Shown: in pieces, positions 1 through 64,000 of the stretch
Numbering within the stretch: position 1 is the stretch's first letter
Layout of the letters: every line of letters begins with the position of its first letter
Assembly (NCBI RefSeq): GCF_007995015.1
Contig: NZ_VORB01000006.1
Span: 124,001 to 188,000, forward strand
Source of the DNA: Luteibaculum oceani
GTDB taxonomy: Bacteria > Bacteroidota > Bacteroidia > Flavobacteriales_D > Luteibaculaceae
DNA: 64,000 nt
Direction of reading: 5' to 3'
Notes under the pieces: generated by a model
What the model was told of the DNA's origin: nothing
What the model saw: the letters and a program-made list of their open reading frames with translations, nothing else
Databases searched by the model: none
Program-made: the position numbers and the translations under genes

Positions 1-2
1 AA

Positions 3-41
3 GCTGCACTTACAGATAAGTTAGAGGCTCAGATCGCCTAA
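3..41 (+). CDS. C-terminal end of an upstream gene (partial)
   Basis: An open frame runs in from the left edge and ends AALTDKLEAQIA-stop at 39-41. A terminator-like hairpin follows directly, which supports this being the true end of a gene. Only 12 residues are visible, so the product cannot be named. Confidence 0.4.
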   Translation, partial: AALTDKLEAQIA

Positions 42-63
42 TTGATACAAACAATATTTGTGA

Positions 64-103
64 AATCCTCCATGCGAAAGCCTGGGGGATTTTTTATTTT
101 TCG
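64..103 (+). terminator. Rho-independent terminator of the upstream gene
   Basis: An imperfect 12-base stem (about 64-75 with 80-91) closes on a GAAA-type loop and is followed by a T-rich tail at 90-101. It separates the gene ending at 41 from the DUF58 gene starting at 107, so the two are probably not a simple operon. Confidence 0.65.
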
Positions 104-106
104 GCC

Positions 107-1033
107 ATGGGAAAAATTGATAGGGAATTTGTTGGGTCATTTAAAAACCTAGAATTGCTTGCAAAGGAGGTAGTGCAAGGTTTTATGACGGGTTTACATA
201 AATCCCCTTTTCGAGGATTTTCCGTTGAGTTCGCAGAACATAGGCACTACAATAGGGGTGAATCTACCCGCCATATAGATTGGAAACTATATGGACGAAC
301 AGATAAGCTCTTTATTAAGGAGTATGAGGAGGAAACCAACCTGAGGGCATCGTTTATTATAGATGCTTCGCCTTCCATGTTTTATCCCGAGAAAAGTGAA
401 AAGCAGCTAAGCAAATTTCAATATTCTATCTATGGCGCTGCAGTTCTTATGGAGCTTCTTCAGCGACAGCGCGATGCTTTTGCTTTAAACCTGTTTGATA
501 GGGAGCTTTATTTCGATAGCGAAATGAAATCTACCCCTGCTCACAAACAATTTCTATTTAGTCAGCTGGAGTCGGAACTAAATAAAACCAAGGAAAAGCA
601 GCAGGGAACAGACTTGGTGAATATTTTGCATCAAAAAGCTGAAACCTTACCTGCAAGATCTTTGGTGGTAATTTTCACTGATTTCTTTGTTGGTGGCTGG
701 AAGGAGGAATTGTGGGAAGCATTTCGACATTTAGCTCACAAGAACCATGATATGGTAGTTTTTCATGTAAATGATAGGCGCAGCGAACACGATTTAGAAT
801 TAAATACCCAATGGGCAAGAATAATAGACGCTGAAACGGGCGAAGAAATAAAATTAAACCCTGAGCAGTATCAAAAAAGCTATAGAGAGAAAATTTCGGA
901 GCAGAATTTGAAAATTAAAACCGAGCTCTTGAATTTAAGAACTGACTATTATGTGGTTGATATTCAGGACGATTTCGAAAACTTAATGAGGGCTTATCTT
1001 TCGAGGCGAAAAAAAATATTACAGAGTAGATAA
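107..1033 (+). CDS. DUF58 domain protein (vWA-like, MoxR-associated family)
   Basis: The 308-residue protein shows the DUF58 signature: an HYNRGEST..IDWKLYGRT segment around residues 47-65, then a vWA-like beginning with a DASPSM motif near residue 87 that resembles a MIDAS metal site. There is no signal peptide or membrane segment, so it is probably cytoplasmic. DUF58 proteins usually sit beside MoxR AAA+ ATPases and BatA/BatB membrane proteins and are thought to act in cofactor insertion, envelope stress or protein maturation; the exact role is not known. A BatA-like gene lies at the other end of this window, not next to it. The ATG at 107 comes directly after the upstream terminator and has no Shine-Dalgarno, which is normal for Bacteroidota. 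Confidence 0.88.
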   Translation: MGKIDREFVGSFKNLELLAKEVVQGFMTGLHKSPFRGFSVEFAEHRHYNRGESTRHIDWKLYGRTDKLFIKEYEEETNLRASFIIDASPSMFYPEKSEKQLSKFQYSIYGAAVLMELLQRQRDAFALNLFDRELYFDSEMKSTPAHKQFLFSQLESELNKTKEKQQGTDLVNILHQKAETLPARSLVVIFTDFFVGGWKEELWEAFRHLAHKNHDMVVFHVNDRRSEHDLELNTQWARIIDAETGEEIKLNPEQYQKSYREKISEQNLKIKTELLNLRTDYYVVDIQDDFENLMRAYLSRRKKILQSR

Positions 1034-1040
1034 TTTTTTC

Positions 1041-1070
1041 TTGTGTGGGTAATATTTTCTATTACCTTTG
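1041..1070 (+). promoter_or_regulatory. Bacteroidota-type promoter for the tRNA-Asp region
   Basis: TTG at 1041-1043 and TACCTTTG at 1063-1070 are separated by 19 bases. This matches the Bacteroidota primary sigma consensus (TTG at -33, TAnnTTTG at -7). Transcription would begin near 1076-1078, about 30 bases upstream of the first tRNA-like copy. Confidence 0.75.
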
Positions 1071-1097
1071 CACCACTCTTAACAACAACGACAGTTA

Positions 1098-1225
1098 AGA
1101 AACTACGGTCTGGTAGTTCAGTTGGTTAGAATCCTGTCCCGTTCATACGGGAGGGTCACGAGCCACAAGGAACGAAAGGCTTATTGAAATAGAAACTACG
1201 GTCTGGTAGTTCAGTTGGTTAGAAT
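1098..1225 (+). repeat. 35-base direct repeat covering the 5' half of tRNA-Asp
   Basis: Bases 1098-1132 and 1191-1225 are identical over 35 positions with an offset of 93. Each copy has nine bases of 5' flank (AGAAACTAC) followed by the tRNA-Asp acceptor 5' strand and D arm. Only the second copy continues into a complete tRNA. Confidence 0.9.
1107..1170 (+). pseudogene. Broken, chimeric tRNA-Asp-like copy
   Basis: The first 26 bases equal the 5' part of the intact tRNA-Asp downstream. After the D arm the sequence changes to an anticodon-arm-like hairpin TCCCGT-TCAT-ACGGGA, which leaves only a 4-base loop (6 if the last pair is opened) instead of 7. A GGGTCACGAG variable/T-arm start resembles the intact gene, but the T loop and the 3' acceptor strand complementary to GGTCTGG are absent. 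It cannot fold as a normal tRNA. It may be a remnant of a duplication recombined with another tRNA, or an assembly artefact. Confidence 0.6.
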
Positions 1226-1273
1226 ACCTGCCTGTCACGCAGGGGGTCGCGAGTTCGAGTCTCGTCCAGACCG
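1200..1273 (+). tRNA. tRNA-Asp (anticodon GTC)
   Basis: The 74-base cloverleaf is complete. The acceptor stem is GGTCTGG with CCAGACC, the discriminator base is G, the anticodon stem CCTGC/GCAGG encloses CTGTCAC with anticodon GTC, and the T arm GCGAG-TTCGAGT-CTCGT is canonical. The CCA end is not encoded, since CA is followed by A-runs. It is read from the promoter at 1041-1070 together with the broken upstream copy and ends at the terminator just downstream. Confidence 0.95.
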
Positions 1274-1274
1274 C

Positions 1275-1304
1275 AAAAAAGGGAAGCAAATGCTTCCCTT
1301 TTTT
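1275..1304 (+). terminator. Terminator after tRNA-Asp
   Basis: The inverted repeat GGGAAGC-AAAT-GCTTCCC is flanked by A6 and T7, giving a strong stem with a U-tract. It lies two bases after the tRNA 3' end and would work in both directions. Confidence 0.9.
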
Positions 1305-1351
1305 CGTTTTCCGAGCGTTCTTGTTTAAAGCAAATTCTGTACCTTATAGGT

Positions 1352-1606
1352 ATGTTCCAAGTCTATATTCTTCAAAGTTCCAAATCCAAAAAGTATTACA
1401 TAGGATACACAGGAGATAGCCTAGAAAATCGTCTTTCCAAACACAATCGTCCTCACAAAGGGTACACCGCTCGACATCAACCTTGGGAATTAGTTTATCA
1501 CGAAGAATATTCCAATAAGACAGAAGCTATAATGCGGGAGAAGAAATTAAAAGGTTGGAAGACCGCTAAGCGTATTTCTGAGCTTATACAAAGTACTCTT
1601 GATTAA
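1352..1606 (+). CDS. GIY-YIG domain endonuclease-like protein (UPF0213 type)
   Basis: The 84-residue protein is a single GIY-YIG domain. The N-terminal VYILQSS..KYYIGYT carries the YIL/YIG pair, RLSKHN follows, and EAIMREKKLKGW near residues 58-69 carries the catalytic glutamate region. Length and layout match the small stand-alone UPF0213/YhbQ-like group, whose substrate is not known. A TACCTTAT box at 1338-1345 lies six bases before the ATG, so the mRNA may have almost no leader. The gene stands alone between the tRNA terminator and the large convergent secreted-protein gene. Confidence 0.9.
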   Translation: MFQVYILQSSKSKKYYIGYTGDSLENRLSKHNRPHKGYTARHQPWELVYHEEYSNKTEAIMREKKLKGWKTAKRISELIQSTLD

Positions 1607-1631
1607 AATACCCATACCTACCAAGTAACAC

Positions 1632-1654
1632 GGGTACAAGTTTGAATTGTACCC
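1632..1654. repeat. Perfect 8-bp inverted repeat between convergent genes
   Basis: GGGTACAA and TTGTACCC are separated by a 7-base loop. It sits between the ends of the GIY-YIG gene and the minus-strand giant gene. There is no T-run on either side, so it is a weak candidate for a terminator; it may stabilise RNA 3' ends. Confidence 0.5.
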
Positions 1655-1788
1655 TAGGCGTTGAACAAGTACTTAGAATGTTTTGTAAACTCGATTTTTT
1701 TCCAATGCAGAATTGAAACCATCCATTTGAATAAATCTGATTTTCACAAGAAGATTACATGGAGTAGGGAATTCTTTGAATGAAATGT

Positions 1789-4700
1789 TTACTCAATAAC
1801 CGTTACTGTACCGTAATAAGTTCTGTCTTCTTCTCCTTTGTGACCTTTTATACGAACCATAAAGGTGTAAGCGCCGATGGGTACCAATTCGCCAAGGTAG
1901 GTGCCGTTCCAACCTCGATCTGGATCTTGAGTTCGGAATATTTCCTCTCCCCAACGGTTATATATGCTAAAGTGTACAGCTCGGCCTTCTAACCCATTGT
2001 ATACGGGTTTAAACTCCTCGTTAGCTCCGTCGCCATTGGGTGTGAATGCATTGGGGATGGAGACTAGTACCTCGTCTCTTACATATACCCAATGGGTTAA
2101 GGTACCACTGCAATTTTCTACACCAGAATACACAATTTGAGAGATGTAATACCTTCCGGTGTCTTGACTGTTAAATTGAATAATAGGCTGTCGAAGTGAT
2201 GATAGATGCTCAGAATGATCCAAAAGGTAATCCCATTTTTCTGCACCCTGAGATTTGTCTAATATTCTCACCTCAGGATTAATTACAGTAGGATCTCCTT
2301 TTATTTCAAATCCTGCGATAGGATAGGGGTCTACTTGGAGGTAGGACTGTTTCATTATACTGGCACTACATCCCTTGGTGGTAGTTTGGGTTAAACGCAC
2401 ATCGTAGGATCCTGGTTGTTGTAGGTTGATATATAAAACATCCTCGTTGTCAAAAACCAGTCCACCTCCTATTTCCCAACTATTACTTTGTTGATTACTT
2501 AAGTCTGATATGATCCGAAGTTGAGTAATCAATGGTGTACAGGAGAGTCTATCATCTGCTGCGAAATCGGGTTGAGGATTTTGATGTACGGGAACCGAGG
2601 CGCTTCCGTTATTTTTATCTGACACGCAATTGTTGGCGTCTGTCACATTTATTAAAATGTATGAAGCATCTTTATTGGGTCTAACACATATTTTTAGGGT
2701 GTCCTCAGGTCTAGGGAGGTACCCCGTTTTTTCAGATCCCAATTCCATCGCATTTTCAAACTGGAAACTAAAAGGACCGTTCCCCTCAATCTTAAAATAA
2801 ATTAAGGTGGAATCTCCCTCACAAATTTCGGCACCCTTATCGAAAATGGTGGCTATAGGCAGTTCGTTTACCTGCAATAATGCCCTTTCGTAGATATCCT
2901 GACCACAAGCGTTTCCAGATTCATCGGAGTAAATGCTGTGCTCAATTCTTGTAAATACAAATGCACTGTCGGCTTTGGGGTAATAAGTAAATACGGAGGT
3001 GTCCTGGTTTAGCGCGTAGCTTTGTCCATTTTTATCGTACGCAGTAAATTGACTTCCAGAACCAGATGGAATTAGCCTTAAATTGACTGGATTGCCCGCA
3101 CAAATTCTATTGGTATCCAATGCTATATCCAAAGTGGGAAGATCTTTAACACTAACGGTTAAATTAGCTGGATTGCCAGCACTTCCTGCGCAAAGCTTTC
3201 TATTTCCAGTGCTCTGTACGATTTGACCAGAAACCTGGGAAATACTAAAGACATTGTTCCCTAAGTTCAAGTTGTTCTTGCTGATAAATAAATCATCTAT
3301 GTTTCCATCATACGATCTGATTAGACCAATGTTTGGGGTAATTTGAGCAAACACAGAATCGCTTCCAGAAAATTTAATTTTTGCCTTGCTTAAATTTTCG
3401 CCCAAGCAGACATTATAAGCTCCTGATGGGTCGGTTGAATTGGGGATAAATTCAGCTCTAGGTTCCTTGTGGATATTCACCCTTGCGCTATCCCCAACCC
3501 ATTTTCCAACACAGGTTTGCCCCGTATTGGTTACAAAATGGGGACTACTGGCATAATAGCTAATGGGAGTATGTTGGGTACCAATGGTGTTTTCTGCTAA
3601 GGCAATAGTCATTGTACCTTGAGCAATATTGCTAAAGAAGGTGCTGTCTGTTCTGCTGCTAATTATTTCGAAATCCGCATTTTGAGTTGTGGTAATCGAA
3701 TAGTCTATAACCACTTGCTCTCCATAACATAGTTCACTTTCTCTTTCGCTAATGGTTATACTTGGTAAAGCGCGCCATGCAATTGGGATACCCGGTTTGG
3801 TGTATAAGGGACACCTTTTACTTGATATATCGACTAATCCCGGATTATCTGAGTCCTCGTCCATTGCAAGCGGGCATATATAATAAGTCTGGTTGGTATC
3901 AATAATTCCTGCTGGGAAATCAGAGATAGCATACACTGGCGATTTACTCAGCGATCCACCAACCATAGTTTCTATGGGTTGATTGGGATCTATTGCCAAA
4001 ACAAATGACCAAGTATCGTTTCCATCGCCAACATAACCCATAGGGTCGCCATTGCCCTGAGTTCCTTCGAGCTGTGCCGAAGCGGCTTGGTCTGCGCAGA
4101 AATACTGCACCCCTGATACAGCCTTTAGGTTGGGAGCTTCGGTAGCACATGGGCAGGTATGTGAGCCAGATAAAGTTATTGGGTTACAATTTTTGTCATC
4201 GCTTGCTACAAAGCTTACCGGAACTCCGCTGGTGATATTCGATTTCAGGAAAGTACTATCAGGTATAGCGCTTCCATCCACCAGATAATTTCCAGAACCT
4301 TCTCTAATAGTTAAAAGGGCGGAATAAGTTTCGTTATCTGTAGCACAGGTGTATTGGTCTATGCTCGCGCTGATGCTGTCGTTAACCAGTACCTGGTACG
4401 GATCGGGTGCGGTTTTTATTCCAGCAGTACAGCCGTATTTATCAGCAACTTGAAAGTTGGAGAAATCTATAGTACCCGTCTGATATCCCGTTCTGAACAG
4501 GACTTCGGTTCCAGATATTGAGTTGTGATTGTACCCTAATTGATTTTCCAGATAACTGACATCAAAGGGGTTGTTTCCCTGTAGGTTATACTCAATGAAT
4601 ATGGAATCAGCCTCACAAATTTCGGGAGGGTAAACGCGAATGGTTCCCTCGGGAATTTTAGTCCAAAATACGGGTACACCCGGTGCTGTTTGGGTACAGA

Positions 4701-7113
4701 GGTTAGGCGCTTTTGCATCTGCGTGGCCAGTGCCGTCATCGTCGCCAACAATGGCCGAGATATAATAAACGCGATCGTACACCATTGGAGGCTGGAAAGC
4801 GAAGTTCGCCGAGTTAAGATTTTTCTGAAGAATGTTTCCAGGACTGGTGCCGGGATTGGTATGTAATACGTATGAAATGGCATCGTTTCCATCCATTACA
4901 TGATTGCCGCCATGCTGGGCAGTTGCCGTACCATCGCCACAAACAATAATAGTATCCGTAGGGTTAATCATGTCCCCAGGATCTGTAACGCAATTACATG
5001 CTTTGGAGAAAAATACGGTATCGTAAGGTTGGCAATTCAGTTCATCTTTTAAGACTAAATAATGGGTTCCACTATTTAAATTAAGGCTTGCAGCACTCCC
5101 AGTTTGATTAAAAGGGCCACCATCCACGCTATATTGGTAGGAAAAACGGTCACCTTCTCTAAATCTGAAATAGGCTATTATTCCAACATTATCACCATCG
5201 CAAACTACTGAGTCTACTATGCTAAATGCGGTTTTCTTATGACCAGAAAATTCTAATTGGTCCAGGGGAGCTTTGCAAAATGGCGCGCTATTGGAAACAA
5301 TGCTATCTGCTCTTAACCAGAGCGAAGCTGAGCTAGGAAGATTAAAGCTGTTTAATCCGTTGGCTAAACTTGCGTTTTGATAGGGATCTCCATTGCCAGT
5401 GAAGTAGGCCGTGTAATCATTTGCCACGCCATTAATCAAAACTTCAACTGTGTATTCTGTGCCGGGACAAACACTGTCTATTGGATTTAGTGTAAGCTCT
5501 GGACTTGGGTGGACTGTTAAATTAAGTTTTGCCGTATCAGGAGCACATTGTTCGGGTCCATCAGGAAGATAGATGAAAATTATTTCTCCATCTTCACCTT
5601 CGTAGGGGTTGTACAAGCCACTGTTAGAAAAGGAACCTGTTGCGGTATTGCTTTGAAGCAGTTCCCATCTACCGGGCCGTGGATGAGTAGTAAGTGAATT
5701 GTTAAGATCTAGATTAATTACTTCGTTACAGACTTCGAGTTCCATCTCTGTTCCTGCATCTGGAACTTCAGAAACTTCTACGATCATGGTTGCGGTATCG
5801 GCCGGACAAGAGGCCGTTGAAATGATGTAGTGGTACTTTCCTGGTGCGTGTATTTCTGGATTAAATGGGTTTTGGAAGGGAGTGCCATTTTGAAATACCC
5901 AATTTCCATTGTCATCCGGATTTCCGCTAAGCTCTGTAAACAAATCTACAGGCTCATCATTGCTGCAAATTTTCAAGGTTTTACCTATTCCGGGATTGTT
6001 TTTTCCAACTTCAATAGTGATCTGGTAGGTTTCTGTACACGTGGTATCACCTGGAACATCAACGGTTAGGGTGTATGTTGTGGTGGTGGGAGGGCTGGCT
6101 GTAGGATTTTTAATGTTTGGATTGCTTAATCCTATACTGGGTGTCCATTTATATGTATACGTTGGAGCGTCTGGTTGGTCTGATAAAAAGTCCAATTGAG
6201 CAAATTCACCATTACATATTTTGTTGGTGTCGGTGGTAGCAACTCCAATTATGGGAGTAGCAGCATCAAGAGTGATACGGTATAAGGATGGAACGGGGCA
6301 GGGGTCGGTTTGGTCGATGACCTCAAGAACATAAGTTCCGGGACCTAAATTGGTTGCCGTAGCTCCGTTGAGGCCGGGTCTTACAGTGGTAGTATCGCCT
6401 TCGTACCATGTATAGTCATATGGTCCGCCACCGGCTGGTGCCGTAAAAGTGATACTTCCATTTTTTGCACATGTGATTTCTTCATAGCTCACTTCTCCAG
6501 CCACTCGGGTAATTGATGATAAATTATCTAAGCTACAGTGCTGGCCTCCACGTGTAATGGAAACGGCGTAAAATCCAAACCAGGTATAGGCATCGTCGGG
6601 AACAAACTCTACGGTATGCCTTTGCCAGCCTGTTCCTAAATTATGGGTAACTCCAGGGTCGTTACTTTTCCAAAACAATTTGGTGGGTGTACAAGATGCG
6701 AACCCTGCTACTATTGCCATGTGGCCCGGCGTATAAGATCGAGAAGGATCTGACATTAAATCGAAAGAGAAGGTGTATTTTTTGCCGGGAACCAACGGGC
6801 AAGCCTCTCCATCCTGAATAAGCAGCTGCATAGCTCCTTCTCCCAGAGCAGTTCCTTCAACGGTTGTGCCGCCGGTGCTTCCGTCCCAAAATCCTAAATA
6901 GCGAGTTCCGTGTGAAGCGGGTTGGTTATTGTAAACACCAGGCTCCCAATCTGTAGTTCCATTGCAGTACACCCAGGCTACGGGTACACCTACTAACACT
7001 CCTGTACCCACCTCAAAACTTGGATTTTGAAACCGAATTTGCCCCATGCTATCCGTAAAGAGAATAAGGAGTAAACCTGAGATTAATATTTTATAGAATA
7101 TATGATTGATCAT
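1789..7113 (-). CDS. Giant secreted protein with T9SS type B (gliding motility-associated) C-terminal domain
   Basis: The 1774-residue protein has a signal peptide ending near residue 24 (FTDSMG-Q). An N-terminal jelly-roll, carbohydrate-binding or MAM-like domain covers roughly residues 25-205. A SprB-like repeat (CAKNGSITFTAP) and PKD/Ig-like repeats with WTPSIGLSNPNIKNPTA-type motifs follow. Two long related segments each open with a CNC/CPC cysteine pair and a GDGNDTWSFVL or DGNDAISYVL motif. The C-terminal ~90 residues carry AFTPNGDG, YNRWGEEIF and WNGTYLGE, the signature of the gliding motility-associated domain that directs export by T9SS and anchoring. It is presumably a cell-surface adhesin or structural protein with no enzymatic motif. 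It is divergent from the PNGase F-like gene. Confidence 0.92.
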   Translation of the reverse strand: MINHIFYKILISGLLLILFTDSMGQIRFQNPSFEVGTGVLVGVPVAWVYCNGTTDWEPGVYNNQPASHGTRYLGFWDGSTGGTTVEGTALGEGAMQLLIQDGEACPLVPGKKYTFSFDLMSDPSRSYTPGHMAIVAGFASCTPTKLFWKSNDPGVTHNLGTGWQRHTVEFVPDDAYTWFGFYAVSITRGGQHCSLDNLSSITRVAGEVSYEEITCAKNGSITFTAPAGGGPYDYTWYEGDTTTVRPGLNGATATNLGPGTYVLEVIDQTDPCPVPSLYRITLDAATPIIGVATTDTNKICNGEFAQLDFLSDQPDAPTYTYKWTPSIGLSNPNIKNPTASPPTTTTYTLTVDVPGDTTCTETYQITIEVGKNNPGIGKTLKICSNDEPVDLFTELSGNPDDNGNWVFQNGTPFQNPFNPEIHAPGKYHYIISTASCPADTATMIVEVSEVPDAGTEMELEVCNEVINLDLNNSLTTHPRPGRWELLQSNTATGSFSNSGLYNPYEGEDGEIIFIYLPDGPEQCAPDTAKLNLTVHPSPELTLNPIDSVCPGTEYTVEVLINGVANDYTAYFTGNGDPYQNASLANGLNSFNLPSSASLWLRADSIVSNSAPFCKAPLDQLEFSGHKKTAFSIVDSVVCDGDNVGIIAYFRFREGDRFSYQYSVDGGPFNQTGSAASLNLNSGTHYLVLKDELNCQPYDTVFFSKACNCVTDPGDMINPTDTIIVCGDGTATAQHGGNHVMDGNDAISYVLHTNPGTSPGNILQKNLNSANFAFQPPMVYDRVYYISAIVGDDDGTGHADAKAPNLCTQTAPGVPVFWTKIPEGTIRVYPPEICEADSIFIEYNLQGNNPFDVSYLENQLGYNHNSISGTEVLFRTGYQTGTIDFSNFQVADKYGCTAGIKTAPDPYQVLVNDSISASIDQYTCATDNETYSALLTIREGSGNYLVDGSAIPDSTFLKSNITSGVPVSFVASDDKNCNPITLSGSHTCPCATEAPNLKAVSGVQYFCADQAASAQLEGTQGNGDPMGYVGDGNDTWSFVLAIDPNQPIETMVGGSLSKSPVYAISDFPAGIIDTNQTYYICPLAMDEDSDNPGLVDISSKRCPLYTKPGIPIAWRALPSITISERESELCYGEQVVIDYSITTTQNADFEIISSRTDSTFFSNIAQGTMTIALAENTIGTQHTPISYYASSPHFVTNTGQTCVGKWVGDSARVNIHKEPRAEFIPNSTDPSGAYNVCLGENLSKAKIKFSGSDSVFAQITPNIGLIRSYDGNIDDLFISKNNLNLGNNVFSISQVSGQIVQSTGNRKLCAGSAGNPANLTVSVKDLPTLDIALDTNRICAGNPVNLRLIPSGSGSQFTAYDKNGQSYALNQDTSVFTYYPKADSAFVFTRIEHSIYSDESGNACGQDIYERALLQVNELPIATIFDKGAEICEGDSTLIYFKIEGNGPFSFQFENAMELGSEKTGYLPRPEDTLKICVRPNKDASYILINVTDANNCVSDKNNGSASVPVHQNPQPDFAADDRLSCTPLITQLRIISDLSNQQSNSWEIGGGLVFDNEDVLYINLQQPGSYDVRLTQTTTKGCSASIMKQSYLQVDPYPIAGFEIKGDPTVINPEVRILDKSQGAEKWDYLLDHSEHLSSLRQPIIQFNSQDTGRYYISQIVYSGVENCSGTLTHWVYVRDEVLVSIPNAFTPNGDGANEEFKPVYNGLEGRAVHFSIYNRWGEEIFRTQDPDRGWNGTYLGELVPIGAYTFMVRIKGHKGEEDRTYYGTVTVIE

Positions 7114-7367
7114 ACTCTTTGGCTATCCTAAATGTACTTAATGGACGCACTGGGTTTAACTAAGTTGTTTATTCTAAGGGGAATTTGAAATGAGCAATAA
7201 TATACCAACTTAACAGAGTTATAAGATTACAGGTGGTCGTTTCAGCCTAAAGCCCTTATTTTTAAGACGAAGTTGAATCATTTGTCCTTTTTACCTTTCA
7301 AATGTTAAGCCGAATTTCAGATATCCTTTTCGTGCATAGCCGCCTACTTTAGTCCAAAATATTTTCG

Positions 7368-10300
7368 ATGAGAACCACCTTTATACTCTTGTTCTGCATT
7401 ATGCAGTCGATAATGTTTGCGCAACAAGACACCATAGTTGTGCAGACCTTTACTTTCGATAGTACCTCCAGGAGGGCGGAATTTACCTTTCCCGATAACG
7501 ATCCAAACTCCTACGAAAAGGTTTTGATGCATTACCGCATGCGCTGTAGAAACGGTGAAGTAAATACCACGGGTGGTAACAATGTAGCTTGTGGAGAATG
7601 GGATTACAGTTGTAATACGTACATAACCGATAGCACTCAATTCGATTCGCTAAAAGCAACTCATCCCACCCATATCGTGAGTGGATTTTCTGGCAGCGCA
7701 CTTAGTTATAACACAACACCTTCTTATGATTTAATTCAGAGGGTTCTTACGCAAACTACCTATACCAACGTAAATAGCGAAAGTGAGTACGGACTAAACC
7801 TAGGACCGGATACGGTTCTGGTGGTATCTCCAGACCAAACAGCGCATAGATTCCAGGTGTTATATACGGCTGCCGAGTTAAGCAGCACGGGTATGGGAGC
7901 TGGAAATATTACTGGAATTCAAATTCCTTTGCAGGGAACAGGTCTTTTGAAAAATCTTAAAATCAAAGTAAAAAGCACCAGTCTTACCGAAATCAATCAG
8001 TTGGAAACACAAGGCTTTCAAACTGTTTTTTACAACCATCTGGCTTTAGATCAAGGGCTTGGATTTGCCAAGTTCTCTACTCCGTTTAACTGGAATGGAC
8101 AAAGCGACCTATTATTGGAAATTTCCTTTGACTACAACGGTTCTTTTGGAACTCCATGGTTGGGAGCTAATAATACTTCGAAAAGAGCAATTGCCAGATT
8201 GAGTAATGGTACTCCAGAATTTAATGGTAGTGGATATTTAAAATTGGAAGAAGCAGATTTATTAGGAATCTCAGATGAAATAAGTGTTGGGTTCTGGATG
8301 AAAGGAGATATTAATGCTCTTGGAACACTTAATTCTTCAGCTTTCGAAGGTGTAGATGGATCCAACAGAAGACAAGTTAACAGTCACCTTCCTTGGTCGA
8401 ATAGCAATGTTTATTGGGATTGTGGAAACGATGGTTCAGGATACGATAGAGTGAATCAAAACGTGGAGGCCACCACATATACCGAAACCTGGAATCACTG
8501 GTTTTTCACTAAAAATGCCAGAACGGGTATCATGGGCATTTACCACAACGGTTCTTTGGTAAAGCAAAACACCGGAAAGAATAAGCTTATAGACCTGGTA
8601 AAACTTGCTATTGGAAGTTCTTATCCTAATGCAGCAGGAAATACCAATCCTTTTTATGGCGCACTAGATAATTTCACTATTTACAATAAGCGTTTGAGTA
8701 CCGCTGAAATTGCAGCTCATATGAACGGAGATTTGAGCGTTTTGGATAACCTAGATGGTAATGTTGTCTTCGATTTAAACTCCTTCGCTGATGGTGGGGT
8801 AGATGAAGGACCTTTGAACATTAGTGTTAGTGAGGTAGACGATGTTACGGTCACCAAAGTTTTTGGTGATCAATTAGATAAAGGTTTTAAGCGAATTGGA
8901 GTGCCTAATATAGGTTGGGTGCAAGGTGACTATACCCTTTCTAATACTCAGGTTACTGTTTATGATACTATTTATCATGCGGGTAAATTGGTGAAGGAAT
9001 ATGAGATAGTTGACAACCAGCCTGTTGTTGCCAACCAATATTTTGCCTGGACCCGAGATTTGGGCTTGATTTATGACGATGCAGGAGAAGTAATTGATGG
9101 TTTTGATATTTCCTTGGAAAACAACTTAAATATTGGAGTTCTCGATTACTTTAGAAAGTCTCCAGCCAAATTCGAAATCATGTCTTTTGTAACCCCTTAT
9201 GGTATAAACCTTGATTTGGGAATGGAAGGTAAAATGTGGGAATTCGATGTTACCGATTTTGCCCCTGTTCTAAGAGGGAAAAAGGTGGTTTCTCTTGAGC
9301 GTGGTGGACAGAATCAGGAGGAAATGGATATCAAATTCATTTTCATAAAAGGAACCCCAGAAAGAAACATTATAAGTCTTAAGCAGCTTTGGCCCGTTAA
9401 CCAAACGAGCTATGGAAATATAGCAGCAGACAATCAGTATCAACCGCTTGACGTACCCATTTCAGCAGACGCGAAATATGGTAAAATCCGCAGTGTTATC
9501 ACCGGGCATGGTCAGGAAGGTGAGTTTATTTCGAGACAGCACTATGTGGATATTAATGCTGGACAAAAACGTTTTAGTTGGAATGCATGGACAGAGTGTT
9601 CTGAAAACCCGATTTACCCACAGGGAGGAACTTGGTTAAACGATAGAGCAGGATGGTGCCCCGGAGCTCCCTCCGATATCAACGAGTTTGACGTTAGCCA
9701 ATACCTTTCACCAGGAAGCATATTGCAGGTAGATTACGGAATGGCAAGCGCAACGGGTGATTCTCGATACATTGTTAATCACCAGCTGGTAACCTATGGC
9801 GATTACAATTTTTCTACCGATGCAGCTATCGAGTATGTTATTAAACCATCCCAGCGTACGGAATTTGATAGGTTTAACATGGCTTGTACCCAACCCGAAG
9901 TGCTGATAAAGAATAAGGGGGGTGATGTAATAAGTAGCCTAGAACTTCAATACTGGGTAAACCCCAATAATAAAAAGACCTACACCTGGTCGGGTAGCAT
10001 TCAACCGTCGGCATACCAGAAGGTGAACTTACCAATAGAAGAACTAGATTTTTGGACCGATCAGGACGCAGAAAATGTTTTTTATGTTGAGGTAACTGCG
10101 GTGAATGGAGGCGCTGATCAGTATGCTCCAAACAACAGTTACAGATCTCCTTATACCCCTGTACCGGTGTATGAAAAAGGGTTAACCCTTAATTACAGAA
10201 CCAATACCAGAGGATGGGAATCATCTTATCGGATTTTAGATATGGCTGGAAATGTAGTAACCCAGAAAAGTGGGTTTACAAGTAACACCACTTATTCTGA

Positions 10301-10781
10301 TGATCTAGAATTGCCAAATGGTTGTTTCCGGTTGGAATTTATGGATGACGGGGACGACGGATTATATTATTGGTATTACGCAGCTATCGGACAAGATAGA
10401 GGCCGTGGTTTCTTGAGACTGAAGAATGGTTTCGGAACTACTATTAAGGCTTTCGAAGAGGAGTTTGGTGGTACCGTAACCCATGAGTTTATTAATGCAG
10501 GAGCGGTGGGAATTAGCAAACAAACGAGAGAGTTTGCTGTAAACGTATATCCAAACCCTACAGAAGATGGTATTATCAATGTGTACAACGGCGGCGGATT
10601 GGAATCTGGCGACCACATTTTAGTAAGAGATGCCTCGGGAAGAATAGTATTTAATCTCGAACTAGGAAGTATTGAAAAAGTACTACAATTGGATTTAGGA
10701 TCCTTAAATACTGGAGTTTACTTCATGGATTTCAATAGAAATGGGGTAAGCCTAACCATTAAAAAGATTAGCGTATTATAA
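7368..10781 (+). CDS. Secreted PNGase F-like glycoamidase with inserted LamG domain and T9SS type A sorting domain
   Basis: The 1137-residue protein has a signal peptide (to about residue 18). Residues ~25-90 match the start of Elizabethkingia PNGase F, including CGEWD, where D79 aligns with catalytic D60. A LamG/concanavalin-like domain occupies ~285-455. PNGase F homology resumes near 603: E644 aligns with E118, E719 (GEFISRQHYVDIN) with E206, and DRAGWCPG at 759-766 is identical. The alignment was made by eye against the remembered PNGase F sequence. All three key acids are therefore kept, suggesting removal of N-linked glycans from glycoproteins outside the cell. The last ~75 residues (YPNPTEDG..., ending KKISVL) form a type A T9SS sorting domain. 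An alternative is that the fold is kept for binding only, but the conserved acids argue against it. Confidence 0.88.
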   Translation: MRTTFILLFCIMQSIMFAQQDTIVVQTFTFDSTSRRAEFTFPDNDPNSYEKVLMHYRMRCRNGEVNTTGGNNVACGEWDYSCNTYITDSTQFDSLKATHPTHIVSGFSGSALSYNTTPSYDLIQRVLTQTTYTNVNSESEYGLNLGPDTVLVVSPDQTAHRFQVLYTAAELSSTGMGAGNITGIQIPLQGTGLLKNLKIKVKSTSLTEINQLETQGFQTVFYNHLALDQGLGFAKFSTPFNWNGQSDLLLEISFDYNGSFGTPWLGANNTSKRAIARLSNGTPEFNGSGYLKLEEADLLGISDEISVGFWMKGDINALGTLNSSAFEGVDGSNRRQVNSHLPWSNSNVYWDCGNDGSGYDRVNQNVEATTYTETWNHWFFTKNARTGIMGIYHNGSLVKQNTGKNKLIDLVKLAIGSSYPNAAGNTNPFYGALDNFTIYNKRLSTAEIAAHMNGDLSVLDNLDGNVVFDLNSFADGGVDEGPLNISVSEVDDVTVTKVFGDQLDKGFKRIGVPNIGWVQGDYTLSNTQVTVYDTIYHAGKLVKEYEIVDNQPVVANQYFAWTRDLGLIYDDAGEVIDGFDISLENNLNIGVLDYFRKSPAKFEIMSFVTPYGINLDLGMEGKMWEFDVTDFAPVLRGKKVVSLERGGQNQEEMDIKFIFIKGTPERNIISLKQLWPVNQTSYGNIAADNQYQPLDVPISADAKYGKIRSVITGHGQEGEFISRQHYVDINAGQKRFSWNAWTECSENPIYPQGGTWLNDRAGWCPGAPSDINEFDVSQYLSPGSILQVDYGMASATGDSRYIVNHQLVTYGDYNFSTDAAIEYVIKPSQRTEFDRFNMACTQPEVLIKNKGGDVISSLELQYWVNPNNKKTYTWSGSIQPSAYQKVNLPIEELDFWTDQDAENVFYVEVTAVNGGADQYAPNNSYRSPYTPVPVYEKGLTLNYRTNTRGWESSYRILDMAGNVVTQKSGFTSNTTYSDDLELPNGCFRLEFMDDGDDGLYYWYYAAIGQDRGRGFLRLKNGFGTTIKAFEEEFGGTVTHEFINAGAVGISKQTREFAVNVYPNPTEDGIINVYNGGGLESGDHILVRDASGRIVFNLELGSIEKVLQLDLGSLNTGVYFMDFNRNGVSLTIKKISVL

Positions 10782-10807
10782 CATCTGCTTTTAAACAGAA
10801 GAAAAGG

Positions 10808-10837
10808 GCCGGTAACTATTTGTTATCGGCTTTTTTT
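10808..10837 (+). terminator. Terminator of the PNGase F-like gene
   Basis: GCCGGTAAC and GTTATCGGC form a 9-pair stem with one G-T pair and a 5-base loop, followed by T7. Confidence 0.85.
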
Positions 10838-10861
10838 GTGGGTTAATGGTCTAGCGGATTG

Positions 10862-10869
10862 TACCTTTG
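10862..10869 (+). promoter_or_regulatory. -7 box (TACCTTTG) directly before the haemoglobin gene
   Basis: TACCTTTG is a perfect TAnnTTTG box, identical to the one before the tRNA. It ends only four bases before the ATG at 10874, so transcription would start at or next to the start codon. A TTG at 10836-10838 is a weaker -33 candidate, with 23-base spacing. Confidence 0.6.
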
Positions 10870-10873
10870 CATT

Positions 10874-11257
10874 ATGGAAAAAGCTTCCTTAAATAACCGA
10901 GAAGCCATAGAGTTTTTGGTGAATGAATTTTATGCCGAGGTACGAAAAGATCCCTTGTTGGGCCCAGTATTTCACGAAGTGATAGGCGATAATTGGGATG
11001 CGCATTTAGAAAAAATGTATCGCTTTTGGGAAACCATCCTACTAAATGTGAAAAGTTATAATGGAAGCCCCTTCAAAGTGCATCGTTCCTTACCCATAGA
11101 TAATAAGCATTTTCAAAGATGGGTGGATTTATTCATTAAAAAGGTAAATCAACATTTTAGAGGAACCCATGCCGATGAAGCCGTTTCAAGAGCTAAAACC
11201 TTGGGGTTAACCTTCAGCTATAAGAAGGATTACCTGGATAAAAATCAAACGAATTAG
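10874..11257 (+). CDS. Truncated haemoglobin, group III type
   Basis: The protein (127 residues from the ATG at 10874) shows the short globin pattern of group III truncated haemoglobins: FLVNEFYAEVRKDPLLGPVF in the B/CD region, a WDAHLEKMYRFWETILL segment, the PFKVH motif with the expected proximal-side histidine, then RWVDLF. Such proteins bind haem and oxygen or nitric oxide; their role in Bacteroidota is mostly unproven. A longer reading from a TTG at 10859 would place the promoter box inside the coding region, so I prefer the ATG at 10874. The stop codon overlaps the stop of the convergent nhaA gene by four bases. Confidence 0.9.
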   Translation: MEKASLNNREAIEFLVNEFYAEVRKDPLLGPVFHEVIGDNWDAHLEKMYRFWETILLNVKSYNGSPFKVHRSLPIDNKHFQRWVDLFIKKVNQHFRGTHADEAVSRAKTLGLTFSYKKDYLDKNQTN

Positions 11258-12588
11258 TGGGGTTTTAGCCGTTTTCTATTCAAGGTTCCTTTTATGGTAA
11301 GGTATCCGATTAATCCAGAAACTATAGACGCCATTAATATTCCAATTTTTGCCTCTGAAAGAAATAAAGGAGTTGCAAAAGCCAGGTTGTTGATGAACAG
11401 CGACATGGTAAATCCAACCCCCGCGATAAAGCTAACTCCTACAATTTGAGTCCAGGTAACGTCCTCGGGAAGGTCCGTAATTTTCAGGGTGGTTAACAAC
11501 TTTGTAACCAATGTAATTCCTATAGATTTTCCCAAGATCAATCCCAGAAAAATTCCCATGGTAACGGGGGAGGCAATGTGTGTAAAAATTTCGCTTGTAA
11601 AGGTCAATCCAGCATTAGCAAGTGCAAAAATGGGCATGATAATAAAGGCAACTATGGGGTGGAGGTAGTGCTCTAAAAGTTGTAGAGGAGTCATGGCCGC
11701 CTTGGAGTAAAACCTCATTTTTTCTATGCTGCGCATTTGGCTCCATGATATAAGGGGGGAATCTTTTCTTCTTTTTGCATTCTCAAACTGGTGAATTAGT
11801 TTTTTCATTTGTTCCACATAATTACCAGCTTTAATTTTAACGTTGCCGGGAATGGTAAAAGCAGCAAGTACACCTGAGATGGTTGCATGTACTCCCGACA
11901 TGGAAAAGGCCAGCCAAAAGCCGCCCAACCCAACTATTGCATAGAAAAGAAAGCTTCGCACACCAACGATATTTGCAATGAACATGATCCCAAGAAAAAT
12001 GGATGCCATTCCCAAGCTGTACAAGGATATATCCGAAGTATAGAAAAAGGCGATTACCAGAACCGCTCCAATATCATCTGCAATAGCCAGTACGGTTAGA
12101 AATACTTTGAGTGCCAGCGGTACTTTCTTTCCTAGCAAATGAAGAATACCAAGTGCAAAGGCAATGTCGGTAGCCATGGGGATACCCCATCCATCAGAGG
12201 CGGTGCTGTCGTGATTGAAAAACAAATAAATCAGTGCAGGAAAGATCATTCCACCCAATCCAGCACCTATTGGTAAAATAGCGTTTTTGGGGTCGGAGAG
12301 TTCCCCATCAATAAACTCGCGTTTGAGTTCCAAACCTACCACAAAGAAAAAGATGGCCATTAACCCATCGTTAATCCAATGATGTAGGTTTTTACTAAAC
12401 TCATAATGCATGAGTTTTACTCCAAATTCGTATTCCCAGAAATGGTGAAACGCATCGGCCCAAGGTGAATTGGCAAGTAAAAGAGCAATTACAACACTTG
12501 AAAAAAGAACAATGCCACTGGCGGTGGAGCTTTTTATGAATTTGTTTACGGGAAGAACAACAAGTTTGTCGATGGGTGTTTTTCTCAT
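11254..12588 (-). CDS. nhaA: Na+/H+ antiporter NhaA
   Basis: The 444-residue inner-membrane protein has about 12 hydrophobic segments. It shows the NhaA signatures GLELKREF near residue 85, PMATDIAFALG near 138-147, and LAIADDIGAV, with the adjacent aspartates D171 and D172 of the ion-binding site. A longer hydrophilic loop (about residues 255-300) sits in the middle, as in many Bacteroidota NhaA proteins. It exchanges cytoplasmic sodium for external protons, which suits a saline habitat. The N-terminus MRKTPIDKLV and ATG at 12588 fit the family. The gene appears to be its own unit. Confidence 0.95.
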   Translation of the reverse strand: MRKTPIDKLVVLPVNKFIKSSTASGIVLFSSVVIALLLANSPWADAFHHFWEYEFGVKLMHYEFSKNLHHWINDGLMAIFFFVVGLELKREFIDGELSDPKNAILPIGAGLGGMIFPALIYLFFNHDSTASDGWGIPMATDIAFALGILHLLGKKVPLALKVFLTVLAIADDIGAVLVIAFFYTSDISLYSLGMASIFLGIMFIANIVGVRSFLFYAIVGLGGFWLAFSMSGVHATISGVLAAFTIPGNVKIKAGNYVEQMKKLIHQFENAKRRKDSPLISWSQMRSIEKMRFYSKAAMTPLQLLEHYLHPIVAFIIMPIFALANAGLTFTSEIFTHIASPVTMGIFLGLILGKSIGITLVTKLLTTLKITDLPEDVTWTQIVGVSFIAGVGFTMSLFINNLAFATPLFLSEAKIGILMASIVSGLIGYLTIKGTLNRKRLKPH

Positions 12589-12684
12589 TTGCGATTTTTT
12601 GGGTTAACTCGTAGTCATTATTAAAAAATCCATTAAAACAGCCCTATTATAACACCAAACCTTTATTCTTTTTTAAGAATCTCT

Positions 12685-13206
12685 TTACTGAAGTATTCTG
12701 AGATACTCTTTCCAAGGACCTACCTCGGCGTTATATTGTGTGGCTAAAACACGAGATATTTGTGCGATATGCCCCAAATCGTGCACGGTCCAGGTACTTA
12801 ATAAATTACCCAAAGTCACTCCACCTAACGAAGGATGATATCCTTTTAGTTGGAGTTGATCTGGCGTGATTTTATATGATTGAAGCTTTAAAAGGTTTTG
12901 CGATCTTAAAATTTGAAACTCGTTTAATAAATCGGAGATACTTTTTCCAACAGAATCTCTTTCTTGTGCAAAGCGGTCGAAAGGGGTGAAGGTATCCGTG
13001 TTTCTCATCCCCAAACAAATTTCAATTCGGTCTATCCAGTCGGTTTTTTCCCCATGGATTAAATGGCCTACCACGTCGTAGGGACTCCAGGAGTTGGGGC
13101 CTTCGTTAGATTTTATCCAATCTGGGTTTAAGTTTCCCAGCATACTTTTTAGGGTGCCCGGGGTTTGACTTAAAATTTCTATGCTGGCATTTAGGTTGTA
13201 CTGCAT
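12685..13206 (-). CDS. DinB-family (YfiT-like) putative metal-dependent protein
   Basis: The 173-residue protein is a four-helix DinB-fold member. The motifs WSPYDVVGHLIHGEKTDW near residues 41-58 and WTVHDLGHIAQ near 139-149 supply the three histidines (H48, H142, H146) usually used to bind a metal. Many DinB-family proteins act as thiol-dependent transferases, but the substrate here is unknown. It lies 21 bases downstream of the universal stress protein gene on the same strand and may share its transcript. Confidence 0.85.
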   Translation of the reverse strand: MQYNLNASIEILSQTPGTLKSMLGNLNPDWIKSNEGPNSWSPYDVVGHLIHGEKTDWIDRIEICLGMRNTDTFTPFDRFAQERDSVGKSISDLLNEFQILRSQNLLKLQSYKITPDQLQLKGYHPSLGGVTLGNLLSTWTVHDLGHIAQISRVLATQYNAEVGPWKEYLRILQ

Positions 13207-13227
13207 TTTAGCTTTTTCGGGGATTAT

Positions 13228-14058
13228 TTATTCGTGGTACACCAAAAGGGGAACATTACTCAAATTGGTGAGCAATTTACTTTGGCTAGCATTTAAAATT
13301 TTCTGCAAGTAATTATGGGGGTGAGCGATCATTACAAGGAGAGAGGGGCTATTGATTTTTACGTATTCTAAAATACCTCTGGAGACAGATTCTGCTGCAT
13401 AAGATTTAATTTCAAAATCTACTGAGCTCAAATGTAGTGCTATCATAGATTTGACTTCAGATTCGTACAGATTTTCTTTTTTATCCTTTTTAGGCGTGTC
13501 TATATGCAATACGGTAACCTTACAGTTTTTACTGTTGGCAAGTAATTTTATTTTGGTAAGAAGGGTTTGCTGGGGGATAGTCTCATAATCTAGGCACAAG
13601 CATATTTCCGTGGGCGCTTCAAGTTGTTGGTATTTGTATGGGACACTTAGTACTGGACAACTAACATTGGCAACAACTTTAGCGGTATTACTTCCTCCAA
13701 AAAACCTTTTCAATTTCCCAGCCCCCGTTGTGGCCATTACCACTGTGTCTACTGCGTGTTGTTGGTTTAAACGATTTATAGCTTCCGAGATTTCTCCATA
13801 AATAGAGGTAGTTGTGATACAGTCTTTGGCATCAGGAAAGGAATTTAAAATTTCCTTTTTCTGTTCTTCTAAAATTTTTTTCGATTCCTCGTGTAATAAA
13901 TCTTTAATGGAAATTACCATGTCGGCGCTTTTGGAGGGTTCTTCAAACGCGTTTAGTAATCGATATTGGACATTATCGATGCCGTACCACATTTTTGCAT
14001 AACGGAAAGTGAACAGGGTGTCTTCGAAAGATTTGGTGGGAATAACAATGTGCTTCAT
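13228..14058 (-). CDS. Tandem universal stress protein (UspA-like, two domains)
   Basis: The protein (276 residues from the ATG at 14058) holds two Usp domains. The first starts MKHIVIPTKSFEDTLF and contains VVMATTGAGKLKRFFGGSNT near residue 115, a glycine-rich ATP-type loop ending in S/T. The second, from about 148, keeps the fold (TVLHID, LLVMIAHPHNYLQ) but lacks a clear G-x9-G-S/T motif, so only the first domain is likely to bind nucleotide. An upstream in-frame ATG at 14076 would add MPKSFF; the internal start matches Usp N-termini better. Role: stress survival, mechanism not known. Confidence 0.85.
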   Translation of the reverse strand: MKHIVIPTKSFEDTLFTFRYAKMWYGIDNVQYRLLNAFEEPSKSADMVISIKDLLHEESKKILEEQKKEILNSFPDAKDCITTTSIYGEISEAINRLNQQHAVDTVVMATTGAGKLKRFFGGSNTAKVVANVSCPVLSVPYKYQQLEAPTEICLCLDYETIPQQTLLTKIKLLANSKNCKVTVLHIDTPKKDKKENLYESEVKSMIALHLSSVDFEIKSYAAESVSRGILEYVKINSPSLLVMIAHPHNYLQKILNASQSKLLTNLSNVPLLVYHE

Positions 14059-14148
14059 GAAAAAACTTTTGGGCAAGATATTTCCAAAGCTCTAAGTTTT
14101 AAATGATAATGATGCCGCTGTGTATTGATTAAAGTCTATAATGAAAGA

Positions 14149-14179
14149 CAAAAAAAATGCCGACAACAGCCGGCATTTT
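14149..14179 (-). terminator. Terminator of the M56-TonB gene
   Basis: On the minus strand AATGCCG pairs with CGGCATT around an 8-base loop and is followed by T8 (A-run at 14150-14157 on the plus strand). It lies 25 bases after the end of the M56 gene. Confidence 0.85.
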
Positions 14180-14203
14180 ATTTCAATACGTTTTTGGATG
14201 TGT

Positions 14204-15358
14204 TTATTCCAGCACAAACTTTATCGGAAGGTTGTACTTAACTTTTACTGGGGCTCCTTTGTCTTTTCCAGGAGTCCAATCGGGCATCTTTTCTATTATG
14301 TTTAGCGCTTCTTCATCTAGTCTAGGATGTATACCCTTTAAAATGGTCGGTTCAGTTACTTGCCCTTTTTCGTCCACAACGAATGATACAAATACTACGC
14401 CCTGTACCGAGTCTTTTACCGCCTCTTTTGGGTAGGCAATATTTTCCGATAGAAATTTAAATAAGGCTTGATCACCGCCTTCGAACTTTGGCATTTCCTC
14501 CGCTATATCAAGTACGGGAATGCTTTCCTCAATTGCTGGTTTTTGATTACAGGCAATTACTACGAGTAAAATGGCTGGAATAGTCCAATAAAGTGTTTTC
14601 CAAGCTTGTTTTTTGTGGTTCTTAGTGTTCATCATTTTTATTCTGGTTTTAAGTTCATTGAGATTTAAAAAGCCATGCGAAACCATGGGTACACGTGTGT
14701 TTAATACTTGTTGTAGGAGCGACTCTTTGTATTTAACTCCATCAATTTCTCCTCGTATAACTTTCTGGTCGGCTAAAAACTCGTGGTTTAGCTTGGCAAA
14801 TTTTATTAGAAGCCAAGACGCGGGATTTATCCAAAATACTAAGGCAGCTATATGTAGCAATATTAAATCCACGTAATGTTTGTCTCGAATATGAACGGAT
14901 TCGTGGGCTATTATTTCATTATTTACTTGGGCTGTAGGTGTATAAAGTGTGGTGAAAATGGTGAATGGCCCCGGCAGATTGGTGTTTAATCTGGTTGGGA
15001 TGGGATAACCACTTATGGGAGTCGATTTATGATAGATTTTGACTAACTGGAAAGTAATTACCATGAGGATCACAAGGGAAATTGGTAGGTACAAGAAAAG
15101 CGGATTAAAGTGCTGGCTCTCTATATTATTCTGTAACCCAGTAATTTCTTGGCTGACAGCAAACTCCGCGAGGTTTATAGCCGCTATTTGTGGATTGCTT
15201 TTTATTTCTATTAAGGAAATTCCAATGGCAACAAAAGGGGTTAACAGCAAGTACCAACGGTTAAATTTAAAGCAACCATGCTGCGATAAACCGAAACGAT
15301 ATATGGCAGCAAAAAGGATAATTAATCCTTGAATTTCAATAAGATTAATCCAGTTCAT
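14204..15358 (-). CDS. BlaR1-like M56 membrane metallopeptidase fused to a TonB C-terminal domain
   Basis: The 384-residue protein begins with hydrophobic helices (about 1-50 and 88-107). An M56 zinc-peptidase core follows, with HESVH near residue 148 and NHEFLAD near 189-195 supplying the zinc ligands and catalytic glutamate. Another helix lies near residues 245-262, and residues ~295-384 form a TonB C-terminal domain (FVVDEKGQV, IHPRLDEEAL, MPDWTPGKDKG, ending LPIKFVLE). M56 proteins of this type signal by cutting a partner BlaI-type repressor. The TonB part could sense or contact the periplasm or outer membrane. Its start overlaps the blaI-like gene by 14 bases, so the pair is one operon. 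There is no penicillin-sensor domain, so a beta-lactam role is unlikely. Confidence 0.9.
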   Translation of the reverse strand: MNWINLIEIQGLIILFAAIYRFGLSQHGCFKFNRWYLLLTPFVAIGISLIEIKSNPQIAAINLAEFAVSQEITGLQNNIESQHFNPLFLYLPISLVILMVITFQLVKIYHKSTPISGYPIPTRLNTNLPGPFTIFTTLYTPTAQVNNEIIAHESVHIRDKHYVDLILLHIAALVFWINPASWLLIKFAKLNHEFLADQKVIRGEIDGVKYKESLLQQVLNTRVPMVSHGFLNLNELKTRIKMMNTKNHKKQAWKTLYWTIPAILLVVIACNQKPAIEESIPVLDIAEEMPKFEGGDQALFKFLSENIAYPKEAVKDSVQGVVFVSFVVDEKGQVTEPTILKGIHPRLDEEALNIIEKMPDWTPGKDKGAPVKVKYNLPIKFVLE

Positions 15359-15716
15359 TTTCTTCGCTATTTAGTTCTCTTAATATCTCGTCTAAGTCTG
15401 ATGTGCTCAGTTTTTTCTCTTTTAGAAAGAATGAAACCATGGATTTAAAACTTCCCTCGAAATAACCTTTAGCTAGTTTCGAAACGCTTTGCTTTTTATA
15501 TACTTCTTTCGGAATGGAGGGGTAGTAGCGATGGCTTTTGCCAAACGACTCGTGATCAACGAAGCCTTTCTTTTCTAAAATGCGGACTATAGTAGAAACG
15601 GTATTATAGGCAGGTTTGGGCTCGGGATATAGCTCAATAATGTCCTTGACAAAAGCTTTTTTAAGCTCCCATAAGTACTGCATTACTTCTTCTTCGGCTT
15701 TGGTTAATTCAATCAT
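15345..15716 (-). CDS. BlaI/MecI-family transcriptional repressor
   Basis: The 123-residue protein has the winged-helix of the BlaI family: TKAEEEVMQYLW at the start, the recognition-helix region PAYNTVSTIVRILEKKGFV near residues 34-52, then HRYYP. The C-terminal dimerisation half (about 70-115) includes SMVSFFLKE. BlaI proteins repress their own operon as dimers and are inactivated by cleavage through a BlaR1/M56 partner. That partner is the next gene, overlapping by 14 bases. Two matching palindromes lie 11-46 bases upstream of the ATG, supporting autoregulation. Confidence 0.92.
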   Translation of the reverse strand: MIELTKAEEEVMQYLWELKKAFVKDIIELYPEPKPAYNTVSTIVRILEKKGFVDHESFGKSHRYYPSIPKEVYKKQSVSKLAKGYFEGSFKSMVSFFLKEKKLSTSDLDEILRELNSEENELD

Positions 15717-15726
15717 AACACAAACA

Positions 15727-15762
15727 AACTAAATATTTAGTTGGTAAACTAAAAACTTAGTT
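15727..15762 (-). promoter_or_regulatory. Paired operator for the BlaI-like repressor
   Basis: AACTAAATATTTAGTT at 15727-15742 is a perfect 16-base palindrome. AACTAAAAACTTAGTT at 15747-15762 has the same half-sites AACTAA/TTAGTT. Their centres are 20 bases apart, two helical turns. The half-site differs from the TACA/TGTA of staphylococcal BlaI, but position and symmetry fit a cooperative dimer pair just upstream of the repressor start. Confidence 0.75.
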
Positions 15763-15800
15763 ATCCATTCTTTGAAGCCTAATCAAATGTTTAATACAGT

Positions 15801-16214
15801 CTAAAATTCTTCCGAAGGCTTATTCCTTTTTAGAATAAAGGCAATGAGGGGAGAGAGTAAGATGTGCAATAGTAGTATGCCAATAATGCTTCCCGCATTT
15901 CCAAGTTGTGGGGGATTTGCATAGACCATTGCGATTATCCAATATAACATTGGCTGCATAAATGCAACCAAAAAACCTATAATGATCCCTGTTCTAAATG
16001 CTTTGGAGAAACTAATTCTTCCACCAAAATATTTTTGCTTTTTGAATAGTATTCCCAAGTAAAGGCAAATCGCCAATACTCCTATAATCAAAGGGTTCCC
16101 TACGTCGAAAACAGCAGTTTCAGGGGTGATGTAACGAATAGATAGATGACCTGTAATTAATTCCAGGATGAGGGCAATGGCAGACCATTTGAGTTCTACA
16201 GCTAATTTATCCAC
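15801..16214 (-). CDS. Four-helix membrane protein, DUF4199-like
   Basis: The 137-residue protein has four hydrophobic segments: about 10-30, 40-58, 75-97 and 108-128. Between the second and third is the motif FKKQKYFGGRISFSKAFRTG, which resembles the KKx..GG..SF..AF..G core of DUF4199 proteins of Bacteroidota. Function is unknown. Its start abuts the end of the DUF1801-like gene on the same strand, so it is probably the last gene of a run starting at 18041. Confidence 0.65.
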   Translation of the reverse strand: MDKLAVELKWSAIALILELITGHLSIRYITPETAVFDVGNPLIIGVLAICLYLGILFKKQKYFGGRISFSKAFRTGIIIGFLVAFMQPMLYWIIAMVYANPPQLGNAGSIIGILLLHILLSPLIAFILKRNKPSEEF

Positions 16215-16670
16215 CTATTTTTTGATTGCTGATTCATAAATGCTAATCCACTGCTCAACAGACATTTTTGTGCACAATTCTGCAATCAATTCAAAAGGAA
16301 TTTCCTCCACTTTTTTAAATCGAATGCAACTTTTGCCCATGTCTAATTTTCTTTTGCAGTGTTTAGGATATTCTCCTACAAACCAATCCATTAGCTCCTG
16401 GCTTGCATAAATACCAGAATGGTAAAGCGCAACAAAGTTTTTTTGCGAGGCAATGGCCATGAAAGGAAGTGGCTCTGATGGAGTACAATGATATCCATCT
16501 GGGTAAATACTGTGCGGCACGAAATATCCAATATGGCCATACTGCATGCCTTCTTCAAATCCTTTGGGGAGATTTTCTAGAATAGTTTTTCGCAATTTCT
16601 CAAAATGTGGAATGCGATCTTCTGGAATTTGCTTTATGTAATCCTCAGGAGTACTTGCCTTATACTGCAT
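16215..16670 (-). CDS. DUF1801 domain protein (YdhG-like)
   Basis: The 151-residue soluble protein matches the DUF1801 family: an N-terminal helical part (YIKQIPEDR, LRKTILENLPKGFEEGMQYG), a central MAIASQKNFVALYHSGIY strand region, and a late CIRFKKVEEIP segment. Some relatives act as frataxin-like iron chaperones, but most have no known role. Residues MGKSCIRFKK are typical of this subgroup. It sits two bases downstream of the DUF2461 gene. Confidence 0.85.
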   Translation of the reverse strand: MQYKASTPEDYIKQIPEDRIPHFEKLRKTILENLPKGFEEGMQYGHIGYFVPHSIYPDGYHCTPSEPLPFMAIASQKNFVALYHSGIYASQELMDWFVGEYPKHCKRKLDMGKSCIRFKKVEEIPFELIAELCTKMSVEQWISIYESAIKK

Positions 16671-16672
16671 AG

Positions 16673-17344
16673 TTATTCAATAGTATTGTTTAGGTATTGG
16701 TCAAAGGGATATAAGGTTCTAAAAACCTGAACACAATGATTTAAAAAAGTTTCTGATAGCACCAGACTGTCTGAGCAATTGGTACTAACCACAAAGCTCT
16801 TGTGTTTTAAAAGCTCAATTTCCGGATGATCTTTGGGGTAATCTCTTGGAGCTGTTTTTAATTTTTCTCCCCCCAAGCTTCCAAAGGTTTTTTTAAAGTC
16901 GGGATTATTAATAATCTCCCTTAGTTGGGAGGCATCCTGGTCTATGGATGAACGGATTTTTTTTAACCAATCACTATTCGGCATATAGGCACCGCCTGCT
17001 AACAATGTACCACCAGGAGCTAAATGCAAGTAATACCCAGCTTTGGAATGAATGTCTGATCTCTTTTGTGCCGCCGTAATATGGGCTCCAAAGTGGGTTT
17101 TATAGGGACTTTTGTCCTTGGAAAATCTAACATCCCGGTAAATTCTAAAAATGCAATCTTTTGGTGCGTGGTGGGTAATACTGTTGTCGAATTCTGCTAT
17201 TCCCAACATCAATTCATCTATAAATTGCTCAAACTCTTCCTTTGCTGATTCATATCGCGGTTTGTTCTCTGCAAACCATTCTCTATTGTTATTTGCTTCT
17301 AAATCCTTAAGGAAGGAGAAAGTTTCTTTACTGATCTTAGCCAT
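16673..17344 (-). CDS. DUF2461 family protein (TIGR02453)
   Basis: The protein (223 residues from the ATG at 17344) shows the family pattern FLKDLEANNNREWFAENKPRY at the start, IYRDVRFSKDKSPYKTHFGA near residues 68-87, and YYLHLAPGGTLLAGGAYMP near 100-118. Function is unknown. An in-frame start nine bases upstream is possible, but MAKISKETFSFL is the better family start. It overlaps the preceding Dph6-like gene by eight bases, so the two are translationally linked. Confidence 0.88.
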   Translation of the reverse strand: MAKISKETFSFLKDLEANNNREWFAENKPRYESAKEEFEQFIDELMLGIAEFDNSITHHAPKDCIFRIYRDVRFSKDKSPYKTHFGAHITAAQKRSDIHSKAGYYLHLAPGGTLLAGGAYMPNSDWLKKIRSSIDQDASQLREIINNPDFKKTFGSLGGEKLKTAPRDYPKDHPEIELLKHKSFVVSTNCSDSLVLSETFLNHCVQVFRTLYPFDQYLNNTIE

Positions 17345-18041
17345 GCTTCGCAATTAGATCTCTAAAATAGAAAACGTATTCAGTTAAATGTGATTCGCTT
17401 CCCTTTGGTACCGGGTAGGTCGATTTATTTATTCCTCCAAGCTCAAAGTCAACTGGATTTTTAAACATGGGACCATCAAAACAAAAGGTATGAAATTCCC
17501 CGTTTTCTCCACAGGGATCTATCTTTTCTGGAAGGTCATTTAAAAATTGTTCGTTGTAAATTCTACCGGCAAAATCTTCGGGTAATTTTTGCCCATCCAC
17601 ACATACAACAATGGCTTTTATCCCAGATTTAATAATTTCTTTTGCCAGAATTTTACTGTCTTTCTTCCATAGCGGAAAATGAGCTTCCATGGGAACGGTA
17701 GAAAGCATCCTCTCACGATAAAGCTTTAGGTCCTCCAGAAAAATGTCCCCAAAAATGGCCGTTTCGAATCCTTGGGCCTTAAGCTGTGCCATTTCTTCCT
17801 GCATCAATTTTTCGTAAGCAGCATGACTACTCGATTTTTCGAGTTCTGCAATTCGGAGCGGAATATTTAAAGCTTTGGCTTGCTGCTCCAGCAGTGACTT
17901 ATGCAACCCGTGCATACTTACTCTTTGCAATTCCTTGGATATAGTGGTAAATAATAACTCGGGTTTTAAGTGGGGTTTTATTGCTAAAAGTGAATAACAG
18001 GCGTCCTTACCTGAACTCCAATTCATAAAGGATTTACTCAT
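17337..18041 (-). CDS. Dph6-like ATP pyrophosphatase (diphthine-ammonia ligase family)
   Basis: The 234-residue protein has the PP-loop WSSGKDACYSL at residues 8-18, which binds ATP pyrophosphate, and the conserved DPCGENGEFHTFCFDGPMF near 182-200 typical of the MJ0570/Dph6 family. In eukaryotes and archaea Dph6 amidates diphthine on elongation factor 2. Bacteria lack diphthamide, so the bacterial substrate is unknown; an amidation or adenylation reaction is likely. It is the first gene of a four-gene minus-strand run with DUF2461, DUF1801 and DUF4199-like genes. Confidence 0.85.
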   Translation of the reverse strand: MSKSFMNWSSGKDACYSLLAIKPHLKPELLFTTISKELQRVSMHGLHKSLLEQQAKALNIPLRIAELEKSSSHAAYEKLMQEEMAQLKAQGFETAIFGDIFLEDLKLYRERMLSTVPMEAHFPLWKKDSKILAKEIIKSGIKAIVVCVDGQKLPEDFAGRIYNEQFLNDLPEKIDPCGENGEFHTFCFDGPMFKNPVDFELGGINKSTYPVPKGSESHLTEYVFYFRDLIAKHG

Positions 18042-18177
18042 GGTCCAAAGAAAAGCTTTTATGTGAAAATAATTTGACGACCAACCATCTCTAAAATATC
18101 ACGTCATCTAGAAAATAATACTTACAGTCTAAAATTTTAGATTAAATATCGTATTATGGTTTCTCATAGTTTAGTAT

Positions 18178-21100
18178 ATGTTGGTTAGGGATATTTGTTT
18201 GTACTTAGTGTTAGTTGTTGGTTATATCGGAAACACCCCGCTTATCCAGGCACAATTAAATGTGACAGCCAGTAATAATGCTGCTCAAATGGCTCAATTA
18301 TTAGCTGGACAAGGTGTTGTGGTTAAGAACGCAACCCTTAATTGTGCTGGAACCGCGGCAGGAACCTTCGATGGCGGAGTAAATGCTCTTAATTTTACCT
18401 TAGACGAAGGTATCGTTTTGGGTACGGGGAATGTTACCAATGCTAATGCTGGAGGACTGCTTTGCTTGGGAACTGACCACGGTAGACCAGGATATGCTCC
18501 TCTTAATTCAATTGCCAATGCAACAACCCAAGATGCGTGTATCCTAGAATTTGATGTAGAGGTTACGACAAGTACCTTGGAGTTTAAGTATGTCTTTGGC
18601 TCGGATGAATACCCAGAATATGTAGGATCATCTTTCAATGATGCTTTTGGATTCTATATCAGTGGCCCCGGTATAGCGGGGATTCAAAATATAGGTGTTT
18701 TACCTGGTGGTGGAGGTGCTCCAATCACTATTAACACCGTAAATAACGGAGATACTGATATTGGACCCTGCATTAATTGTGAGTTCTATCGGGCAGATAT
18801 GTCCTCGCAAACTCAATTAGACGGAACCACTAGTGTTTTAACGGCAACAGCCAGTGTTATCCCTTGTGAGACCTATCATTTTGTTTTGGCCATTGCCGAT
18901 GCAAGCGATGGGTGTTGGGATTCTTCCGTTTTTCTGGAGAAATCAAGTTTGGTTTCCGTTGGAGTGGATATGACAGAACCTGTTGTTTCCGGAAATATTG
19001 GACCAGGAAGAATTTATGAGAACTGCGATTCTGCTGTCTACACCTTCCATCTTCCGAATCCTGTTTTAAGTGACTATGTTTTTGAGGTAGCCATAAAAGG
19101 AACCGCTCAAAACGGTGTGGACTACCGTTTTTTAAAAGACTCCATGGTGATAAAAGCTGGGGAGCAGTCGGCATCTTACACCATCCTTCCACTAACAGAT
19201 TCTATTGTAGATCCGGGAGAAACGGTTGAAATATGTATTCTCGATCCTTGTACTAAAGCTGAACTTTCTTGTGAAACGGTAACCATTGAGGAATTAGAAG
19301 CTGAAATAACGGAGGAGCAAAATATCTGCTATGGCGATTCTGTGCAGCTTCAGGTTTCCGAAAATGTTAATTACAACTACAGTTGGTCTCCCGGAAATTC
19401 GCTTAGCTGCACAGATTGTCATAACCCAATTGCGTTTCCAAATGACACCACTACTTATTTTGTAACGTTTAGTGATCAGGGGTGTAGCTTGGTACGGGAG
19501 GTAACGGTTAATGTTGCGGCGCCCAGCTTACCAACATTGGCAGATACCACGGCCTGTATTGGTGCTACGAAATCTGTAGATGTTAGTACCCCTGGATTTG
19601 ATAATTATCTGTGGACACCCGAATATGGGATTTCCAGTTCCTCCTCGCCTTCAGTAACTTTTACCGTTCTCGATAGCGCAGTGAGTTATATGGTAATTGC
19701 TACAAATGACCTAGGTTGTGAGCTGACCGAAGAAATTACCATTACCCCTTTCCCTGCAGTAGAAGCGACACTGTTTCCCAAAGATGTGCTTTGCTTCGGT
19801 GATGCTTCGGGAGAAATAGATGTTGTGGTACATTCATCTTCTCCTATCGACAGTTTTAAATGGCAGGATGGAAGTTTCGCAGCAGACCGCGTCGATCTTT
19901 TTGCTGGGGATTATGAGGTGGAACTAGTGGACATAAACGGTTGTAAGTTAATCCTCGATACCGTTGTTAATCAGCCTGATACAGCCCTTTTTGTGGAAGC
20001 TCTTCAATTGGTTCCGTCTCGTTGTGGTGGTCCTTCAGGTAGGGCCGAAGGTGTAGCTTTTGGAGGTACCGAACCCTACCAGTTTCAGTGGTCGCAGGGT
20101 GGAGATCAAAGCATTTCAGAATCACTTCTTCCAGGTGTATATGAGTTAACTGTTATCGATGCTAATGGTTGTACAGCAAGCGATACGGTAGAGATCAAAG
20201 CTGATTTTTCTGATCAAAAAGATGCCGAAATTATTCCCTTTGGACCTTTTTGTGCAGGTTCTGAGACCTTCCAAATTCAGACGCTAATGACTGGTGGTGT
20301 TTTCTCTGGGCCAGGTGTGGATAGCTGGGGCTTATTCGATCCTAGTGCTGCTGGAGAGGGCGTACATGCCATTGTGCATGAAATTGTTGATGGGTACTGT
20401 AGTGATAGAGATACCTTTTTCGTTGAAGTAAGTTCCAGTTTTCAAGCGGATATTAATCCTATAAATCCACCCTGTGCACTAGAGGAAATGGTGCAACTTA
20501 GTTCTGTTACCAACGGTGGCTTGTATTGGGGGACAGGAATATTGGATAGTGCGTTTGCCCGTTTTTATCCAAGTCATGCAGGGCCCGGAAAACACTGGAT
20601 TTATCACCTGGTACAAGGAGAGTGTGGTGAGTTGGATTCAATGGAAATTGAGGTGATCGCCCCGGATACTGGTGAAATTGTTAACCTGCCTAGTTTTTGC
20701 CCAGCAGGAGATGAAGCCCCATTAGTAGCAACACCCAATGGTGGAACCTGGAGTGGATTAGGGGTCAATCAACAGGTGATGTTCAATCCAAGAAATTTAG
20801 GAAGTGGGCGCTATCAAGTGCAGTATATCCCTGCGGCTGCCTGCCGCATACCAGTTGACACCTTTGTAACTGTGGTGGATACCCTGAAATTGACCTCTGA
20901 TGTTGATTCTACCACTTGCTTTTTGGGTTCCGATGGAAGTGTTACGCTTGAAATTATGGGCGGACTCGCTCCATTTTCATTCGATTGGGATCCAGCTATA
21001 ACTTCAAGTACCTCGAGTGCTTCAAATCTTGGGGCCGGAAGTTATACCGTCCAGGTTATCGATAGCCTCGGATGTAATGCGCAGCATGCTTTTTTTGTTC

Positions 21101-23076
21101 ATCAGCCAGAGGAACTTAAAATTACTAATGTTCAGATTAGCAATGCATCCTGTTCAGGACTTTGCGATGGTGAAGCCAAGATTGAGGTTCAGGGGGGAAC
21201 GGCTCCTTTTACCTACAGCATTCAACCAAGTTTAGGAACAACTTCTTTTGATGGGGTAGCGACTTATTCAGGCCTTTGTGGTGGAAATACCTTTGTTGTT
21301 TTCATATCCGATGCCAATGGGTGTACTGTAGATACAGCCATCACAATTAGTGAGCCTACAGCAATTTCAGTTATAGACAGTATTGTTCCTGCAAATTGTA
21401 ACCAAAGCAACGGAGCTATTTATTTAAACACAATATCGGGTGGAAGTACACCGTATTCATTTTTGTGGAGTAATAATGCATTAGACACCCATTTGGTAAA
21501 CGTGGTACCAGGTAGCTACTCCCTAGATATTACCGATGCCAACGGTTGTACTTACTCTTTCCCCTACAACATTGATAACATAGCCGGACCTAGCACTAAT
21601 CTTTTTATGGATTCGATCTCTTGTAGTGGGGGATCCGATGGTAAAGCATGGGTTCAAATAGTAGGGGGGACAAAACCTTTTGTTGTGCTTTGGAGCAATG
21701 GCTCATCTAAAGATACGGTTAACAATTTGTCAGCTGGATTAATAGAGGTAAGTGTTGTAGATTCTGCTGGGTGTGAAGCCCTAGACAGTATACAGATTTT
21801 GGCTCCCACTCCGGTAATATTATCTGATATTGTCGATACCTTGCTTTGTACCAATGAAATTTATCAGGGGAGTTTTATAGTCACGGGAGGTAATGGGACA
21901 AATAATTACCGCTTCGAGATAAATGGTATAACGCAAAGCACGGCTAATTTCAGTTTGGCAGATAGCGGTTTGTACCTGGTAAGGGCTTTCGATAATAAGA
22001 ATTGTCCCTCGAATACTATAGACTTTCAGGTTGCCAAAAGAGGAGTACTGCAAGTTTCCATACCTAAACAAGACAGCATTTGTCCGGGAGATAAAGCATG
22101 GGTAAGTGCAGATGTGCAGGGTGGAAAACAACCCTACCAGCTTAATTGGAATTCGGGCGAAACCCAAATTGGCTGGATGTATCAATCGAGCCCCACGGAT
22201 AGCGGTTCCGCAACAACCAAGTTGTGGGTAGTGGATGCATGTAACGATGTGGATAGCGCGGTAAGTGCCATAGATTTTTACCCTAGGCCAATAATTCAGC
22301 CTCTTATTTTACCCAATTCGGGGTGTGAACCTCTAACTAGCAACTTCAGTTTGCCATTAAATACCTTTGGCGAGGTTAAGTGGTTTGTAAATAGGAAGTT
22401 GGTGAGTAGGGAGAACGTATTTAACCACGAATTTGTATCTGCAGGTTCTTATGATATCGGTATTGAGGTTATTAGCAATCAAGGATGTGAAAACTCCCTG
22501 TTTTTAGAAAAGGAAATTGTGGTTTATCCTAACCCTTATGCGGATATTTCTATTAATCCCAGTCGTTTGAGCTTAATAAATAACGAGGCATTTTTAGGGC
22601 TTTCTAGCACTTATAAATTGGCAAAAGCTTTTTGGAGCATTTCAAATGAGCTGGGCGATACCATCATTACTACTTCTGGATTACAGCCCTTTGTAGTTTT
22701 TCCAAAAATTAAAGGGGATTACGCCGTAAGCGCAAGCTTCGAAACGGAATTTGGTTGCTTGGGTCAAAGCCACGCTTTTATTACGCTTGCCAGCGAAGAT
22801 ATCCTGTATATACCTACCGCTTTTACTCCTAATGGAGACGGGGTAAACGATGCTTTTGCCATAGAGGTTGTGGGAGTAGAACCTTCTGCTTTTAGTGTAC
22901 ATATTTTCGATCGATGGGGAGAGGAATTATTCAGTAGCAAGGATCCATTTTTTAAGTGGGATGGTAGCTACCTGGGGGAACTATGTAAGGGGGATGTTTA
23001 TGTTTGGGCTATTCGCTATAAAACACTAGATGGAAAACAAAAGAACCTAAGTGGAAGGGTTACCCTGGTTCGTTAA
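18178..23076 (+). CDS. Giant adhesin-like protein with choice-of-anchor L, SprB repeats and T9SS type B domain
   Basis: The 1632-residue protein has a signal peptide (cleavage near residue 25). Residues ~35-260 form a choice-of-anchor L domain (FKYVFGSDEYPEYVGSSFND, ISGPG, HFVLAIADASDGCWDSSVFL). A Calx-beta-like segment follows (GVDYRFLKDSMVI, ~280-365). From ~370 to 1400 there are many PKD-like and SprB repeats with the core C-x-G-x-S/D-G ... GG-x-x-P-Y/F ... Y-x-V/L-x-x-x-D-x-x-G-C. The end carries AFTPNGDGVNDAF, FDRWGEELF and WDGSYLGE, the gliding motility-associated sorting domain. SprB-like repeats act in surface adhesion and gliding. Its stop overlaps the stop of the convergent glycosyltransferase gene by four bases. 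Confidence 0.93.
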   Translation: MLVRDICLYLVLVVGYIGNTPLIQAQLNVTASNNAAQMAQLLAGQGVVVKNATLNCAGTAAGTFDGGVNALNFTLDEGIVLGTGNVTNANAGGLLCLGTDHGRPGYAPLNSIANATTQDACILEFDVEVTTSTLEFKYVFGSDEYPEYVGSSFNDAFGFYISGPGIAGIQNIGVLPGGGGAPITINTVNNGDTDIGPCINCEFYRADMSSQTQLDGTTSVLTATASVIPCETYHFVLAIADASDGCWDSSVFLEKSSLVSVGVDMTEPVVSGNIGPGRIYENCDSAVYTFHLPNPVLSDYVFEVAIKGTAQNGVDYRFLKDSMVIKAGEQSASYTILPLTDSIVDPGETVEICILDPCTKAELSCETVTIEELEAEITEEQNICYGDSVQLQVSENVNYNYSWSPGNSLSCTDCHNPIAFPNDTTTYFVTFSDQGCSLVREVTVNVAAPSLPTLADTTACIGATKSVDVSTPGFDNYLWTPEYGISSSSSPSVTFTVLDSAVSYMVIATNDLGCELTEEITITPFPAVEATLFPKDVLCFGDASGEIDVVVHSSSPIDSFKWQDGSFAADRVDLFAGDYEVELVDINGCKLILDTVVNQPDTALFVEALQLVPSRCGGPSGRAEGVAFGGTEPYQFQWSQGGDQSISESLLPGVYELTVIDANGCTASDTVEIKADFSDQKDAEIIPFGPFCAGSETFQIQTLMTGGVFSGPGVDSWGLFDPSAAGEGVHAIVHEIVDGYCSDRDTFFVEVSSSFQADINPINPPCALEEMVQLSSVTNGGLYWGTGILDSAFARFYPSHAGPGKHWIYHLVQGECGELDSMEIEVIAPDTGEIVNLPSFCPAGDEAPLVATPNGGTWSGLGVNQQVMFNPRNLGSGRYQVQYIPAAACRIPVDTFVTVVDTLKLTSDVDSTTCFLGSDGSVTLEIMGGLAPFSFDWDPAITSSTSSASNLGAGSYTVQVIDSLGCNAQHAFFVHQPEELKITNVQISNASCSGLCDGEAKIEVQGGTAPFTYSIQPSLGTTSFDGVATYSGLCGGNTFVVFISDANGCTVDTAITISEPTAISVIDSIVPANCNQSNGAIYLNTISGGSTPYSFLWSNNALDTHLVNVVPGSYSLDITDANGCTYSFPYNIDNIAGPSTNLFMDSISCSGGSDGKAWVQIVGGTKPFVVLWSNGSSKDTVNNLSAGLIEVSVVDSAGCEALDSIQILAPTPVILSDIVDTLLCTNEIYQGSFIVTGGNGTNNYRFEINGITQSTANFSLADSGLYLVRAFDNKNCPSNTIDFQVAKRGVLQVSIPKQDSICPGDKAWVSADVQGGKQPYQLNWNSGETQIGWMYQSSPTDSGSATTKLWVVDACNDVDSAVSAIDFYPRPIIQPLILPNSGCEPLTSNFSLPLNTFGEVKWFVNRKLVSRENVFNHEFVSAGSYDIGIEVISNQGCENSLFLEKEIVVYPNPYADISINPSRLSLINNEAFLGLSSTYKLAKAFWSISNELGDTIITTSGLQPFVVFPKIKGDYAVSASFETEFGCLGQSHAFITLASEDILYIPTAFTPNGDGVNDAFAIEVVGVEPSAFSVHIFDRWGEELFSSKDPFFKWDGSYLGELCKGDVYVWAIRYKTLDGKQKNLSGRVTLVR

Positions 23077-24266
23077 TCGGCTAGATGTTCTTCTATGATG
23101 CGCTGCAATTGAAGTGCACGGTTGTCCCAATTGTTTTTTGCAGAAAAAGCCACCCTGTTTTGTCGTTTCTCGGCATTATCACTTTTGATTTCGCGATCTA
23201 TGGCCTCCGAAAAATCCTCAGGAGTAGATGCTAAGCTGATTACCTCTTGAAAACCTTTTATGTCTTCTGAGAAAGGTGTTGAAACTACTGGAATTCCTGA
23301 GGCTAGATATTCGTTAATTTTTAGAGGGTAGATTCCAGAGGTTAACTCGTTGCATAAAAATGGAATAATTGCACAATGGGCATGCTGTAAGTAAGCAGGA
23401 AGCTCTTGGAGTGATTTAGGTCCTGTGAAAATCACATTTTCACGCTGCTCTAAGTCGTACTCTAAATGCCTTTTTGTATTAACCGGTCCAATTAAAAGGA
23501 TTAATCGGCTAGGGTGGTCTTTGCTCAACTTGTTTATAAGCTCAAAGTCTTCCCGAATAGAGAAATTACCTGTATAAATAATGATTTCTCGATTTTCGTT
23601 TGATAAATCCTTTGGTTTCTCAAATGCATTTTCAGCCGCCTTGGAAAAAAGTTCTATATCCGCTGCGTTAGGCAAGTAATAGGTGGTTCTATAACAGGTG
23701 GCATGCGACTGGAGTTTTTTCGAAGTGGCTAATGCAAAATCCGATTTCTTTAAAGCAATTCGCTCAAGATATGGGCCGTGTTTATTAATGTATTCGGAGT
23801 TTTCAATCTTATCTACGGTATAGTATATGTTTACATTCTTCTCCTTACAGGGCCATTTTACGGGGTAAAAGGGGTTAAAAATGTTTATATACCACGGTGC
23901 TTGGATGTTAAATTCTCGCTTGAGTTTCTTTAAGCTTTTTCTAACGATGTAGTCGTTAATTTTTTTAGCCGCCAAATAAATTCCTCCCTTGGGTAACCAG
24001 TTTAACGGGAGTACCAATGGAGGCGTGTGCATGTATAAGTTTGGGTATTCCGCTAACCCATTTACGACCGTATTTTTTCCCCATAAAAGGGCTTGGGAAC
24101 GCTTTTTTATGCGCGGGTGCTTCCTATCCTTAAAATATGCGTTTAAAGTAAAGGGATTGTCGATGTAGAATACTCGGTGTTGTTTACTTAGCGCTTTTGC
24201 AAGAGATAATGTGGTGGAAGAATAATCTCCGTCCCACCTTGCTAAACCGAAAATAACAACATCCAT
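23073..24266 (-). CDS. Glycosyltransferase, GT4-like
   Basis: The protein (397 residues from the ATG at 24266) has a GT-B pattern. The N-terminal half has FGLARWDGDYSSTTLSLAKAL and VFYIDNPFT; the C-terminal half has IIIYTGNFS, VIFTGPKSLQELPAYL, CAIIPF and the donor-site region PLKINEYLASGIPVVST. It probably transfers a nucleotide-sugar-derived residue to a surface glycan. An upstream ATG at 24287 would overlap the membrane-protein gene by 20 bases; the start at 24266 leaves a one-base gap and begins directly with the first strand. It is paired with the membrane protein upstream. Confidence 0.85.
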   Translation of the reverse strand: MDVVIFGLARWDGDYSSTTLSLAKALSKQHRVFYIDNPFTLNAYFKDRKHPRIKKRSQALLWGKNTVVNGLAEYPNLYMHTPPLVLPLNWLPKGGIYLAAKKINDYIVRKSLKKLKREFNIQAPWYINIFNPFYPVKWPCKEKNVNIYYTVDKIENSEYINKHGPYLERIALKKSDFALATSKKLQSHATCYRTTYYLPNAADIELFSKAAENAFEKPKDLSNENREIIIYTGNFSIREDFELINKLSKDHPSRLILLIGPVNTKRHLEYDLEQRENVIFTGPKSLQELPAYLQHAHCAIIPFLCNELTSGIYPLKINEYLASGIPVVSTPFSEDIKGFQEVISLASTPEDFSEAIDREIKSDNAEKRQNRVAFSAKNNWDNRALQLQRIIEEHLAD

Positions 24267-24267
24267 A

Positions 24268-25263
24268 CTAGAAAGTTTCTGAACCAAAAAAGTCCCTGTA
24301 AAGAAGTAAAAATAGATCGATTATCAAATTTATTACTGATCCAATTACGACTATCGTGCACCAAAAGGCAATTTCGGTAACCAGATTATTGTCGAATGTA
24401 AACAGTTCTATTGCGAGTGGAATAGCAGTTCCTGCGATTAACATCGTTGCCAGGGTTAGGATTAAACTGGTAAGCGATCGGGTTATTTTGGTTTTTCTAA
24501 CTCTTTTTAATGTTAACATTCTTGGAATGTGTTCCTCCTGAAAGTTAGAGGCCATTTCTGCAACTATAGTTCTGTCAAAAGATTTGCGTTTTAGTCTTTT
24601 GTCTATTCGGGCCGTTAAGTTTCTAATGCTATCCTGATAGGGTTCCCATATCCCCTGGTCGTTTATTAATCCAGCAGTATGGCGAGCAAATTTTTCCTCA
24701 AGGTAAAACCAGATTTGACTAAGAGCCGGAAGCATTTTTTTTAACCACTCAGTGCTGTATTCAGATTTGGCTTCTTCTATGTCTTCAATGGTTTCAATGG
24801 GGCCAGTAACGCACTCCATGGCTAAATATAAATCGGCTGTGGTAGCGGAAAAGTTTTCTTCATTTTTCCAAAAATCCTGACTCTCCTTAGATTCTACTTC
24901 TTCCGAATGGATGTCCGTAAAGGTGAGTTTAGGATATTTCTTTTTCAGCCTAACAATGTCATCAAACTTCGTCCAGAAGTTTGGGCTTTTCAATAGTCTA
25001 AAAAGTAGTTTGCGGTAATTGGTTAGTTGATCAGAAAGAATTTCAAATTCTTGGTCGTCCTCGAATTTTCTCTGCGAGAGCTGAAAAATTTTGGCCATCA
25101 CGTAAGCCACAATTATTCCAGCTAGAATGCTTGATGCACCAATAAGATTGCCAGCTTTAAAAAACTCTCCGTCTAATCGTAATCCAAATTCAGATTTTAA
25201 ATAGAACAGTAGGGCTCCTACTGCTAATAAAATGGTCCACCTAATTAAGGCTATTCTGAACAT
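24268..25263 (-). CDS. Membrane protein of unknown function (2 + 2 helices)
   Basis: The 331-residue protein has two hydrophobic helices near the start (about 6-24 and 38-60), a long hydrophilic and partly helical middle (about 62-255), and two more helices near the end (about 263-288 and 296-325). The outline recalls bestrophin-like/DUF4239 channels, but I see no diagnostic motif and do not assign it. It is directly upstream of the glycosyltransferase with a one-base gap, so the two are co-transcribed. It may anchor or regulate a glycan step, which is inference from position only. Confidence 0.75.
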   Translation of the reverse strand: MFRIALIRWTILLAVGALLFYLKSEFGLRLDGEFFKAGNLIGASSILAGIIVAYVMAKIFQLSQRKFEDDQEFEILSDQLTNYRKLLFRLLKSPNFWTKFDDIVRLKKKYPKLTFTDIHSEEVESKESQDFWKNEENFSATTADLYLAMECVTGPIETIEDIEEAKSEYSTEWLKKMLPALSQIWFYLEEKFARHTAGLINDQGIWEPYQDSIRNLTARIDKRLKRKSFDRTIVAEMASNFQEEHIPRMLTLKRVRKTKITRSLTSLILTLATMLIAGTAIPLAIELFTFDNNLVTEIAFWCTIVVIGSVINLIIDLFLLLYRDFFGSETF

Positions 25264-25403
25264 AAAAGAGATTTTGCCTCAAATAAAGCAAATTCATGGA
25301 ATCGGGTTAAGAAATTGGCGAAACAATACAGAGCTTTTAATAATTCTCAATTTTTTGAATGATTTTAAAGAAGTTTTTAGATTGAGGCAATTAATATAAC
25401 CCT

Positions 25404-27302
25404 ATGCAAAGTCTCAGAATAACTTCCTTCGAATCCTATCAAGCTCAATACCAGAAAAGTGTAGATAACCCTGAACAGTTTTGGGATGAAATAGCCAAGT
25501 CTTTTACCTGGAAATCTCCATATAAAAAGGTTTTAGACTGGAATTTTGACGGGCCACAGGTAAAGTGGTTTTTGGAAGGAAAACTCAACATTACCGAAAA
25601 TGCTTTAGATAGGCATTTGGATGAAAGAGGTAATAAAATTGCTTTGATATGGGAGCCAAATGATCCCAATGAGAAGAGTATTAGATATACTTATAAGGAG
25701 CTTTATCACAAGGTTTGTCAATGCGCTAATGCCCTAAAAAGTAAGGGGATAGGAAAAGGAGATAGGGTTTGTTTGTATATGCCTATGGTTCCCGAATTAA
25801 CCATAGCAGTATTGGCCTGCGCAAGAATTGGGGCGGTACACTCGGTAGTTTTTGCTGGTTTTTCTGCAAAGGCACTGGCAGACCGAGTAATAGATGCAGA
25901 CGCTAAAATGGTAATTACAGCAGATGGATTAAACAGGGGAGACAAGGAAGTTCCGCTAAAAACCATTGTTGATGAAGCCCTAGAAAATTGCCCTTCAGTT
26001 AGCACTGTATTGGTATACAACTGTCTGGGTAGAAATCCTTCTTTTAAATCAGGTAGAGATTTTTGGTGGCACGATGTTGTAAACCCCATGCCGCAAAGCT
26101 GCGAGGCCGAGCCCATGGATTCCGAAGATTTACTATTCATCCTGTATACTTCTGGCTCAACTGGCAAGCCAAAAGGAGTTGTGCATACGTGTGGAGGTTA
26201 CATGGTGTATACTGCATTCTCTTTTCAGAATGTATTTCAATACGAGGAAAGCGATATTTATTGGTGTACCGCCGATGTAGGCTGGATTACTGGTCATAGT
26301 TACATTATTTACGGCCCCCTTTTATCAGGGGCTACAACCATGATGTTCGAGGGCGTTCCAACCTACCCTAATCCAGGTAGATTCTGGGAGATATGCGAAA
26401 AACATGCAGTCAACCAATTTTACACTGCACCAACGGCTATTCGAGCGCTTATGGGCTGGGGAGATCAGTTTGTAGAGAAGTATAATTTATCCACCCTTAA
26501 AGTTCTGGGTACGGTTGGAGAACCTATAAACGAGGAGGCTTGGAAGTGGTACAATGAAAAGGTTGGAAAGGGGAGATGCCCTATTGTAGATACCTGGTGG
26601 CAAACCGAAACAGGAGGTATAATGATCTCGGGATTGGGAAATTTAAGTCCTCAAAAACCAACCTTTGCGGGATATCCATTACCAGGTATTCAACCTGTAC
26701 TTATAGACCAAGAAGGGAAAGAAATAAAGGAAAACGGTGTGGAAGGCTATTTGGCCATGAAGTTCCCCTGGCCTTCCATTATTCGAACTACCTATGGAGA
26801 CCATGAACGCTGTAAGCATGTCTACTTTTCGTCTTATCCTGGACACTATTTTACGGGTGATGGCGCAAAACGAGATGAGAACGGAATGTACCGTATTATC
26901 GGCCGTGTAGATGATGTTATTAATGTTTCGGGACACAGGTTTGGTACCGCCGAAATAGAGAACGGAATTAATGAGCATCCCAAGGTTGTTGAGTCTGCTG
27001 TGGTTGGATATCCTCACGACATAAAGGGGCAGGGAATTTACGCCTATGTTATTTGCGAAGGCGAGGTTGAAAATGAAGAACAGTGTAAACTTGAAATCAT
27101 AGATAAGGTAGTGGAGCACATTGGGAAAATTGCCAAACCCGATAAAATTCAGTTTGTCTCCGGGTTGCCTAAAACTAGATCGGGTAAAATAATGCGACGT
27201 ATCCTTAGAAAAATTGCGGAAGGTAGAGGAGATGATCTTGGAGATATATCAACCTTATTAGATCCTTCGGTAGTCGAAAAAATTAAGGAAGGAGCATTGT
27301 AG
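25404..27302 (+). CDS. acs: Acetyl-CoA synthetase
   Basis: The 632-residue protein is a full-length AMP-forming acetate-CoA ligase. Early residues SFESYQAQYQKS and FWDEIAKSF are typical of Acs. The P-loop-like YTSGSTGKPKGVVHT lies near residues 250-264, TVGEPINEEAW and DTWWQTETGG near 375-400, YFTGDGAKRDENGMY in the hinge region, and PKTRSGKIMRRILR near 590-603 holds the catalytic lysine that is often acetylated for control. It converts acetate, ATP and CoA to acetyl-CoA. It has its own upstream region, and a small membrane-protein gene follows eight bases after its stop. Confidence 0.97.
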   Translation: MQSLRITSFESYQAQYQKSVDNPEQFWDEIAKSFTWKSPYKKVLDWNFDGPQVKWFLEGKLNITENALDRHLDERGNKIALIWEPNDPNEKSIRYTYKELYHKVCQCANALKSKGIGKGDRVCLYMPMVPELTIAVLACARIGAVHSVVFAGFSAKALADRVIDADAKMVITADGLNRGDKEVPLKTIVDEALENCPSVSTVLVYNCLGRNPSFKSGRDFWWHDVVNPMPQSCEAEPMDSEDLLFILYTSGSTGKPKGVVHTCGGYMVYTAFSFQNVFQYEESDIYWCTADVGWITGHSYIIYGPLLSGATTMMFEGVPTYPNPGRFWEICEKHAVNQFYTAPTAIRALMGWGDQFVEKYNLSTLKVLGTVGEPINEEAWKWYNEKVGKGRCPIVDTWWQTETGGIMISGLGNLSPQKPTFAGYPLPGIQPVLIDQEGKEIKENGVEGYLAMKFPWPSIIRTTYGDHERCKHVYFSSYPGHYFTGDGAKRDENGMYRIIGRVDDVINVSGHRFGTAEIENGINEHPKVVESAVVGYPHDIKGQGIYAYVICEGEVENEEQCKLEIIDKVVEHIGKIAKPDKIQFVSGLPKTRSGKIMRRILRKIAEGRGDDLGDISTLLDPSVVEKIKEGAL

Positions 27303-27309
27303 TAAACAG

Positions 27310-27477
27310 ATGAAGCGAGGGATTAATAAAACACAAAAGGTATTTGGTCTGTTGGCAAATATTATTGTAATTCTATTAGTATGCACCATCTTTCCTAATC
27401 GGTCGGGGACCTTGTTAGGTTTGATAACAGCATCCTTAATTGTCCAATATGGGATTTGGAAAGGAACAAGAGTCTAG
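27310..27477 (+). CDS. Small membrane protein (55 residues)
   Basis: An ATG seven bases after the acs stop opens a 55-codon frame ending in TAG. The product starts MKRGINKTQKVFGLL, has two hydrophobic stretches (about residues 11-27 and 34-48) with FPNRSG between, and ends WKGTRV. The positive start and two-helix shape look like a real hairpin membrane protein. Spacing suggests co-transcription with acs. I do not recognise the family, and a chance frame cannot be excluded. Confidence 0.55.
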   Translation: MKRGINKTQKVFGLLANIIVILLVCTIFPNRSGTLLGLITASLIVQYGIWKGTRV

Positions 27478-27514
27478 CTAGTAAATGGAATAAAAAATGA
27501 GCTCGATGCTCCTT

Positions 27515-28132
27515 TTACTTTAATAACTCTGGAAATTTTTCCTTAAATCGATTCAGCCTTGGTATGGAAACTGCTCTCACATAGGGCTGGTTGGGATTTG
27601 TTTTTTCATAGTCCTGATGGTATTCCTCAGCTTCCCAAAATCGTTTTAGTGGTGAAATTTCGGTGGCAATTTTCTCCGCGTAGCTTCCGCTATTATCCAA
27701 GCTGTCTTTAAAGCTAACTGCAAGTGTCTTTTGATATTTTGATGTGTAGAAAATTGCACTGCGATACTGTGTTCCATAATCTGGGTGTTGGCCATTTACG
27801 GTAGTAGGATTATGCGACCCATAAAATACTTTCAGGAGGGTTTTATAATCTATTTGAGTGGAATCGTAATAAACTACTACGGTCTCTGTATGTCCAGTTT
27901 TTCCGGCACTTACTTGCTGGTAACTAGGGTTTTGTTCATTTCCCCCTGCATAACCCGATACGGCTTCTTCTACTCCCTTAACACTCTCAAAAATGGCTTC
28001 CACACACCAAAAACACCCCGAAGCAAAATAGGCTCGGTTTAAATTCGAGAGATTTTTGGATTGGGTTTTACCATTTTGGGCGCTGCAAGAAAGTAGAATT
28101 CCAGTGCCAATAAGCGCTATAATATTTTTCAT
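27515..28132 (-). CDS. msrA: Peptide methionine sulfoxide reductase A, lipoprotein form
   Basis: The 205-residue protein has a lipoprotein signal (LIGTGILLSC, lipid cysteine at 16) and then a complete MsrA domain: ASGCFWC with catalytic C40, VSGYAGG near 58-64, YDS..., and GTQYRSAIFY. The final YVRAVSIPRLNRF is typical of the family. It reduces methionine-S-sulfoxide in proteins using thiols. The lipid anchor places it in the periplasm or on the outer membrane, so it probably repairs envelope proteins. The DUF1853 gene lies 11 bases upstream on the same strand. Confidence 0.95.
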   Translation of the reverse strand: MKNIIALIGTGILLSCSAQNGKTQSKNLSNLNRAYFASGCFWCVEAIFESVKGVEEAVSGYAGGNEQNPSYQQVSAGKTGHTETVVVYYDSTQIDYKTLLKVFYGSHNPTTVNGQHPDYGTQYRSAIFYTSKYQKTLAVSFKDSLDNSGSYAEKIATEISPLKRFWEAEEYHQDYEKTNPNQPYVRAVSIPRLNRFKEKFPELLK

Positions 28133-28143
28133 GATCTATCTAT

Positions 28144-28914
28144 TTACCACCAAACAACGAAAAGTTTATTTAGGTTTCCTTCCGGCGATTTAATCCAAAA
28201 TAGGGTGGATTTATTATTATTCATTTTCTCATTTACCAACGCGGTTATTTGCTCGTAAGATTTCCAGTTCACATTTATTTCAGGTTTCAAAAACCAATCC
28301 AATTTATCGACATAGTAGAACTTGTATGCCGCCAGGGTGCTTAAGTCCTTTTCCTTAATCCAGAATCCTGAAAGGGAAGAGGGGTTTAGGGTTTTGGAAA
28401 ATGGAAAGTCTGTTTTCCAGGGTAAATAGAGTTGCCCAAGAATTAAAAATTGAGAAATAAGTTCCGGGTATTGCTTATGCCCCAGAGGAATTTGTCTGGT
28501 TTTAAAATGTTCCAATTTCAAATCAAGTCTGTCCTTATTGTTGGGACCTATCCACGCACAAAATTCCGTTCCCAATTGTGGGTTCCATAAGTAGAATTTA
28601 AAGGCCAATTCAAGATGGATCAGATTTCCAGATGGTAAATCTTCTATGATAAAATCTAACTCTCCTAGAGTGATACCCTGCTCAATAATTTGAATGTTGC
28701 GCCTTATGGGAGCGTATCTGGAGGAATCTGCCAGGTATTTCTCAAAGAAATCCTCCGCGAGGTAACCGAGTTTTTTTGTTTCGAAGCTTCTTATCTGCGA
28801 GGCCTTTGGTGGGGCGATGGGTTGATAATCAAAAATCTCGCAGCCTGGAATTACCGATTTTAAAAGGATGGAGTGAGATTCTAAAAAGGCTTTGTAGTGC
28901 TTGGAGAAATTCAT
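28144..28914 (-). CDS. DUF1853 family protein
   Basis: The protein (256 residues from the ATG at 28914) contains the DUF1853 core: LGYLAEDFFEKYL, LGELDFIIEDL, HLELAFKFYL and DRLDLKLEHF. The E-x-D plus H-x-E arrangement is reminiscent of restriction-nuclease-like folds, but activity is unknown. A longer frame begins at 29034 with an Asn-rich stretch that would overlap the divergent DUF2490 gene; MNFSKHYKAFLES is the better start. It is likely co-transcribed with msrA. Confidence 0.82.
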   Translation of the reverse strand: MNFSKHYKAFLESHSILLKSVIPGCEIFDYQPIAPPKASQIRSFETKKLGYLAEDFFEKYLADSSRYAPIRRNIQIIEQGITLGELDFIIEDLPSGNLIHLELAFKFYLWNPQLGTEFCAWIGPNNKDRLDLKLEHFKTRQIPLGHKQYPELISQFLILGQLYLPWKTDFPFSKTLNPSSLSGFWIKEKDLSTLAAYKFYYVDKLDWFLKPEINVNWKSYEQITALVNEKMNNNKSTLFWIKSPEGNLNKLFVVWW

Positions 28915-28968
28915 TTTGGATAAGTGGTGCCCAATGGAGACTTTTGTGCCATAAATATACCGCTCCCC

Positions 28969-29733
28969 ATGAAAAATCTGGTGATTCTGATTGTTCTTGT
29001 TGTTTCTTCCATTAATCTCGTTGCCCAAAAACAAACGGTAAATGGAAAATTAAATTCCTGGTTTTTCTGGTTGAATACTGCCAAGGTATCAGAAAGGATA
29101 GATTTTACGAACGAACTTCATTTGAGACAAGCACGGTTTTTAGACTCCAAAAGATTATCTATCATAAGACCAGCGCTCAACTACCACGTTAATGAAACCG
29201 TAATTTTTTCTGCCGGGTACTCCTTTATTCGCAATTGGCCAGGGGATAATTTTGCAGCTTCTTTACCAGCCAACGAGCATAATATTTGGCCCCAGGTAAC
29301 TTTAAATCACAAGGCGGGGCAATTTCTTTTTTCACATCGCTTTCGAGAAGAAATTAGATGGACTCAGGATGTAGTTTCTAATGGGAGTGAGGTTTTTACC
29401 GATGGCTATAGTCAGGTGAATCGATTTAGATACAGGCTTACCATAACTAGCCCCACGGTACAGATAGATAATTTTAAAGTGGCGTTAACTCTGTTTAATG
29501 AGGTGTGGATTTCGCAGGCTGATGGGTTTCGCCCTGTAGATTTAAATCGAAATTGGTTTTATGTGGGATTGGATTTTCCACTTAGTCAAAGTGCTACTTT
29601 CCATTTAGGTCTTTTAGATCAGTTCGATAAAATAGCTCCAGGATTGTTCTTTCAACAGCCTGTACTTCAGTTTATGGTAAGCTCAAGGTTAGGAGACTTT
29701 AGAAAGAATAAAGATTTAAATCTTATCGATTAG
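28969..29733 (+). CDS. DUF2490 outer-membrane beta-barrel protein
   Basis: The protein (254 residues from the ATG at 28969) has a signal peptide (MKNLVILIVLVVSSINLVAQ). Alternating amphipathic strands follow, including WFFWLNTAKVSERIDF, LRQARFLDSKRLSIIRPAL, and the NEHNIWPQ and HRFREEIRW motifs of DUF2490. It is presumably a small outer-membrane barrel of unknown cargo. An earlier in-frame ATG at 28924 adds a non-signal extension and is less likely. It is divergent from the DUF1853 gene. Confidence 0.85.
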   Translation: MKNLVILIVLVVSSINLVAQKQTVNGKLNSWFFWLNTAKVSERIDFTNELHLRQARFLDSKRLSIIRPALNYHVNETVIFSAGYSFIRNWPGDNFAASLPANEHNIWPQVTLNHKAGQFLFSHRFREEIRWTQDVVSNGSEVFTDGYSQVNRFRYRLTITSPTVQIDNFKVALTLFNEVWISQADGFRPVDLNRNWFYVGLDFPLSQSATFHLGLLDQFDKIAPGLFFQQPVLQFMVSSRLGDFRKNKDLNLID

Positions 29734-29762
29734 AGTTACTATCTTCGGGGAAAATAGACCCC

Positions 29763-30083
29763 ATGGAACAAGGAGAAGAGCGTATAAAGTCATTTAAGGA
29801 GTTTTATCCTTATTACTTGAGTGAACATCAAAATACTACCTCTAGGATACTCCATTTCATAGGTACAGGACTATTCTTTATAACCCTTATTTACTGTATC
29901 TACCAATTCGATTTTGGATGGATATGGTTGGGGCTCATTTTCGGATATGGTTTTGCTTGGGCGGGGCATTTTTTCTTTGAAAAGAATAAGCCTGCGACCT
30001 TTAAATATCCGATTTGGAGTTTGGGCTCCGATTTCAAATTGTTTTTTAGAATCCTTTTTGGAAAGGAAACTTTTAAGGCTTAG
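29763..30083 (+). CDS. Mpo1-like (DUF962) membrane protein
   Basis: The 106-residue protein shows the DUF962/Mpo1 pattern: SFKEFYPYYLSEH, then TTSRILHFIGTGLFF with the conserved histidines, then GYGFAWAGHFFFEKNKPATF. Yeast Mpo1 is an iron-dependent dioxygenase that shortens 2-hydroxy fatty acids by alpha-oxidation, and the conserved histidines fit. A TATCTTCG box at 29740-29747 may be its promoter. It ends three bases before the convergent MltF-like gene. Confidence 0.88.
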   Translation: MEQGEERIKSFKEFYPYYLSEHQNTTSRILHFIGTGLFFITLIYCIYQFDFGWIWLGLIFGYGFAWAGHFFFEKNKPATFKYPIWSLGSDFKLFFRILFGKETFKA

Positions 30084-30086
30084 CGC

Positions 30087-31571
30087 CTATTTGGTGGCGA
30101 GGACCTCTTTAGGTTTACTTTCTTCCTTTACAAAGGTCTTGTAATGCTCGTATCGTCTTAAGATCTGAGTTACGTATTTAAAGGGTTCTTCCCCTCGGCA
30201 AAATCCAGATTTAACAACGGGGTCGTTATAGTACTTTGGCTTAGATTTTTTACGTAGGAAATCAGCAACATGATTTTCCCATTTTTGAGGGTTTTTACCG
30301 TACTTTTCTGCTAAACGCATGGCGTCTAAAACATGTCCAGGCCCAGCATTATAGGATGCTAGCACAAATTTAATTCGCTCTTCCTCGTCTTCAACTCGTT
30401 TTTCCCAAAAGCGCTCCAGCCTTCTTAAATAATCGGTACCCGCTTTAATGCTATTGTCTGGATCCTCAAGATCCTCAACTTTTAAATCGGCTGCTGTCTC
30501 TGGCATCATTTGCATAAGCCCTTTTGCACCGACCCAGCTTTCCGCACTGGGGTCAAATTTCGATTCCTGATAAATTAGTGAAGCTACTAATCTCCAGTCC
30601 CAATCTATTTTTACACTGTGCTTGCGAATAAGCTCATCGTACATGGAAATTTTCCCTGTTGTAGCGGCGTAAAGTGGACTTTTTACTGCTTTAGCTATGG
30701 TTCTGCGCGACTTGAAATACTTGTTATAGATAACGTAGTAGTCTGCATTCTTTTGTTCTTTATCCAACCAGGCATTGATTTCCTTTAGCAGTTTAGGGGC
30801 GTTTTTTCGGGTGGCCCAAGCTATTTGCTGCTGAAGACTTACGGCCATATCTATATCTAAATTTGGAAAAAAAGCCGTACTAATAGAGGCAATGTTTTCA
30901 TCGGATATGGTGTAATCTATTTCTCCGTGTGCTACCTGCTTAATTAAAGATTCGGTACTGGCCTCATCCCCGGTAACCGTCTCTATGTCAATCTCTTCAC
31001 CTGTTTCTTCCATAAGGCTTAATAACCTAGGGTAGTATGATGATCCCTCTCTAATGTGTATGGTTTTTCCGCTGAGTTCAAGTGGTGTTCGAATTAGCTT
31101 TTTTTCAATTTGGTGTTGCTTTAATTGCCTCCAATTTTCAGGTTTACGCTGTACCAATACCTGTTGGGTAGTGTTAACCGGGTCAGAGAAGTTTACAATT
31201 TCTTTCCTTCCACCAGTTACGGTAAGGTTATGAGCAATGATATCGCCTTTGCCAGAGTTAAGTAGCTCAAATATGTCGTCCATATCTCGAACGATGATCA
31301 ATTTCAACTCTACATCTAAATGCCGAGCAAACCTTTCTAAAAGCTCATACTCATAGCCCATAGGCTGCCCTCGATAAATAAAATAACTAATGCTATTAAA
31401 TCCGGTAAGCGCAACCAGAGTGTCCCTCTTTTTTATTTGAGGTAAATCGATTTTTGTCGCAGAATTAGGTTTTAACGATGCGCTTGGCTTATTGCTTTTA
31501 GTCTTAGGTTTTCCCGTACAACTAAAAAGCATTAAACATAGAATACAGTTGAGGTATAGAAGTTTCTTCAT
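30087..31571 (-). CDS. MltF-like lytic transglycosylase (lipoprotein)
   Basis: The protein (494 residues from the ATG at 31571) has a lipoprotein signal (LMLFSC). A periplasmic solute-binding type 3 domain follows (YEYELLERFARHLDVELKL, GKGDIIAHNLTVTG, IHIREGSSYYP; about 45-280). A lytic transglycosylase SLT domain covers about 300-440, with ASLIYQESKFDP holding the catalytic glutamate, then GAKGLMQMMPETA and SYNAGPGH. It would cut peptidoglycan glycan strands in the periplasm, with the binding domain sensing muropeptides as in MltF. E. coli MltF has the same architecture. A start at 31592 would disturb the signal sequence. Confidence 0.92.
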   Translation of the reverse strand: MKKLLYLNCILCLMLFSCTGKPKTKSNKPSASLKPNSATKIDLPQIKKRDTLVALTGFNSISYFIYRGQPMGYEYELLERFARHLDVELKLIIVRDMDDIFELLNSGKGDIIAHNLTVTGGRKEIVNFSDPVNTTQQVLVQRKPENWRQLKQHQIEKKLIRTPLELSGKTIHIREGSSYYPRLLSLMEETGEEIDIETVTGDEASTESLIKQVAHGEIDYTISDENIASISTAFFPNLDIDMAVSLQQQIAWATRKNAPKLLKEINAWLDKEQKNADYYVIYNKYFKSRRTIAKAVKSPLYAATTGKISMYDELIRKHSVKIDWDWRLVASLIYQESKFDPSAESWVGAKGLMQMMPETAADLKVEDLEDPDNSIKAGTDYLRRLERFWEKRVEDEEERIKFVLASYNAGPGHVLDAMRLAEKYGKNPQKWENHVADFLRKKSKPKYYNDPVVKSGFCRGEEPFKYVTQILRRYEHYKTFVKEESKPKEVLATK

Positions 31572-31743
31572 AGGATGGTATGGCAGCATCAATATATTAC
31601 TTTTTACAAACTAATACCCAGATAATTCTGTAGAATGACAAATTACAGGGATTCAACCCATCTAAATTAGTGTTGATTATTTAGACGGATAAAAGTAAAT
31701 TAAATCGTCATTTTCTTTTTCTTTGTACTTAAACAGAGGGAGT

Positions 31744-32451
31744 ATGTTTTTTGCCAATAATTTGAAATTGCTGAGAAAGCGAAGGGGCTTAACTCAAACT
31801 GCATTAGCAGAACATTTGGAGTTAAGTAGAACGACCTTAATTGGATACGAAAAAGGAGTTCAGCCACCTTTTCCAACGCTAATCAAAATCTCAGAATACT
31901 TTAAAGTTTCTCTCGATGCCTTAATTCGCTACGATTTATCTGCTTTGTCCGAATTTCAGTTGTCAGAAATAGATAGGGGGATGGAGGTGGATATAACTGG
32001 AAGGCAATTGAGGTTGTTAACCATAAGTACCGATAAAAAAGGGAAGGAAAATATTGAAATGGTTTCGCAGAAGGCTCAGGCGGGATATACCGCTGGATAT
32101 GGAGATCCCGAATTTATAGCCGAACTGCCCAAGTTTAACCTCCCATTTTTGGATCAAAATAAGTCTTATCGCTGCTTTCAAATAGCAGGAGACTCCATGT
32201 TGCCAATTCCCGAAGGGGCGTGGGTAACAGCTTCCTATGTGCAAGATTGGCGAACAGTTGTTTCAGGTCATGCCTACATCTTGGTAACCAAGGAAGACGG
32301 GGTGGTTTTCAAGTTGGTTTATCCTAAAAAAGGGGATGACAAAACTTGGATTTTAGTCTCTACAAATAGAATTTATAAACCCTACGAAATAAAGATTGAG
32401 GAGCTACGAGAACTGTGGAAATTTGAGACTTACCATAGCCATGATTTTTAA
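31744..32451 (+). CDS. XRE-type regulator with S24 (LexA-like) self-cleavage domain
   Basis: The protein (235 residues from the ATG at 31744) has an N-terminal helix-turn-helix (LKLLRKRRGLTQTALAEHLE.. RTTLIGYEKG) and a C-terminal S24 domain. It has an Ala-Gly pair in KAQAGYTAGYGDPEF (A113-G114) placed like the LexA cleavage site, the nucleophile serine in IAGDSM (S151) and the general-base lysine in VVFKLVY (K190). It could therefore cut itself and release DNA, as LexA and CI do. Many free-living Bacteroidota carry such single regulators. It ends three bases before the convergent SRAP gene. Confidence 0.9.
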   Translation: MFFANNLKLLRKRRGLTQTALAEHLELSRTTLIGYEKGVQPPFPTLIKISEYFKVSLDALIRYDLSALSEFQLSEIDRGMEVDITGRQLRLLTISTDKKGKENIEMVSQKAQAGYTAGYGDPEFIAELPKFNLPFLDQNKSYRCFQIAGDSMLPIPEGAWVTASYVQDWRTVVSGHAYILVTKEDGVVFKLVYPKKGDDKTWILVSTNRIYKPYEIKIEELRELWKFETYHSHDF

Positions 32452-32454
32452 GGA

Positions 32455-33234
32455 TTAGAACAAACTTCCTTGATTTTCTTCCAGCTCCGGGTAGTATTTT
32501 TTTTCTGTTAGTTCCTCAGAGTTCCCAACGGCTTCTTTGCCTCTTAATCTCGCAACTGGATAAGCGTCCATCTCTTCCGAAGGGTATGGGTTCAGGAGAT
32601 TTTTTACTTCCTTATCGAGCTCACCATGTGTAGCCGTATCCAACCATATATTTTCTGATTCTTCCGTTAATATTACCGGCATGCGTGCTTCGTTCATCTT
32701 GGGATTGTTGTGAATCGTTGAGAGCAACTCGTTAGCTTGGGTGGTTACTATGCTAAAACTCTTTACTATTTCACCTGTTTCACGGTTAGTCCATTCGCTC
32801 CATAACCCTGCTAAATGCATTGGTGCGCCGTCCTTTCTGAAAATTCTGTAAGGATAGGATTTTCCGCCTTTGTGGTGATGTTCAAAAAAAGCAACTACAG
32901 GTACTATGCATCGCATTTGTTTAGCAGAGGCTCTGAAGGCGGGTTTTTCAAAAATGGTTTCGCTTTTAGCATTTAGGGTATTATTCCAAAGCTTGAGTTT
33001 ATCTGCATCGCTTTTAACCCAGGATGGGATCAAACCCCAAGTGGCCGGTGCGGGTTCTGTGGGATTATCGTTGCCATAGATAAGTAGCATGGGGTGGGCA
33101 AAACCGGGCGCATGGAAGTAATTTTTGGTGTAAGGTTTAAGCTTTTCGGTTATTTCTGCAATAGCTTTCGGGTCATTTAACCGTTTTGCTCGCTTTAATT
33201 GGGCTTCCAAATTGGTCTGAACATCGTAACACAT
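32455..33234 (-). CDS. SRAP-domain protein (YedK/HMCES family)
   Basis: The 259-residue protein begins MCYDVQ; after removal of Met the cysteine becomes the N-terminal catalytic residue that forms a thiazolidine link with abasic sites in single-stranded DNA. Other family motifs are ATWGLIPSW, LNAKSETIFEKPAFR near residues 88-102, RCIVPVVAFFEHH, and STIHN followed after an insertion by RMPVIL. It protects abasic sites at replication forks. A promoter-like TATCTTTC lies four bases upstream of the ATG. The gene is convergent with the S24 regulator. Confidence 0.95.
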   Translation of the reverse strand: MCYDVQTNLEAQLKRAKRLNDPKAIAEITEKLKPYTKNYFHAPGFAHPMLLIYGNDNPTEPAPATWGLIPSWVKSDADKLKLWNNTLNAKSETIFEKPAFRASAKQMRCIVPVVAFFEHHHKGGKSYPYRIFRKDGAPMHLAGLWSEWTNRETGEIVKSFSIVTTQANELLSTIHNNPKMNEARMPVILTEESENIWLDTATHGELDKEVKNLLNPYPSEEMDAYPVARLRGKEAVGNSEELTEKKYYPELEENQGSLF

Positions 33235-33238
33235 AGTA

Positions 33239-33246
33239 GAAAGATA
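33239..33246 (-). promoter_or_regulatory. -7-like box before the SRAP gene
   Basis: On the minus strand TATCTTTC ends four bases before the ATG at 33234. A TTG lies about 23 bases upstream of it. It differs from TAnnTTTG at one position and would give a leaderless or nearly leaderless mRNA. Confidence 0.4.
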
Positions 33247-33270
33247 AGTTCTCTACGAATTTATGGAAAC

Positions 33271-33301
33271 AAAAAAGGTGTACCCCATGGATACACCTTT
33301 A
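33271..33301 (-). terminator. Terminator of the 697-residue secreted-protein gene
   Basis: AAAGGTGTA at 33274-33282 pairs perfectly with TACACCTTT at 33292-33300 around a 9-base loop. Read on the minus strand it is followed by T6. It lies between the gene end at 33320 and the SRAP gene start. Confidence 0.88.
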
Positions 33302-33319
33302 ATTGATTCTGAAAAAAAA

Positions 33320-35413
33320 TTAATGTTTTATGTAACTCTTAATCGCAGTATTTCCTCTGTTGGTATGAAGTAGAAGAATGTAATTTCCCTTTTCTAGCTT
33401 CGAAACATCCACTGAGTTTCCTTTTGTTCGTACGGTAGTAAGTTTTCTACCTGTTGGATCAAAAACATCTACCTGTTCAATGGGTTCGTCGCTATCAATA
33501 AATACTATTCCGTTACCAGGATTGGGATAAATGCCGACTGAAGTGGTGTTTAATTCCTTTATGCCAACCGTATTCGAAATTTGTGTGATAGCAGTGTTGG
33601 TAATAATCGGTGGGTTTTGGTAGAAGAAAATATTAGCCTTATTTCCAATTTGATCCCCAAGTTGAAGTGTTTTTACTGGCTCTATGTAGAAGTTTAAGTG
33701 ACCGTTGCTACCCACGTAGTCTGTACCCGAATCTGGGAGCATTATATTATTGAAATACCATTTTAAAATGCGGCCATCCATCTCAAAGTCATAATCGTGG
33801 GAAGCAGTTCCAAGGTGGAAAGTTTCTAGATTCAGTTTGTTTGAAAGCGTATCGGTAACTAGGATGTTAAACGCCGTATCGTTTCCAGTATTTTGGAAAC
33901 GTACATGGTAACTCATTAGCGGAGGCTGAGTTTGTAGCTCAGAGGGCTTTATGCCCTTATGAGACACCTGTTTATCGTTTGGGTCGTAAGAGTTTCTTAT
34001 GAGTACATTATGGTCTTCGGTAAAAGTTTCTTGAGGAGAGAAAAAGTCGATTCGAGTGTTTACATTTTCTCCCATGATTGCTGTTCCAAGCACATCCGAA
34101 TGAACTAGAAAGGATTTACTTTCATTGAACCCAATGGATACGTTGGTCCACAAAATTTGTGAATCCGAATTGGAGGCAGCATTGGCAGAATTCGAATTGG
34201 CAATTTGTCGATACCCATTGCTACCTAGGTTAGGGGTAGACCAAATCAGATTCCCAGATATGGGTGCACCCTCATTTCGAACACTGATGTATTGGAAAAA
34301 TCCTTTTTGAGGTTGTTGTTTTCTTGCCCATCCGCTTGAATAAATTAAAATATTGGCGGGCTCAACTTGTAACCTTAGTTCTGCACGCGCGCTGTTATTA
34401 TTTGCTGAGAACTGAAAAGAGATGTCTTTTTGGTTTGGGTCGCACGCTTGGGCCCGGTATCCTTGGTCTGCTATGGTTACTTTTCCGCTGCCAGTACCAA
34501 AGTATGTTTCAGAAAAAGTACCGTATTCATCAGACCAAAAATATTTCGTGCCAAAATCTCCTGTGGATTTCAACATCATTTTTCCCGATGGGAAGGTCAC
34601 GCTACAAGAGTCATCTTTACTTACTCTAATATCCCCAGTTAGGGTGCTAACGATTCCACCCGAATAATCCTTTCTAATTAAAATGGTTTTTAAATGAACA
34701 GCTTCGTAGGGTTGGTAAGTAGGATTGGTGCCACAAGCACATTGAATTTCAATGGCCATAAACCGCAGCTCTGTACTGTCCCATGGAATTGAATCTAAAG
34801 TTACCGTAGTGTCTTGATTAAACTGTCCTACCTGCATCCAGTTTCCGCCGTTCGCATCCCTAATTTCCTTTTGAAAAATTGGGGTAAAAGTGTTTGGGAG
34901 TCGGAGGTAATTTCTAATTTCTGGACTTTGAAGCACATAGGTTTTGGAAGTGGTGTCGTTTGCATCAACCAAAGTTTCACCGGTAATTTCGGTAAGGTAC
35001 GGGGCCTTGCAGGCCTCCGTTTTAAGCTGTGGTAACGGCCGTACCGAGAATTCCCAGGATAGGGTGTCTGGAATGTGTTTACAGGTGCTGTCCTTCCATA
35101 CAAAGCCCTTAAAATTATTTCCTGAGTAATGCATTAAAGTGTCAGGAAAATTATTTGAAAATGAAAATGAGGTTTCTTGGAATAGCAGGTTTGAATCTGT
35201 TGGGCTAGTATACTCGTAAAAGGACCATACCATTTTATCACTTTGGTTTAAATCTGCATTTATTGATATCCGAGAAAAGCTCAAGCCCCTATTCTCACAT
35301 ACAGAAACCGTGGTGTCATGCATGAACACATTTTTTAAATAAATCGTATCACACTGCGATTTTGCATTTAGGATAAAAAACAATAAGGATAGGATGGTAA
35401 GTAGGATCCGCAT
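33320..35413 (-). CDS. Secreted T9SS type A protein with DUF11/DUF7619-like domain
   Basis: The 697-residue protein has a signal peptide (MRILLTILSLLFFILNAKSQ). A cysteine-containing beta-rich region of unknown role follows, then a DUF11/DUF7619-like conserved domain near residues 480-610 (YDPNDKQVSHKG, YHVRFQNTGNDTAFNI, VTDTLSNKLN). The end is a type A sorting domain (VGIYPNPGNGIVFID, VDVFDPTGRKL, LEKGNYILLLHT, ending IKSYIKH). It is exported through T9SS and anchored or released at the cell surface. No catalytic motif is visible. It has its own terminator and appears to be a single-gene unit. Confidence 0.88.
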   Translation of the reverse strand: MRILLTILSLLFFILNAKSQCDTIYLKNVFMHDTTVSVCENRGLSFSRISINADLNQSDKMVWSFYEYTSPTDSNLLFQETSFSFSNNFPDTLMHYSGNNFKGFVWKDSTCKHIPDTLSWEFSVRPLPQLKTEACKAPYLTEITGETLVDANDTTSKTYVLQSPEIRNYLRLPNTFTPIFQKEIRDANGGNWMQVGQFNQDTTVTLDSIPWDSTELRFMAIEIQCACGTNPTYQPYEAVHLKTILIRKDYSGGIVSTLTGDIRVSKDDSCSVTFPSGKMMLKSTGDFGTKYFWSDEYGTFSETYFGTGSGKVTIADQGYRAQACDPNQKDISFQFSANNNSARAELRLQVEPANILIYSSGWARKQQPQKGFFQYISVRNEGAPISGNLIWSTPNLGSNGYRQIANSNSANAASNSDSQILWTNVSIGFNESKSFLVHSDVLGTAIMGENVNTRIDFFSPQETFTEDHNVLIRNSYDPNDKQVSHKGIKPSELQTQPPLMSYHVRFQNTGNDTAFNILVTDTLSNKLNLETFHLGTASHDYDFEMDGRILKWYFNNIMLPDSGTDYVGSNGHLNFYIEPVKTLQLGDQIGNKANIFFYQNPPIITNTAITQISNTVGIKELNTTSVGIYPNPGNGIVFIDSDEPIEQVDVFDPTGRKLTTVRTKGNSVDVSKLEKGNYILLLHTNRGNTAIKSYIKH

Positions 35414-35483
35414 GGTATAATGTTTTACACTAGCGGCAAATTAGTAAAATATTATGGGGAGATTGGATGGTAATTATGAATGT

Positions 35484-36278
35484 TTAAATCTTAGAATTCC
35501 AAACCAATCCAATAAACAACTCGGTGCTTTGGCCAACATTTCTTCCGCTAATTACCTGTCCAATATTAGCAGAAATTCCAAATTGATTTGTAATTCTTTT
35601 GTATACTGTGGTGCTCAGTTTGGTATAATCGGCACCTAGTGTGGTAAAAGGTTGCCGGCTGCCATCTCTATAATCACTACCTCCAATTGCTTTTTGAATC
35701 TCAAGAGTTAGAGAATAAAACCAGGCATTTTGGAAATATCCTCCACGAAAATGATACTGATTTGCCGATGGGGTGGGAGGGTTTTTATCTTGTGCCTGAT
35801 AAGATAAGGCAGCAAAATATTGCTTTCCAGTCCACTGTAATCCTCCGCCATAACCGCGTACAAAAGCCTGCTGCCCAATGGCGGTTGCGGTTTCCGTAGC
35901 ATAGGAGCTTAGGGGCTGTGAATAGGTGTAAATGAAATAAGGACGAAGCCCCCATAGAGAATAAGGGCTTATCAGTTGAGCCTGAACTGTGGCATCCTGA
36001 AAACTGCTAACATCACTCTTTATAACTCGGAAATGGGGGAGACTACCAGCGATTCTCAAAAAATTGGTGAGGTTACCAGAGAAATAAAGCGAATTTATTT
36101 GGGTGCTTCGCTTAACCCCAACTTTTCCCGGTGCTGCGTAAAATCTTTTAAAATGTTGGACCCCACTGCTAGCCGCAACTGTAAATTCACCAGAATTAGA
36201 TTTAAATCCATCCAATAAAAACTGTCCATGGGTTAATGATGAATAGAGTAGAGATGATAGTATCAAGAGCTTTCTCAT
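35484..36278 (-). CDS. Probable outer-membrane beta-barrel protein
   Basis: The protein (264 residues from the ATG at 36278) has a signal peptide (MRKLLILSSLLYSSLTHGQ). The rest is aromatic-rich, alternating strands such as LRPYFIYTYSQPLSSYAT, WTGKQYFAALSYQAQ and FQNAWFYSLTLEIQ, ending in VWNSKI. Most barrels end in an aromatic residue; this one ends LFIGLVWNSKI, a plausible last strand. I do not recognise the family and see no binding motif. It stands between the type A protein and the divergent flippase. Confidence 0.6.
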   Translation of the reverse strand: MRKLLILSSLLYSSLTHGQFLLDGFKSNSGEFTVAASSGVQHFKRFYAAPGKVGVKRSTQINSLYFSGNLTNFLRIAGSLPHFRVIKSDVSSFQDATVQAQLISPYSLWGLRPYFIYTYSQPLSSYATETATAIGQQAFVRGYGGGLQWTGKQYFAALSYQAQDKNPPTPSANQYHFRGGYFQNAWFYSLTLEIQKAIGGSDYRDGSRQPFTTLGADYTKLSTTVYKRITNQFGISANIGQVISGRNVGQSTELFIGLVWNSKI

Positions 36279-36418
36279 GGACAATAGATTAGAAGTAGAC
36301 TAGCTTAATATTCTTTGATGTATACGAAGTTAGCTATGAGTTAAAGATGATCATTTTTTAGGTACTTAGTCTGTTCTTAAGACGGGGTTTTTTTATTATT
36401 GACAAATAGTCGGCTAAA

Positions 36419-37753
36419 TTGGCAAAATCAGATAAGCAGGTATGGATAAGTTCGGGGAAGTTTACACTTCTAGAGCGTGTGGCTATGCTGGTTTTTGGGG
36501 TTTTTACCTTTCATTTTTTGGTTAGCATCCTCAACAAAGAAGACTATGGTACCTGGATGCTGTTTATCTCTATCCATGCTTTTATAGATACGGCTAGGTC
36601 TGGTTTTTTCAAAAATCCTTTGATTCGTTTTCTTAATCAAAAAGAGGTTTTAAGGCAGGAAAGTCTTCAGACATCTTCACTTTTATTAAATCTAGGATTT
36701 TCTATAATCTTTAGTCTAATTCTTCTTTTGGCTGCCATTCCCATCGCCAATTCGTGGAATGCCCCCGGTTTGGTCCCACTGATTTATGTAAATGTGGTTC
36801 TTAACGTGGTGCTGTCATTTTTTACGCACTACGAGTACATACAAGCTGCCCGATTCCGGTTTAAGGGCACTATGATAGGGAATTTGATCCGGTCGGGATT
36901 AATGTGTGCTGCCGTATTCGTATACTACATTCAAGATGTTCAATTGGATTTGTGGACGCTGGCGTGGTACTTCACCGCAGCTGCCTTTGCAGGTGCTGCC
37001 TACATGTTTTTTTCCTCACGAGATTTAATCCTTTTTAGCTGGCGTACCGATAAATCGTGGATTAAACAACTGTTTAACTACGGGAAATACACGCTTGGAA
37101 CCAATTTAAGCGCGGTGGTAATGCGAAATATTGATACCTGGATGTTGGGTTGGTATATTTCTCCTGCGGCCGTAGCTATTTACGCGGTAGCCATTCGTAT
37201 TGCCAACCTTTTTGAGGTTCCAACCATGGCTTTGGCACAGGTAATGTTTCCTCAAGCTGTGCAAAAGGCTGAGTCGGAAGGCCCTGCTGCTTTAAAGTCA
37301 CTTTACGAAAACTCAGTTGCCACCCTCCAGGTTATGCTCATTCCGCTTGTGATTGTAGTAATCGTATTTTCAGATTGGATAGTGGAATTAATCGCTGGGC
37401 CTGAGTATGCTGAAGCAGGTTTCATTTTAAACATTACCATGTTATACGGGCTTATTATTCCTTTTAATAAGCAAATGGGAATTTTATTGGATGCGGTAGG
37501 TAAGGCAAAAACCAACATGTTATTTGTAGCAAGAAATGCAATAATTAATGTTGTGTTAAATGCTTTATTGATACCCATTTGGGGAATTCCAGGTGCTGCT
37601 TGGGCTTCGCTATTTACCATGTTATTGGTAATGGGTATCAACCAGCGTTATCTAAACAAAAATTTTGATGTGACGCTAGCAGCCGTGTTTGGCAATATGC
37701 TAAAGGTGTCCAAGGAATTACCAGCCCGTGCAAAGGCCATACTGAATCGCTAG
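36419..37753 (+). CDS. Polysaccharide flippase (Wzx/MATE-like, MVF superfamily)
   Basis: The 444-residue protein has about 12-14 hydrophobic helices. Family features include FHFLVSILNKEDYGTWMLF in the first two helices, NYGKYTLGTNLSAVVMRNIDTWMLGWYIS near residues 217-245, and late repeats IPIWGIPGAAWASLF. It moves lipid-linked oligosaccharide across the inner membrane. The start is a TTG: an in-frame stop lies 12 bases upstream and the first internal ATG (codon 23) would remove the first helix. Its stop overlaps the stop of the convergent sulfotransferase by four bases. Confidence 0.88.
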   Translation: MAKSDKQVWISSGKFTLLERVAMLVFGVFTFHFLVSILNKEDYGTWMLFISIHAFIDTARSGFFKNPLIRFLNQKEVLRQESLQTSSLLLNLGFSIIFSLILLLAAIPIANSWNAPGLVPLIYVNVVLNVVLSFFTHYEYIQAARFRFKGTMIGNLIRSGLMCAAVFVYYIQDVQLDLWTLAWYFTAAAFAGAAYMFFSSRDLILFSWRTDKSWIKQLFNYGKYTLGTNLSAVVMRNIDTWMLGWYISPAAVAIYAVAIRIANLFEVPTMALAQVMFPQAVQKAESEGPAALKSLYENSVATLQVMLIPLVIVVIVFSDWIVELIAGPEYAEAGFILNITMLYGLIIPFNKQMGILLDAVGKAKTNMLFVARNAIINVVLNALLIPIWGIPGAAWASLFTMLLVMGINQRYLNKNFDVTLAAVFGNMLKVSKELPARAKAILNR

Positions 37754-38664
37754 GTAAACTTTTTCCAAGTCGAAAGGTCGAGCCCGGTTAGTTCTTCGGT
37801 TTTAAGAATGTCTTCCTTAAAGTAATTGTATAAGTCATCCTTTAGGTAGGCAGGAAGTGTCATCTTGTCTATGTTTTTCGATGATAACCATGCAACTGCA
37901 GATGATCTTGCTTCCTTGGATGGGAAGATAGCTCTGGCCAAGGGGCGTACCACTTTTCTCAACCAGGTTTCTTCTTGGAGGCTATTGTGTAGTAGTTGAT
38001 TTTTTGGAATTCCAGAAACATTGTAGTCTACCGTGGTGTTTATGTCCAGATTTTGCTGGATGCCAAGAAATTCGAATAAGCTACGGGTAGTATCTTGAGG
38101 AGTTTTACGCAGATCGTCAGTCAAAACCACCTTAACATTGGTGAAATTCTCTTTAAACGCTTTAACGCAATCGTAGTATTTGCTCGCAGATTTGTAGTGG
38201 TAAATTAACTCCCATCCCTCCTTTTTTCTTTCTTCTTCGGCATCTAATGCGGCCTCGAAGCTAAGTACCTCTCTTTGGTCTCTCACTAGATGTGAGTAGG
38301 CAGAGAAAGCTCTTTTAACCGGATCTCTCAGAATAATAATTATTTCAGGATCTCCAAGAAACTCTTTGATTATGGGTATGGTGTCTTGATAAAAGTACAA
38401 GGTGTCGGCAGAAGCTTCACCGGCTCTTTTAGCTTTGGCGTTTGCAAAAAGTTTAAGGTATTCGTCCCAAGTTTCAACGTACCACGCTCTAACCTGGTCG
38501 TCTTTGGGGCCGCCTTTAGGGAATTTTCCAGCTACACTGGTTATAAAACGGGGTTCTTTTTTCTCGCAAATAAATATTTCGGGATGTTGTAGTAGGTACT
38601 GAGCGAGTGAGGAGGTTCCACATTTCGCCATTCCAACAATTAGGAAATCGGGTTTACGAGACAT
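37750..38664 (-). CDS. Sulfotransferase family protein
   Basis: The 304-residue protein begins with DFLIVGMAKCGTSSLAQYL, the 5'-phosphosulfate-binding loop, and has IIILRDPVKRAFSAYSHLVRD near residues 108-128, the 3'-phosphate-binding motif. It would transfer sulfate from PAPS to a hydroxyl or amine, probably on a surface glycan. It is convergent with a glycan flippase, so both may act on the same polysaccharide; that is inference. Sulfated glycans are common in marine Bacteroidota. Confidence 0.9.
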   Translation of the reverse strand: MSRKPDFLIVGMAKCGTSSLAQYLLQHPEIFICEKKEPRFITSVAGKFPKGGPKDDQVRAWYVETWDEYLKLFANAKAKRAGEASADTLYFYQDTIPIIKEFLGDPEIIIILRDPVKRAFSAYSHLVRDQREVLSFEAALDAEEERKKEGWELIYHYKSASKYYDCVKAFKENFTNVKVVLTDDLRKTPQDTTRSLFEFLGIQQNLDINTTVDYNVSGIPKNQLLHNSLQEETWLRKVVRPLARAIFPSKEARSSAVAWLSSKNIDKMTLPAYLKDDLYNYFKEDILKTEELTGLDLSTWKKFT

Positions 38665-38767
38665 GTTTTGAATTTAAAGATGAACAAATCTAATCAGGTC
38701 TGTATATTATCCAAACTAATTGGATTTTGATATTTTGATCTGTTAAAAAGGTGGGGGTGGAGGTAAA

Positions 38768-39175
38768 TTAGCAAAGATCTGCTAGGGTTTTACCTTCCAA
38801 AATTCTTAGGGATTGGTCTCTAACATCTAGCATTACATCGTGTAGCTTGCAAGTTTCTTCGTCTGCGCAATCCGAACACCTTTCATAGTAATTAATACTA
38901 ACGCAAGGGACAAGCGCTATAGGGCCACTAAACAGTCTGATTACCGAGGCCATGGGGATATTTTCTGGGTCTTTCATCAAAAAATATCCTCCTCCTTTTC
39001 CCATTTTACTTCCTAGAATTCCTGCTTTTTTTAGGTCAAGTAGGATATTTTCTAGAAACTTCTTAGAAATATTGGTGGAAGAAGCGATAGTAGAAATAAG
39101 AATCGGACTTTGATCCCGATTCTTATTTAAATATATAAGTGCTTGAAATGCGTATTTAGTTTTTTTAGAGAGCAC
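38768..39175 (-). CDS. Rrf2-family transcriptional regulator
   Basis: The 135-residue protein has the winged-helix Rrf2 pattern: KKTKYAFQALIYLN at the start, ISTIASSTNISKKFLENILLDLKKAGIL near 27-54, and SKMGKGGGYFL near 56-66. A cysteine group follows (CVSINYYERCSDC, then ETC), which could hold an iron-sulfur cluster as in IscR and NsrR. The start codon is GTG. Target genes are not visible. It lies next to, but 38 bases from, the response regulator on the same strand. Confidence 0.9.
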   Translation of the reverse strand: MLSKKTKYAFQALIYLNKNRDQSPILISTIASSTNISKKFLENILLDLKKAGILGSKMGKGGGYFLMKDPENIPMASVIRLFSGPIALVPCVSINYYERCSDCADEETCKLHDVMLDVRDQSLRILEGKTLADLC

Positions 39176-39213
39176 GTGTCGCCTTTAGGTGCAAGTTAAC
39201 AAGATTAACCCGA

Positions 39214-39651
39214 CTAGGCTTCTTTGTACATAACTTTAACACCGTCCATTCTAGAAACGCCTGCTTTATCACCTAGAAGTGATGCAAGTTTCTCTATTCT
39301 AATTTCAAGTTCTTCTGGATTAAATGGTTTTGTCATAAAGTCGTCGGCACCTCGTTTTAAACATTTTACCCTATCATCAGATCCCTGTTCACCAGAAAGT
39401 ACAATTAATGGTACATTATTATAGTAGTCGTATTTTCTTACTTCTGCCATAAACTCATATCCATCTATTTCTGGCATGTTGAGATCAGCAATTATAACAC
39501 TAGGGCTGGTTCCTGTCTTAAGCCATTCAATCGCTTCTAAACCATTCTCCTTAAGTACTACATTATATTTTTCACTGAATATGTGAAGTAGTAGCCGCCT
39601 CATCATCGGCTCGTCTTCTACAACTAGAAGTGTTTTCTTTAGATTATTCAT
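39214..39651 (-). CDS. Stand-alone response regulator receiver protein
   Basis: The 145-residue protein is a single receiver domain with acidic pair E12/D13, phospho-acceptor D56 in IIADLNMP, and K108 in TKPF, all conserved. A short tail (RMDGVKVMYKEA) follows and has no output domain. No histidine kinase is adjacent. Single-domain regulators act by protein-protein contact. A perfect -7 box (TAAATTTG) lies 17 bases upstream of the ATG. Confidence 0.93.
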   Translation of the reverse strand: MNNLKKTLLVVEDEPMMRRLLLHIFSEKYNVVLKENGLEAIEWLKTGTSPSVIIADLNMPEIDGYEFMAEVRKYDYYNNVPLIVLSGEQGSDDRVKCLKRGADDFMTKPFNPEELEIRIEKLASLLGDKAGVSRMDGVKVMYKEA

Positions 39652-39668
39652 AACGTGGAGACTTTAGA

Positions 39669-39676
39669 CAAATTTA
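39669..39676 (-). promoter_or_regulatory. -7 box of the response-regulator gene
   Basis: On the minus strand TAAATTTG matches TAnnTTTG exactly and ends 17 bases before the ATG at 39651. No clear -33 TTG is visible. Confidence 0.5.
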
Positions 39677-39804
39677 CGTTGGGTATTTCTTAAACTACCT
39701 CAGCTAGCTTAGGTTTAGAGGTGATAGTTATCGGTCTGAAAACCGCTATGCAACAGGTAATGTTAACCCTTATTAAAATTAAAGCTGATCTGTCGCAGTT
39801 GTTT

Positions 39805-39838
39805 CCAATGTTGTAACAGATATAAACATTGGATTTTT
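39805..39838 (+). terminator. Orphan terminator-like hairpin
   Basis: CCAATGTT and AACATTGG form a perfect 8-bp stem with a 12-base loop, followed by ATTTTTGA. It points along the plus strand, yet no plus-strand gene lies upstream. It could end a small RNA transcribed from within 39680-39800. Confidence 0.4.
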
Positions 39839-40290
39839 GATATCAGTTTATTCTGATATAGACCAGCCTAAAGTCGTGTTTGGAGAAGACCTTGCGGAGG
39901 AATAGGCTTAGGGAGATTTTTTTAAGGCAATTTTTCATTTATCTATAAAAAATTTGGTTTTGATGGCTTTTAATCTGGCCTCGTCGATAAAAGATGATTT
40001 TCGCTTTACTAGGAGCCTGATCCTTAACTCACAACAAGGATAGGTGAATTTCAGAGGACTTTACCTGAATTTTCTATCAAACGCGGTTAAAATCCCACGA
40101 ATTAAATTCCGCCCATCGATGAGCTTTCTAACAAGTTCTTGTTGATACAGGTGTTTATGATTTAAAACAGGTTGTTAATTTAGTGGAGCCATTAATTGTG
40201 GGATCATATATGGAGCGGGAGGTGTAAAATCTAGGAGCCATGGTGGATAAAAACTTGGCTGAGATAAATTTCTTAGGATTTAAAAATTCC

Positions 40291-40298
40291 TACCTTCG
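40291..40298 (+). promoter_or_regulatory. Probable -7 box of the thiamin operon
   Basis: TACCTTCG differs from TAnnTTTG at one base and ends five bases before the first pairing base of the riboswitch, so transcription would begin right at its P1 stem. A clear -33 TTG is not visible. Confidence 0.5.
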
Positions 40299-40303
40299 TG
40301 AAA

Positions 40304-40380
40304 ACTTTGGGGGTGTCCAACAATGGACTGAGATTATACCCTTAGAACCTGATTTCGGTGATGCGGACGAAGGGAAAAGT
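40304..40380 (+). promoter_or_regulatory. TPP riboswitch (THI element)
   Basis: P1 is ACTTT (40304-40308) with AAAGT (40376-40380). Conserved core elements follow in order: GGGGTG, CTGAGA (40328-40333), ACCCTT (40338-40343), GAACCTGAT (40345-40353) and GCGGACGAAGGGAA, matching the thi-box consensus. It lies 40 bases upstream of the thiS ATG and ahead of seven thi genes. Binding of thiamin pyrophosphate should turn the operon off. No terminator follows, so control is probably at translation of thiS or by folding over its start. Confidence 0.95.
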
Positions 40381-40420
40381 AATAATTCAGATCTAGGATA
40401 CTCCCGGCATTATTACAAGT

Positions 40421-40621
40421 ATGCAGGTATATTATAATGGGGAGGCCGTTGATTTAAATTCAGCTACCAAAGTTTCCGATTTTCTTGCTTTACAATCCAT
40501 CGCCCCCAATGGGGTTGCAGTTGCGATAAATAATAAGGTAATTCCAAAAACCAATTGGTCTAAAACCGAGTTAAAAGACCAAGATAAAATTCTAGTAATC
40601 ACTGCCGCTCAGGGCGGATAA
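40421..40621 (+). CDS. thiS: Sulfur-carrier protein ThiS
   Basis: The 66-residue protein has the ubiquitin-like ThiS fold pattern: MQVYYNGEAVDL at the start, NGVAVAINNKVIPKTNWS in the middle and the essential C-terminal VITAAQGG. The terminal glycine is adenylated and then thiocarboxylated to carry sulfur to ThiG. It is the first gene of the operon, 40 bases after the riboswitch and 11 bases before thiC. The ThiF that normally adenylates it is not in this operon. Confidence 0.95.
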   Translation: MQVYYNGEAVDLNSATKVSDFLALQSIAPNGVAVAINNKVIPKTNWSKTELKDQDKILVITAAQGG

Positions 40622-40629
40622 ACGTTTAA

Positions 40630-42503
<1,874 letters not shown>

Positions 42504-42504
<1 letters not shown>

Positions 42505-43094
42505 TGGTAATCGTCATTTCGAATGAAACCGAGGTTGATGACGAAATGACTACCGTAAATCAACTTTTTGAGGGGGGCTTAGACCGGTTTCATTATCGCC
42601 GGTCTGCCTTCAACTCAGAGCGTTTTAAATTGTTCCTGAAAGGAGTAAAACCAGAGTACCACAAAAAGATTAGTGTCCATCTAGGTTCTTTTTGTTATGA
42701 TATCCCCCCGGGTGTGGGTGTTCATTATAAAGGAGATTATGCTGGAGATCGGTTTGTTGATAGAATACAAAGTGCTTCAATTCATTCGGTTCAAGAATTG
42801 AATACTCCTGAAAGGAGGGGAGAAAGTTACTTTTTGGTGGCGCCAGTTTTCCCAAGTATATCCAAGGTAGGATATGGACTTAATGAAACGGTGAAAGGCG
42901 ATTTTGAGGGTAAACGCTTTGATAATAAAAATTTGATTGCACTTGGTGGTATTGATGCGACTACGGTTCAGAATCTTGGAGCGGTATGGAGTGGAATCGC
43001 ACTGAAAGGAAGCATTTGGAAAGCAACAAATCCTAGCGATAGGATCACTTTGTTTAAGAAAATAAAGCAAAAATGGGAGCAAAATCGGCATTAG
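42504..43094 (+). CDS. Diverged ThiE/TenI-like paralogue
   Basis: The 196-residue protein resembles a thiamin phosphate synthase barrel: RFHYRRS near the start, SVHLGS, FLVAPVFPSISKVGYG (matching the G-P-I/V-F-x-T-x-T-K phosphate region) and LIALGGID near residue 150. It lacks the INDR-type pyrimidine-site motif and the GVHLGQED motif that the true ThiE downstream carries in usual form. It may act like TenI, a thiazole tautomerase, or be a subunit; catalysis as ThiE is doubtful. It starts inside the thiC stop codon and ends 22 bases inside thiD. Confidence 0.8.
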
Positions 43095-43783
43095 TTATAG
43101 CAGGATTCGACCCCTCTGGAGGGGCAGGCTTGTTAAGTGATGTGGCAATTTTTGCAGGAAAATCCATTGATGTAAAGTCTTGTGTTACTTGCAACACCTC
43201 CCAAAATTTCACCAAGTGTTATTGGGTAGAACAGCTGCCTGAAAAGCAAATTTTAAACCAGCTAAACCACCTATTGGAGGACTTTCGCTTTGATGGAGTT
43301 AAAATTGGAGCCTTTCCGAATCTTAATTGTCTAAAAACTTGTTTGGATAGCATTAAAGAAAAGCAGCCCGGTATCCCAATTGTATGGGATCCGGTGATTA
43401 AAGCATCAAAAGGAGCCTCATTTGTTGGAGATATTAATAAAGAGGTCTTAATCGATATTCTGGGTAAAATAGACTTGATAACACCTAACCGGAGGGAGTA
43501 TAACACCCTTAAGGGAGTTTTGGGAATGGAATTGTCGGAGCTTACCAACACATTAGTAACCGGTTTTATGGTTACTGATACTCATATCACCGATGCACTT
43601 TTAAGTAAAAAAGAAGTATTGGAATTCACCAAAAATATGGTGCCAGGAAAAGATATTCATGGTTCTGGCTGTAAGTACAGTGCGCTCATTACGGCCCACC
43701 TGATCTTGGGAAATGATTTGGTGAATAGCATTTCGGAATCCAGCCAAGAAATGTATAACCTATACCAAACCATTCCATGTTAG
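43073..43783 (+). CDS. thiD: Hydroxymethylpyrimidine / phosphomethylpyrimidine kinase ThiD
   Basis: The 236-residue protein starts SALVIAGFDPSGGAGLLSD, typical of ThiD. It has IVWDPVIKASKG near residue 104 and the GSGCKYSALITAHL anion-hole and catalytic region near 197-210. It is about 30 residues shorter than most ThiD proteins (~265), with a compact middle. It phosphorylates the pyrimidine twice to the pyrophosphate used by ThiE. It overlaps its neighbours by 22 and 7 bases. Confidence 0.92.
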   Translation: MGAKSALVIAGFDPSGGAGLLSDVAIFAGKSIDVKSCVTCNTSQNFTKCYWVEQLPEKQILNQLNHLLEDFRFDGVKIGAFPNLNCLKTCLDSIKEKQPGIPIVWDPVIKASKGASFVGDINKEVLIDILGKIDLITPNRREYNTLKGVLGMELSELTNTLVTGFMVTDTHITDALLSKKEVLEFTKNMVPGKDIHGSGCKYSALITAHLILGNDLVNSISESSQEMYNLYQTIPC

Positions 43784-44400
43784 TATCTAGGCTGCATTAC
43801 ATATCGCAAGCACTAAATGGCTATAGTCATGCCGAAATGATAGAGCGTGCATTAGCGTCTGGGGTAGATTGGGTGCAGTTACGAGTTAAGAACGAACCGG
43901 AGGATTTTATTTTGAATCAAGCCCAGCAAGCAAGGGCCTTATGCAGTCGGTTTGGTGCAAAGCTTATTATTAACGATCATCCCGCCGTTGCCAAGGCCGT
44001 TGGTGCAGATGGAGTGCATTTGGGATTAAGTGATATATCGGTATCCGAAGCAAGAAAATTGCTTGGTGCAAAAGCCATTATTGGAGGAACCTGCAATACA
44101 TACGAGGACGTAAAAAGAAGAATAGCTGAGGGCGTAGATTATGTTGGGCTAGGGCCTTATAGATTTACCAAAACCAAAGAAAAATTGAGTCCGGTTCTGG
44201 GGTTGGATGGATACCGAAGCTTAATGAAATTTTTGGGAGAGGTCAATCCGCAAATTCCTGTAATAGCTATTGGAGGTATAACCATTGAGGATATACATCC
44301 ACTAAGGGATGCTGGAGTTCATGGGGTTGCATTGGCGTCATTAATTAACCATGCGGATGCCCCTGAAAAAGTGATAACAGAGATTAAAACGAAATTATAA
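43777..44400 (+). CDS. thiE: Thiamin-phosphate synthase ThiE
   Basis: The 207-residue protein has the ThiE motifs in order: WVQLRVKNE near 32-40, [27 protein letters not shown] near 63-89, [13 protein letters not shown] near 99-111, [16 protein letters not shown] near 121-136, and [14 protein letters not shown]. It joins HMP-pyrophosphate and thiazole phosphate to thiamin phosphate. It is the better ThiE candidate of the two in the operon. Confidence 0.95.
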
Positions 44401-44401
44401 T

Positions 44402-45178
44402 ATGAGCTTTTCAATAGGAGGAATAGAAATGGGCTCCCGATTATTATTGGGAACTGGTAAGTTTTCTTCAAACGAAAACATGGTTGCTGCTATTAAAGCA
44501 TCTGGAACGGAAATGGTGACGGTGGCTTTAAAGCGTGTTGATGCTAAAAGGAAGGAGCAGGATGAGCTGCTTGCCGCACTCAGATCAACCGGAGTCCGTT
44601 TACTGCCAAATACTTCTGGCGTTAGAACAGCCGATGAAGCTGTTTTTGCAGCGGAATTGGCCCGAGAGGCCTTAGAAACCGATTGGTTGAAATTGGAGAT
44701 TCATCCCGATCCAAAATATTTGCTACCCGATCCTATAGAGACTTTAAAAGCAACAGAGGTATTGGCTAAAAAAGGATTTAAAATACTCCCATACATCCAT
44801 GCCGATCCAGTTTTATGTAAAAGGCTGGAGGAGGTGGGAACTACCGCAGTTATGCCTCTTGGAGCTCCAATTGGAACCAATTTGGGAATAAAAACCAAGG
44901 AATTTATCGAGATAATTATAGATCAAGCTAAAGTTCCTGTAATTGTCGATGCTGGGATTGGTGCGCCATCTGATGCTGCCTTAGCTCTGGAGCTTGGTGC
45001 CGATGCAGTCTTGGTAAATACCGCCATAGCAGTTGCAGGAAATCCCGCCCAAATGGGAGAAGCCTTTAAGTTGGCAGTTGCATCAGGCGAATTAGCTTAC
45101 AAAGCTAAATTAGGGCCCAAACAGCTCTCTAAAAAAGCAAGTGCCTCATCACCTTTAACCTCGTTTTTAGATGTCTAG
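44402..45178 (+). CDS. thiG: Thiazole synthase ThiG
   Basis: The 258-residue protein starts [14 protein letters not shown] and has the Schiff-base region [15 protein letters not shown] with the conserved lysine (near residue 98). It also has [38 protein letters not shown] and [13 protein letters not shown] near the end. It condenses deoxyxylulose phosphate, dehydroglycine and ThiS thiocarboxylate to the thiazole. It begins one base after thiE ends and overlaps thiH by eight bases. Confidence 0.97.
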
Positions 45179-46295
45179 TTTCAGAGCTTTATTCGAAAAA
45201 TACAGTTGGGAAGAAATTCGGAACCAGGTTTACAGCAAATCTGCCGCGGATGTGGAAGCGGTTTTGGCCTCAGGCAAGGCAGATTTAGATGGCTTTTTAG
45301 CTTTAGTTTCTCCCGCCGCAGCCCCTTATTTGGAGCAAATGGCACAGTTAAGTCGAGAAATTACCTTAAAACGCTTTGGAAAAACGATTCAGCTTTTTGC
45401 CCCATTTTATCTATCGAATGAGTGCCAAAATATCTGTACCTATTGTGGGTTTTCTTTGGATAATCCCATTCGCAGGAAAACCCTAAACCCAATTGAAATA
45501 GAGAAGGAAATCAAGGCCATAAAGGATCTAGGTTTTCGACACGTGTTATTGGTTACCGGAGAGGCAAATAAAACAGTAGGTGTGGATTATTTGGAGCGAG
45601 CAATAAAGCAAATCCGACCGCATTTTGATAATGTTTCCATGGAGGTTCAGCCATTGGATCAACTGGATTATGAGAGACTGATTGAAGTAGGGCTTCACAC
45701 GGTTTTGGTTTATCAAGAAACCTATCATCAAGCCGACTATAAAAAGCACCATCCCAAAGGGAAGAAATCTAATTTTTGGTACCGCCTGGATACTCCAGAC
45801 AGACTTGGGAGAGCAGGAATATACAAAATGGGACTTGGGGCGCTAATCGGTCTAGAAGACTGGAGAATTGATTCATTTTTTGTGGCATTGCACCTCGATT
45901 ATTTGCAAAGAACTTATTGGAAAAGTAAGTACACCTTGTCCTTCCCGAGGTTGCGTCCATTTTCAGGTGGATTGGAACCTAAAGTAGAGATGAATGATGC
46001 CGAATTGGTTCAGCTCATTTGTGCGTACCGAATTTTTAATCCTGATGTGGAATTATCGCTTTCGACTAGGGAAACTCAAAAGTTTAGGGATAACGTTATT
46101 AAAATGGGGATAACCACTATGTCAGCGGGGTCTAAAACCAATCCTGGGGGTTATGCTGTGGAGCCTCAATCTTTAGAGCAATTTGAAATATCAGATGAGC
46201 GCTCACCTGCACAGATAGTAGAAATAATAAAAAATGCTGGTTACGAGCCCGTTTGGAAAGATTGGGACCAGTCGTACCAGCAGTTTTCAGTGTAA
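45171..46295 (+). CDS. thiH: Radical-SAM tyrosine lyase ThiH
   Basis: The 374-residue protein has the radical SAM motif C85-QNI-C89-TY-C92, then [17 protein letters not shown] near residue 121, MEVQPL, and [18 protein letters not shown] near 184-200. It cleaves tyrosine to dehydroglycine for ThiG, so the pathway is the anaerobe/enterobacterial ThiH route and not ThiO. It is the last gene of the operon; a convergent minus-strand gene follows 15 bases later, and no terminator is visible. Confidence 0.97.
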
Positions 46296-46309
46296 TTTAG
46301 GAAAAGGGG

Positions 46310-46891
46310 TTAGAGGTAAAAGATAACCTCAAACCTTGGGTTTAATACGTTGTAATCAATTCTCAGGTTGCTTTCCTTAATCTTGGAGTCCTTAATTTTA
46401 GTGGAACTATAATTTAAGGTGGCAATATTCAGGCCAAGAGATGCTCGCTTGGCAATAAAGTACATCAATCCAACTTTTAGGTTGGCGTCGTATTCAATAG
46501 GATGTGGAGTAAATCCATTTAGGTAAAATACTTTTCCAAGGTCTAGCTGAGCAATGTACAGTACTCTGTCGGTAAAGTTTCCGTGTAACCTACCAAAAGC
46601 CCCAATGAACATGGTTTTCTGACTGTCTTTATTTTCAGCGTTGTTCCTTAGGTTTTTAACCTTTTCTACGTCCACTCGGTAATCCAATAAAACTCCCGTT
46701 GCAATTCTGTCGGATACCATAAGTCCAAACAATGGGCTTATAGATAACAATCGGGTTTGGTTTGATATAACAGAGTCTTCTTGGGTCGATCCATCGTAAA
46801 ACAATCCACCACCTAATAAAAGTTGGCCTTTAGATTGACTAAAGGAAATAGAACAAAAAAGGGCAAAAACTAGAGTTAAAAATAAACGCAT
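46310..46891 (-). CDS. Small outer-membrane beta-barrel-like protein
   Basis: The protein (193 residues from the ATG at 46891) has a signal peptide (MRLFLTLVFALFCSISFSQ), then GQLLLGGGLFYDGS and alternating strands such as LLSISPLFGLMVSDRIATG, ending in EVIFYL. The shape fits an 8-stranded OmpA/PagP-like or PorT-like barrel. I do not recognise the family. It is the last gene of a long minus-strand block and lies convergent with thiH. Confidence 0.65.
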   Translation of the reverse strand: MRLFLTLVFALFCSISFSQSKGQLLLGGGLFYDGSTQEDSVISNQTRLLSISPLFGLMVSDRIATGVLLDYRVDVEKVKNLRNNAENKDSQKTMFIGAFGRLHGNFTDRVLYIAQLDLGKVFYLNGFTPHPIEYDANLKVGLMYFIAKRASLGLNIATLNYSSTKIKDSKIKESNLRIDYNVLNPRFEVIFYL

Positions 46892-46991
46892 ACGGCAAGG
46901 TTTAAGTGAATGCAAGAAAAGAAATTAAAACCTTATTCACTATGGCGGCTTTAGAACTTTTGAACAGCTTAAAGGGGAAAGCTATTGTAAT

Positions 46992-47342
46992 TTATTGTCC
47001 GAATAGCTTTTTGTAAAACACGGCAATTAAAACCACAGCTCCCACCACTAATATTTCTAAATGGTCGCTAATGGGTACCGGAGGATTACCTCCGTTCTTG
47101 CGAGGGGCAGGAGTGGAATTTCTCTTTTTCTTTTCATTGAATATGGATTCGTCCAAATCGTAGATTCTATGTTGATTTTCAAAATTTTGTAATGGGCTAT
47201 TTGACTCCTCAAGCATTTGGGCTGGGGCTTCAAGAATAACCGGATCCTCTATGTAGGCATCTTGAGCATATAATTTTGGATTAAGAAAAATGCATAGAAG
47301 CATTGCAGAGGATAGGCTCCAACGTAAAGTAGGTTTTAGCAT
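46992..47342 (-). CDS. Small protein with PID-CTERM-like sorting tail
   Basis: The 116-residue protein has a signal peptide (to about residue 26, LYAQ), a hydrophilic Glu/Asn-rich middle, a KKKRNSTPAPRKNG basic-proline linker, and a three-part tail: PPVPISDHLEIL (87-98), a single hydrophobic helix (about 95-110) and KKLFGQ. This layout resembles the PID-CTERM tails known from Flavobacteriia, although the usual D is S here (PIS). It is 31 bases downstream of the 969-residue secreted-protein gene and probably co-transcribed. What processes the tail is unknown. Confidence 0.65.
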   Translation of the reverse strand: MLKPTLRWSLSSAMLLCIFLNPKLYAQDAYIEDPVILEAPAQMLEESNSPLQNFENQHRIYDLDESIFNEKKKRNSTPAPRKNGGNPPVPISDHLEILVVGAVVLIAVFYKKLFGQ

Positions 47343-47373
47343 GGTGGTAAAGCAGGTTCCTAGGTGTGGTTTT

Positions 47374-50283
47374 TTATTTGTTCAGGTAATGGGTGGTATT
47401 TTGTTGGTTTCCGTTCTTAAATTGAATACTGCTCAAAATAATTTCGGCCGATAAGTTATGTACAGGTATGGCGAATTTGGTTGTGCTTATTTGTTTTGTC
47501 AGGATTTCTTTTCCGTCAACCGAGTACAAGCGGACGCTTTCGGGTTGTGAATTCTCAGATAATTCGAAATGCAATGTTCCGTTATGGAACCACGTTTTAA
47601 TAGAGTTTTCAATTTGGTTAGTTGACACAATTTCAGTGGTGGGCGAGGTGTACCTTCTGAAGGTTAAGAAGAATCTGTTTTTAGACTTATGGCTATCCTC
47701 AAAAAATATGGAGGCGTCTTCTCTCCAGAGGTTCCAGCTTTCACCTGTTTCAGTATCCAGTAGGTAAGGCTCTAATCCACCCATTTTGTCGAACTGCGAT
47801 TTTTCTATGTGTATTTGGTAATTACCAGTATGGGGGGTAGCAATGGAAAGGGGGATTTTTACTTTTGGATTTACCATTCCTACTGTTTGTATGCCCAGCA
47901 CATGCCCTTCGTAGTTTAAAGTTTGAATGTGGAAACTCCCTGCATCTGAGCCTAGAGCATCCCAGCCCCAATCGTACAATGGTGTGCAGTTTTCGGCTAT
48001 GGCAAATAGGGTGGTATAGCGCTTATCTTGGTCGATAATTTGTAAATGGAATTTAGCTAAAATGGGGTTTGCCCTACCGCTTTTAAACTCACTATTAACT
48101 CCACCTCGCATACTGTTTTTAAAACTTACCGTTTGCGACGTAGTCCCTGTAAGGCATACATAAAATCCCTGTCCCGATGCGATGTAGGTGTTAGCTAAGG
48201 TTTGAGAATTATCCGTGGATCCGGCAACGGTAGCTCCTGCATTATTTATGGTTATCTGTTGGTTTTCCTCGGTGTAAGAGTAATTGGGATTGTGATTAAA
48301 TAGGTTGATAAATCCATCGAGAACAGCACTATTTTCCGTTAGAAAATCTGCTGCATTAATGGCACTAGGATAGGGGTTTCCTAGTGCGTTGTAATTGCCT
48401 GTGGTTCCATTGGTTTCAGTGGCAATGGTTATGGTTCCATTGTTTATTTCTCCCGAAAAGGTATGCGTATTTACTCCAGTTAAGGCATACCCCTTTCCAA
48501 CAGTTAAATATTCGCTTCCGCTTACCCATGACCAATCTGAGGTGGAAGTTCCAGGGGCATTTAATTCGTATTGCCTGCTTGCCCCTATGTCAGACATTTG
48601 CTCCGAAACCACCGGAGTAGACCAAAAATTGTAAAGTCCACTAGCCTGACCATCGGGTTTGTTTCTGGTGATATTAAAGGTGCCAGAATTACTAAGTGTA
48701 CTTCCGGTAGCTTGTACAATGGCTCCATCGTCGGCGACATTAAAGATTCCGGTATTGGATAGGTTTCCAACCATATTTAGGGCCTTATTAGAGGCTATAT
48801 AAACTGTTCCGTTATTGGTGAAGTTATTGGAATGAACAAATTGACTATAACCCGTTTGAGCTTGGATGTTGCCCAGTGTAAAAGTGTTTCCAGCGTCAAT
48901 TGTAATGCCTGGAAAAATACCCGCGCCAGTGTGGTTGGGGACATTCAGGGTGGTGGTATCACCGCCAGTAAAAAGGATAGAAGGAGTGTTGCCACTATCA
49001 AAAATGGTGTTGTCGTATGCTAGGTTATAGGTTAAGCTACCTCTAACTTTATAGGATCCAGCAAAGGTGAACTCGTGGTCTTCCTCAAAAAAGTCATCTC
49101 CTGTATCAAAAGTTACGTTGTAGTAGTTTGCAATGGGTACATCAAAATTGTAGGAAAATGTAGGCTTGTAAATTATGGTCGATCCCGTGTAAAGCGAATC
49201 GAACCTTACTCCTGGGAAATCTGCTGGGTCATAGGTGTCTGGACCAAAATTATCTTCATCTAAAACATACACTTCCCATGTAGCATTTTCCTTTACAATA
49301 AGCTCAAAGGAATAATTTATGTTGTCGTCTTGTACAGTAAAAGTGACACCGCTATCAATGATGAAGTATGAATTGTCACCCTCAATAAATAGATCGCTCC
49401 ATGTACTTGAGCCTAGGGTAACATCACGGTCGATTATAAAATGCTGGTTGTCGCCAACAAACTCTCCGAAATTGTTATTGGTTGGAGTTTCGCTAATGGG
49501 GGTGCCGTCTGAAAATGGTGTCCAGCTTTCTTCATCCGTTATATCTGTTTCTCCTGTATTTAGGTAAAAAGCCTCGTCAAAAAAGGTGATATGGATATCA
49601 TCTATAGCTAAGCCGTGCGAAGTAGCGTTATTATTAGGGTTAGGGTATTGCCATTTAAAGATAATTTGTTCGCCATCTGCAAGCCCATCGGGTAGTTGGA
49701 TAAGGTAGGTTTCGGTAGTAGCATTTGCATTCCCGTCAAGAGCTCTCGGGTTACAAGAGAGCGTACCGCATCCTACAGAGGACACAAAGTCTAAAACATT
49801 AATATCGCTGAATGAGGGGCTAGTTAAATCGGTGATATTGTTTCCAATGGCATAGGAAAAGTCTATTTTTTGCGATCCATTGGTAGCGCCAACTCTCCAT
49901 TGTTCTCCCTGGTAGCTTACGTATATTTTGTAAAGGGTTTTGCCGGTGTTATTCTCAAATAACCAGCCAAATACATAATTCGAAAATTGATCGTCAATAC
50001 AGCCTAAAGACCGGTCGCCGTCACCCGTTGATCCATAGCTATGATAGCTTGTAGTGGTGCTAGATCCATCAGAGCTGATATTACTGCTTTCTTCAGAGCT
50101 GTTGTTATAAATTAACCAGCCTTCTGCTAATCCAGAGAAATCTCCAGAACCACTGCTGGGTAAGCCATTAAAATCTTCGGTGTGAGTGGCTCCAACAGTA
50201 GTGATACTTTTTTGTCCGAAAACGGATGGACCTATGATAATCCATCCAAGAATGGCAAGGTAAAGGTTGAAGGATTGGTTCAT
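47374..50283 (-). CDS. Large secreted protein with diverged T9SS-type C-terminus (969 residues)
   Basis: A signal peptide (to ~23) is followed by a jelly-roll-like N-terminal domain (HTEDFNGLPSSGSGDFSGL, ATSHGLAIDDIHITFF; to ~230). A beta-helix or autotransporter-like run of NNGTVYIASNKALNMVGNL-type repeats covers about 430-560. A C-terminal region (~560-870) has FWSTPV, GKGYALTG, NYNALGNPYPSAINAADFL and SFKNSMRGG and is shared with the 1479-residue protein. The last 80 residues look like a degraded type A sorting domain (SVRLYSVDGKEI), but end in an unusual polar tail. Probable cell-surface or exported structural protein; no enzyme motif seen. Confidence 0.85.
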   Translation of the reverse strand: MNQSFNLYLAILGWIIIGPSVFGQKSITTVGATHTEDFNGLPSSGSGDFSGLAEGWLIYNNSSEESSNISSDGSSTTTSYHSYGSTGDGDRSLGCIDDQFSNYVFGWLFENNTGKTLYKIYVSYQGEQWRVGATNGSQKIDFSYAIGNNITDLTSPSFSDINVLDFVSSVGCGTLSCNPRALDGNANATTETYLIQLPDGLADGEQIIFKWQYPNPNNNATSHGLAIDDIHITFFDEAFYLNTGETDITDEESWTPFSDGTPISETPTNNNFGEFVGDNQHFIIDRDVTLGSSTWSDLFIEGDNSYFIIDSGVTFTVQDDNINYSFELIVKENATWEVYVLDEDNFGPDTYDPADFPGVRFDSLYTGSTIIYKPTFSYNFDVPIANYYNVTFDTGDDFFEEDHEFTFAGSYKVRGSLTYNLAYDNTIFDSGNTPSILFTGGDTTTLNVPNHTGAGIFPGITIDAGNTFTLGNIQAQTGYSQFVHSNNFTNNGTVYIASNKALNMVGNLSNTGIFNVADDGAIVQATGSTLSNSGTFNITRNKPDGQASGLYNFWSTPVVSEQMSDIGASRQYELNAPGTSTSDWSWVSGSEYLTVGKGYALTGVNTHTFSGEINNGTITIATETNGTTGNYNALGNPYPSAINAADFLTENSAVLDGFINLFNHNPNYSYTEENQQITINNAGATVAGSTDNSQTLANTYIASGQGFYVCLTGTTSQTVSFKNSMRGGVNSEFKSGRANPILAKFHLQIIDQDKRYTTLFAIAENCTPLYDWGWDALGSDAGSFHIQTLNYEGHVLGIQTVGMVNPKVKIPLSIATPHTGNYQIHIEKSQFDKMGGLEPYLLDTETGESWNLWREDASIFFEDSHKSKNRFFLTFRRYTSPTTEIVSTNQIENSIKTWFHNGTLHFELSENSQPESVRLYSVDGKEILTKQISTTKFAIPVHNLSAEIILSSIQFKNGNQQNTTHYLNK

Positions 50284-50539
50284 GTCAGATATAATGGTTG
50301 GATTAATATCTGAATAGAAGAGTGCTAAAGCAACAGGTTTTACTGTATTCCTTTTTCGACTTTTGAATCCTTATATATGTCCGTTGGTCTGGTTTTTTGG
50401 TTAGAGTGTCCAATAAGTAATCACTTTGTCCTTTTTGGAATGGTTTTAAAATTGGATTCCTATTTTGACTTACACTTCAATTAATAAATAGCGGTCATTT
50501 AATAATTGAACTAAATTGATGTGTTAGCTGGATTATAAT

Positions 50540-53500
50540 TTAGTTTGCCCGCATTATAGCCTCCTGGCCATTTTTCATTTTTAGATGAATCCAAGGGTAG
50601 TTTTTCCAGGATTCCTTATAGTAATGGATTAATTGTGGCTTGGGTATCCGCCGAAAGTGCCCCATGAGGTTGAAAATAGTGGCTTCGATAACCTGTTCTT
50701 CATTTTTCATTAGCCATTGTTCAGAAAGTGTGGCGATATTGGTTGTGGGGCTTTTGGGAAATTCAAGAAAGACTAGACTAAATCTGTCGTTCGCTGTACC
50801 AGCTTCCATAAAAAAGGTGGTAGCATTAACCTGATTAAGGGTTGTGCTAGTTTCCAAATATTCATCCACCAGATATACCTTTACATGCTCTTCTGGGATT
50901 TTGAAATCGAAATAATTTCCAATGGAATAGGTACCGGTAATGGGTGTAGAAATTGATATCGGGATGCGGGTTAAATGTTTGGCAAAGGGCACTGCGAGGA
51001 TACTTTGTTTAAGACCATGATTTATGAAAGCCACAGAAAAGCTGTTTTCAAAGGCCTTGGCATCATAACCTCTCTCATAGCTAAAATCGAAGTTTTTATT
51101 TTGGGCCAACAAACAAGATGTTGTATCTCCTATCTCGTTAGCTAGAAAAATCCAGTTTAGGTAGGTGTTATTTTTATGAGCACTTTTAAAATTGCTGTTA
51201 TTACCACTCCGCATGGAATTGGTAAATTGAATGTTGTAAGTTCCCGTAGGTAAATTACTATTGCTCTCTACCATAAATCCCTGAAATGAACTTATGTGGG
51301 TATGTGCATCGATTTGGGTTCTGGTGTAATTGCTGGTCCCCACCTGGTTTACAGCAATATATTGTTTACTGCTTTCATAATTTTCTTCGCCATTGTAACT
51401 CCATAAATAAAGGGTGCCATCCAATACGGGTTGGTTATTTATGTCGTTTAGGAATTTCCGGGCATTAATTGCCGAGGGATAGGGATTACCGATTAAGGAG
51501 TAACCAGATATTCCATTTTCAACTGGAAAAGAAACTTTAATGGTATCGTTATTAATCATGCCCTTCGCGGTAAAACCTTGGGCTCCGTAAACGGCGTATC
51601 CTTTTCCAGGAATCATTTGGGAATTATTAATAATTGGTAAGTAACCTTCACTTGTTGAAGATCCTGGGGTGTACTCATAAATCCTGCTACCCTTTAAATT
51701 TCCTGAAGGACCAACCATGCAGCTGTCATTGATTTGAACCGGAGAACTCCAGTAGCAATATTGGTTTGCGAATTCTAAGGGTATGGTACGGGTGATTTGA
51801 AAATTGGCGGTACCAATATTAACAGACGAGGTCAATTGTATCCAGGAGCTGTTATTTGGGAGCATTACTTGCGAGGAACTATCGAACTGGCAAATTCCCC
51901 ATAGAACCAAGCTGTCTGATTCGGGTATGGATAAACTCGAATTTGGCTTTAAAATCAAACTGTCATTAAAACTAATATTCCCTAAAAGGTAGGTAGCCTG
52001 CTCTCCAAATACAACGGAAGCTTTTGGCCCAAGTCTAAAGGCTGCATCTCCTCTTATTTTTCCGTTTTTTGATTCCAAAATGAGTCTCCGGGAGCTCGGC
52101 GGGTCAAAAACAAAGCTATCCCCAGCAATACAGTTTATACTTCCACCTATTTTAAGGTTAAGTGGAGCCACAATTTTTAATGAACCAGCGTTAACGATTA
52201 AGCTATCCATTTTGCATTGCGAAGTACCACTAACAATACTTGTAGGACCGGATTTTTCGTAATAAAAATTGGAGTAATTCCTACCGCTAATAGAGGGACT
52301 TCCCGAGCTTTGATTGAAATGAAAATTGGATCCAGCCTTGAATTTTACGGCGTTTATCTCGGTGGATGGGCCAAAAGGGTTAGGGGAGGAAGGGCCAAGA
52401 CTGTGATAGGAGGAGAGGGAATCGAAAATCACCGAACCATTGTAAGAAGCGCTTTCCCCAAAGGGGTGTTTTTTACCTTGCGTTGAAGAGAGGGCTAAGT
52501 AAATAAAACTCGAACCAGGATGGAATCGGAGGCTATCTTTCTGCATTAATAATTGATGTGCCTGACTGTTTTCGAAAAAGATGTGGCCAAATATATTTTG
52601 TGAGCCCCCATTTAAAACAAGAGTTGTTGGGTAGTTCCCCTTTAGTTTTAAGCTACAATTGTCACAGATTTCTAAACTGTTTTCTCCTTCGGCCAAATGT
52701 ATAATACCGTCTTCGTTAGCCTGATAAATTTCTAGCGTACTAGCGTTTACAAGCCGTAAATTATTTAGGGTAACCGAGCTGGGATTTAGCCATGATGTGT
52801 TCGAGGAAATGATAATGCTATCTTCCGTACTAATAAACTCTCGGTGAGGCTGGTAGTTAAGGGCATCATGGTAATCTAAATTTCCGGTTGCATTGGTCCA
52901 AGTGTATGTTTTACCACTGCCTTCAGAGATAGAAATGGTGATGTCGTCAATGTCTACATTCCCAGATTGTTTTATGTAATACCAGGCAAATTGTATCAGA
53001 CTGTCGGCGGGATTTAGACCAATGTTTATCCAGTTTTCATCATTAGCTCCAGGAAGTGGGGTGAGGCTATCGATAATTATCCAACTCTGGTTTTTTCTCT
53101 TTCCCAAAATAAAGAGTGCAGATCCACTTGTTACCCCTTGTCCGCGCACCCAAAATCTTATGTTGCTTGCTACGTTGCAAAGTTCGGGGCTTATTATGCT
53201 ATCTAGGCTGTGGTCCAATTTTAGGGATCCGGGGCTATACGATGAAGATCCGTCATTGCTTATCCCAACAAACTCCCAACCTGGAGGTACCGTGTCGAAA
53301 CCGTGTTTAAAATCTTCGTTAATTCCTAGTCCACGGGAACTGCAGCTTATAAAATGGGTGTCCAGATAATTTTTTGAATACACCCCATTTACTTTAGAAA
53401 AGAATCTGGCGAAATAGGTGCTGTTGGGATTTAAATTACTCAGCGTAATCATACTGTCCGAACCACAATACATGGGGTAAATTCCAGTATTGGGCTGTAT

Positions 53501-54979
53501 TTCTTCCCCCGATGAAAAGCTAGTATTAAATTCAAAATTGTTACTACATTGAAGGATACGATCCACAGGTAATGATTCCCTCAACAATAGGCACCATTCT
53601 CCATCGGGAATAGGAGGTTTAATTTTTATCTTATTCCCGCAATTGCTCCAAAGCTTAACGGGGATGAAATCTTCATTTTGGGGAGTACATCTTCTTCCTA
53701 CTAGGGCGATGTTATCGATATTCCAGTTTTCATCTACATGATTGGATTGACTGATTACCATAAGTTCCAGCGAGTCGGTATTTGGTTCAATACTTATTTT
53801 TACCAACCCGAAACCATCCCCAAATGCATCTCTGTTCCCACCGGCTGCTGGGGTATATAATCCTGTTATCAAACTATCGTGGGATTGAGCTTGAAAATTA
53901 CTGTCGGTATAAAAACTCCATTTTGCATTGTTTAAACCTTGGATTTGCATAATGGATGAATCGTTTAAACTGGGATATTTGAGAATGATTTTGAGATAGT
54001 CGTCGCTATCCAATCCGTTTCCACCACTTTTAGAGCTTGCGCTAATTCTAAGAAACAAAGCCGAATTTGTAATATTTCCAATGTAAATAGGGGAGAGGCA
54101 TAAGGTGTCATTACTGTTACTAGATTGCCAAGAATTGGCACCTTTTAACACGCGCTGGCTGGCAGGGCTGTCAGTGGCTCCCGTATTAGAAGAAATGTTA
54201 TCGTAACCCTGATTCAGATTCCAATTGTCTATGGTTTCAAATCCCTGAAAATAGACTGCTTCGGTAGCGGTAATTGAAATATTATCTAATGCTATTTCAT
54301 CTCTTGAACCCGAACCGCTTAGGTCATCTAGGTACCAACCGATTTCAAAGATTGAATCTTGCAGAATGGAAATTCCTTCTAGGCTATAGGAGACTTGAAC
54401 TGCAGACCATTCAGGGCTACTATCCTCATTACCACCTGTCGATACCGTATGTTCAGGTAAATATTGAAAATCGCCCTGTTCAGTTTTGAAAAAAGGAGTA
54501 ATGCTGCTTGCGTAGTTTTCATTGTTATGGACCCAAATGGTGAAGCTTAAGCGTAAACTACCGATCCTTCCTCCACAGCCATTGGTGCCGCGGAGAATTA
54601 TGCTTCCTGGAGTACAGTCATTTGAGCTCGCCTGAATCCCTAAAGCATAATTACCAGAGGATGTTTCAAAACCATAGATTCCACCCGTGGAGGTGTTTCC
54701 TGAGGACCATCCTCGGGCATAATCGCCAGAGCTTTCATTTCCGCCAAATGAGGAGTTTCCGTCGCTAAATCCGGTGAAACGCCAAGCATCAGAATCTAGA
54801 TATCCAATTTGCGGATCGGGATGGAGACCATAACCTAGGAATGCTCCCTTGTTTACACCTGTTTGGGTGCTGTCAAAATCAATGGTTATTGTGTTATTGA
54901 ATGAGGGTAGGAATACTTGTGCATGTCCAGGAGAGGAGAGTAGCACTATTCCAAGCAGTGGTAGAATACTTGGTTTCAT
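50540..54979 (-). CDS. Giant secreted protein related to its neighbour (1479 residues)
   Basis: A signal peptide ends near residue 20 (SSPGHAQ). Two or three jelly-roll/MAM-like domains follow, each ending in a phrase like IALDNISIT, NIDNIALVG or DIDDITISI. A middle stretch of short repeated beta-strand elements (about 690-1050) follows. The C-terminal ~400 residues share YWSSPV, GKGYAVYG, YSLIGNPYPSAINARKFL and FTNSMRSG with the next gene downstream. The end (ATIFNLMGHFRRIP...MKNGQEAIMRAN) is a strongly diverged type A sorting domain. Both genes are on the same strand, with 256 bases between them. Confidence 0.85.
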   Translation of the reverse strand: MKPSILPLLGIVLLSSPGHAQVFLPSFNNTITIDFDSTQTGVNKGAFLGYGLHPDPQIGYLDSDAWRFTGFSDGNSSFGGNESSGDYARGWSSGNTSTGGIYGFETSSGNYALGIQASSNDCTPGSIILRGTNGCGGRIGSLRLSFTIWVHNNENYASSITPFFKTEQGDFQYLPEHTVSTGGNEDSSPEWSAVQVSYSLEGISILQDSIFEIGWYLDDLSGSGSRDEIALDNISITATEAVYFQGFETIDNWNLNQGYDNISSNTGATDSPASQRVLKGANSWQSSNSNDTLCLSPIYIGNITNSALFLRISASSKSGGNGLDSDDYLKIILKYPSLNDSSIMQIQGLNNAKWSFYTDSNFQAQSHDSLITGLYTPAAGGNRDAFGDGFGLVKISIEPNTDSLELMVISQSNHVDENWNIDNIALVGRRCTPQNEDFIPVKLWSNCGNKIKIKPPIPDGEWCLLLRESLPVDRILQCSNNFEFNTSFSSGEEIQPNTGIYPMYCGSDSMITLSNLNPNSTYFARFFSKVNGVYSKNYLDTHFISCSSRGLGINEDFKHGFDTVPPGWEFVGISNDGSSSYSPGSLKLDHSLDSIISPELCNVASNIRFWVRGQGVTSGSALFILGKRKNQSWIIIDSLTPLPGANDENWINIGLNPADSLIQFAWYYIKQSGNVDIDDITISISEGSGKTYTWTNATGNLDYHDALNYQPHREFISTEDSIIISSNTSWLNPSSVTLNNLRLVNASTLEIYQANEDGIIHLAEGENSLEICDNCSLKLKGNYPTTLVLNGGSQNIFGHIFFENSQAHQLLMQKDSLRFHPGSSFIYLALSSTQGKKHPFGESASYNGSVIFDSLSSYHSLGPSSPNPFGPSTEINAVKFKAGSNFHFNQSSGSPSISGRNYSNFYYEKSGPTSIVSGTSQCKMDSLIVNAGSLKIVAPLNLKIGGSINCIAGDSFVFDPPSSRRLILESKNGKIRGDAAFRLGPKASVVFGEQATYLLGNISFNDSLILKPNSSLSIPESDSLVLWGICQFDSSSQVMLPNNSSWIQLTSSVNIGTANFQITRTIPLEFANQYCYWSSPVQINDSCMVGPSGNLKGSRIYEYTPGSSTSEGYLPIINNSQMIPGKGYAVYGAQGFTAKGMINNDTIKVSFPVENGISGYSLIGNPYPSAINARKFLNDINNQPVLDGTLYLWSYNGEENYESSKQYIAVNQVGTSNYTRTQIDAHTHISSFQGFMVESNSNLPTGTYNIQFTNSMRSGNNSNFKSAHKNNTYLNWIFLANEIGDTTSCLLAQNKNFDFSYERGYDAKAFENSFSVAFINHGLKQSILAVPFAKHLTRIPISISTPITGTYSIGNYFDFKIPEEHVKVYLVDEYLETSTTLNQVNATTFFMEAGTANDRFSLVFLEFPKSPTTNIATLSEQWLMKNEEQVIEATIFNLMGHFRRIPKPQLIHYYKESWKNYPWIHLKMKNGQEAIMRAN

Positions 54980-55011
54980 GGTAGAATTGTTACTCTAATA
55001 AGATAGAGAAA

Positions 55012-56034
55012 TCAATTCAGATTTAAAAGCACATAAACGGGAAGATGATCCGATGGACCGCCGATATAATTCGGTCCGGCATAGGTTCTAAAGGGTGATC
55101 CCTTGTACTTGTTATTCTTTTGCTGCAATAGGTGTTTGGAGCTATAAATATCCGCGAATTGGTAATTAAAATGATTAGATGAGAATATCTCTTCACTTAG
55201 GAGAATTTGATCAAACAGATACCAATCACCCTTGTAAACGATGGTTCCCTTTCCTTGTTTACTTATTTCTTCAAACGGATTAAAGAATTCTCCAGCATCC
55301 AAATCTTCTGGTTTAGATTCAGTAGAAAAAAGTTCCTTGATGGATTTGTTTAATGGGGTATCATTAAAGTCCCCCATAATAATATGTGTTCCGGAATTTA
55401 AGTTTTGTTTCAGGGTATTGGCAACAAGAAGTCTTTTATATTCTGTTTCATTAACACCTCCTCGTCTCGATGGCCAGTGGTTTACCCAAATAGTAAGCTC
55501 TTCCCCGTTTGATAGCCTAACAGTAGTCTTTAAAATTTCCCTAGTTTTCCATTGTCCTGATGGGATGGAGATGAAATCAATTTCTTTCGCCTCAACATAA
55601 TGGGAATGGTACAGTAGTGCCACATCAATTCCTCTGGGATCGGAGGAGTTTCCATGAACAATTTGATAGTTGTATGGTTTAAGTGGCTTGGAGTTAACCA
55701 AATCTTGAAGAACTCTTAAATTCTCCACCTCTGCCAAACCAATTAATGCTGGTGCGTCTTCTGGGTTTCTATCTCCAATTTCTGAAATAGTCTTAGCTAA
55801 AGCGGAAATTTTAGACTCGTACTTTTCTTCCGACCAGGCTAAACGGCCATTTGGTGTAAATTCTTGATCATTGACTCCCGGATCATCAACGGTATCAAAC
55901 AAATTTTCGACGTTGTAAAAAGCAATGGCAATGGTTTCTCCTTTAGCGTCTATATTTGGTTGACTCGTATTGCTTTGAGAATTACAAGCTGTAAAAAGAA
56001 ATATTAGCTGAAGGAGGTGCCAGACCATTTTCAT
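55012..56034 (-). CDS. Endonuclease/exonuclease/phosphatase-family lipoprotein
   Basis: The 340-residue protein has a lipoprotein signal (LFTAC). A DNase I-like fold follows with FYNVENLFD near residue 38, LIGLAEVENLRVL near 92-104 (catalytic Glu), SDPRGIDVALLY, WVNHWPSRRGG near 183, IIMGDFNDTPLN near 218-229 and GGPSDHLPVYV near the end (catalytic His). It probably cuts extracellular or periplasmic DNA or a phosphoester. Its ATG is three bases from the previous gene end, so it belongs to the same run. Confidence 0.9.
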   Translation of the reverse strand: MKMVWHLLQLIFLFTACNSQSNTSQPNIDAKGETIAIAFYNVENLFDTVDDPGVNDQEFTPNGRLAWSEEKYESKISALAKTISEIGDRNPEDAPALIGLAEVENLRVLQDLVNSKPLKPYNYQIVHGNSSDPRGIDVALLYHSHYVEAKEIDFISIPSGQWKTREILKTTVRLSNGEELTIWVNHWPSRRGGVNETEYKRLLVANTLKQNLNSGTHIIMGDFNDTPLNKSIKELFSTESKPEDLDAGEFFNPFEEISKQGKGTIVYKGDWYLFDQILLSEEIFSSNHFNYQFADIYSSKHLLQQKNNKYKGSPFRTYAGPNYIGGPSDHLPVYVLLNLN

Positions 56035-56037
56035 TTT

Positions 56038-57000
56038 CTAGGGCCTGTTGTAATAGAAAGTTGCTTTTAAGTTGCCAGAATTAACTGCAGCTGAAACGTA
56101 AGATCTATGTTCGCTTATCTGGGTAATTTCACCAGTAGTTACGTTGGTTAGATATACAAAACTGATGTATTGGGTTCTGTCTACACTTCCGTTTTCGTAG
56201 TAATCAACAATTATTTGTTTCGGGTAGTCCGATCCCGAAAGATCGAAGTGCTTAAAGCCATTGAAAAATATCGGATAGTAAGATTGGATATCGTTCTTTC
56301 TATTTTGAGATACATATCGATATACCTCTTTTTTCATGGGTACCGTATCTGCTGCGAATATTATGGCTTGGGTAGTGTCGTAATTAACCCTTGAATCTGG
56401 TATGCTTTGATCGAAAATAGAATCAACCGCTCCAAGAAGATTTACTTCTATTTGAGCGACAGAGTTACCGCTATATGTGAATTTTAATTCCTCTTGAATG
56501 CGATAAGCGATTTTCCTTTTTCCATTAACCCAGAAATAACTTACAACTCCACGACTTGGTCGTTTAACATCTGCGTCGTTTAGGGTAAAAACAATGGTGG
56601 AATCATCGTAGATGTCTTCGGTATTTCCCTGGTAATTGTAACTAACCTGCCTGCCGTTATTCGCATAGCTAACTGCTAGGTTTTCGGGAGTTGCACCACC
56701 GTTGTAGCTTACATTAGATACTCGTTTAAATTCGTTGTATGCGAAAGACTTAGTAAGATCGTACTTCTTTTGGTTATTGGCGTCGAAAGCGGCAATTACT
56801 TCAGTTGCTACCTTAGATCTTGAAATAGCTACCTCGGTATATGTAGAGTCGAAACCTCCAGGAATAGAATCTACTTTTCTAATTTCTGTTAGGTTGTAAT
56901 TGAGGTCATTAAAAGTTACCGGAAACTCCTCTGGGTTTTGCTTTTTTTCGCAGGAGAATAAGGCCAAGGCACCGAGGCCTAACAGAAATAGATTACGCAT
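56038..57000 (-). CDS. Lipoprotein of unknown function (320 residues)
   Basis: The protein has a lipoprotein signal (GALALFSC), then mostly beta-sheet sequence with no catalytic pattern: VTFNDLNYNLTEIRK, YNGGATPENLAVSYANNGR, LKFTYSGNSVAQIEV. The latter resembles the STFSYTGNYLSQYEV segment of the next upstream gene, so the two are probably related. A DUF4595-like fold is possible but not certain. It lies three bases upstream of the endonuclease-like lipoprotein gene. Confidence 0.75.
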   Translation of the reverse strand: MRNLFLLGLGALALFSCEKKQNPEEFPVTFNDLNYNLTEIRKVDSIPGGFDSTYTEVAISRSKVATEVIAAFDANNQKKYDLTKSFAYNEFKRVSNVSYNGGATPENLAVSYANNGRQVSYNYQGNTEDIYDDSTIVFTLNDADVKRPSRGVVSYFWVNGKRKIAYRIQEELKFTYSGNSVAQIEVNLLGAVDSIFDQSIPDSRVNYDTTQAIIFAADTVPMKKEVYRYVSQNRKNDIQSYYPIFFNGFKHFDLSGSDYPKQIIVDYYENGSVDRTQYISFVYLTNVTTGEITQISEHRSYVSAAVNSGNLKATFYYNRP

Positions 57001-57041
57001 AGTAAAATGTAATTTGCCGTAAATATAGGCAGCTTGCTAGA

Positions 57042-58058
57042 TTATTTTTTATACCTGAAAATGATGTCTCGGTTTGGGATTTTTTCATTTCCAGGGGTGA
57101 TAATTAACTCTCTAATTTTCGTAGGTCTAGAATTGGAATCTACCTCGTATTGATATTGGCGAATAAGGGTTCCACTAGATTGGTTTGTGGTTACCATTTT
57201 GGGTAGCTCTTGACTATGCAAAAATGGCACCTCCATAATATCGAAGTTTAACGGTGCTAGTAGTTGGTATAGCGGATTTAAAATTGGATTCTCAGCAGCG
57301 GATAGGAATACCGTTTTTTTAAGGGTTGCGCTTTTTAAGTTTTCCCGTTTGTCCTGCATGTTTTGAACCTTCATAAAGTTTTTCCAAGCTTCTACCGTTT
57401 TTTGCTTGCTACCCATTGCAACATTGTTGCTATGATTCCCATTGCTGTCCAAAGCAATAGTTAAGGAATCTGATCTATAGTAGTAAACTTCGTATTGAGA
57501 TAGGTAATTACCTGTATATGAGAAAGTTGATGAGTCTGAATAGATTTCAACTGTACAAGTTCTAGTGTTCTGATTCACCACAGAATCCGATTCGATTTCA
57601 GCGGTGTAGTACGGTACATTCCCCCCGCTATTTTGAGGATATTCGGCTTTATAACCTGTTTTCAGATCGGTTATAACATATAAGTTTTTGTTAATAGTGG
57701 AATTGAGGATGAATTCTCCGGATCCAGGCTCTTTTACAGCATTAATCCAGCCGTTTGGTCCATAACTATATTCTCCTTCAATTTTCTGACTAAAACCATT
57801 GTCATCCCAAAATGAGTGGATGGAAAGGATATTTCCATTGTACAGTTCCAACAAATCTATTCTAGCCGAATCGGTAATTACTTCAACCTCCTCGTTACCC
57901 TGGGTTTCCAGCGTTATGTTATAAAAGGAGACGTTAGCCAATTCGTACTTAGAATTTCGAGATGGCCCCAAGTCTTTTGGGATGTTGTCTAGATTGAGCT
58001 CATTTTTGGTGCAACCAAAAGTAGCCAATAAGGCCGCGGTAAAAACTAACTTCTTCAT
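57042..58058 (-). CDS. Lipoprotein of unknown function (338 residues)
   Basis: With the ATG at 58058 the protein begins MKKLVFTAALLATFGC, a standard lipoprotein signal. A longer frame from 58115 would read through the terminator of the preceding gene, which argues for this start. The body is beta-rich with TFSYTGNYLSQYEVYYY near residue 190, similar to the neighbouring lipoprotein. No enzyme motif is visible. It is followed 41 bases later by the 320-residue lipoprotein. Confidence 0.75.
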   Translation of the reverse strand: MKKLVFTAALLATFGCTKNELNLDNIPKDLGPSRNSKYELANVSFYNITLETQGNEEVEVITDSARIDLLELYNGNILSIHSFWDDNGFSQKIEGEYSYGPNGWINAVKEPGSGEFILNSTINKNLYVITDLKTGYKAEYPQNSGGNVPYYTAEIESDSVVNQNTRTCTVEIYSDSSTFSYTGNYLSQYEVYYYRSDSLTIALDSNGNHSNNVAMGSKQKTVEAWKNFMKVQNMQDKRENLKSATLKKTVFLSAAENPILNPLYQLLAPLNFDIMEVPFLHSQELPKMVTTNQSSGTLIRQYQYEVDSNSRPTKIRELIITPGNEKIPNRDIIFRYKK

Positions 58059-58102
58059 GGGTAATGGGGTAAGGTTGTGGACTAAGTTAAGGGATAAAAA
58101 GC

Positions 58103-58127
58103 AAAAAGGCCTCATAGAGGCCTTTTA
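58103..58127 (-). terminator. Terminator of the 481-residue conserved gene
   Basis: AAAAGGCCTC-ATA-GAGGCCTTTT is a perfect 10-bp hairpin with A/T tails on both sides. It lies 39 bases downstream of the minus-strand gene ending at 58166 and just upstream of the lipoprotein start at 58058, so it splits the two transcripts. Confidence 0.9.
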
Positions 58128-58165
58128 CATTAATTGAACATTCTTACATTTTCAAAGTTCAAATT

Positions 58166-59611
58166 TTATTGAGTCTTGTTGGTTTCTTCCACCTCTTCTT
58201 TTGGCTGGTAACCAAAAAGTCTGTTTTCCTTAATAATATTATCAACGTATCCAGGTACCATTTCTTCCCAACCCGATTCTCCGTTTTTAATCATTGCAAG
58301 TACTTTTCTCGAGTAGATATTTAGTACAGTTGGATCGAAATCTTCTAAATCTACGATTCGCTTATTGCTTACAAGGTAGTCGTATAATGGTTTATGGCGA
58401 TAATGTATAGGGCAATTAGAAGAGTTTAGAACTTCGTCTTTTTCTTCATCCAACTGTGGATACATGTAAATTTTTAGATCTCGCATAAAGAGTATACCAA
58501 ACGCCTCTAGCATTCCACCTGCCAGATTGCGATAGTAGCGCTCTTTAAAGAGCTCTAACATGTTGGTAACTCCCATAATAAGTCCCATTCTTCGCTGTGT
58601 GAAGTTGGAGAAATATTTAATGAGCTTGTAGTATTCTTGGTAGTTGGATATCAGAACGGTTTGTCCGAGAGAGCAAAGGATATCTGCTCTATCTAGGAAG
58701 TCTTTTTCGTCTATTTCCCCTTCAGCACGGAGGTTGTTTAAGGTGATTTCAAATAGCACCATTAAACGGTCTTTATCCACCTTTTCATCAGCAATAAATT
58801 TGCTGTAACCATTCATGATCATATCAATGTTCACGTTGGTAACAGGTCTAAAGCTACCGCGAATGGCTAGAATGTTTTTCTTGTAAAGCGCATCGGAGGG
58901 TTGAAGGTTTTTACCGTCTGGACCGAACATAACCGCTTCGGTCATACCGTTTTTAACCAGTTGAAGACTTAACAAGCGGTTGTCTACATTTTTAAATGCA
59001 GGACCTTCCATGTTAATCATATCAATTTCGATATGATCTCTTGAAAGGTTGTCGTAAAGTGATTTTAGCAGCTCTCTGGGATCCTCGTGATAGTTATAAC
59101 ATCCATATAGTAAGTTAACCCCGATATCTCCAATTTTTTCTTGCTGGATTCCACTGTCGTTATCGTGCAGGCGAACGTGCAGGATAACATCAGAAGGCGC
59201 TTCATCGGCGTGTCTTTGAAAACGCATTCCTATCCAACCATGGCCTTTAGCCGTTTTACGGTAGTCGATAGTTGTAACGGTATCTGCGAAGGCAAAGAAT
59301 TTTCTATTTGGATGTTTGCTGCGATCTAATCGTTCTACAATTAGATTGTATTCGTGCGAAAGCATTTTTCTTAATCGCGATTCGCAAACGTATCTCGAGT
59401 GAGGCTCTGCCCCGTAAATTGCATCGGAGAAATCCTTGTCGTACGCAGACATGGCCTTTGCAATAGTACCCGAAGCGGCTCCTGCTCTAAAGAAATGTCT
59501 TACCACTTCTTGTCCAGCACCGATTTCGGCAAAGGTCCCGTAAATGTCAGGATCTAGATTTATTTTTAACGCTTTTTGCTTCGAAGTTAGGATTACCCTA
59601 TTTGTAGACAT
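58166..59611 (-). CDS. Conserved Bacteroidota protein of unknown function (481 residues)
   Basis: The soluble protein starts MSTNRVILTSKQKALKINLDP and has TFAEIGAGQEVVRHFFRAG, SDAIYGAEPHSRYV, RFQRHADEAPSDVILHVRLHD and LREL-type segments. There is no signal peptide or membrane helix. Close relatives are widespread in Bacteroidota and carry mixed, unreliable database names (nicotinate-nucleotide adenylyltransferase, TonB-dependent receptor); neither fits, because there is no HxGH adenylyltransferase motif and no barrel. A strong -7 box lies upstream, and a perfect terminator follows, so it is a single-gene unit. Confidence 0.8.
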   Translation of the reverse strand: MSTNRVILTSKQKALKINLDPDIYGTFAEIGAGQEVVRHFFRAGAASGTIAKAMSAYDKDFSDAIYGAEPHSRYVCESRLRKMLSHEYNLIVERLDRSKHPNRKFFAFADTVTTIDYRKTAKGHGWIGMRFQRHADEAPSDVILHVRLHDNDSGIQQEKIGDIGVNLLYGCYNYHEDPRELLKSLYDNLSRDHIEIDMINMEGPAFKNVDNRLLSLQLVKNGMTEAVMFGPDGKNLQPSDALYKKNILAIRGSFRPVTNVNIDMIMNGYSKFIADEKVDKDRLMVLFEITLNNLRAEGEIDEKDFLDRADILCSLGQTVLISNYQEYYKLIKYFSNFTQRRMGLIMGVTNMLELFKERYYRNLAGGMLEAFGILFMRDLKIYMYPQLDEEKDEVLNSSNCPIHYRHKPLYDYLVSNKRIVDLEDFDPTVLNIYSRKVLAMIKNGESGWEEMVPGYVDNIIKENRLFGYQPKEEVEETNKTQ

Positions 59612-59634
59612 CTGACTAGTTTTGTTGCGCTAAA

Positions 59635-59642
59635 CAAAGTTA
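59635..59642 (-). promoter_or_regulatory. -7 box of the 481-residue conserved gene
   Basis: On the minus strand TAACTTTG matches TAnnTTTG exactly and ends 23 bases before the ATG at 59611. Confidence 0.55.
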
Positions 59643-59708
59643 AAGCCTTTTAATAAAACGACGCCCCGCTTTTCTTTGTTTATTTTACAAGCGTCGAAAA
59701 AATATGGC

Positions 59709-60473
59709 ATGCAATTAACATTTCTGGGCACAGGAACATCTGCTGGGGTACCTCTTATTGGGTGCCACTGTGAGGTTTGTACCTCCACCAACCTAAAAGA
59801 TAAACGTCTTAGATCCTCTGTTTGGATTTCGGACGACGATACTTCTATCGTGATAGATACCGGACCAGACTTTAGAAGCCAAATGTTGCAATACGGGGTA
59901 GAAAAGCTCGATGCCGTTGTTTTTACTCATGAGCATAGGGATCATATTGCTGGGTTGGATGATACGCGACCTTATTTTTTTTGGAGTGGAAAGCCTATGC
60001 AAATCTTTTGCGAATCGGCAGTAGAAAAAGCAATAAAAAGAGATTTTTACTATGCCTTTCAGGAGAATCCTTATCCGGGGTCGCCACAATTCGACTTGCA
60101 CCAAATCGAAGAGAACAAATCCTTTAAAGTTGGTGGAATAGAAATTTTACCTCTGCGTGTTATTCATGGAGAACTTCCAGTTCTCGGATTTAAAATAAAG
60201 GAACTCGCATATATAACCGACGCTAATGCGTTGAGCGCCGAGACAGAAAAGGCAATAGATGGCTGCGATATTCTAATTTTAAATGCACTCCGTATCGAGG
60301 GGCATCATTCTCACTATAACTTGGAAGAGGCAATAGCAGTGGCAGAAAAGTCAAGGGCTAAAAAGGTGTATTTTACGCACGTTAGCCACCAACTCGGAAC
60401 CACGGAAAGCGTGGAAAAGCTATTGCCGAAAAACATGTCTTTAGCCTACGATGGCCAGGTTATCCAATTTTAG
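59709..60473 (+). CDS. PhnP-like metallo-beta-lactamase-fold hydrolase
   Basis: The protein (254 residues from the ATG at 59709) starts MQLTFLGTGTSAGVPLIGCHC and has DTGPDFR, the metal motif THEHRDH (H74, H76, D78, H79), ADV-like late motifs (LILNALRIEGHHSHY, and FTHVSHQLG with further histidines). It resembles PhnP phosphodiesterases and the YycJ/lipoate-linked MBL group of Bacteroidota; its substrate is unknown. The start at 59676 adds a non-family extension. Its end overlaps the convergent dihydroorotase-like gene by 14 bases. Confidence 0.88.
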   Translation: MQLTFLGTGTSAGVPLIGCHCEVCTSTNLKDKRLRSSVWISDDDTSIVIDTGPDFRSQMLQYGVEKLDAVVFTHEHRDHIAGLDDTRPYFFWSGKPMQIFCESAVEKAIKRDFYYAFQENPYPGSPQFDLHQIEENKSFKVGGIEILPLRVIHGELPVLGFKIKELAYITDANALSAETEKAIDGCDILILNALRIEGHHSHYNLEEAIAVAEKSRAKKVYFTHVSHQLGTTESVEKLLPKNMSLAYDGQVIQF

Positions 60474-61737
60474 AATATAGCTTACCTTTTGCTGCGGTGT
60501 AAAGGATTTCACCCTTTAGTTCCTTGTTGAGGAAAGGGGAGTTAAGGCTTTTAGATTTCACCTCAGCAACTGGGAAATTGTATTTTTTGTCGGTAGCAAT
60601 TAAGTTGAAGTTGGCCTCGGTTCCAATTTCAAATCCAACGGTTTTTAACTTAAGGATTTTGGCAGGGTTTTCCGCCATTAGCTCAACCAGCTTATCTATA
60701 GGTAATACATCTGCAGCCCAAAGAGAACTAAATGCTGTTTGGAAATTAATAATTCCAAATTCTGCGTGGTCAAACTCTGTTTTTTTCGCTTCAATATCTA
60801 CAGGGCTGTGGTCTGAGATTATGGCATCAACAATTCCCTCCTTACAAGCACTAATTAAAGCCTGACGATCTTGTTCTTTTCGGTAGGGAGGAAGTACTTT
60901 GTGTCGCGTGTCAAAATCTAGACAATCTTTATCGGTGTGAATTAATTGATGACTGGCTACAGCGCATGTTACCCTTACGCCCTCTTCTTTTGCTTTTTTA
61001 ATTAGCGCTACAGATTCTTCGCAAGATATATGGCTGATATGAACGCTTCCACCACTGTATTTAGCTAGCTTTAAAATATTGGCTAAGGCCATTGATTCGG
61101 CAATATTTGGTATTGCTTTCAATCCGGTTTGCGACGATACAATGCTTTCATTTATTTGCCCTTCTTCAGCTAATGAATCAACTATGGGGAAAACCATGGG
61201 GAGCGCATCGATGCCCTGACAGTACTCCAATGCAGTTAATAGAAGCTTTTCGCTCAACTGCTTTTTCCCAGAAAAAAATGCGTAGGCTCCAGTGTGGGCC
61301 ATGTCATGTAGTTCTGGGATGTCTGTGTTTGCACCTCCAACGGATAAAGTTCCGAGAGGGAGAAGGTTAATTTTTGAGCTTTGGTTAGCGGCTTTTACGT
61401 AGGAAATACCCGATTTGCTGTCTGCAACAGGTTCGTTAAAAGGATTTACCCCTACGTGAGTGTAGCCGCCGTATAATGCAGCTTCGGCTCCAGAAAGAAA
61501 ATCTTCTCTGTGTTCCATACCCGGATCGCAAAAGGAACCAAGTAGATCTACAAAGCCGGGAGTTATTGAAAGTCCCTCGCCATTAATGCTTTTGGAATTT
61601 TTGGTTGCCTTAGGGTATTCTGAAATTTCCTTTATCCTTCCGCTCTCTACGGCTAAAACAATTTTTTTACCATTGAGTGGATGTTTGGTCGCTACTAGTG
61701 TAGCTCCAACTATTTCGAAAGTTGTCTGTTCTGCCAT
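60460..61737 (-). CDS. Dihydroorotase-like protein lacking metal ligands (probable non-catalytic homologue)
   Basis: The protein (425 residues from the ATG at 61737) aligns by eye with type I dihydroorotase over its whole length: GFVDLLGSFCDPG..REDF, GGYTHVGVNPFNEP, VHISHIS, HKVLPPYRKEQDR, ISDHSPV, ENPAKIL. But the metal motif HVHLR of DHOase reads LGSFC here (L66 and S68 replace the His pair), the FTDD and HCED motifs are also lost, and only VHISH and SDH remain. It is therefore probably a structural PyrC'-type partner, e.g. of aspartate transcarbamoylase. It overlaps the BatA-like gene by 28 bases, so they are co-transcribed. Confidence 0.85.
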   Translation of the reverse strand: MAEQTTFEIVGATLVATKHPLNGKKIVLAVESGRIKEISEYPKATKNSKSINGEGLSITPGFVDLLGSFCDPGMEHREDFLSGAEAALYGGYTHVGVNPFNEPVADSKSGISYVKAANQSSKINLLPLGTLSVGGANTDIPELHDMAHTGAYAFFSGKKQLSEKLLLTALEYCQGIDALPMVFPIVDSLAEEGQINESIVSSQTGLKAIPNIAESMALANILKLAKYSGGSVHISHISCEESVALIKKAKEEGVRVTCAVASHQLIHTDKDCLDFDTRHKVLPPYRKEQDRQALISACKEGIVDAIISDHSPVDIEAKKTEFDHAEFGIINFQTAFSSLWAADVLPIDKLVELMAENPAKILKLKTVGFEIGTEANFNLIATDKKYNFPVAEVKSKSLNSPFLNKELKGEILYTAAKGKLYSKIG

Positions 61738-63722
61738 CTTATCCAAAGCATTTCGGTGAGTAAAAACAAAATTCCAAGCCCTATAAAAATAGGCCAAAGG
61801 GGGTAATCTTTTAATTGTAGGCTTTCCGTTATAGCCACACTTTTTTGAGCGGCATCAAACTCTAGGATTTTTATCCAATTGTTGTCGAAAGTTATCTCCT
61901 TTAATTCAGCTTCGCTGTAATGGGCTAATTGAGATTCCACTCTGTTTAAATTCATGGAAAATTGTCCCAGTACTTTTTCTTGGTCCTTTAGCTCATAATG
62001 TCCCGACATAAGTGGAAGCCGATCTAAAAACACCTTCACTTTTCTGCCCGTTTTCTGATAAGCTGGTATTAGTGCTTGATCTCCATTTACTATCGTGAGG
62101 TCTCCGATTATTTCCGCTGGAATGTTTATTAGAACCTCCTTGTCCTTCCCTATGTTATAGTAGCTTGGTTTGTTTCCTCCCGCATACTGGGTAGCTTTTA
62201 AAAAGAGAGGGGCAAAAAGCCCATGATTTGGGAAATTGGAGTTCTCTGGGCTTATATTAAATGGGAAGACAAATATATTTCCTGCTCCAATTGGGTGCTG
62301 GCTTAATACAACTTCATTGTTTTCAGCGCTTAATAAAACTTCTCCAGAGAAATTAGGGTTAAAACGGTAATGGCTCTTAACGGAGATGGGCTTTATTCGA
62401 TCTGGTGAAGCTTTGAAAAGCGACTGCAAAAAGGAGCTTCTTAAATTTAGCTTGCTAACCTCTAAGCCTTGCGCCGACATTTCAGATGCGGAGCCTAATT
62501 GCAAATTCTCCACCAGTTGCTTAAAGGCATTAAAATCCGAATTTGCATTTGGGGCGACAATGAGTACACCTCCTGAAAAAACAAATTGTTGCAAGGCCTT
62601 TTGCACCCCACTACTTATTTCAGAAATTCCCCCAATAATTATAGTCTGCTCGTAATCTTCGAAAATGTTGAGGTCTATTTGTTTGGGATTTACGCTTTGG
62701 TAAATAAATTCTGGATCCTCATTAAAAAGAGCTTCAATAGGCTTAGACTTCTCCGCGCCCAGAAATGTTATCCTTTTGGTTTGTTCTACGTTTAGGGTGA
62801 AAAACAAATTGTTATCGAAAACAACTGGATTATCGTTGATATAAACTTTGCCCTTAACAATTCCGGCTTTGGGAATTATCATTTGAAACCTAGCCGCATT
62901 GGTTGCACCAGCCTCAATGGAAATGGAAACAGGAGCCTTAGATTTTCCATCTAACGAAATGTAAACGGGTAAATTTTCTATGGCCTCCCCACTGTGGTTG
63001 CTAATAAATACCTCCATGGCGAATTCATTATTTACCAAAATGGTAGGGGTATTTATTGCAATGGAATCTACACTGAGGTTGGGGGTGGGGTTTTTGCCTA
63101 ACTTATTGAGGTAGACTGTGGTGCTATCAGTAAAATCTACATCGCTTGAAAAGGTACTTTTCTGAAAATCTGAGAATACAAAAAGCGATTGGAGCTGTGG
63201 GTTTTTAGTTTGGATGTCGGTTATTTTATCCCAACTTCCAACTTTGGCACAAGGGCTTATCCCGTTTATGTAATCCGAAGCTTCTGTTCCGCCCAGTTCT
63301 CTTGGGAACTCGCTGCAATTATCGCTAACGATAAACTTTTGGGTGGATGGAAATTCTCTAATAACATCAAGAGCTAAGTTCTTAGCCAGCTGCAATTTGT
63401 TGTCTTCAATGTTTCCCTCCGAAACAGAGAAACTGTTGTCGATGTATATTGCAATTGGAAGATTTCCTGCCTGATCTTGAGACGCGGGGAGGGTGGGCTC
63501 TGCAAATGCTAGTATGATACAAGCCAGAGCCAAACACCTTAGAATCAATAACAACCAATTTTTGATTCTTTGAATGCTTTTTTTCTCCTCTTTAATTTCC
63601 TTGAGGAGTTCCAGGTTTGTAAAAACTATCTTTTTGGGAATTCTAAAACTGAAAAAGTGAATAATGATGGGTACGGCCAGAAATCCTAATGCATACAGAA
63701 ATGTGGGGTTGGCGAATATCAT
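61710..63722 (-). CDS. BatA-like membrane protein with degenerate vWA domain
   Basis: The 670-residue protein starts with the N-terminal double-helix motif of the BatA/aerotolerance family (FANPTFLYALGFLAVPIIIHFFSFRIPKK split over residues 3-31, and WLLLILRCLALACIILAFAEP near 56-76). A vWA region begins at AIYIDNSFSV (D95, S97, S99). A long beta-rich exported part follows, then a final helix (about 640-660, PIFIGLGILFLLTEML). It probably spans the inner membrane and faces the periplasm. The family accompanies MoxR and DUF58 proteins; its exact function is unknown. Confidence 0.88.
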   Translation of the reverse strand: MIFANPTFLYALGFLAVPIIIHFFSFRIPKKIVFTNLELLKEIKEEKKSIQRIKNWLLLILRCLALACIILAFAEPTLPASQDQAGNLPIAIYIDNSFSVSEGNIEDNKLQLAKNLALDVIREFPSTQKFIVSDNCSEFPRELGGTEASDYINGISPCAKVGSWDKITDIQTKNPQLQSLFVFSDFQKSTFSSDVDFTDSTTVYLNKLGKNPTPNLSVDSIAINTPTILVNNEFAMEVFISNHSGEAIENLPVYISLDGKSKAPVSISIEAGATNAARFQMIIPKAGIVKGKVYINDNPVVFDNNLFFTLNVEQTKRITFLGAEKSKPIEALFNEDPEFIYQSVNPKQIDLNIFEDYEQTIIIGGISEISSGVQKALQQFVFSGGVLIVAPNANSDFNAFKQLVENLQLGSASEMSAQGLEVSKLNLRSSFLQSLFKASPDRIKPISVKSHYRFNPNFSGEVLLSAENNEVVLSQHPIGAGNIFVFPFNISPENSNFPNHGLFAPLFLKATQYAGGNKPSYYNIGKDKEVLINIPAEIIGDLTIVNGDQALIPAYQKTGRKVKVFLDRLPLMSGHYELKDQEKVLGQFSMNLNRVESQLAHYSEAELKEITFDNNWIKILEFDAAQKSVAITESLQLKDYPLWPIFIGLGILFLLTEMLWIRWQNRQLSK

Positions 63723-63729
63723 TAAAGCG

Positions 63730-63737
63730 CAAAAATA
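63730..63737 (-). promoter_or_regulatory. -7 box of the BatA-like / dihydroorotase-like operon
   Basis: On the minus strand TATTTTTG matches TAnnTTTG exactly and ends seven bases before the ATG at 63722. The resulting mRNA would have almost no leader. Confidence 0.5.
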
Positions 63738-63838
63738 AAATAAAGCACTTGCCCGCGAAGTTTTTAGCGAAAATTGTTATTCAATGGAGCAATGGAATAG
63801 TTTACCGTTGTATCAATGTGGGGAAATCAGACAAACTA

Positions 63839-64000
63839 TTAAAACCCTTCGAAAGCGCCCAGCCCAAACAGAGCATAATCGTATTTAATAGGATCCATTT
63901 TGTCTAAATTTCTAAGGTTGTGGGTAATTTCATCCACCGCCTTCCAGTCGCTTTGTTTTCTGTTAAGTAGACCTAATTTTCTAGATACATTCCCGGTGTG
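63839..64000 (-). CDS. TIGR02757/DUF2400 family protein, C-terminal part
   Basis: The last 53 residues are visible, ending with TAA at 63839-63841. They read HTGNVSRKLGLLNRKQSDW, then DEITHNLRNLDKMDP and IKYDYALFGLGAFEGF. This matches the conserved C-terminus of the TIGR02757 family (DUF2400), a helical family of unknown function. The rest lies beyond the window edge. It lies upstream of the BatA-like operon on the same strand, with a separate promoter between. Confidence 0.85.
   Translation of the reverse strand, partial: HTGNVSRKLGLLNRKQSDWKAVDEITHNLRNLDKMDPIKYDYALFGLGAFEGF

What the first reader, a model, noticed from the sequence alone, without database searches (positions are those of the whole stretch)
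7368..10781. PNGase F homologue split by a ~500-residue insertion with LamG, yet with all three catalytic acids kept
D79, E644 and E719 align with D60, E118 and E206 of Elizabethkingia PNGase F, and DRAGWCPG is identical. In PNGase F the first two acids are 58 residues apart; here they are 565 apart, with a LamG-like domain in between. A T9SS sorting domain sends the protein outside. This suggests an extracellular glycoprotein deglycosylase whose binding module is built into the catalytic domain instead of appended.
Basis: partly seen in the sequence, partly recalled or inferred. Interest (0 to 1): 0.6.

Follow-up and report, generated by a model that had tools for sequence, protein, structure and literature searches.

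The report
PNGase F relative with built-in lectin-like arm
A secreted bacterial enzyme related to PNGase F, which cuts sugar chains off glycoproteins, carries a lectin-like module built into a loop of its catalytic domain; the same design is shared by a whole clade of Bacteroidota enzymes, none of which has been tested as far as I could find.

Summary
Confirmed, with one correction. The 1,137-aa ORF at 7368-10781 is a PNGase F-superfamily protein with a T9SS export signal. An AlphaFold2 model (mean pLDDT 86) superposes its two PNGase halves on PNGase F as one domain (270 residues, 2.8 Å, Z 26.5), with about 505 residues looped out of one beta-hairpin. The insert is more than LamG: it holds a beta-arm, a jelly-roll module (about 143-285) and a LamG/pentraxin-fold module (about 280-505). 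Two catalytic acids are solid: D79 and E719 are invariant in 65 full-length relatives, as is H714. The third, E644, is not: Glu in only 32 of 65, and a family profile aligns PNGase F E118 with Gly646 instead. E118 is Gly in PNGase F-II anyway. The architecture belongs to one clade (100/100 support), found in about 70 of 99 same-order genomes. Relatives with no insert or about 105-residue inserts at the same loop suggest nested growth: arm first, jelly roll plus LamG later. Likely role: surface or secreted glycoprotein deglycosylase with a built-in substrate-binding arm. Activity and ligand are untested, and no GH18, GH20, GH38 or GH92 was found in this genome. A new variant of a known kind.

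The parts
7368..7421 (+). Signal peptide (residues 1-18, cleavage after ...FA inferred by eye)
   Evidence: Sequence; helix 2-17 in model. No signal-peptide predictor was available.
7425..7637 (+). PNGase N-terminal jelly roll, first part (residues 20-90)
   Evidence: Structural superposition on PNGase F; mean pairwise identity 0.52 in family
7602..7604 (+). D79 = PNGase F D60, in motif C75-G-E-W-D-Y80
   Evidence: invariant in 65/65
7638..7793 (+). Outgoing part of the inserted beta-arm (residues 91-142)
   Evidence: Long strands 81-100 and 120-142; aligns with the ~105-residue inserts of L124-L127 and L130
7794..8222 (+). Inserted jelly-roll/beta-sandwich module (residues 143-285)
   Evidence: Own AF2 model pLDDT 83, pTM 0.79; weak fold matches incl. 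CBM of carbohydrate esterase FjoAcXE Z 7.4; module recurs in other T9SS proteins
8205..8882 (+). Inserted LamG/pentraxin-fold module (structural extent 280-505; Pfam 286-449)
   Evidence: PAPP-A LamG Z 22.8; pentraxins Z 20-22
8883..9161 (+). Returning part of the inserted beta-arm (residues 506-598)
   Evidence: Long strands 516-536 and 591-608; aligns with the ~105-residue inserts
9162..9812 (+). Rest of PNGase domain (residues 599-815), includes PF09113
9297..9299 (+). E644, proposed = PNGase F E118; not conserved, alignment ambiguous
9318..9320 (+). E651, invariant acid in the same hairpin, role unknown
   Evidence: 65/65
9507..9509 (+). H714, at the position of PNGase F W191; His in most characterised PNGases
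9522..9524 (+). E719 = PNGase F E206
   Evidence: invariant in 65/65
9642..9665 (+). DRAGWCPG motif (759-766), identical to PNGase F
9813..10532 (+). C-terminal beta-domains (816-1055), no Pfam hit; shared with insertion-free relatives L114, L120, L121
10545..10772 (+). T9SS type A sorting domain (1060-1135)

Best explanation
A T9SS-exported peptide:N-glycosidase of the PNGase F superfamily that hydrolyses the glycosylasparagine bond of exogenous eukaryotic N-glycoproteins, using D79 and E719 as catalytic pair with H714 on the GlcNAc. A beta-hairpin of its first jelly roll has grown into an arm that carries a jelly-roll module and a LamG/pentraxin-fold module; these hold the glycoprotein or glycan (or orient the enzyme) while the intact double-jelly-roll core cuts. 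Shown: ORF, fold of the core in the model, invariant D/E/H, insert anatomy, clade-wide conservation, T9SS signal. Inferred: amidase activity, the substrate, and the binding role of the insert. The insert most likely grew stepwise, arm first and jelly roll plus LamG later.
For: Model superposes on PNGase F, PNGase F-II, Ngly2 and Bacteroides PNGases over 266-283 residues spanning both halves, Z 23-26.5. Profile E 1.2e-23 to PNGase F. D79, E719, H714 invariant in 65/65; the equivalent D and E are essential in zebrafish Ngly2 (D421A, E555A inactive; PMC12753239), and W78-D79-Y80 plus His plus Glu match the conserved PNGase active-site pattern (PMC12381499). LamG fold Z 22 to PAPP-A and pentraxins. 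PNGase halves are more conserved (0.51-0.52) than the insert (0.26-0.34). The insert sits at one site: 521-546 residues in full forms, 123-132 in intermediates, 20-26 in bare forms; full forms are one clade, 100/100. Sorting domain and SprA present.
Against: No activity data. The genome (99.9% complete) has no hit to GH92, GH20, GH18 or GH38, so the released glycan may not be food for this organism, although 60 of 70 other genomes with the full form do carry GH92. The gene is not in a glycan-utilisation cluster. Pfam N-glycanase_N does not hit. E118 is not firmly matched.
Confidence: 0.72

Rival explanations
1. The double-jelly-roll core is PNGase-like but works on a different amide or glycan linkage, or is mainly an adhesin, with the insert being the functional part.
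For: No GH18/20/38/92 found in this genome; the core is only about 25-28% identical to PNGase F; a natural homologue (L027) has lost D79 and E719 yet keeps the insert, so the scaffold can serve without catalysis; the related PHM enzymes share the fold but not the chemistry (PMC8812541).
Against: D79/E719/H714 invariant in 65/65 and the PNGase halves are the best conserved part of the protein; L027 is an exception on a long branch.
Confidence: 0.2
2. The insert is a spacer or orientation device for a surface-attached enzyme, not a substrate-binding module (compatible with PNGase activity of the core).
For: Length of the D79-T609 stretch is nearly constant (521-546) while the insert sequence is weakly conserved; removing the appended NBL module of PNGase F-II changed neither activity nor specificity (PMC9522356).
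Against: LamG has a fold widely used for carbohydrate or protein binding and the jelly-roll module has weak CBM-like matches; LamG was independently appended to other PNGases in the same order.
Confidence: 0.3
3. Two genes or a chimeric assembly: LamG and PNGase joined by error.
For: None beyond the unusual architecture.
Against: The same architecture occurs without stops in dozens of independent genomes with 30-43% identity.
Confidence: 0.01

Closest known systems
PNGase F (Elizabethkingia meningoseptica, PDB 1pnf)
   Same: Double jelly-roll fold (Z about 26, 270 residues), D60/E206 equivalents, DRAGWCPG, TPY and GTP motifs
   Different: No insert (about 22 residues between D60 and the TPY motif), W191 where the window has H714, E118 not firmly matched, no T9SS domain or extra modules
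PNGase F-II / Phocaeicola (Bacteroides) massiliensis PNGase (4r4x, 7zgn)
   Same: PNGase core superposes, Z 24; no firmly conserved Glu at the E118 position (Gly in F-II, PMC9522356)
   Different: Accessory NBL module is appended at the N terminus, not inserted
PNGaseL, PNGaseDo and other enzymes of PMC12381499
   Same: Active-site pattern aromatic-D-aromatic/positive plus His and Glu; T9SS signals in PNGaseL and PNGaseDo; accessory beta modules
   Different: Accessory modules are described as N- or C-terminal to the catalytic domain, none inside it
Zebrafish Ngly2 acid PNGase (9lwg)
   Same: Core superposes, Z 25.1; catalytic Asp421/Glu555 (PMC12753239)
   Different: Protease-associated and thioredoxin-like modules are N-terminal; lysosomal
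N-terminal LamG-PNGase proteins of the same order (L116-L119, L122)
   Same: LamG plus PNGase, mostly with T9SS domain
   Different: LamG appended upstream, hairpin loop short (20-21 residues), separate branch of the tree
Ruminococcus gnavus NanH sialidase (inserted I-domain)
   Same: A domain inserted into a glycan-acting catalytic domain (PMC4747158)
   Different: Unrelated catalytic fold and reaction; insert of unknown function

Membership tests
PNGase F superfamily (PF09112 + PF09113, IPR015197) | C-terminal jelly roll PF09113 above curated cut-off | tested here: met
   45.4 bits vs cut-off 25
PNGase F superfamily (PF09112 + PF09113, IPR015197) | N-terminal jelly roll joined with the C-terminal one into the double jelly-roll core | tested here: met
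   Model aligns to PNGase F residues 4-305 over 270 residues at 2.8 Å. The Pfam HMM PF09112 itself does not hit, nor does it hit insertion-free relatives L114, L120, L121
PNGase F superfamily (PF09112 + PF09113, IPR015197) | Catalytic Asp in aromatic-D-aromatic/positive motif | tested here: met
   W78-D79-Y80, D 65/65
PNGase F superfamily (PF09112 + PF09113, IPR015197) | Catalytic Glu with His (Trp in PNGase F) on the neighbouring loop | tested here: met
   E719 and H714, 65/65 each
PNGase F type I (E118-bearing) | Acid at the E118 position | tested here: inconclusive
   Pairwise alignment gives E644, profile alignment gives Gly646; E644 conserved in 32/65 only
PNGase F superfamily (PF09112 + PF09113, IPR015197) | Hydrolysis of the GlcNAc-Asn amide of N-glycoproteins | not testable with these tools
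   Needs an enzyme assay
LamG (Laminin_G_3, concanavalin-like) | LamG fold and HMM match | tested here: met
   56.2 bits vs 27.6; Z 22.8 to PAPP-A LamG, 20-22 to pentraxins
LamG (Laminin_G_3, concanavalin-like) | Glycan or protein ligand | not testable with these tools
   Needs binding assay
T9SS type A cargo | C-terminal sorting domain | tested here: met
   TIGR04183 40.6 bits vs 23
T9SS type A cargo | T9SS in the genome | tested here: met
   SprA_N in a 2400-aa frame, 583.7 bits; other components not tested

The most novel reading that the evidence does not exclude
A so far undescribed clade of Bacteroidota PNGases whose catalytic domain grew a nested binding arm in two steps, in which the inserted LamG reaches over the active site and makes the enzyme act on intact, folded glycoproteins (possibly including core alpha-1,3-fucosylated ones, given Gly at the E118 position in the profile alignment).
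Probability: 0.3. Interest if true: 0.6.

Novelty: new variant of a known kind. Interest (0 to 1): 0.45.

Why it matters
PNGases are workhorse reagents and glycoprotein-degrading tools of gut and marine bacteria; all characterised ones I could find carry accessory modules at their ends. A clade carried by about 70% of sampled genomes of one order, with the binding module inside the catalytic domain and with surviving intermediate forms, is a test case for how modular enzymes internalise a binding domain. It is also a source of candidates that may act on native glycoproteins.

Tried and rejected
First genome-contig scan with the single protein found nothing because the chosen peptides were not conserved; repeated with an alignment. 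The claim of three conserved acids was tested and cut to two. A first tree used the wrong TPY motif in three rows (gap 416) and was redone. A glycan-utilisation gene cluster was looked for around the gene and not found; GH18, GH20, GH38, GH92 were not found in the genome. Co-occurrence of the full form with GH92 in the order (60/70 vs 16/29, Fisher p 0.003) is largely a family-level pattern and was not used as evidence for function. The jelly-roll module has no clear solved relative: best Z 8.3 and no Foldseek hit under E 0.001. No paper describing LamG inside a PNGase was found; subscription papers and supplements were not searchable.

Full report
Observation. The ORF at 7368-10781 (+) encodes 1137 residues. 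Pfam finds LamG (286-449), N-glycanase_C (682-798) and a T9SS sorting domain (1060-1135), all above cut-off. Against solved structures by sequence, PNGase F matches 601-797 at E 2.6e-10, plus a short, by itself non-significant stretch around CGEWD. With a 65-member profile the match is E 1.2e-23.

The third acid. E644 lines up with E118 only in the pairwise alignment. Across 65 full-length relatives it is Glu in 32, otherwise mainly Thr or Ser, and the family profile puts E118 on Gly646, which is Gly in 56/65. [quoted passage not shown] In Ngly2, Asp421 and Glu555 were mutated as the catalytic residues, with complete loss of activity (PMC12753239). So two catalytic acids are kept, the third is unproven, and this does not harm the case for a PNGase. 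The six enzymes of PMC12381499 share an aromatic-D-aromatic/positive motif, a His (Trp in PNGase F) and the Glu; the window protein has W78-D79-Y80, H714 and E719. An invariant E651 in the same hairpin as E644 has no assigned role.

Fold. AlphaFold2 on the 65-sequence alignment: mean pLDDT 86.4, pTM 0.66. The core aligns with PNGase F over 270 residues from model 20 to 813 at 2.8 Å, Z 26.5, and with Ngly2 (25.1), PNGase F-II (24.1) and Bacteroides enzymes (about 23-24); residues 280-505 align with the LamG domain of PAPP-A (22.8) and pentraxins (20-22). The two halves therefore fold together with the insert looped out, in the prediction.

The insert. 529 residues separate D79 from T609 (521-546 across 65 relatives), against 20-26 in insertion-free relatives. 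It starts in the hairpin after the CGEWD strand. It contains an extended arm (long strands 81-100, 120-142, 516-536, 591-608), a jelly-roll module of about 143-285 (own model pLDDT 83, pTM 0.79; weak CBM-like matches) that recurs in other large T9SS-type proteins, and LamG.

Origin. Relatives of 770-890 aa have inserts at the same loop with 123-132 residues between D and TPY. In alignment these match the outer parts of the window's insert, about 86-132 and 515-600, and lack the jelly roll and LamG. In a tree of the PNGase core all full forms are one clade (100/100), whose sister holds four intermediates plus one bare form (joint split 100/98); four other intermediates fall elsewhere. The tree is midpoint-rooted. 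The simplest reading is that the arm came first and the jelly roll plus LamG were nested in it once. Whether the arm arose once or more is open.

Distribution. Full forms occur in about 70 of 99 same-order genomes, counted, and more sparsely in the phylum (30 of 296 genomes match at E 1e-30, shorter forms included). In the same order other PNGases carry LamG appended at the N terminus with a short hairpin loop.

Context. The gene is flanked by a T9SS CHU_C protein, a truncated globin and a Na+/H+ antiporter, with no glycan cluster. The genome has SprA but no detected GH18, GH20, GH38 or GH92, while 76 of 100 order members have GH92. Deglycosylation may here serve proteolysis of glycoproteins rather than glycan catabolism; this is inference.

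Verdict. A PNGase F-superfamily member by the fold and active-site features tested; enzymatic activity untested. The internal, nested arm with a lectin-like module is a new variant of a known kind. Domain insertion into glycan-acting enzymes has precedents such as the I-domain of R. gnavus NanH (PMC4747158).

Noticed in passing
L027 (G050:C471), ORF 1349-4816: Full-length homologue with the catalytic motif lost (CGEWDY to CGEFAL, E719 to Ile) but LamG insert and T9SS domain intact: a natural pseudoenzyme.
   Followed up: partly
L123 (G044:C5): The PNGase gene is broken into two adjacent ORFs (719 and 453 aa), within the PNGase part after the insert.
   Followed up: no
window 7368-10781 / G000 genome: Genome with a PNGase but no detected GH18, GH20, GH38 or GH92, unlike most of its order for GH92.
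   Followed up: partly
window residue E651 (9318-9320): Glu invariant in 65/65 in the hairpin that bears the E118 position; no role assigned.
   Followed up: no
window 7794-8222; G000:C4:225841-226137; G000:C6:202384-202695: Jelly-roll module without Pfam entry, shared with several large proteins of the order.
   Followed up: partly
window 1789-7113 (-) and 18178-23076 (+): Large CHU_C/SprB-repeat cell-surface proteins near the PNGase gene.
   Followed up: no
window 47374-50283 (-) and 50540-54979 (-): Two long ORFs (969 and 1479 aa) without any Pfam hit at E 0.001.
   Followed up: no

Follow-up and report, generated by a model that had tools for sequence, protein, structure and literature searches.

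The closest described counterpart of the locus reported here is the PID-CTERM system, which comprises the PID-CTERM family (NF046080), exosortase X (XrtX, NF046081) and the XrtX-associated membrane protein (NF046082). Like its substrates, the small protein of our locus has a signal peptide, a PxPI(D/S) motif, a helix and a basic end, and an exosortase of the same branch is present in the genome; unlike them, its tail lies below the reach of the family model and lacks a Cys pair, and the exosortase is neither adjacent nor above the XrtX cut-off. GlyGly-CTERM and MYXO-CTERM tails sit on the working protein itself. As far as the consulted part of their descriptions goes, these systems, with rhombosortase and myxosortase, have a comparable tail, built of a motif, a helix and a basic end, that is cut by a membrane protease, but the proteases are others and here the tail is on a microprotein beside a giant protein. 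A further relative is XrtF of Flavobacterium johnsoniae with the exosortase F system-associated protein (Fjoh_1448, Fjoh_1449); in the available part of the report, xrtF and its neighbour gene have a role in surface colonization and the substrates are deferred to future work (PMC10936215). On the side of the giants, the nearest described proteins are RemA and RemZ of F. johnsoniae (8gl6, 8gl8), which are T9SS type A substrates. We found no literature that links exosortases or PID-CTERM proteins to T9SS giants or gliding adhesins, and the name XrtX led to unrelated uses of the letters only.

The window, a stretch of 64,000 nucleotides of Luteibaculum oceani (contig NZ_VORB01000006.1, positions 124,001 to 188,000), contains on its minus strand the genes for a 1479-aa giant (50540..54979), a 969-aa giant (47374..50283) and a 116-aa small protein (46992..47342), with the places and lengths given in an earlier sequence-only reading. 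The gap between the 969-aa giant gene and the 116-aa gene is 31 nt. On the same strand, 32 nt ahead of the giants, lies the gene for a 340-aa protein of the endonuclease/exonuclease/phosphatase family with a lipoprotein-like start (55012..56034; PF19580, 2.7e-92), a putative operon member that is perhaps on the same transcript as the giants. Similarly, a gene on this strand for a possible outer-membrane beta-barrel of 201 aa (46310..46915; PF13505, 0.014, below cut-off), located 76 nt past the small gene, is perhaps on the same transcript as the latter. Promoter and terminator scans stayed at chance level. By gene reading, a thiamine synthesis cluster (window 40633-46295) adjoins the locus on the other strand, with thiH (TIGR02351) as its last gene. 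Four more T9SS proteins are encoded in the window (1789-7113, 7368-10781, 18178-23076 and 33320-35413), two of type B and two of type A over cut-off, and the GNPYP motif was found in none of these four.

The two giants have 393 aligned C-terminal residues in common (32% identity, E 2e-37, BLASTP), including the GKGYA, GNPYPSAINA and NSMRxG motifs by which the sequence-only reading had related them. This common region covers residues 1040-1420 of the 1479-aa giant (50720..51862) and residues 516-890 of the 969-aa giant (47614..48738), where GNPYPSAINA is located. The same reading had described the ends of both giants as T9SS-type but strongly changed. Neither giant matches a T9SS model in NCBIfam (including TIGR04183 and NF033708) at E<=1, yet when 42 C-terminal regions were aligned, those of the window's two giants and of 40 relatives, NF033708 (T9SS type C) matched 35 members and TIGR04183 (type A) 28. 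The profile of this alignment matches two solved T9SS structures over the whole length, RemZ at E 5e-138 and RemA at E 7e-134. When searched alone, the 969-aa giant matches RemZ (8gl8_D) over residues 423-959 (E 9.4e-12), and the 1479-aa giant gave no RemA or RemZ match by phmmer.

In an AlphaFold model that covers the 430 C-terminal residues of the 969-aa giant (mean pLDDT 84.7), a sorting domain is predicted at model residues 354-429, with RemA (Z 11.4, 75 residues) and RemZ (Z 11.1, 73 residues) as the closest structures. In the full protein this changed T9SS sorting domain takes up residues 893-968 (47380..47607), and our own sorting-domain (CTD) model recognises it at E 1.7e-9. The prediction of a T9SS sorting-domain fold concerns the 969-aa giant only; nearly all rows of the structure search fell on the sorting domain, which gives little information on the GNPYP region. 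By eye, a near-invariant lysine (Lys1110 of RemZ) is replaced by Thr or His in the 969-aa giant and by Arg in the 1479-aa giant, a reading extrapolated from the RemZ alignment of the 969-aa giant and from the ends of the two giants; it fits the description of these ends as strongly changed. The role of this lysine is treated in the accessible part of PMC10994853. The RemZ match and the sorting-domain fold of the 969-aa giant thus resemble RemA and RemZ, from which the window's giants differ in missing the T9SS models, in the replaced lysine and in having a microprotein gene behind them. The T9SS translocon is present in the genome, with SprA at 2603 bits (cut-off 200).

Translation of the 116-aa gene gave all parts of a PID-CTERM protein, in agreement with the parts previously claimed for it. 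There is a signal peptide of about residues 1-27 that ends in LYA-Q (47262..47342, by eye), a basic and proline-rich linker KKKRNSTPAPRKNGGN at residues 71-86 (47085..47132) and, at residues 87-116 with the stop codon (46992..47084), a tail of PPVPISD, a hydrophobic helix and KKLFGQ. Pfam and NCBIfam gave no match for the protein, and the curated 25-position PID-CTERM model NF046080 (cut-off 26 bits) matched neither the protein nor its tail alone. Because this curated model was tried and gave no match, we class the protein as PID-CTERM-like and not as a PID-CTERM member. A Cys pair before the PID motif, present in 100 of 128 tails among the matches listed, is missing in the window protein; where it occurs it is often CWPPPC, a possible disulfide or attachment site. 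A search of 199 genomes of the order for a whole-protein orthologue gave none, and the weak matches there are not tail genes.

Against a model of 77 exosortase-adjacent tails the window tail scored E 22. A single-sequence search of 2,378 ORFs, a set enriched in tail loci, nevertheless showed a likeness to other such tails above chance: tail proteins took the six best places (E 0.004 to 0.1), the nearest being those of loci L045, which adjoins XrtX (E 0.0043), L219 (E 0.005) and L218 (E 0.033), together with that of the second tail gene of its own genome (E 0.0084). This second PID-tailed gene (contig C6, L217 8051-8326; 91 aa, PPPPPMPIDDYLWILALVGG) scores E 0.14 with the exosortase-adjacent model; it adjoins a 1110-aa kinase-like gene and no giant, which counts against the reading that we prefer below. 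A small protein of Flavobacterium aciduliphilum (L173 13174-13332) has the tail PPGFPIDENILVLVIACLVLGFYKIYHTKKAS and is a candidate for the kind of substrate used by XrtF in Flavobacterium.

The sequence-only reading had further remarked that a known processing enzyme is absent. This holds within the window, where no exosortase was found, and fails for the genome as a whole: contig C4 encodes an XrtX-like exosortase whose Cys, Arg and His are intact, and the idea that no enzyme is present was rejected on this ground. The protein (171 aa) is the single PF09721 match of the genome (32.3, cut-off 25.7) and scores over cut-off with TIGR04178 (57.2 bits, cut-off 23). With the XrtX model it reaches 132.6 bits over nearly the full length, under the cut-off of 170, and with the XrtF model, its point of likeness to the F. 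johnsoniae system, 81.6 bits (cut-off 90). Its Cys78 (86/86), Arg119 (86/86) and His138 (83/86), which we take to be catalytic, are conserved.

The operon around this exosortase (stretch L216) encodes, in this order, a GNPYAAPLD giant of at least 743 aa, a 1187-aa GNPYAAPIN giant, a 107-aa tail-like protein, the exosortase and a 167-aa membrane protein; the arrangement is that of the window locus with the enzyme added. The Cys-rich 107-aa protein (L216 8594-8917) has a tail-like end of FIPVGN, helix and KIRF, its gene overlaps both the preceding giant and the following exosortase, and it is likely the exosortase's own substrate. In a profile search of the genome, only three giants showed a RemZ-like domain reaching further than the sorting domain alone, namely the two of the window and one of this operon.

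Tails were then sought throughout the class with a profile of seven tails (query A2), which includes the window tail and others encoded next to giants or exosortases; given this composition, matches in the own genome are not independent. It gave matches in 200 of 396 genomes. A candidate for a co-occurring membrane peptidase, for which a search had been proposed from the sequence, was found in the XrtX family: 186 of the 200 genomes with a tail have a match (E<=1e-5) as compared to 40 of the 196 without, a difference that is partly built in because the query contains tails beside XrtX. In the sample of the order, NF046080 matches 91 and XrtX 105 of 199 genomes.

The small protein could also be an uncut bitopic microprotein of the inner membrane that serves the export of the giants as a chaperone or docking factor on the periplasmic side, its tail only resembling PID-CTERM in having proline, a hydrophobic helix and lysines. 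The failure of the window tail with the PID-CTERM model, its E value with the exosortase-adjacent model and an operon without exosortase speak for this explanation; the best pairwise matches of the tail, however, are tails beside exosortases or giants, tail and XrtX strongly co-occur, and, among the matches listed, the exosortase-adjacent model still recognises 28 of the 39 tails that have no exosortase close by. We consider an uncut protein unlikely.

The surroundings of the tail genes were read at 129 loci, the best-ranked among the matches listed together with second copies in genomes with several matches. One of these, L186, duplicates L217 and was removed, leaving 128, and the XrtX-operon stretch was kept outside the count. 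Among these listed matches, 75 loci have their nearest upstream gene in the same orientation and no more than 250 nt away, and 8 have it in that orientation at a greater distance; at 26 it is read from the opposite strand, and at 19 the contig or stretch ends before it. Of the 75 close upstream genes, 57 end in TIGR04183, in comparison to 4 of 90 genes drawn at random from these loci (Fisher p 2.4e-23; among the matches listed). Our own CTD model recognised 46 of the 75 and 4 of 120 controls; all 120 random genes were scanned with this model and 90 of them with NCBIfam. A model of the RemZ-like domain, for which the window's two giants were part of the training set, matched 34 of the 75 and a further 9 ORFs out of a total of 1,037 examined. 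With either of our own models, 54 of the 75 upstream genes were recognised, at a median gap of 20 nt and in 21 of the 34 families with any tail locus. These counts support the recurrent association between small tailed genes and T9SS cargo that the sequence-only reading had put forward.

Additionally, an exosortase was located within 300 nt at 78 of the 128 tail loci, and at 36 the tail gene directly follows one gene and directly precedes an exosortase gene, all three on one strand (both among the matches listed). Like the window, 21 of the listed loci combine a giant and a tail with no exosortase in the surrounding stretch; XrtX occurs elsewhere in 18 of their 20 genomes, and the two genomes lacking it are incomplete (G248, 85%; G363, 80%). 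Two genomes (G344 and G330) have two giant-tail pairs each by our own sorting-domain model. At L218 and L219 the tail gene is directly followed by a giant of more than 1,900 aa, open at the end of the contig or stretch, and at L218 the gene ahead of the tail resembles an exopolysaccharide kinase.

Several of the opposite-strand upstream genes (26/128, among the matches listed) are by eye exopolysaccharide kinases, which counts against a partnership of tail protein and giant. The exosortase system might serve an exopolysaccharide or biofilm matrix, with the T9SS giants as merely co-regulated surface proteins; several tail loci lie, by eye, against Wzz/BY-kinase-like genes, and exosortases have been associated with exopolysaccharide in the part of PMC7468200 that was available. 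T9SS proteins are nevertheless the most numerous class among the direct same-strand upstream genes, and we regard a purely matrix-related function as improbable. More doubtful is the idea that one XrtX locus with a chance T9SS giant was copied as a unit and that its tail protein has no joint action with the giant: the same plan at both loci of the genome and the few families that supply many of the surveyed loci would suit it, but the pairing occurs in 21 families and at 21 loci without exosortase nearby, giant lengths differ widely, and the tail gene is ahead of the giant, not behind it, in L143, L218 and L219.

The survey was also made starting from the giants, at 95 loci (77 named loci and 18 of the order). 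A tail gene directly adjoins the RemZ-like giant at 2 of them (L121 and L143) and lies about 6 kb off at a third (L173), which rules out the pairing for every RemZ-like giant. The concern that the small gene might lie away from such giants in other genomes was thus not borne out when starting from the tails, although from the giant side only these two loci show direct contact.

The explanation that we prefer, at about an even chance, is that the 116-aa protein is a PID-CTERM-like microprotein which is cut in trans by an exosortase and works with RemZ-like T9SS giants of the adhesin type. The recurrent gene order and the presence of a matching enzyme suggest that tiny protein, giant and exosortase act together at the cell surface. 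Gene order, the kinship of the giants, the recurrence of the pairing and the enzyme are observed here; the cutting, the carrier and the role with the giants are what we infer. The microprotein would be made together with the two giants, which would cross the outer membrane via the T9SS. Its signal peptide would bring it to the periplasm and its tail would hold it in the inner membrane, where the XrtX-like exosortase encoded on another contig could cut it at PxPI(S/D) and join the new end to a carrier. The mature peptide, of roughly 60 aa, may then work with the giants at the surface, be it as an anchor, an adaptor or a co-adhesin. The XrtX locus of this genome would have a satellite copy, minus the enzyme, in the window locus. 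The part of xrtF and its neighbour gene in surface colonization, as given in the available portion of PMC10936215, fits this mechanism but concerns another branch of the enzyme.

In favour of this preferred explanation we counted the pairing of 57/75 versus 4/90, the XrtX co-occurrence, the operon of the same plan, the conserved Cys78, Arg119 and His138, and SprA. Counted against it were the miss with NF046080, the E value of 22, the missing Cys pair, the XrtX score of 132.6 against 170, the 2/95 giant loci, the lack of a whole-protein orthologue and the failure of both giants with the T9SS models. The interpretation given in the sequence-only reading is partly supported: the recurrent pairing is upheld, the absence of an enzyme is not, and the small protein stays a candidate partner or anchor of the giant exported proteins.

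The statistically strong gene-order link between microproteins and T9SS giants provides a concrete partner candidate for exosortase substrates of Bacteroidota, and ties a sorting enzyme to the exported proteins among which gliding adhesins are classed. More speculatively, and with less confidence than in the explanation above, two sorting enzymes could contribute to one surface assembly of Bacteroidota, in which giants of the RemA/RemZ type are delivered via the T9SS and its sortase, while exosortase X attaches a co-encoded microprotein to a carrier at the surface and this microprotein tethers or arms its giant. If this is true, the exosortases of the phylum would act mainly on microproteins, and a single exosortase could serve several giant-microprotein pairs in trans.
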